From the NCBI GenBank assembly GCA_014730235.1, contig WJIO01000314.1:1-21375 (forward strand): a stretch of DNA of 21,375 bases. Direction: 5' to 3'. Position numbers and translations under genes: made by a program. Shown here one piece after another: positions 1-21,375 of this stretch; within the stretch, counting starts at the first letter, position 1; every line of letters starts with the position of its first letter. Below the pieces are notes generated by a model. It saw only the letters and a program-made list of their open reading frames with translations, made no database searches and was not told the origin of the DNA. The stretch is from Candidatus Poribacteria bacterium. Its GTDB lineage: Bacteria; Poribacteria; DTPJ01; WJIO01.

Positions 1-750
1 ACCATAAAGGGATACCTCACTACCATTTTTGAATACTTCAGCATCGTCTATTGTGTCATCACCAGAATAAAGATATATAGCACCGCCGCCAAAACTCAGA
101 ATACCCATGGGAAGCCGAAAGCCGGCAGTTCCACTGAAGGAATTCCCGGGATTGTAGCTGGCAGTATTTCCGTCTTGAGATAATCTGTCGTAACTTCCCC
201 GAATTATATAACCAGCACCGAAACCAAAGGCTAAATCACCTATAGAATGGGTAAAACCAAATCCTGCATCTACGTCAAAGCCCTGGGTTAATCTTTTTAC
301 ATCCAGATGGAGTACTTCATTATACATCAGACTATCCAGCCTTGCTGTTTCTATTTCTGGCTTAACTTTGACTATGGGTATTCGAAAAGTCAGATACGGG
401 ATGAGGGCATCGTCAAAAAAATTGTATGAGAATCGAAATAAGGTGTTTTCCAGACCGCTTAATTCAGCATCGTTAAGTTTGGAATAGGATATTGACTGAT
501 GTATCATGATATTGAGATTTTTAATTAAAAAACCTTCGGCATAAACCGGCAACACCAACTGATTTATATTTTCTTCCTCATCCTGTCCTTGCAATTTTCG
601 TGAGAAAAGATATCCACCCAAGCTTGCGGTAAATAACCTCTGAGGATCGTTAAATTCTTCTAACTGGGCGTAACATAACGAATACAAGTTAAGAAAGATG
701 AACAAGTAAAATATAATGAGTTTCATTTTTATAAAAGATCGGCTATACAT
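1..750 (-). CDS. Exported beta-barrel-like outer-membrane protein, partial (C-terminus outside window)
   Basis: The minus strand is open without a stop from 750 to the left edge (250 codons). The ATG at 750-748 has an AGGA eight bases upstream. A second in-frame ATG at 726-724 gives a cleaner signal peptide: MKL, a hydrophobic run, then CYA before QLEEF, a plausible signal peptidase I site. The mature part is rich in glycine, aromatics and alternating polar/hydrophobic strands (for example GFGFTHSIGDLAFGFGAGY and GILSFGGGAIYLYSG), as in outer-membrane barrels. It loosely recalls MetA-pathway/'transporter' type barrels, but I do not recognise the family with confidence. It is transcribed away from the T6SS operon, so a functional link is not implied. 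The true start (750 or 726) is unresolved. Confidence 0.6.
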   Translation of the reverse strand, partial: MYSRSFIKMKLIIFYLFIFLNLYSLCYAQLEEFNDPQRLFTASLGGYLFSRKLQGQDEEENINQLVLPVYAEGFLIKNLNIMIHQSISYSKLNDAELSGLENTLFRFSYNFFDDALIPYLTFRIPIVKVKPEIETARLDSLMYNEVLHLDVKRLTQGFDVDAGFGFTHSIGDLAFGFGAGYIIRGSYDRLSQDGNTASYNPGNSFSGTAGFRLPMGILSFGGGAIYLYSGDDTIDDAEVFKNGSEVSLYG

Positions 751-801
751 AGGTTTGTTCCTACAGGATCTTATATTTGCTTGGAAGATGCGAAAATTTA
801 T

Positions 802-874
802 GGCTCTTCCGGGTTTGGTGTGGTGATATTTGAAAATCCTCTCAACTTGTCATTTCTACGAAAGCAGTAATGAC
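802..874 (+). repeat. MITE-like element, copy A (left half only)
   Basis: It starts GGCTCTTCCGGGTTTGGTGTGG, the left terminal repeat of the family. It continues through the left arm (TTGAAAATCCTCTCAACTT) into a decayed core palindrome at 849-874 (GTCATTTCTAC / GCAGTAATGAC). The expected right arm and right terminal repeat are absent after 874, so this is a truncated, degenerate relic. It has the same orientation as copies C, D and E. Confidence 0.75.
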
Positions 875-938
875 AAAAAATGGATGTTTCTATATTATCA
901 ATTTTAAAGGTTTTTGTATAGTAAAAAAATTAATTATG

Positions 939-968
939 TTGATCCGGGGTAACTATATTTGTTATAAT
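939..968 (+). promoter_or_regulatory. Candidate sigma70-type promoter for tssM operon
   Basis: TTGATC at 939-944, an 18-base spacer, then a perfect TATAAT at 963-968, about 63 bases before the tssM start. An AGGA at 1018-1021 could serve as the ribosome binding site. The -10 is strong and the -35 is moderate. Prediction from sequence only. Confidence 0.5.
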
Positions 969-1031
969 TGCCTAAGTAAAGTCAGTTATAAATATTAGAT
1001 ATAAGTTCATCATATTCAGGATTAAATTGAA

Positions 1032-3965
1032 ATGAATACAAAAAATATATTTAAATATCTGAAGAAACTGCCCGGAAAATGGCTTCTGCCTGTTATTGCC
1101 CTTGTGTGGGTACTCGGAGTTGGATTTCAGTGGATAAGCGTAAGAATATGTATTATTCTAACTGTTTTGATTGTGGTTGGCTGGCTTGTTTACCTGCTGA
1201 TAAAGAAAATTCAGGCAAGGGGTGAGGATCAGGAGCTTCTGAAGGCAGATCCAGAGGCCATACCTGATTTTGAGAAAAGGGTGGCAAAAGCGGTTAAATC
1301 TTCAAAGGGTAATAGCTGGTACATGCTTTTGGGCCCTCTGGACAGCGGGAAAACCAGTTTATTGCGCAACTCAAATCTGGACTTTTCGTTCATCGATTCA
1401 TTACAGGAAAAACCAATTAGACAGGATATCGAAGAGACCAAAAACTGCGACCTGTTTTTTACAAATTCATCAACCATTATTGATACTTCCGGAAGGTATG
1501 TAAATTTTGGTAATGAAGTAAAGGAAAAGTCTGAATGGCTTGCGTTGATGTCTATCCTTAGAAAATACAGAAAGGAAAAACCTTTAGATGGTATTTTGAT
1601 AACTGTAGATGTGGACAGCCTTCTGGGATATACTGAGGAGGAGAGGGAAAAAATAGCCAGGTCTATCAGAAATCGAATATCCGAAATCATAAATAAACTA
1701 AAGACAACGTTCCCGATATATCTCATATTCACAAAGTCCGACATGATATATGGATTTTCCCGGTTCTTCGATGATCTGGAGGACGCTGATCGAAGTCAAG
1801 TATGGGGAGCTACCCTTAAAGCTCAGAAAATTGAAAAGCCTGAAGTCTCCTTTATGGCTGAATGTGAAAGCCTTTTTAATAATCTGAAGAACAAGCAGTT
1901 TCAAAAACTTGCTTCATCGGACAGGGAGGACAGAGGAACGGTTTACAGCTTTCCGATGGAATTCTACTATACTTGCCAAAAGCTTTCACCTTTTGTTAAG
2001 GATGTTCTCTCCATTCAGTCTGAGGAAAAACCAATTTTTCGCGGTTTTTATTTTACAAGTGCGACCCAGAACGAAAATTCCCCTGTTGAGCTTGTATTAA
2101 AAGAAATGGCGGAATCCTTTGAGGATGAACCGCCTATATTGACAAAAAAGACAGATACAGAGAAGAAAAGCTATTTTATAAAGGATGTATTTCAAAAGGT
2201 GGTCTTTCCGGATAGCGGATATATTAAACCTCTAACAGAGGCTGTCCGCCATGGGAATATCCTGAGGTTGGTGTCCAGTGCTTTTATTCTGGCTGTATTT
2301 GTGATTCTTGGGATTTTAATCACAGTGTCGTATGTGCAAAACAAAAAGCTTATGGCTGATACCAGAAACGCCGCTATGCCTTTGAGCAAAGGGACAGAAA
2401 ATATAAGCTCTATACAATTTGAAAATCTGCGTAAGCATATTATACAACTGGAAAAATCCGACATTTTCAATGTCATATGGCAAAAACAGAGAAATATGGT
2501 AGCTGGAGCTGCAAGGAAACTTTATCTTACGGAAAAATATGGTGACAATAACAGTTGGGAGGTAAAGCTCAGCCGTAATGTAAAGATACCGATAAGGGTA
2601 ATTAAATCGGAGAAAGGCAATCTGGAACCCATAAGAGATGCAGAAATAAAAGCCGTTGTGGATGGCAGGGAATATATTGTAAAAACTGATGAAAGAGGTT
2701 CTGCGGATCTGAATCTAGAGGTGCAGGATGGTAGAACTGATGTGGTCTTGAGCACAGACCATCAGGAATCAGGATATGAACCCCAGACAGAAAAAGTATA
2801 TCAGATAAAACCGGGGGAAACTGTCAGCACCAACGGCGTGGAGTTCCTGTTTTCAGAGATGGGACGGGTTGTGAATGTTCATATAACAGACCAATCCGGG
2901 CAGGATCTAATGGGTGTACCGATTTCTATTATTGAAGTGAAGGATGAATCGAAAAAATATGGGCCTGAGATAACCAATGAACAGGGAGTGGTTCAACTGC
3001 GAATAGAAGCACCTAAGGAAACAGAACTTCTGGTATATTATGGGGATTCCCCTAAAAGCTATCCCGCAGAACAACCGGATACAGTTGTTATCGAGTCGGG
3101 CAAATCAAGATATAGTCTGGAACGTCAACTTAGGCGAAAAATATCCATCTCTGTGGTAGCTTTTGAAGAATCCAGGCCAAAGCCGGGGGTTTCTATTTCA
3201 GTCGAAGGGGAAAAATTAGGCGTAACAGGGCCTGATGGGCAGTGGTCAGGAGCAGGTGATGAAATTCCCACAGAGCAAAACGTCAGTGTAAGACCTGAAC
3301 CGGCATTATTAAAAGTTGAAGAGACTGTCAACGGTTACAGCGTGGTATTGGAATATACACCAAAAGAGCCAGCACCAGTGCTGGAAGTAACTGATAATTC
3401 AGGCATGATTTTGAATGACGTTGAGGTATGGGTTTATAACCCCGAGTCCATAAAATCCATAGATGAGATGAATTTTAATTCAGAAGGTAAAGTATATAAG
3501 CTTGTGCAGATTGATGCAGATGATAGCCAGAAGTCACTGGAAATACCAAAGAAAGCCAAGAGTCATAAGCTTCTTTTGTATAATAAAAACTACTGGCCTC
3601 AGGTAATTGAACCAGACCAGATAGACAAGCCAATTAAAATGGTGGATATTGATGAGGAACGATCATTGGAAAGCTTTGAAAAATATCGGAGAGATGGAGC
3701 GGAGCATTATTATGAAGAAGCTGAACGGTATCATTCTCAGTCAAAGCTGGAGGAAGCGGCTGAAAGCTGTCATAATGCTATTCGACTAACACCAAGATTA
3801 AAGCATTATCTAAAACTTGCATGGATATATTATGAAGATGGAAAAGCAGACGAAGCATTGGCGGTGGTTGATACAGGACTGAATGTTAAGCTTACAGGAG
3901 ATACGGAAGCTGATGAACAGCTTTTAAGACAGCAGTTATTGGAATTAAAGAATCTTTTTGAATAA
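1032..3965 (+). CDS. tssM: T6SS inner-membrane protein TssM (IcmF), variant with Ig-like repeats and C-terminal TPR
   Basis: 977 residues. The N-terminus has two adjacent membrane segments (about 17-35 and 37-57), then the cytoplasmic IcmF domain. That domain has Walker A GPLDSGKT at 101-108, DTSG at 151-154, a TKSD at 234-237, and the TssM signatures FRGFYFTS (about 346-353) and SYFIKDVFQKVVFPD (390-404). A third membrane segment follows at about 423-445. In a typical TssM a long periplasmic region follows and ends in the TssJ-binding domain. Here I instead see three or four beta-rich, Ig/carboxypeptidase-regulatory-like repeats (about 518-575, 622-672, 703-745, 780-860; note GVPISI, TNEQG, KPGVSI, GPDGQW), then a TPR-like helical stretch (888-955). 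It is shorter than the usual TssM of roughly 1100-1200 residues. First gene of an operon with four lipoproteins. The TssM identity of the N-terminal half is firm; the replacement of the periplasmic half is my reading. Confidence 0.88.
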   Translation: MNTKNIFKYLKKLPGKWLLPVIALVWVLGVGFQWISVRICIILTVLIVVGWLVYLLIKKIQARGEDQELLKADPEAIPDFEKRVAKAVKSSKGNSWYMLLGPLDSGKTSLLRNSNLDFSFIDSLQEKPIRQDIEETKNCDLFFTNSSTIIDTSGRYVNFGNEVKEKSEWLALMSILRKYRKEKPLDGILITVDVDSLLGYTEEEREKIARSIRNRISEIINKLKTTFPIYLIFTKSDMIYGFSRFFDDLEDADRSQVWGATLKAQKIEKPEVSFMAECESLFNNLKNKQFQKLASSDREDRGTVYSFPMEFYYTCQKLSPFVKDVLSIQSEEKPIFRGFYFTSATQNENSPVELVLKEMAESFEDEPPILTKKTDTEKKSYFIKDVFQKVVFPDSGYIKPLTEAVRHGNILRLVSSAFILAVFVILGILITVSYVQNKKLMADTRNAAMPLSKGTENISSIQFENLRKHIIQLEKSDIFNVIWQKQRNMVAGAARKLYLTEKYGDNNSWEVKLSRNVKIPIRVIKSEKGNLEPIRDAEIKAVVDGREYIVKTDERGSADLNLEVQDGRTDVVLSTDHQESGYEPQTEKVYQIKPGETVSTNGVEFLFSEMGRVVNVHITDQSGQDLMGVPISIIEVKDESKKYGPEITNEQGVVQLRIEAPKETELLVYYGDSPKSYPAEQPDTVVIESGKSRYSLERQLRRKISISVVAFEESRPKPGVSISVEGEKLGVTGPDGQWSGAGDEIPTEQNVSVRPEPALLKVEETVNGYSVVLEYTPKEPAPVLEVTDNSGMILNDVEVWVYNPESIKSIDEMNFNSEGKVYKLVQIDADDSQKSLEIPKKAKSHKLLLYNKNYWPQVIEPDQIDKPIKMVDIDEERSLESFEKYRRDGAEHYYEEAERYHSQSKLEEAAESCHNAIRLTPRLKHYLKLAWIYYEDGKADEALAVVDTGLNVKLTGDTEADEQLLRQQLLELKNLFE

Positions 3966-3984
3966 GTATTGATATAATTCCAAA

Positions 3985-3990
3985 GGGAGG
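3985..3990 (+). promoter_or_regulatory. Strong ribosome binding site of lipoprotein 1
   Basis: GGGAGG six bases before the ATG at 3997. It fixes the start that gives the lipoprotein signal peptide. Confidence 0.75.
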
Positions 3991-3996
3991 AAAGAT

Positions 3997-5166
3997 ATGA
4001 ATATAAAGCTAAATCTTTTGACAACTTCAATAATTCTGGTTTTTTACCTGTTAATTTCGGGATGCGGCATATTTGGCGGCGGTAAAGAAGAAAAGCAAAT
4101 GGCGAAGGAACTTGAATCAAAACCAGTCCAAACAAGTACATCACCAGAACCTCTTCCAGCAGCCAAGGTGTCATCAGATACGGATTTTGAGACAGATGAA
4201 ATGGACTATGAGGAGAGTCTGGTAAATGGTTCACTTAACTGGTCCAAGGGTTTTATTCGAGCAAAAGGTTTTGGTGTACTGCCGGATAATGTGAAAAACG
4301 AACAACAGGCAAAACTCATGGCCTTTAGAGCCGCCTATGCTGAAGCTTTGTCTTCCCTTTATGAAGTTGCTAAAGGTGTTCAGGTAACAGCTACAACAAA
4401 AGTAAATGATTATGTGCTTAAGGAATATTCTATCGAGCTAAAGGTAGACGGTGTTATAAAGGGCGCAAAGGAAATCGCAAGAGCTTTTGATGATAAAGAA
4501 AATGTGGCGGTGGTTGAGGTTGGCATTGCTATGGAAGATGTGGCTATGTCCATACCAAAGGAATTTGTTGAACCTGCTTCCACTACTTTCCAGTTTGCTG
4601 TCTGGGAACATGATGAAAGTGATACGCTGAAAGAGATAGCCGGTGATAATGACAAACTAATAGAAACCATAGAGAACAGTGAAAACCTCGAAGAAATAGA
4701 AGGCAAGCTGGAGAAAATGGCTGAGGATAATAAAACTCTTTCAGACCAGAACCAGCAGTTACTTTCAGCTATAGAAAAGCTGACTAAAGAGATCGAGGAG
4801 CTTAAGAGCAAACATCAGCAGGTAGAATATACAGGGATAGTTATCAATGCCGCTGGCTCAGAAGTAAAGCCTTGTATGGCCCCGGATATTTACGTTCATA
4901 GTGAAGATACCAATAAGCTTATTTATGGTATAGAAGACGGTAGGGAAAGAGATAATAATCTGCATGCCCTCGTAGCATGGGAAAAAACCATAAGCGGCGC
5001 TAAGAATAACCCCCGTGTTTGGGAAAATCCACTGGTTATTAATGCATCTCATATCTCAAAAGCCCAATCGGCTTTTGCCATCAGTTCCGAAGACGCAAAG
5101 CTTATCGAAAAGGTAAACGAAAAAATGAATCTGTTGGAACAGGGTAAGGTTGTCATTGTAATCTAG
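3997..5166 (+). CDS. Outer-membrane lipoprotein 1: LPP20/FlgP-like domain, coiled coil, conserved C-terminal domain
   Basis: 389 residues. It has a lipoprotein signal peptide with lipobox LISGC (Cys23). The +2 residue is Gly, so by the Lol rule it should go to the outer membrane. A low-complexity Pro/Ser/Thr linker (about 40-60) precedes an LPP20-type domain (about 86-190: GFGVLPDN, then AKLMAFRAAYAEALSSLYEV and a GV-Q-V-TT turn). LPP20 is the fold of flagellar FlgP. A Glu/Lys/Leu-rich coiled coil covers about 211-275. The C-terminal domain (278-389) has TGIVINAAG, KPCMAPDIY, IYG and a final EQGKVVIVI. I associate that pattern with large LPP20-family lipoproteins. The gene lies 31 bases after tssM and 10 bases before the next, so it is co-transcribed. 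Likely periplasm-facing and oligomeric; its role in the T6SS is inferred from position. Confidence 0.75.
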   Translation: MNIKLNLLTTSIILVFYLLISGCGIFGGGKEEKQMAKELESKPVQTSTSPEPLPAAKVSSDTDFETDEMDYEESLVNGSLNWSKGFIRAKGFGVLPDNVKNEQQAKLMAFRAAYAEALSSLYEVAKGVQVTATTKVNDYVLKEYSIELKVDGVIKGAKEIARAFDDKENVAVVEVGIAMEDVAMSIPKEFVEPASTTFQFAVWEHDESDTLKEIAGDNDKLIETIENSENLEEIEGKLEKMAEDNKTLSDQNQQLLSAIEKLTKEIEELKSKHQQVEYTGIVINAAGSEVKPCMAPDIYVHSEDTNKLIYGIEDGRERDNNLHALVAWEKTISGAKNNPRVWENPLVINASHISKAQSAFAISSEDAKLIEKVNEKMNLLEQGKVVIVI

Positions 5167-5176
5167 AGGTTAAAAA

Positions 5177-6853
5177 ATGCTATCCAGAATTTTTATCTTA
5201 ACATTTTGTTTAATTCTGAGTTTATTTCACCTTACCGGTTGTGGTGGAAAAAGCGGAAATACAACCATTATTGTGAAACCAGAGGCAGAATTGAAGGAAA
5301 CATGGAATATCCTCATACTGCCTTTTGAAATATCAGGCAAATCAAAGCTTACAGGTGAAGATGCTATGAACCTTCTCATGTCTGACTTGATAGACATGGA
5401 AGGTTATAAAGTAATAGAACGGGAGTCTCTGGGCGGGGCACTGGATCAAATCGGTTTTTCGTTAAGTGACCTGTCAAATTCATCAAACACCCTTAGAGTA
5501 GGACAGTTCTTAGGAGCGAGACTTTTTTGTATTGGCAGTATAAATAAGCGTATAAATCTTATTACTGCCAGAATTACACTTACAGAGACAAGAGAGCAGT
5601 TGTTTATTGTCCAATCACGAAACAAAAATGAGCTTGAAGGAATTCGGGAAATAAGCAATCAGATTAAAGAAAAACTGTATAGCTCAGATTTAATAACATC
5701 CCTGAATAAACATTCAGAGGTGTCTGAAAAACCAGCCTCACCGCCGCCAAAGTCCGTTGAGGTAAAAGGCTACGGTCCTATAGTTGATGATGATATAGCC
5801 ACAGCCAGGGAGTTAGCCCTGAAAGATGCGTATTCCAAGGCTATCGAACAGATATCCGGTGTTAAGTTAATGCGAAGAACTCAGGTGCAAAATTATCAGT
5901 TGGTTCAGGATAAAATCCTGACAGAGTCTGTTGGTTATGTGGCATCTTACGAAATCCTTGATGAAAATAAAGAGGGTGAATTTGGCTATGAAATTTCGGT
6001 AAATGCAAGCGTAAGCCAGGAACCCTTGAAAGAATTAGATAAATTACCGCTAATGGTGAAATATCTTTTAGCTGATCCCCGAATCGTGGTTACTATTGAG
6101 GGTGATTTATTAGGAAAACCCATGGAACAAAGCCGATCAAGTCTTATTGCAGGTCAGATTTCAGGTCAACTGCAAAAAGCCGGTTTTTCTGTAATAGATC
6201 CCAAGGCAGTAGAAGATAAGAAAAAGGACTTTGCTGATTCCCTCAGTAAGGAGGATGCAGCCCGTTTAGGAAGTATTCTTAACGCAAATGTAACGGTACG
6301 TGGCAGTATATCCACATCAATCACCAGTAAGATTGAAGAAATTGACGGCAAAAAACTTGACACTCCGCCTATAGCGGCTGCTACGACGGGTAGTTTCCAG
6401 ATCGTTCTGACGGATACAGCAGAGGTGGTATCAACTATTAATCATGAAATCCTTTCTCGACAAGAAAAGGTAGGCTACGGAAGCAGAGATGATGCAGCGG
6501 TTGGGAGATCTCTGGACGCTTTTACTCAGGCTATTGGGGGTAAATTGGCCTGGGAACTTGCATCAAGCCTTGGTGGGCCGGCTACTATAAGACTTACCAT
6601 AAGGGATTTAACTCTCGAAGAAGCAGAAAAAATACGAAAACAGCTTCAGGCTATGCCGGAACATATTGTCCTTGAGGTTAAAATGCTTAATTTTAAGAAT
6701 AACGTGGTTGATTATCAAATAAAAACCGCTGTCAAAAGCATGGTACTGCAAAAAAAGCTTATGAACAGTCTTGATGCAGAAGCTCTGAAAGCCAAGGAAT
6801 TTTTTATGGAATCCGTTGATTTTGGGGCGATTGTCATATCGTTGAAGCGATGA
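5177..6853 (+). CDS. Outer-membrane lipoprotein 2: CsgG/FlgO-like plus FlgT-like domains
   Basis: 558 residues. Lipobox HLTGC (Cys22) with Gly at +2, so outer membrane is expected. Domains in order: a CsgG/FlgO-like module (about 41-145: NILILPFE, then SDLIDMEGYKVIERESL and a GARLFCIGSI strand); a Pro-rich linker (185-192); a FlgT-N/LPP20-like module (196-283: VKGYG, ARELALKDAYSKAIEQISGV, then TESVGYVASYEI and a YEISVNASV strand); a second module with a CsgG/TolB-N-like pattern (about 290-455); and a C-terminal alpha/beta domain (about 468-558). This order resembles FlgT of the Vibrio flagellar H-ring with a CsgG-like domain added in front. An AGAGGT before the start and 4-base overlap with the next gene indicate coupled translation. 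Function in the T6SS is inferred. Confidence 0.72.
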   Translation: MLSRIFILTFCLILSLFHLTGCGGKSGNTTIIVKPEAELKETWNILILPFEISGKSKLTGEDAMNLLMSDLIDMEGYKVIERESLGGALDQIGFSLSDLSNSSNTLRVGQFLGARLFCIGSINKRINLITARITLTETREQLFIVQSRNKNELEGIREISNQIKEKLYSSDLITSLNKHSEVSEKPASPPPKSVEVKGYGPIVDDDIATARELALKDAYSKAIEQISGVKLMRRTQVQNYQLVQDKILTESVGYVASYEILDENKEGEFGYEISVNASVSQEPLKELDKLPLMVKYLLADPRIVVTIEGDLLGKPMEQSRSSLIAGQISGQLQKAGFSVIDPKAVEDKKKDFADSLSKEDAARLGSILNANVTVRGSISTSITSKIEEIDGKKLDTPPIAAATTGSFQIVLTDTAEVVSTINHEILSRQEKVGYGSRDDAAVGRSLDAFTQAIGGKLAWELASSLGGPATIRLTIRDLTLEEAEKIRKQLQAMPEHIVLEVKMLNFKNNVVDYQIKTAVKSMVLQKKLMNSLDAEALKAKEFFMESVDFGAIVISLKR

Positions 6854-7482
6854 TAAATGTTTTTATAAATCCGTATGGACGTATATTAATATATCTCTGT
6901 TTGATAATTCTCTTTGGTTGTTCCAGCTCTAAAAAAACAGATATATATACACCTGATGAAACAGCGCAAAAACTTTACCTTAAGAGTCAACAGGAACTTG
7001 CAAAAGGTGAATACAGACGGGCATATATGGATTATAAAAGCGCACTAACTGAAGACCCGGGTATTGCAAACACCAGCCATCTCTCAAGTATAATATATGA
7101 GTGGGTTATACGGAAAAGTGAGGGAGAGGATGTTATTTTACTCAAAGCTCAGAAAAATGTCTGGCTTAAACCAGAGCAGTTGGAATTGAGGAAGCAACTG
7201 CTTTCCACTGCTGTCAGGGATAATATTATAAACGTATTTGGTCTGGGTATGTCCTCAGATGAATTTGTTAACTCTCGCCAAAGGCGATTATCTGCCAGAA
7301 AATCCGCTTTGATGGACTGTCAGGCATGGACAGCACGTTTATCAAGTTGGATTGAAGACGGAGTTAATGGTTCCTTCAACGCTAAATCCTCTTCAGGTAA
7401 AATTAAGGTTGTAAAAGAGTTTTGGGTTGATGATACCATATATGTTATCAAAGCAAAAGCATCGTCAGAAGATTTGGAATAA
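6850..7482 (+). CDS. Outer-membrane lipoprotein 3: TPR-like segment and partial LPP20-like motif
   Basis: 210 residues, starting inside the stop of the previous gene (ATGA overlap). Lipobox LFGC (Cys24) with Ser at +2, so outer membrane is expected. About 37-70 reads as one TPR-like helix pair (AQKLYLKSQQELAKGEYRRAYMDYKSAL). The C-terminal third (about 140-205) has ARKSALMDCQAW followed by a strand pair ending in KVVKEFWVDDTIYVIKAKA. This is the same ARxxAxxDA-then-strands pattern as the LPP20/FlgT-N modules in the two preceding lipoproteins, but without the second half seen there. I do not recognise a named family. Only 5 bases separate it from the next gene. Probably a small partner of the other lipoproteins. 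Confidence 0.68.
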   Translation: MINVFINPYGRILIYLCLIILFGCSSSKKTDIYTPDETAQKLYLKSQQELAKGEYRRAYMDYKSALTEDPGIANTSHLSSIIYEWVIRKSEGEDVILLKAQKNVWLKPEQLELRKQLLSTAVRDNIINVFGLGMSSDEFVNSRQRRLSARKSALMDCQAWTARLSSWIEDGVNGSFNAKSSSGKIKVVKEFWVDDTIYVIKAKASSEDLE

Positions 7483-7487
7483 AAACT

Positions 7488-8771
7488 ATGAATAAGTTAA
7501 ATCTAACTGGTGTTTTAATCGTTATTATATTTTTAATTGGATGTACCCCCAAGAGTCTAAGGCAAGGAAACAGCTATATCGAAAACGGAGAATATCCTCA
7601 AGCCCTGGAAGTTCTTACCGATGCCCTTAATAATAATCCGGATAACCCAAAAATTCATCGAAGTCTGGGTATAGCTTACTACAAAACGGGCCAGTATGAA
7701 CAGGCTTTGGATGAATTTGAAAAAGCAAAACAAAAGCTGGATGATGATGGCATTATAATGTTCTATTCAGGTTTAAGCTTTGAACAGTTAGCTCAGTATG
7801 ACAGGGCTATTGAGGAATATTCCAATTATGTCAGACTGGGGAGATTCAGCAGTATCAGGAGCAAATTAAGACAAAGAGTTCAACAATTGATACCAAAACA
7901 GGCGGCTCAATGGGCTAAAGACCGGATGAAGACAGAAAAAGAGATCAATCCGGTTGATATTCCCGATAACAGCATCGCAGTTGCGTATTTCAAACCGCTA
8001 AATATCTCAGAGGAATTAAGATCCCTTCACATAGGGTTGACAGACCTGTTGATCCTTGATCTGTCAATGATAAAAAGTCTCAGGGTAATCGAAAGGGTAA
8101 AGCTGAAGGAAATTTACGAGGAATTGGGTTTCAGCACAACGGATTTTGTGGATGAAAATACCACACCTCGAATGGGTAAATTGCTGGGAGCCAGTTCTCT
8201 TGTGACTGGTGTATTTACAGGATTTGGTGATGAACAATGGCGCATTGATCCTGCTCTGGGTTGGATTAAATTGGATGATTATATGACTCTTGAAAGTGTT
8301 GAGGGAAAACTCCAGCAGTTTTTTGCAGTTGAAAAGGAACTGGTCTTTGATGTTCTTGAAAATCTTGATATTACAGTTACCGAAGAGGAAAAAAATCAGA
8401 TAATGAATAACATACCTACGAAGTCGTTAAAGGCTTTTCTGGCTTATTCCAGAGGGCTTGATTATGTGGACAGGGGTATGTATTCTGAGGCCATATCGGA
8501 ATTTGAATCAGCCTTAACTATAGATCCCGGGTTTAACATATCCGGTGCAAAAATGGCAAACGCAAAGCTACTGAGCCAGTCAATGGACTCCACAAACCGG
8601 TTGGAGGAAGTTTTTGATTCTGCAATCCTTTTGGCGGAAGAGAAGAATCAGCTTATGATAACCACACTGGAGAACACCTCGCAAGCAGGATTGACTCGTT
8701 CTCCAAAAAGTGAATTGGCATTTTCCGAAGCTCAGTCCGATGTTGAATTGGAAATACTATTTCAATGGTAA
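7488..8771 (+). CDS. Outer-membrane lipoprotein 4: TPR - CsgG/FlgO-like - TPR
   Basis: 427 residues. Lipobox FLIGC (Cys19) with Thr at +2, so outer membrane is expected. About 23-115 holds two to three TPRs with clear consensus (NPKIHRSLGIAYYKTGQYEQ and the repeat around 88-115). About 160-300 is CsgG/FlgO-like: SIAVAYFKPL, LTDLLILDLSMIKSLRVIER, and GKLLGASSLVTGVFTG. This strand-helix-ER-helix-GA pattern is also in lipoprotein 2. A further TPR lies at about 311-350 (AYSRGLDYVDRGMYSEAISE). CsgG itself is the curli export channel, an outer-membrane lipoprotein nonamer. Whether this protein keeps pore-forming segments is not visible. Last gene of the tssM operon; a mobile repeat follows 28 bases after the stop. 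Confidence 0.75.
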   Translation: MNKLNLTGVLIVIIFLIGCTPKSLRQGNSYIENGEYPQALEVLTDALNNNPDNPKIHRSLGIAYYKTGQYEQALDEFEKAKQKLDDDGIIMFYSGLSFEQLAQYDRAIEEYSNYVRLGRFSSIRSKLRQRVQQLIPKQAAQWAKDRMKTEKEINPVDIPDNSIAVAYFKPLNISEELRSLHIGLTDLLILDLSMIKSLRVIERVKLKEIYEELGFSTTDFVDENTTPRMGKLLGASSLVTGVFTGFGDEQWRIDPALGWIKLDDYMTLESVEGKLQQFFAVEKELVFDVLENLDITVTEEEKNQIMNNIPTKSLKAFLAYSRGLDYVDRGMYSEAISEFESALTIDPGFNISGAKMANAKLLSQSMDSTNRLEEVFDSAILLAEEKNQLMITTLENTSQAGLTRSPKSELAFSEAQSDVELEILFQW

Positions 8772-8799
8772 ATAGCTTTACCCAAACGTAAGAAAAAAT

Positions 8800-8918
8800 G
8801 GCTCTTCCGGGTTTAGTCTGGTAAAGATAGGAAATTTCCTTGTGCTGTCATTCCTGCTTTTGCAGAATTACATGCTGAGAGAATATTTAATTATAACCAC
8901 ACTAAACCCGGAAGAGCC
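8800..8918 (-). repeat. MITE-like element, copy B (119 bp, inverted orientation)
   Basis: The terminal inverted repeats are perfect over 18 bp: GGCTCTTCCGGGTTTAGT at 8800-8817 and ACTAAACCCGGAAGAGCC at 8901-8918. The internal arms match copy C only when reverse-complemented (TGGTAAAGATAGGAAA on the left equals the right arm of copy C), so this copy is flipped. The core palindrome is decayed (CTGTCATTCCTGC / GCAGAATTACATG). The flanking 8-mers GAAAAAAT and AAAAGAAT agree at 6 of 8 positions, a possible worn target duplication. Confidence 0.85.
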
Positions 8919-8938
8919 AAAAGAATTAACCTTTATAC

Positions 8939-9025
8939 CTACCAAAAAGGAAAGTTTCTATTTGACAAACAGTACTTGAATATGTAAACTATAGAAACCT
9001 GAATAAAAACTTGTGGTTTTGGTAG
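8939..9025. promoter_or_regulatory. Nested inverted repeats around the tssA promoter (candidate operator)
   Basis: The outer arms are CTACCAAAA (8939-8947) and TTTTGGTAG (9017-9025), perfect over 9 bp. The inner arms are GTTTCTAT (8954-8961) and ATAGAAAC (8991-8998), perfect over 8 bp. The inner arms directly abut the -35 and -10 boxes. The two pairs have slightly different centres (8982 and 8976). A regulator site is a reasonable inference; the regulator is unknown. Confidence 0.45.
8962..8990 (+). promoter_or_regulatory. Strong sigma70-type promoter for the tssA-vgrG operon
   Basis: A perfect TTGACA (8962-8967), a 17-base spacer, and TAAACT (8985-8990), about 120 bases upstream of tssA. 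This is the best promoter match in the window and implies that tssA onwards is a separate transcription unit from tssM and the lipoproteins. Confidence 0.6.
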
Positions 9026-9109
9026 AGATTGCTTACTGAAAATTCTATAGAGTCATGCATATACTGGATAATCCAATTGTGGAGTATTATCCCAATAAGG
9101 GGGAAATAG

Positions 9110-10810
9110 ATGTCCCAACTTTTGGAAAACATAGCTGACCCGATTTCTGATTCTCAACCCAGCGGGGAAGATATAGCCAGACTTGAACCATCAGCCCAGA
9201 ATGAGGAATGGATACAGAAATATGCCGAACTTCGCGGTCTGGTCAACAGAATATCCAGCAACAGCGAGGTAATTGTAAGCATTAGCTCTGATATATTATC
9301 GGGTAAGTCAAAAGATCTAAGGATAGCCGGCCATCTGTGTTTGGGATTGCTTTACCAAAACGGTTTTGCCGGACTTTCAGAAGGCATTAAGGCTTATCAT
9401 ATACTACTGAGAGATTATTGGGACAAAGGTCTATATCCATCCAGAGATTCTGCAAGGCTTAATAACTTAAAAACTCTGGATGGACGTTTAAGCAGTGATA
9501 TTACAGCCAAATCCCGGGCGGATGAAAAAGAGTTTTTTGTCCCATCATCAGCATCAGACAGACAGGCTTTTGAGGAAATCATACAGACCATAGCAGATAT
9601 AAAATCTGACATGGAAGATAGAACATCCAACAATACAACACTTTTGGATAACTTCAATAGAGCCATCAATACCCGACTGAAAGCTTTAGGGCCTGACACT
9701 ACCAAGCCAAAACCACCGCCAAAGGCAGAAGATCCCACTGATAAGAAAAAGACCAGTATTTTCAGAAAGGTTGTTCCTTCCTCATGGAAACCCGATGAAG
9801 AAGAAGCAAAAGCCGAAACTGGGATAGAATTTAAAAATGAAATGGAGGCTATAAGGGCGGTTATACAGGCAGCCAGATATCTGCTTAATAAAAATCCAAG
9901 AAGCGTTGTTCCATATCGTATAGTACGTTCCAGCCTTTGGTATTCCCTGCCGTTGCCGAATCCTAATCCTGACAGGCAAGGAATCAAGATGACTCCTATA
10001 CCCTTTCCGTCGGGTAAATCTCGGCTTGAAGAACTTATGAGCAACGAGGACTGGGAATCCATGCCAGTAGAATGTGAATCTGTATTTGTGGAAAATTTCG
10101 AGGCCGGAGGTGGAGGGTGCTTTTGTCTGGATATTCAGAGGTTTCTGAGTACAGCTTTAAAAGAATTGATGACAAATTCAGATGCAAAGCTTAAAGGTGA
10201 TTATGAAACGCTAAATAAATTTATCATACAGGAAACAGCCCTTTTTGTTGAACGTTTTCCGTGGATTACTGAGATCGTATATTCCAATGGTACGCCCTTT
10301 GTGGATAACCAGACAAAGGTTTGGCTTGAAAAATCGGTAAAGCCTATATTCGACTCAGATTCCAATCAGCAGAATAGCCCGAATACAAAGGAGAGCGCGG
10401 AGAAATTATCAGGGATAGACGAGGATATTGCAAAAGCCGAAGACCTTTTATCAAGGCAGAAATGGCAGGATGCCCTTATAATGATGCAGTCGGGCATAAA
10501 TACAGAACCAAACCCCAGAGGTAAATTCAGACGCCGCCTTAGCCTTTCGGAGATATGTCTGGATGCAGGTCAGCCGGAAATGGCCCGACCGCTTCTGGAA
10601 CAATTGGACGAGGAAATTCAGCATTTTTCCCTTGATCAGTGGGAACCTGACCTATGCCTTCAGGTATGGATTGGCCTAAGGCGATGCTACCGGGATATGA
10701 TATCGCAAAAGTCACGACAGACAAACGAAGTTGCGTATGAAGAAAAAATAGATAATTTATTTGAAAAGATTTGCAGACTCGATATTCGAGCTGTATTGGA
10801 TTCAAAATAA
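9110..10810 (+). CDS. tssA: T6SS assembly protein TssA (ImpA N-terminal domain, VasJ-type C-terminus)
   Basis: 566 residues, preceded by AAGGGGG six bases before the ATG. The ImpA_N domain occupies about 8-135, with the typical opening ISDSQPSGEDI, then SSDILSGKSKDLRIAGHLC and DYWDKGLYPSRDSARLNNL. The middle (about 195-215) is a Pro/Lys-rich linker. The C-terminal helical domain (about 440-560) reads KAEDLLSRQKWQDALIMMQ, then RRRLSLSEICLDAGQPEMAR and LLEQLDEEI, as in VasJ-type TssA proteins. TssA proteins act in the cytoplasm at the baseplate and at the growing sheath end. First gene of the second operon; a mobile repeat is inserted right at its stop codon. Confidence 0.92.
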   Translation: MSQLLENIADPISDSQPSGEDIARLEPSAQNEEWIQKYAELRGLVNRISSNSEVIVSISSDILSGKSKDLRIAGHLCLGLLYQNGFAGLSEGIKAYHILLRDYWDKGLYPSRDSARLNNLKTLDGRLSSDITAKSRADEKEFFVPSSASDRQAFEEIIQTIADIKSDMEDRTSNNTTLLDNFNRAINTRLKALGPDTTKPKPPPKAEDPTDKKKTSIFRKVVPSSWKPDEEEAKAETGIEFKNEMEAIRAVIQAARYLLNKNPRSVVPYRIVRSSLWYSLPLPNPNPDRQGIKMTPIPFPSGKSRLEELMSNEDWESMPVECESVFVENFEAGGGGCFCLDIQRFLSTALKELMTNSDAKLKGDYETLNKFIIQETALFVERFPWITEIVYSNGTPFVDNQTKVWLEKSVKPIFDSDSNQQNSPNTKESAEKLSGIDEDIAKAEDLLSRQKWQDALIMMQSGINTEPNPRGKFRRRLSLSEICLDAGQPEMARPLLEQLDEEIQHFSLDQWEPDLCLQVWIGLRRCYRDMISQKSRQTNEVAYEEKIDNLFEKICRLDIRAVLDSK

Positions 10811-10812
10811 AA

Positions 10813-10931
10813 GGTTCTTCCGGGTTTAGTGTGGCTGTAATTGAAAATTTTCTCAGCTGTCATTCCTGCTTTCGCAGGAATGACAGCATAAAGAATTTTC
10901 CTATCTTTACCACACTAAGCCCGGAAGAACC
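10813..10931 (+). repeat. MITE-like element, copy C (119 bp, perfect 8-bp target duplication)
   Basis: Terminal repeats GGTTCTTCCGGGTTTAGTGTGG and its right-end partner match at 21 of 22 positions. The core is a perfect 14-bp stem (GCTGTCATTCCTGC, 10856-10869; TTTC loop; GCAGGAATGACAGC, 10874-10887). It is flanked by the direct repeat AAATAAAA at 10805-10812 and 10932-10939. The left duplication contains the tssA stop codon. Removing the element plus one duplication leaves about 19 bases between tssA and tssB, a normal operon gap. Confidence 0.93.
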
Positions 10932-10956
10932 AAATAAAATATAGGAGGGCAGATAG

Positions 10957-11454
10957 ATGTTAAATGTTCCAAAATCTAGAGTTACGATTGATTACGTCAA
11001 ACACACAGGAGACGCCGCAGAAAAGCGTGAATTACCCCAGCGAATGCTGGTTGTAGGAGACTTTAACTTTAAAGAACCTGATCCCGATGATATTTTGGCC
11101 GAAAGGGATAAGGTGGAGATCAACCAGCGCAATTTCAACGAAGTGATGAGAAAGCAGGACGTTAAGCTAAATATTACCGTTCCAAATAAATTAACCGATA
11201 AAGAGGGTGAGGAAATAAATGTGAATCTTGATCTCAAGGACATGAATTCTTTCCGTCCCGAAGCCATCGCCTCACAGATAGAAGAGCTTAACACACTTTT
11301 GAAGGTGCGGGAACTGCTTATCGCTTTGAAAAGCCATCTGGTTAGCCGACGCCAATTCCGCAGAGAGTTGGAGCGGATTATCAAAACTGATCTGGATTCG
11401 GCCATGAAGGAACTGTCAGCTTTAGGTTATATGCCGGAGGAAGAATCTGAATAG
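10957..11454 (+). CDS. tssB: T6SS contractile sheath small subunit TssB (VipA/ImpB)
   Basis: 165 residues with AGGAGG eight bases before the ATG. The N-terminus has the family's hallmark beta strands (RVTIDYVKHTGDAAEKRELP, then RMLVVGDF). The rest includes RDKVEINQRNFNEVM, LNITVPNKL, an LDLKDMNSFRPEAIA strand-helix and a C-terminal helical part (LLIALKSHLVSRRQFRREL). TssB and TssC co-assemble into the sheath that contracts to propel the Hcp/VgrG tube. Length is typical. It is immediately followed by tssC, as is usual. Confidence 0.96.
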   Translation: MLNVPKSRVTIDYVKHTGDAAEKRELPQRMLVVGDFNFKEPDPDDILAERDKVEINQRNFNEVMRKQDVKLNITVPNKLTDKEGEEINVNLDLKDMNSFRPEAIASQIEELNTLLKVRELLIALKSHLVSRRQFRRELERIIKTDLDSAMKELSALGYMPEEESE

Positions 11455-11489
11455 AAATATTTTTACGTAGTTGATAAGGAGATTTTACA

Positions 11490-12986
11490 ATGGCAGAGAG
11501 AGAAGAAGAACAGTTAGAACAACCATCAAAGGAGGTTGAAGAGGAGGAAGCGTCTCTCCTCGATCAGCTTCTGTCAAAAATTGATACCACGCCGCCTGTT
11601 CAGGAAGAGCGGGATCAGCTTGGAATCGCTGTGGGTCATCTCCTAGACGCGGTATCGAAATCCGTTGAAAAACCTGAGCGAGTTGATGGAAAACTTATTG
11701 ATGCCTACATTGCTCAACTGGACAGCAGGTTGAGCGCGCAGTTAGATGAAGTGCTGCACAACGAAGAATTTCAGGAAATAGAATCAGCGTGGCGCGGTTT
11801 GCAGTTTCTAGTGGATAGGGCAAACTTTCAGAGCAATATAAAAATCGAGATGCTAAATATCTCCAAAGAAGAACTTGCAGAGGATTTTGAAGAAGTTGGA
11901 GACCCGTTAGAGGGTGGTCTTTTTACCCACATATATTCCCAGGCTTATGATCAATACGGTGCTGATCCCGTTACTGCAATAGTTGCGAATTATGACTTCA
12001 ACAGCGGTCCTATGGATATCGATTTGCTGAGAAATATTGCTGATGTAGCCGCTGCCGCCCATTGTCCCTTTGTCGCCAGTATCAACCCCCAATTCTTTGG
12101 GCGAAATACCTTTGAAGAGGTGGCTTCTGTGCCGCAGTTAGAGGCCATAATGGATTCACCGGCGTTTCTAAATTGGAATTCCTTCAGGGATTCGGAGAAC
12201 TCAAGATATGTTGGTCTAACCCTACCCCAATTTTTGCTGAGACTTCCATATGGTGAAGATACGGTTAAAGTCAAAAACTTTAACTACAATGAGGATGTCA
12301 AAGCTGAGGATCACGACAAATACCTGTGGGGTAATTCGGCCTTTGCATTGGCTTCGCAGATCAACAAGAGCTTTGCGGAATACGGCTGGCCGGTTAATAT
12401 AATAGGCCCTCAGTCAGGTGGTCTTGTGGAAAACCTTCCTTTGCATACATACGAGGTGGGTGAGGGTATGCAGGACTACAAGATTCCTCTGGAAATCAAG
12501 ATACCTGATATGAAAGAGCGGGATTTTGCCGAACACGGATTTATACCGCTGCTTGTTCATGAGGGACGAAAGGTAGAAGCCGCTTTCTTCTCAGCTTATT
12601 CAGCCCAAAGGCCCCAGGAATACGACGATCCTGTGGCTAATGCTAACAGCAGGCTTAGCTCCCGACTCCCATATGTTTTGTTAGCTTCCAGACTTACTCA
12701 CTATCTGAGAGTTATTCAGCGGGATGAGATTGGGAGAATGTTAAACGCCGGGGATGTTCAGTCTGCTCTTAATAAATGGCTTAACCAGTATGTCTCAGGG
12801 CCAAATCCCAGAAGCGAGCAGCTAAAAGCCCAGAGACCCCTTCAATCAGCCAGAGTTGACGTTCAGGAAAGTCCCGATAAACCGGGAGTTTTTGACGTTC
12901 AGATTTTTGCTACACCCCACTACCAGGCTGAAGAATTTAACATCGAACTATCGCTGGTAGCTGAGATGCCAGAAGCCCGACAGTAA
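11490..12986 (+). CDS. tssC: T6SS contractile sheath large subunit TssC (VipB/ImpC)
   Basis: 498 residues with an AAGGAG ribosome site. The acidic N-terminus is followed by EEEASLLDQLLSK (about 17-30), in the region where VipB-type proteins present the ClpV recognition helix. Family signatures follow: ESAWRGLQFLVDRA, YGADPVTAIVANYDF, CPFVASINPQFFG, SRYVGLTLPQFLLRLPYG, LWGNSAFALASQI, YGWPVNIIGPQSGG and FIPLLVHEGRKVEAAFFSA. The gene is full length with no frameshift. It works with TssB (35 bases upstream) as the sheath protomer, and contracted sheath should be a substrate for the ClpV encoded downstream. Confidence 0.97.
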   Translation: MAEREEEQLEQPSKEVEEEEASLLDQLLSKIDTTPPVQEERDQLGIAVGHLLDAVSKSVEKPERVDGKLIDAYIAQLDSRLSAQLDEVLHNEEFQEIESAWRGLQFLVDRANFQSNIKIEMLNISKEELAEDFEEVGDPLEGGLFTHIYSQAYDQYGADPVTAIVANYDFNSGPMDIDLLRNIADVAAAAHCPFVASINPQFFGRNTFEEVASVPQLEAIMDSPAFLNWNSFRDSENSRYVGLTLPQFLLRLPYGEDTVKVKNFNYNEDVKAEDHDKYLWGNSAFALASQINKSFAEYGWPVNIIGPQSGGLVENLPLHTYEVGEGMQDYKIPLEIKIPDMKERDFAEHGFIPLLVHEGRKVEAAFFSAYSAQRPQEYDDPVANANSRLSSRLPYVLLASRLTHYLRVIQRDEIGRMLNAGDVQSALNKWLNQYVSGPNPRSEQLKAQRPLQSARVDVQESPDKPGVFDVQIFATPHYQAEEFNIELSLVAEMPEARQ

Positions 12987-13006
12987 ATGTAAAACTTAAG
13001 GTTTTT

Positions 13007-13125
13007 GGTTCTTCTGGATTAAGTATGATAAAAATGCAAAACCTTTATAAACATGTCATCCCTGCAAAAGCAGGGATGACATGCAAATTGATTTTTCTTC
13101 ATTACCACACTAAACCGGAAGAATC
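13007..13125 (+). repeat. MITE-like element, copy D (119 bp, perfect 8-bp target duplication, diverged)
   Basis: The ends are GGTTCTTCTGGATTAAGT on the left and CACTAAACCGGAAGAATC on the right, more diverged than in other copies. The core is a perfect 14-bp stem (CATGTCATCCCTGC, 13052-13065; AAAA loop; GCAGGGATGACATG, 13070-13083), with several base pairs changed on both sides relative to copy C. It is flanked by the direct repeat AGGTTTTT at 12999-13006 and 13126-13133. It lies between tssC and hcp. Confidence 0.88.
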
Positions 13126-13175
13126 AGGTTTTTTAAATTAATTTTGCTGTAGAAATAAATCAGGAGGGAACGTAA

Positions 13176-13700
13176 ATGATTAGGATTGGTTATCTTACTA
13201 TTACCCCGGAAACCACAGGTTCACCTATAACTGGCCCGTCAGTATACTCCCAGGCTCCGGATACCATTGAAGTGCTGGATGTAACGCACATGGTACGTCA
13301 TGAATATGACGCACAGCATGGAACACCCTCTGGCGACAGAAAGCATGAACCACTCAGGATTATCAAATCCATTGATTGCACAACTCCCCTGTTATATGCC
13401 ATGTGCTGTAACGCGGAACTACTGACAGAGGTAAAGCTGGATTATTTTGTCCAGATAGGCAGTGCACCAGATCCTGTACCGTTTTTCTCATGGACTCTGA
13501 CAAATGCTTATATCACTCACATCAAATCTATCACAGCAAAGGAAATGCCTGAAGAATTTTCTGAACAATATGATTTGCTTGAAGAGATAGCCTTTTCATA
13601 TCAGGAGATCACATGGACGCACCACGCCCATCGCGCTCCTATCGGCCTTAAGGAACTGCCGCAGGAAATTCAGCAGGACTCGTGGTCTTCTATAGCATAA
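13176..13700 (+). CDS. hcp: T6SS tube protein Hcp (TssD)
   Basis: 174 residues, close to the usual Hcp length, with a strong AGGAGG eight bases upstream. The Hcp beta-barrel pattern is visible: N-terminal strand IGYLTITPE, then TIEVLDVTHMVRHEYD, the loop GTPSGDRKHEPLRIIKSID, and the strand/helix pair TPLLYAMCCNAELLTEVKLDY. These are followed by AYITHIKSIT, then LEEIAFSYQEITWTHH near the C-terminus. Hcp hexamers stack into the inner tube inside the TssBC sheath. A perfect hairpin terminator directly follows the stop, which suggests a separate abundant hcp-ending transcript. Confidence 0.93.
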   Translation: MIRIGYLTITPETTGSPITGPSVYSQAPDTIEVLDVTHMVRHEYDAQHGTPSGDRKHEPLRIIKSIDCTTPLLYAMCCNAELLTEVKLDYFVQIGSAPDPVPFFSWTLTNAYITHIKSITAKEMPEEFSEQYDLLEEIAFSYQEITWTHHAHRAPIGLKELPQEIQQDSWSSIA

Positions 13701-13709
13701 AAAAGCTTT

Positions 13710-13748
13710 GTAATGGGCGTATGTATACGCCCATTACTTTTTATTTTT
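13710..13748 (+). terminator. Intrinsic terminator after hcp
   Basis: Perfect 12-bp stem GTAATGGGCGTA (13710-13721) and TACGCCCATTAC (13726-13737) with a 4-base loop, then the T-rich run TTTTTATTTTT (13738-13748). It begins ten bases after the hcp stop. Some read-through must occur, or another promoter must exist, for tssE-vgrG to be expressed. Confidence 0.88.
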
Positions 13749-13763
13749 GCAATCTATATAACT

Positions 13764-14171
13764 ATGGACGTTGGCTTATTAGAGGGAATATTAGGTAAGT
13801 TTTTCTCCGGTGAACCTATACCAAACCGGGGTGGAAGGGTGCAGAGCATCCGGGAGCACCTATCAATTTTGCTGAACACCCGGCGCGGTTCTGTTCCGCA
13901 TCTTCCTGATTATGGTCTGCCTGACAGCATGCAGGTTTCCATAAAAGATCGGCTTTCTATATCCAAATTCGGAAGGGATATTCAGGAGACGGTCAAAAAA
14001 TATGAACCTCGACTGATGAATGTCCGAGTTAAGCCTATAGAACAGGAACCTGAAACCCTGGCCGATTTTCGACTGGGATTTTTACTGGAAGCGAAGGTTA
14101 TAAATCAAAACGCCCGGTTTCGGGCATTCTTTACCACCTCCGGTTCTGCTGAAATAGAGGATACTAAGTAA
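13764..14171 (+). CDS. tssE: T6SS baseplate protein TssE (gp25-like)
   Basis: 135 residues from the ATG at 13764 (MDVGLLEGILGKFF). An in-frame ATG at 13713 lies inside the terminator stem and would add 17 unlike-TssE residues, so I prefer 13764. No convincing ribosome site is visible before it. The gp25/GPW family signatures are present: SIREHLSILLNTRRGS, PHLPDYGLPD, and the C-terminal YEPRLMNVRVKP strand with RLGFLLEAKV. TssE sits at the baseplate with TssF and TssG and is thought to help start sheath polymerisation. Its stop overlaps the start of tssF by one base. Confidence 0.92.
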   Translation: MDVGLLEGILGKFFSGEPIPNRGGRVQSIREHLSILLNTRRGSVPHLPDYGLPDSMQVSIKDRLSISKFGRDIQETVKKYEPRLMNVRVKPIEQEPETLADFRLGFLLEAKVINQNARFRAFFTTSGSAEIEDTK

Positions 14172-16045
14172 TGCAAAATCCCTTTGGGAAAAAGAAGACA
14201 ATACTGGAATACTTTGACGAGGAATACAGGTACCTGGACGAAGCAGGACGGGAGTTCGCCCAGGCCTATCCACAGCGCGGGCGTTTTCTTAATATTGACC
14301 AGAGGGATGATCGAGATCCCTATGTTGAACGTTTATTCGAGGGATTTGCGTTTCTGACAGGGAGAATCCGTCAGAAATTAGATGACGAGTTGCCAGAGTT
14401 AACTCAATCATTGCTGGGATTGCTGTGGCCGCATTTTGTCAGACCTATACCATCTATGTCAATCCTTGAATTTAAAATGTCTCCGGGACGCGCTCAAAAG
14501 CCATTGATAATAAAGCGGGGAACGGAAGTAGCCTCTCAGCCGTTGAATGGAAAGATATGCCAGTTTCAATCCTGCTATGACCTTTTAGTCCGTCCTATAA
14601 TCCTGAAAAAAGCTGTTTTGGCCGGTGATTCCACGATAAGTTTTCAATTCAGCATAACTGATGATATGGATTACAGAAAGCTCTTCGTGCCATCTGATGA
14701 AAAATATGAATATAACCGGCATTTGAGAAAATCCCTTCGCCTGTTTATACATGACGTGGATCAACCCACCATGTCGGATATTCACCTGTACCTGACGCGA
14801 TATGTTCAACGGGTCGTTATAAAATCCATCCCTGATGGTGCGCAAACTACCATACAGGGACAGGCGGGAGTAATGCCCGTAGGATTTGCACCCCAGGAAA
14901 GCCTGCTGCCGTATACAAACTATTCGTTTTTCGGATATGGATTATTGCAGGAGTATTTCTGTTATCCCAGAAAATTTATGTTCTTTGACATTGTTGGTTT
15001 TGATAGGCTTTCATCTCTACTGGAAAGCACCAATGAATTAGAGGTACAGGTTCATTTTAACAGGCCTTTTCCTATGGAAAGAAGATTTTCCGCCGATAAT
15101 TTCAGGCTTCACTGCGTACCGATAGTTAATCTCTTTAAAACTGAAGCTTTGCCCATAATCGTAAAACATGAGGTTTCAGAATACAGGATTAATCCACCGG
15201 AAGCCTGCGAGTTCTACAGCGTTGATTCGGTTGAGGGTGTTATTAACAGCACTATGAATACCCGAAATTATGCGCCCTTTTACTCTTTTAAACACAATAT
15301 TACAAGAGAAGATCCTTCATCGGACAGGTATTATCATGTTATGACGCGGCAGGGAACGCGTAAAGACGGGGAAGAGAAGCCTGAAAATTATCAGGATGCT
15401 TATATAACCATAGCAAGTCCGGATCTGGAACTGGAAGAATTGAGGGAAGAAACACTTTCCATAAGGCTTACGTGCACCAATGGTCGTCTTTCCCGAGAAC
15501 TTAAAGAGGGTGATATACGCAACAGGACTTCTAATTCCAGTATTCCGGAGTTTATCCAATTCAGAAATATCATACAACCCTCGGTCATAATATACCCGCC
15601 GCTGCAATCAGGATTAGAATGGCGTTTTATTTCACACCTCGCCCTCAATTATATATCCCTTAGCAATCCGGAATCCCTGCGGGGACTTCTGGAGTTATAT
15701 AACTGGATCATAGAAAGAGGGCTAAAAGAAGCAAACTACCGACGTATTTCCAGCATACAGGACATAAGCATAATACCCCGGGAAATTCCTTATCGAGGCT
15801 CTGTTATAAGGGGTATGGAAATAATTCTGGAATTGTTAAAGGAAAATTTCACCGATGATGGTGATCTAAACCTTTTTGGCATGGTTATGGATAATTTCTT
15901 TAAAATGTATGCTTCTATAAATTCCTTTATTCAGTTGACCGTTGTATCCCATGAAACTAAAGAGGTATTGTTTAAATGGAGTCCGGAACCCATGACCCAA
16001 AGAAACAGGAAAAGTATGATCGGGAGAAAATCTCTTCCTCTGTAG
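14171..16045 (+). CDS. tssF: T6SS baseplate protein TssF (ImpG/VasA)
   Basis: 624 residues, typical length. Classic N-terminus: YFDEEYRYLDEAGREFAQ, DPYVERLFEGFAFLTGRIRQ and KLDDELPELTQSLLGLLWPH, followed by RPIPSMSILEFK. Later blocks include GTEVASQPL, LRLFIHD, a YSFFGYGLLQEYFCYPRKF segment, VHFNRPFP, INLFKTEALPI-like and FYSVDSVEGV. The start is the ATG formed by the tssE stop (TAATG), so translation is probably coupled. TssF binds TssG in the baseplate wedge. The 3' end overlaps tssG by 70 bases. Confidence 0.94.
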   Translation: MQNPFGKKKTILEYFDEEYRYLDEAGREFAQAYPQRGRFLNIDQRDDRDPYVERLFEGFAFLTGRIRQKLDDELPELTQSLLGLLWPHFVRPIPSMSILEFKMSPGRAQKPLIIKRGTEVASQPLNGKICQFQSCYDLLVRPIILKKAVLAGDSTISFQFSITDDMDYRKLFVPSDEKYEYNRHLRKSLRLFIHDVDQPTMSDIHLYLTRYVQRVVIKSIPDGAQTTIQGQAGVMPVGFAPQESLLPYTNYSFFGYGLLQEYFCYPRKFMFFDIVGFDRLSSLLESTNELEVQVHFNRPFPMERRFSADNFRLHCVPIVNLFKTEALPIIVKHEVSEYRINPPEACEFYSVDSVEGVINSTMNTRNYAPFYSFKHNITREDPSSDRYYHVMTRQGTRKDGEEKPENYQDAYITIASPDLELEELREETLSIRLTCTNGRLSRELKEGDIRNRTSNSSIPEFIQFRNIIQPSVIIYPPLQSGLEWRFISHLALNYISLSNPESLRGLLELYNWIIERGLKEANYRRISSIQDISIIPREIPYRGSVIRGMEIILELLKENFTDDGDLNLFGMVMDNFFKMYASINSFIQLTVVSHETKEVLFKWSPEPMTQRNRKSMIGRKSLPL

Positions 16046-17076
16046 TGAATCGTCTGTTCCAGAAAGGACATCGCTTCAGCTTTTTTCAGGCGGTAAGCCT
16101 TCTGGAGAAACTCTATAAGGATGCGGCTCATCCCGGTGAAGAAGGGCCCTTAAATCAGGAGAAAATCCGTTTCCATGCCAGTTCAAGACAGTCTTTTCCG
16201 GCTTCAGATATCAGTAAAGTAGAGCATATACAGAGAGATGACAGAGATTATGTCCGAATGATCCTGAATTTCATGGGTCTATACGGTGTTGATTCACCTC
16301 TACCAACCTATTTCTCTGAAATAATATCCAGAGTTCCTGACGAGGATGTGGATACTGAAGAAGAACCGGATGAAGAGGAAAGCGGGATAAAAGCCCTGCG
16401 GAAGTTTCTTGACATATTCGATCATCGTATTTATTCCCTTTTCTACCGAAGCTGGATGAAATATCGCTACCATCTGCAATTCGAGCCAGAAGCAAAAGAT
16501 AACTATTCCCGATACTTGCTGTCCTTTCTCGGTCTGGGAACTCAGGATTCCCAGAGGATTTTTGGGAAAAAGATAAGCCGCCTTATCGCATATTCAGGAA
16601 TAATGAGTCAGAATACTCGATGTGCTGATGGTCTGGCAGGCTTCTTATCTGAATATTATTATGGTGTTGAGGTTGAAATTCTGGAGTTTATCCCCCAATG
16701 GATTAGCATACCAGATCAGTATAGAGCAAGATTAAACAGTCGACAACCTCTGATTTTAGGTGAAGATACTACTATCGGTCATCAAATAATGGATTACAAC
16801 AATAAATTCCGGGTGGTATTGGGGCCGATAAGCTTTGAGATGCTGATTAAATTTCTTCCGGGAAAAAGGAATTTCCGGGAATTATGCAATCTTATATATT
16901 TATATACATCCCGGAAACTTTCTTTTGACGTGCAGTTTGTAATGAAAAAGACAGAAGTGCCGCCGCTGCAGTTGAAGAGTGAAGATGATAGAGAAATAAA
17001 TGCTCAACTGGGTTTAACCACCTGGTTAGGTGAACCACAGTCGGAAAAAGTTCAACTTACGTTATCACCTTATTAA
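15976..17076 (+). CDS. tssG: T6SS baseplate protein TssG (ImpH/VasB)
   Basis: 366 residues. AGAGGT sits about nine bases before the ATG at 15976, which supports this start despite a 70-base overlap with tssF. A GTG at 16045 next to the tssF stop is the alternative and would give 343 residues. Signatures: GHRFSFFQAVSLLEKL, IRFHASSRQSFPASDI, MILNFMGLYGVDSPLPTYF, and LRKFLDIFDHRIYSLFYRSW with MKYRY. A strongly acidic insert (about 119-136, Asp/Glu-rich) precedes the LRKFLDIF block. Partner of TssF in the baseplate wedge. The stop lies four bases before mobile repeat copy E. Confidence 0.92.
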   Translation: MESGTHDPKKQEKYDREKISSSVVNRLFQKGHRFSFFQAVSLLEKLYKDAAHPGEEGPLNQEKIRFHASSRQSFPASDISKVEHIQRDDRDYVRMILNFMGLYGVDSPLPTYFSEIISRVPDEDVDTEEEPDEEESGIKALRKFLDIFDHRIYSLFYRSWMKYRYHLQFEPEAKDNYSRYLLSFLGLGTQDSQRIFGKKISRLIAYSGIMSQNTRCADGLAGFLSEYYYGVEVEILEFIPQWISIPDQYRARLNSRQPLILGEDTTIGHQIMDYNNKFRVVLGPISFEMLIKFLPGKRNFRELCNLIYLYTSRKLSFDVQFVMKKTEVPPLQLKSEDDREINAQLGLTTWLGEPQSEKVQLTLSPY

Positions 17077-17080
17077 AATT

Positions 17081-17243
17081 GGCTTTTCCGGGTTTAGTAT
17101 GGTTATAATTGAAAATTCTCTCAGCTTGTCATTCCTGCGAAAGCAGGAATCCAGTCTTTATTCGGATCTACTGGATTCCTGTTTTCGCAGGAATGACAGC
17201 ATGAAGAAGTTTCTTATCTTTACCATACTAAACCCGGAAAGCC
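17081..17243 (+). repeat. MITE-like element, copy E (163 bp, expanded core)
   Basis: Ends GGCTTTTCCGGGTTTAGTATGG and CCATACTAAACCCGGAAAGCC pair with one base missing on the right. The side arms match copy C. The 26-bp core is replaced by a 70-bp inverted repeat: arms of 27 bp at 17128-17154 and 17171-17197 (26 of 27 matching) around a 16-base spacer, which accounts for the extra 44 bases. The flanks TTAAAATT and TTTACTCG are not a target duplication. It fills the gap between tssG and clpV. Confidence 0.88.
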
Positions 17244-17267
17244 TTTACTCGTTAAGGATCTGGAGCA

Positions 17268-19886
17268 ATGCTTACAAAAGACACCAGAGATATAAAGCGA
17301 TTATCCCAAAAATTAAACAACTATACAGTCAATACCCTGGAAGCTGCATTGGGACTTTGTGTAAACCGGGGGCATTATCAGGTTTCTATCGAACATTTGC
17401 TGTTGAAATTTCTGGAGGATGCCAAAAGTGATATACCCCTTATATTATCCCATTTTGATATAAATCCGGGGGAACTTTCAAGAGAACTCAACCGATCCCT
17501 GGAGGATTTCAGAAGCGGCAATACCGGCAAACCTTCCTGGTCTCCGTCCTTACTACAGGTTTTTGAGTCTGCATGGACTGCTGTTACCCTGTATCACGAG
17601 CAGAACAAAATCCGTTCCGGTGCGATTCTGGAGGCTTTTTTGTATATGGACAGCTTCCAATCTGAGGAATACATGGATATGCTGTCGGAAATCCGCCAGG
17701 ATGAACTGCGGCAGGATTTTATGAGTATAGTGGCTGATTCCGTTGAAGATACCCAGGCTCAGACCATAACCAAGACTCAGGAAAAAACTACGACTGCTCA
17801 ACCCGAAGGTGATACGGCTTTGGATCGCTACACTATAGACGTAACAGGCCGGGCCAGAGCAGGAGGGATCGATCCGGCTCGGGGTCGGGATAAGGAAATC
17901 CGCCAGATAATAGATATCCTCAGCAGACGGCGAAAGAATAACCCTATATTGGTAGGCGAAGCCGGTGTTGGTAAAACCCATGTGGTGGAGGGTATCTCTC
18001 TCCGAATTGTGGAGGGTGACGTCCCCGACACCTTGAGAGAGGTGGATATTCGCGGACTTGATATGGGTTTGCTGGAAGCCGGAGCGGGAGTCAAGGGTGA
18101 GTTTGAGAACCGGCTTAAAGCAGTTATCAACGAAGTAAAGGAATCACCAAAACCCATAGTGATTTTTATTGACGAAGCCCATATGCTCATTGGAGCTGGT
18201 GGCTCAGCCGGTACAGCCGATGCTGCCAATATGCTGAAACCTGAGTTAGCTAGAGGTGAATTGAGAACCATTGCATCCACCACATTCTCAGAATACAAGA
18301 GATACATAGAGAAAGACCCGGCCTTGGCCCGAAGATTCCAACCTGTCAGCATAGACGAACCTACAGAAGAAAATGCAAGCATAATGTTAAGATCAGTAAA
18401 GAGCAAGTTCGAGTTACACCATGACATACAAATCTCTGATGAAGCCATCACCAATGCTGTTAAGCTCTCAGCCCGATATATCACCGGAAGGCATCTGCCT
18501 GATAAAGCCGTTGATCTTATGGATACTGCTGCCGCAAGGGTTAAGATGGAACATACGGCAAAACCGGCTAAATTGGACGATCTGGAAAGACGTATCGAGA
18601 ATATAAACATAGAGATAGCCGCAAAACGCAGGGATATGACACTGGGATTAATTACCGATGAGTCTGTTGTTGCTGAACTGGAAAACGAGTTAAAGGAATC
18701 TCAGGAACAACTCAAGCCTCTGCGGGAAAGATGGAAGAAAGAAACAAAAATTGTGAAAAAGATCCATTCACTTCAAAAGCAGTTGATGGAATCGGAAAGC
18801 GATGATGCAAAGACGGAACTGGATAATCTGAGGGCGAAACTCCGGGAGATACAGGGTGACGATCCCCTGGTGCATGTGGACGTGGATGCCAACATAGCTG
18901 CCCAGGTAGTGGCTGACTGGACTGGAATACCCATGGGGAACATGCTGAAAGATGAGGCAAAAATTCTGTTGAATTTTGAAGACCTTATGGAAGAGCGGAT
19001 TCTCGGTCAATTCCATGCGATCAAAGAAATGGCTGACGTAATCAGAGCCTCAAAAGCTGGTATTGGCAATCCAGATGCTCCTATCGGTGTGTTCTTGTTT
19101 GCTGGACCGAGCGGCGTGGGTAAGACTGAAAGCTCTCTGGCTTTGGCTGATCTGCTTTTCGGTGGGGAACGCTTTGTGACTAACATCAACATGTCGGAGT
19201 ATCAAGAAAGCCACACCGTATCACAGTTAAAAGGCGCGCCGCCGGGTTATGTTGGGTACGGCGAGGGTGGAATACTTACGGAAGCCGTTCGGCAAAGACC
19301 CTATTCTGTGGTAGTTCTGGATGAAGTGGAAAAAGCCCATAGAGATGTGTTAAATCTTTTCTATCAGGTTTTCGATAAGGGCTTTATGCGGGATGGTGAG
19401 GGACGTGAGATTGACTTTAAGAATACAGTAATTGTCATGACCGGCAATCTCGGTTGGGAAACAATATTTCATATGAGTTCTGGTGATAAACGACCCGATC
19501 CTGAGGAAGTTGTGAAAGCTATTATGCCAGAGCTTCAGAGACACTTTGGTGTGGCTTTATTGGCTCGCTGCAAAGTAATTCCATTTTTACCTCTGGATAA
19601 GGATACCATGAAGGGCATAGTTAGGATGAAATTGCATAAAATAGGAAATCGGCTTAATAAAAACCACGATATGGGCTTTGAATACTCCGATGACATGGTA
19701 GATCGCATCGCCGAAAGATGTACCCAAATGGAATCCGGTGCCCGAAACGTTGATCATATTATTGATAAAACTATACTACCCGGTATTTCGTCGATTTTAA
19801 TTTCGCAGATTGCAGAAGATGCTATGCCTTCTATGTTAAGGCTGACTATGGATGAAGCCGGTGAGTTTAAATACAATTTTGAATAA
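17268..19886 (+). CDS. clpV: T6SS sheath-recycling AAA+ ATPase ClpV (TssH)
   Basis: 872 residues. The Clp N-domain (about 10-150) contains NTLEAALGLCVNRGHYQVSI, the ClpV-type variant of the repeat. AAA-1 has Walker A GEAGVGKT (230-237), Walker B IVIFIDEA (297-304) and an arginine-rich LARRFQPV. The M-domain coiled coil covers about 435-530. AAA-2 has Walker A GPSGVGKT (613-620), Walker B VVVLDEVEKAH, a GAPPGYVGYGEGG pore-loop region, and the sensor/arginine block ESGARNVDHI. Both ATPase sites look intact. ClpV binds contracted TssBC sheath and unfolds it for reuse. The ATG at 17268 has AAGGA nine bases upstream, just beyond the repeat end. Confidence 0.96.
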   Translation: MLTKDTRDIKRLSQKLNNYTVNTLEAALGLCVNRGHYQVSIEHLLLKFLEDAKSDIPLILSHFDINPGELSRELNRSLEDFRSGNTGKPSWSPSLLQVFESAWTAVTLYHEQNKIRSGAILEAFLYMDSFQSEEYMDMLSEIRQDELRQDFMSIVADSVEDTQAQTITKTQEKTTTAQPEGDTALDRYTIDVTGRARAGGIDPARGRDKEIRQIIDILSRRRKNNPILVGEAGVGKTHVVEGISLRIVEGDVPDTLREVDIRGLDMGLLEAGAGVKGEFENRLKAVINEVKESPKPIVIFIDEAHMLIGAGGSAGTADAANMLKPELARGELRTIASTTFSEYKRYIEKDPALARRFQPVSIDEPTEENASIMLRSVKSKFELHHDIQISDEAITNAVKLSARYITGRHLPDKAVDLMDTAAARVKMEHTAKPAKLDDLERRIENINIEIAAKRRDMTLGLITDESVVAELENELKESQEQLKPLRERWKKETKIVKKIHSLQKQLMESESDDAKTELDNLRAKLREIQGDDPLVHVDVDANIAAQVVADWTGIPMGNMLKDEAKILLNFEDLMEERILGQFHAIKEMADVIRASKAGIGNPDAPIGVFLFAGPSGVGKTESSLALADLLFGGERFVTNINMSEYQESHTVSQLKGAPPGYVGYGEGGILTEAVRQRPYSVVVLDEVEKAHRDVLNLFYQVFDKGFMRDGEGREIDFKNTVIVMTGNLGWETIFHMSSGDKRPDPEEVVKAIMPELQRHFGVALLARCKVIPFLPLDKDTMKGIVRMKLHKIGNRLNKNHDMGFEYSDDMVDRIAERCTQMESGARNVDHIIDKTILPGISSILISQIAEDAMPSMLRLTMDEAGEFKYNFE

Positions 19887-19920
19887 AAGTATATAATTTT
19901 CAGGTTAAGAGGTTATCTAA

Positions 19921-21375
19921 ATGCGGTTGGCTGCTGAGATTGAACATTTTATATTCGAGCCAGAGGATGAAAGTCTGCCTGAATTTACGGTCTTGGAATT
20001 CACAGGTAAGGAGAGTATATCTCAACTGACGCACTTTGAAATTGATATTACATGTGCCGAGAACAACCTGGATTTTTCAAAGCTCCTCAACCGGCGCGCT
20101 TCACTGAAAATATGGTGTTTTCAGGATAACGATTACAGTCGGGTCTATCATGGTATTATATCCAGCTTTGAGCAGATCAGGGAAGAGGGTGATTACGGCA
20201 TATACCGGGCTGTGATGGTTCCCATGCTTTGGCGTCTGACCCTTAAATATCAGAGTCGCGTCTTTCAGGAAAAAAGCGTGCCGGAGATAATTGAGCAGAT
20301 ACTTACAGAATCGGGATTTCAGGCTGATGATTACAGAAACGCCCTTCAGGGAAGCTATGAGCTGCTTAATCAAGTTCCAAGGGAATTCTGTATTCAGTAC
20401 AGGGAGAGTGATTTTAACTTCATATCCCGGCTGATGGAAGAAGAAGGCATCTTTTATTTCTTTGAATACGGCGATGATAAGGAAGTGATTGTCATAGCTG
20501 ATGATTCAACGGTTCATGAAAGCACTTCACCTATCAGCGAGATCAGGTATGAACTACCCAGCAGGCTACAGCCTATCGAGGAGGAATATATACATCCTCT
20601 TAGATACAAGCAGTCCGTTGTTACAGCCAACGTTAAGCTGAAGGACTTTAACTATGATACACCTCAAACAAATCTGCTGGTATCGTCTCAAAATGATCAA
20701 GATTCTGATACGATCTATTACGATTATCCCGGTCGCTTTGGTTTTCTGGATCATGGAACAGACCTGGCGGCTGTACGCAACGAGGAAATAGCCGCTGGAC
20801 ATAAGCTTATTTTCGGAGGCAGTAACTGTCGTTCACTTTGTGCTGGCTATCTTTTCACCCTTACGGAACATCCAAGAGATGAGCTAATGCAGGAATACCT
20901 TTTGACCGGGGTATCGCATCACGGCGTACAGGGAGGTACTCTGGCTACAGACGTGGAAACCAGTTATGACAACATCTTTGAGTGTATACCTTCCCAAGTC
21001 CAGTATCGCCCAGCTCGGATCACGTCAAAGCCGGTAATAAAAGGAACTCAGACGGCTATAATAGTGGGCCCTGAGGGCGAAGAGATATACGTTGACGAAA
21101 AAGGACGTGTAAAGGCCCAATTTCACTGGGATCTTGAAGGAGAGTATAACGAATCCAGTTCCTGCTGGATTCGCGTCAGTCAGCGATGGGCTGGAAACGG
21201 CTGGGGTGGTATGTTTATCCCCCGGATCGGTCAGGAGGTTATAGTAGATTTTCTGGAGGGTGACCCGGACAAGCCAATAATTGTTGGTTCGGTATATAAC
21301 GGTGATCATCAGCCTCCTTATCCCCTCCCCGATGAAAAAACTAAGTCCACTATCAACTCCAATTCATCTGTAGGT
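19921..21375 (+). CDS. vgrG: T6SS spike protein VgrG (TssI), partial (3' end outside window)
   Basis: 485 codons, open to the window edge. AGAGG lies eight bases before the ATG, and the gene starts 34 bases after clpV. The gp27-like region spans about 1-340: EFTVLEFTGKESISQLTHFE, RVYHGIISSFEQI, the signature QVPREFCIQYRESDFNFISR with LMEEEGIFYFF, and GRFGFLDHG. The gp5-like OB-fold follows (about 365-455): EEIYVDEKGRVKAQFHWD, CWIRVSQRWAGNGWGGMFIP, GQEVIVDFLEGDPDKPI, GSVYNG. The gp5 C-terminal needle and any effector extension lie beyond the window, so it cannot be said whether this VgrG is an evolved effector. VgrG trimers cap the Hcp tube. Confidence 0.96.
   Translation, partial: MRLAAEIEHFIFEPEDESLPEFTVLEFTGKESISQLTHFEIDITCAENNLDFSKLLNRRASLKIWCFQDNDYSRVYHGIISSFEQIREEGDYGIYRAVMVPMLWRLTLKYQSRVFQEKSVPEIIEQILTESGFQADDYRNALQGSYELLNQVPREFCIQYRESDFNFISRLMEEEGIFYFFEYGDDKEVIVIADDSTVHESTSPISEIRYELPSRLQPIEEEYIHPLRYKQSVVTANVKLKDFNYDTPQTNLLVSSQNDQDSDTIYYDYPGRFGFLDHGTDLAAVRNEEIAAGHKLIFGGSNCRSLCAGYLFTLTEHPRDELMQEYLLTGVSHHGVQGGTLATDVETSYDNIFECIPSQVQYRPARITSKPVIKGTQTAIIVGPEGEEIYVDEKGRVKAQFHWDLEGEYNESSSCWIRVSQRWAGNGWGGMFIPRIGQEVIVDFLEGDPDKPIIVGSVYNGDHQPPYPLPDEKTKSTINSNSSVG

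What the first reader, a model, noticed from the sequence alone, without database searches (positions are those of the whole stretch)
3997..8771. Four-lipoprotein block with flagellar H-ring/CsgG-type domains embedded in a T6SS locus
Seen: four consecutive ORFs each have a lipobox with a non-Asp +2 residue (outer membrane by the Lol rule), coupled or nearly coupled translation, and modules resembling LPP20 (FlgP), FlgT-N, CsgG/FlgO and TPR. Known: FlgO, FlgP and FlgT build the outer-membrane H-ring of Vibrio flagella; CsgG is a lipoprotein channel; canonical T6SS uses the single small lipoprotein TssJ. Inference: the block forms an outer-membrane ring that anchors or gates this T6SS in place of TssJ. 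I know of no characterised T6SS of this composition.
Basis: partly seen in the sequence, partly recalled or inferred. Interest (0 to 1): 0.85.

Follow-up and report, generated by a model that had tools for sequence, protein, structure and literature searches.

The report
T6SS with a rebuilt outer-envelope half
In one uncultured bacterium, a type VI secretion gene cluster has lost the usual periplasmic half of its anchor protein and apparently the usual outer-membrane lipoprotein, and next to that anchor gene it carries four lipoproteins, two of them related to flagellar outer-ring proteins, which suggests the machine's outer half was rebuilt from different parts.

Summary
Four consecutive lipoprotein genes (3997-8771) follow a tssM-like gene in one tight cluster inside a type VI secretion (T6SS) locus. 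LP1 is a FlgP-type (LPP20/SHS2) protein with a second domain, matching domains D1-D2 of Treponema Tp0624. LP2 has the FlgT N and middle domains. LP4 is TPR plus a partial CsgG domain. LP3 is largely unassigned. Its remaining ~480 residues are weakly Ig-like plus a TPR and show no TssM homology, so the part that binds TssJ in E. coli is absent. TssJ and the TssM C-terminal family were not found in the 91.6%-complete genome; TssJ was found in 19 of 20 comparison genomes. Relatives of LP1 and LP2 occur in Fibrobacterota, Myxococcota, Planctomycetota and the same phylum, but never beside a T6SS in the loci examined. Best reading: the outer half of the T6SS membrane complex was rebuilt from a recruited envelope-lipoprotein module. 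Ring formation, gating and function are inferred. T6SSs lacking TssJ and using other envelope parts are already known (Bacteroidota, Acinetobacter, Agrobacterium). New variant of a known kind, from one metagenome-assembled genome.

The parts
1032..3965 (+). TssM variant (977 aa): TM pair and NTPase domain conserved to about residue 500; periplasmic residues ~500-977 are weakly Ig-like plus a TPR, with no TssM homology
   Evidence: PF14331 3.2e-68, TIGR03348 only over 21-462; full-length TssM profile matches residues 96-500 only, while four control TssMs match across the profile
3997..5166 (+). LP1 lipoprotein: FlgP/LPP20-type SHS2 domain, coiled coil, then a Tp0624 D2-type domain
   Evidence: family profile hits Tp0624 7.8e-20, C. 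jejuni FlgP 2.5e-16, FlgP of the LPHT ring 7.5e-9; model vs 5jir Z 14.5, Lpp20 Z 8.7
5177..6853 (+). LP2 lipoprotein: N-terminal partial CsgG/LpoB-like domain, then FlgT N and middle domains, then a further C-terminal domain
   Evidence: FlgT_N 3.7e-6, CsgG 1.6e-4; LipL46 2.3e-20; model vs FlgT 3w1e E 2.2e-10, Z 12.0
6850..7482 (+). LP3 lipoprotein (210 aa): weak TPR/BamD-like N-terminus, rest unassigned
   Evidence: TIGR03302 4.3e-7, far under cut-off; the suspected second LPP20-like domain not confirmed (hhalign E 0.09)
7488..8771 (+). LP4 lipoprotein: TPRs, partial CsgG-type domain, TPR
   Evidence: TPR_2 1.7e-20, CsgG 3.8e-6 over residues 167-248
9110..10810 (+). TssA
   Evidence: PF16989 2.6e-45
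10957..12986 (+). TssB and TssC (sheath)
   Evidence: PF05591 1.2e-43; PF05943 1.3e-115
13176..17076 (+). Hcp, TssE, TssF, TssG
17268..19886 (+). ClpV (TssH), assigned from its sequence and position
   Evidence: ORF; not run against a library
19921..21375 (+). VgrG, runs off the contig; assigned from its sequence and position
   Evidence: open ORF; matches other VgrG-like ORFs; not run against a library

Best explanation
This is a type VI secretion system whose cytoplasmic parts and inner-membrane base (TssL, N-terminal TssM) are conventional but whose outer half has been rebuilt. Shown by sequence: the periplasmic part of TssM, including the region that binds TssJ in E. coli, has been replaced by weakly Ig-like domains and a TPR; TssJ and the TssM C-terminal family were not found in the genome; and tssM is followed in one tight cluster by four lipoproteins, two of them homologous to FlgP and FlgT. 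Inferred: the lipoproteins sit in the outer membrane, LP1 and LP2 assemble into a ring or collar, the TPR lipoproteins LP3 and LP4 join it to the TssM stalk, and the assembly anchors and passes the machine in place of TssJ and TssM's own gate. The LP1/LP2 module was probably recruited from an older envelope function unrelated to T6SS.
For: TssM homology stops at about residue 500 while controls match across the profile. No TssJ in G000 or G001, against 19 of 20 comparison genomes. No IcmF_C in G000, with the two intended control genomes positive. Tight spacing from tssM through LP4. LP1 homologous to FlgP and Tp0624; LP2 FlgT N+M fold. Both models place two extra strands between the SHS2 helix and the following sheet, where PMC12222027 reports the insertion that correlates with ring formation. 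TssJ binds the TssM C-terminal domain in E. coli (PMC3213119). Other T6SSs have swapped these parts (PMC10781749, PMC10564176).
Against: No second genome with this arrangement was found, so association with T6SS rests on one locus. LP1/LP2 relatives occur away from T6SS wherever examined. The genome is 91.6% complete in 451 contigs; tssK and tssL lie on another contig and TssL runs off its end, so TssJ could be missing from the assembly. The extra strands are modelled at low confidence in LP1 and middling in LP2, and both models have low pTM (0.40, 0.37). A FlgT-type C-terminal domain was not shown. The Lol sorting rule is untested in this phylum.
Confidence: 0.5

Rival explanations
1. The lipoproteins are general envelope or peptidoglycan-associated proteins that moved next to tssM and at most help the machine through the cell wall; something else forms the outer-membrane exit.
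For: LP1/LP2 relatives in Fibrobacterota, Myxococcota, Planctomycetota and the same phylum lie outside T6SS; in G011 and G003 an LP1 relative lies near amidase-like and TPR genes assigned from their sequence; LP1's domain pair is that of the envelope protein Tp0624. A stand-alone LP1 paralogue sits on G000:C447.
Against: It does not explain why TssM lost its periplasmic half and TssJ was not found, nor the tight order tssM-LP1-LP2-LP3-LP4.
Confidence: 0.3
2. The T6SS is decaying and no longer fires; the short TssM and odd neighbours are debris.
For: The TssM branch is long; MITE-like elements fill several gaps.
Against: All ORFs are open and in order; TssM continues into a long foreign periplasmic region rather than a truncation; Hcp, TssA-C, E-G, ClpV, VgrG, TssK and TssL are present.
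Confidence: 0.1
3. Assembly or binning artefact: lipoprotein genes and T6SS genes joined wrongly.
For: Fragmented metagenome-assembled genome, 4.8% contamination; GC is lower in the first 9 kb (0.38-0.40) than later (0.42-0.47).
Against: The change of character lies inside one open TssM frame; N- and C-terminal halves of TssM have similar GC and codon usage; gene spacing is operon-like.
Confidence: 0.06

Closest known systems
Canonical TssJ-TssL-TssM membrane complex (T6SSi; PMC3213119)
   Same: TssL and the N-terminal half of TssM
   Different: Periplasmic half of TssM replaced, TssJ not found, four other lipoproteins in its place
Bacteroidota T6SSiii complex TssNQOPR (PMC10781749)
   Same: The envelope complex is replaced while tail and baseplate are kept; includes a lipoprotein
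   Different: There TssL and TssM are gone altogether; here both are kept. Sequence relation to LP1-LP4 not tested
Acinetobacter TssJ-less complex with TsmK and the TssM GS-linker (PMC10564176)
   Same: No TssJ; compensating envelope proteins
   Different: There TssM is kept and carries a C-terminal GS-linker
Flagellar H-ring FlgO/FlgP/FlgT of Vibrio (PMC6375700) and basal disk FlgP of Campylobacter (PMC12222027)
   Same: LP1 is homologous to FlgP; LP2 has the FlgT N and middle domains
   Different: Extra domains, T6SS locus instead of a flagellar one, no FlgO match
Treponema pallidum Tp0624 domains D1-D2 (PMC5104382)
   Same: Same tandem domain pair as LP1
   Different: No OmpA-like domain; a lipobox and a coiled coil are added

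Membership tests
Type VI secretion system (T6SSi) | Sheath, tube and baseplate genes tssB, C, E, F, G, K, hcp, vgrG, tssA, clpV | tested here: met
   clpV and vgrG assigned by sequence and position
Type VI secretion system (T6SSi) | TssL | tested here: met
   A TssL-like ORF follows tssK on contig C97 and is cut by the contig end; assigned by position and a weak match to a Planctomycetota TssL
Type VI secretion system (T6SSi) | TssM with IcmF-related and IcmF_C periplasmic domains | tested here: not met
   Only PF14331; profile match ends at residue 500; no IcmF_C in G000
Type VI secretion system (T6SSi) | TssJ lipoprotein | tested here: not met
   PF12790 absent in G000, present in 19 of 20 others outside its order; assembly 91.6% complete
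Flagellar H-ring (FlgO/FlgP/FlgT) | FlgP-type SHS2 domain | tested here: met
   LP1 profile to FlgP chains 2.5e-16 to 1.3e-6
Flagellar H-ring (FlgO/FlgP/FlgT) | FlgT N and middle domains | tested here: met
   LP2 192-468 against 3w1e, Z 12.0, rmsd 8.9, 216 aligned; E 2.2e-10
Flagellar H-ring (FlgO/FlgP/FlgT) | FlgO | tested here: inconclusive
   No FlgO hit; LP4 has a partial CsgG domain
Flagellar H-ring (FlgO/FlgP/FlgT) | Ring-forming insertion between SHS2 helix and second strand | tested here: inconclusive
   Two extra strands in both models, pLDDT about 39-43 in LP1 and 57-78 in LP2
Flagellar H-ring (FlgO/FlgP/FlgT) | Part of a flagellar motor | tested here: not met
   No flagellar gene other than the LP modules in the window
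CsgG channel | Membrane-spanning part of CsgG | tested here: inconclusive
   Profile matched only over positions 32-98 and 23-103 of 210; LP2 N-domain poorly modelled
Tp0624 | D1-D2 tandem | tested here: met
   5jir Z 14.5 (187 aligned, rmsd 16.9 over two domains); profile 7.8e-20
Tp0624 | C-terminal OmpA-like domain | tested here: not met
   LP1 ends after D2
T6SSiii (TssNQOPR) | TssL and TssM absent | tested here: not met
   TssM N-half and a TssL-like ORF are present
T6SSiii (TssNQOPR) | TssN, Q, O, P, R present | not tested
   No profile for these was run

The most novel reading that the evidence does not exclude
A T6SS that leaves the cell through a flagellar H-ring-type outer-membrane ring (FlgP- and FlgT-related lipoproteins), docked by TPRs to a TssM whose periplasmic pillar was swapped for other domains: a further way, besides TssJ-TssM, TssNQOPR and the Acinetobacter complex, to build the outer half of the machine.
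Probability: 0.4. Interest if true: 0.85.

Novelty: new variant of a known kind. Interest (0 to 1): 0.62.

Why it matters
How a T6SS crosses the outer membrane is still poorly understood. A natural system that keeps TssL and the TssM motor half but replaces everything beyond the inner membrane would show which part of the membrane complex is essential for docking the baseplate, and that TssJ and the TssM gate can be exchanged. It would also link flagellar outer rings and T6SS anchors as uses of one lipoprotein module.

Tried and rejected
LP2 alone in the phylum found nothing strong; plasmids none; a TssC query of viral contigs found none. Short TssMs elsewhere: Myxococcota 965-985 aa forms keep the IcmF-related domain and have no LP1/LP2 relatives beside them; Planctomycetota L173 (879 aa) looks frame-shifted, the rest lying in another frame; Fibrobacterota L130 is split by a frameshift. 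LP3 as a second LPP20 protein: not confirmed. LP4 against the LP2-family profile: no useful match. The text library gave no paper linking LPP20, FlgP or FlgT to T6SS anchoring.

Full report
Setting. The window is a whole contig (C254, 21,375 bp) of a metagenome-assembled genome, G000: 5.53 Mb, 451 contigs, 91.6% complete, 4.8% contamination. Its phylum is unnamed here; 84 genomes of it were available, two in its class. Only G000 and the same-order genome G001 have a TssC. The gene order is tssM-like, LP1, LP2, LP3, LP4, tssA, tssB, tssC, hcp, tssE, tssF, tssG, clpV, vgrG. tssK and the start of a TssL-like gene lie on contig C97 with no tssJ-like gene between them.

Observation. Four intact ORFs each carry a lipobox with G, G, S or T at +2. 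The rule used is simple and the 1.3% background includes spurious ORFs, but no other protein in the window passes it. Gaps from tssM to LP4 are 31, 10, -4 and 5 bp; LP4 to tssA is 338 bp.

What the lipoproteins are. LP1 gives only a weak LPP20 hit by itself, but a profile of its family (A5, 20 sequences) matches Tp0624 at 7.8e-20 and solved FlgP proteins at 2.5e-16 to 1.3e-6. Its model matches Tp0624 D1-D2 (Z 14.5) and H. pylori Lpp20 (Z 8.7). LP2 residues 192-468 match FlgT (E 2.2e-10, Z 12.0) and a chain of the LPHT ring; LipL46 of Leptospira is a sequence relative. LP2 and LP4 each match about a third of the CsgG profile, so a CsgG-type channel is not shown. LP3 is largely unassigned. In both models two extra strands sit between the SHS2 helix and the following sheet; PMC12222027 says ring formation correlates with an insertion there. 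Confidence of these strands is low in LP1 and middling in LP2, and both models are weak overall (mean pLDDT 70 and 62).

TssM. A profile of seven full-length TssMs matches the window protein over residues 96-500 and nothing beyond, while four control TssMs, one of them distant, match across the profile. hhalign of the C-terminal part gives E 0.26 for the window and 6e-90 to 6e-22 for controls. The remainder has weak Ig-like hits and a weak TPR, all under the curated cut-offs. No IcmF_C is found in G000, while the control genomes G084 and G096 are positive. In E. coli TssJ binds the C-terminal TssM domain (PMC3213119). TssJ was not found in G000 or G001 and was found in 19 of 20 other T6SS genomes. 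In a tree of TssM N-domains the window is a long branch among the non-Fibrobacterota sequences, place unsure.

Distribution. None of the 80 nearest TssC loci carries LP1-LP4 relatives. In Fibrobacterota (167 genomes) I count 36 genomes with a TssM match; LP1/LP2 relatives form a separate cluster with a TPR lipoprotein (SLH domain in the one tested), on contigs other than TssM in every genome showing both. In the same phylum LP1 relatives occur in G003, G004 and G011, which lack TssC, and as a paralogue on G000:C447. LP1-LP2 pairs also occur in Myxococcota and Planctomycetota, with no TssM match within the stretches fetched. Rhodothermia gave TssMs but no LP matches. Caveat: the surveys with composite queries scored only two to four candidates per genome, so a pair in a T6SS-rich genome could be missed.

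Interpretation. The module is a widespread envelope-lipoprotein set that here lies in the T6SS cluster exactly where the canonical outer half is missing. Recruitment as a replacement anchor is the simplest reading; ring assembly, outer-membrane placement and function are inferred. Comparable replacements are known in Bacteroidota (PMC10781749) and Acinetobacter (PMC10564176), and Agrobacterium has no identified TssJ (PMC3702570), so the finding is a new variant, not a new kind.

Noticed in passing
window 8800-8918, 10813-10931, 17081-~17240, single end at 802: MITE-like elements (119 bp in the two complete copies, a longer third) with inverted ends GGCTCTTCCGGGTTTAGT fill the gaps before tssA, tssB and clpV; six end matches against 0.03 expected. 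The ORF 17030-17431 overlaps one and is probably spurious.
   Followed up: partly
L041 7649-9460 (Fibrobacterales): TssL-like protein of 604 aa with a DotU domain and an IcmF_C-like end (E 0.0015, under cut-off), in a genome with no TssJ found: possibly another unusual T6SS membrane complex.
   Followed up: partly
L008 1475-4984 (same-order genome G001): Two tandem TssC-family proteins (545 and 612 aa) whose N-terminal parts look TssB-like; a separate tssA-tssB-tssC set lies on L009.
   Followed up: no
L161-L166, L171 (Myxococcota): Short TssM paralogues, several of 965-985 aa, mostly without other T6SS genes in the fetched stretch; the three tested (L162, L164, L165) keep IcmF-related domains but have no IcmF_C.
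   Followed up: partly
window 1-750 (-): 250-aa open frame of a secreted, outer-membrane-beta-barrel-like protein, divergent from tssM and cut by the contig end; not run against a library.
   Followed up: no
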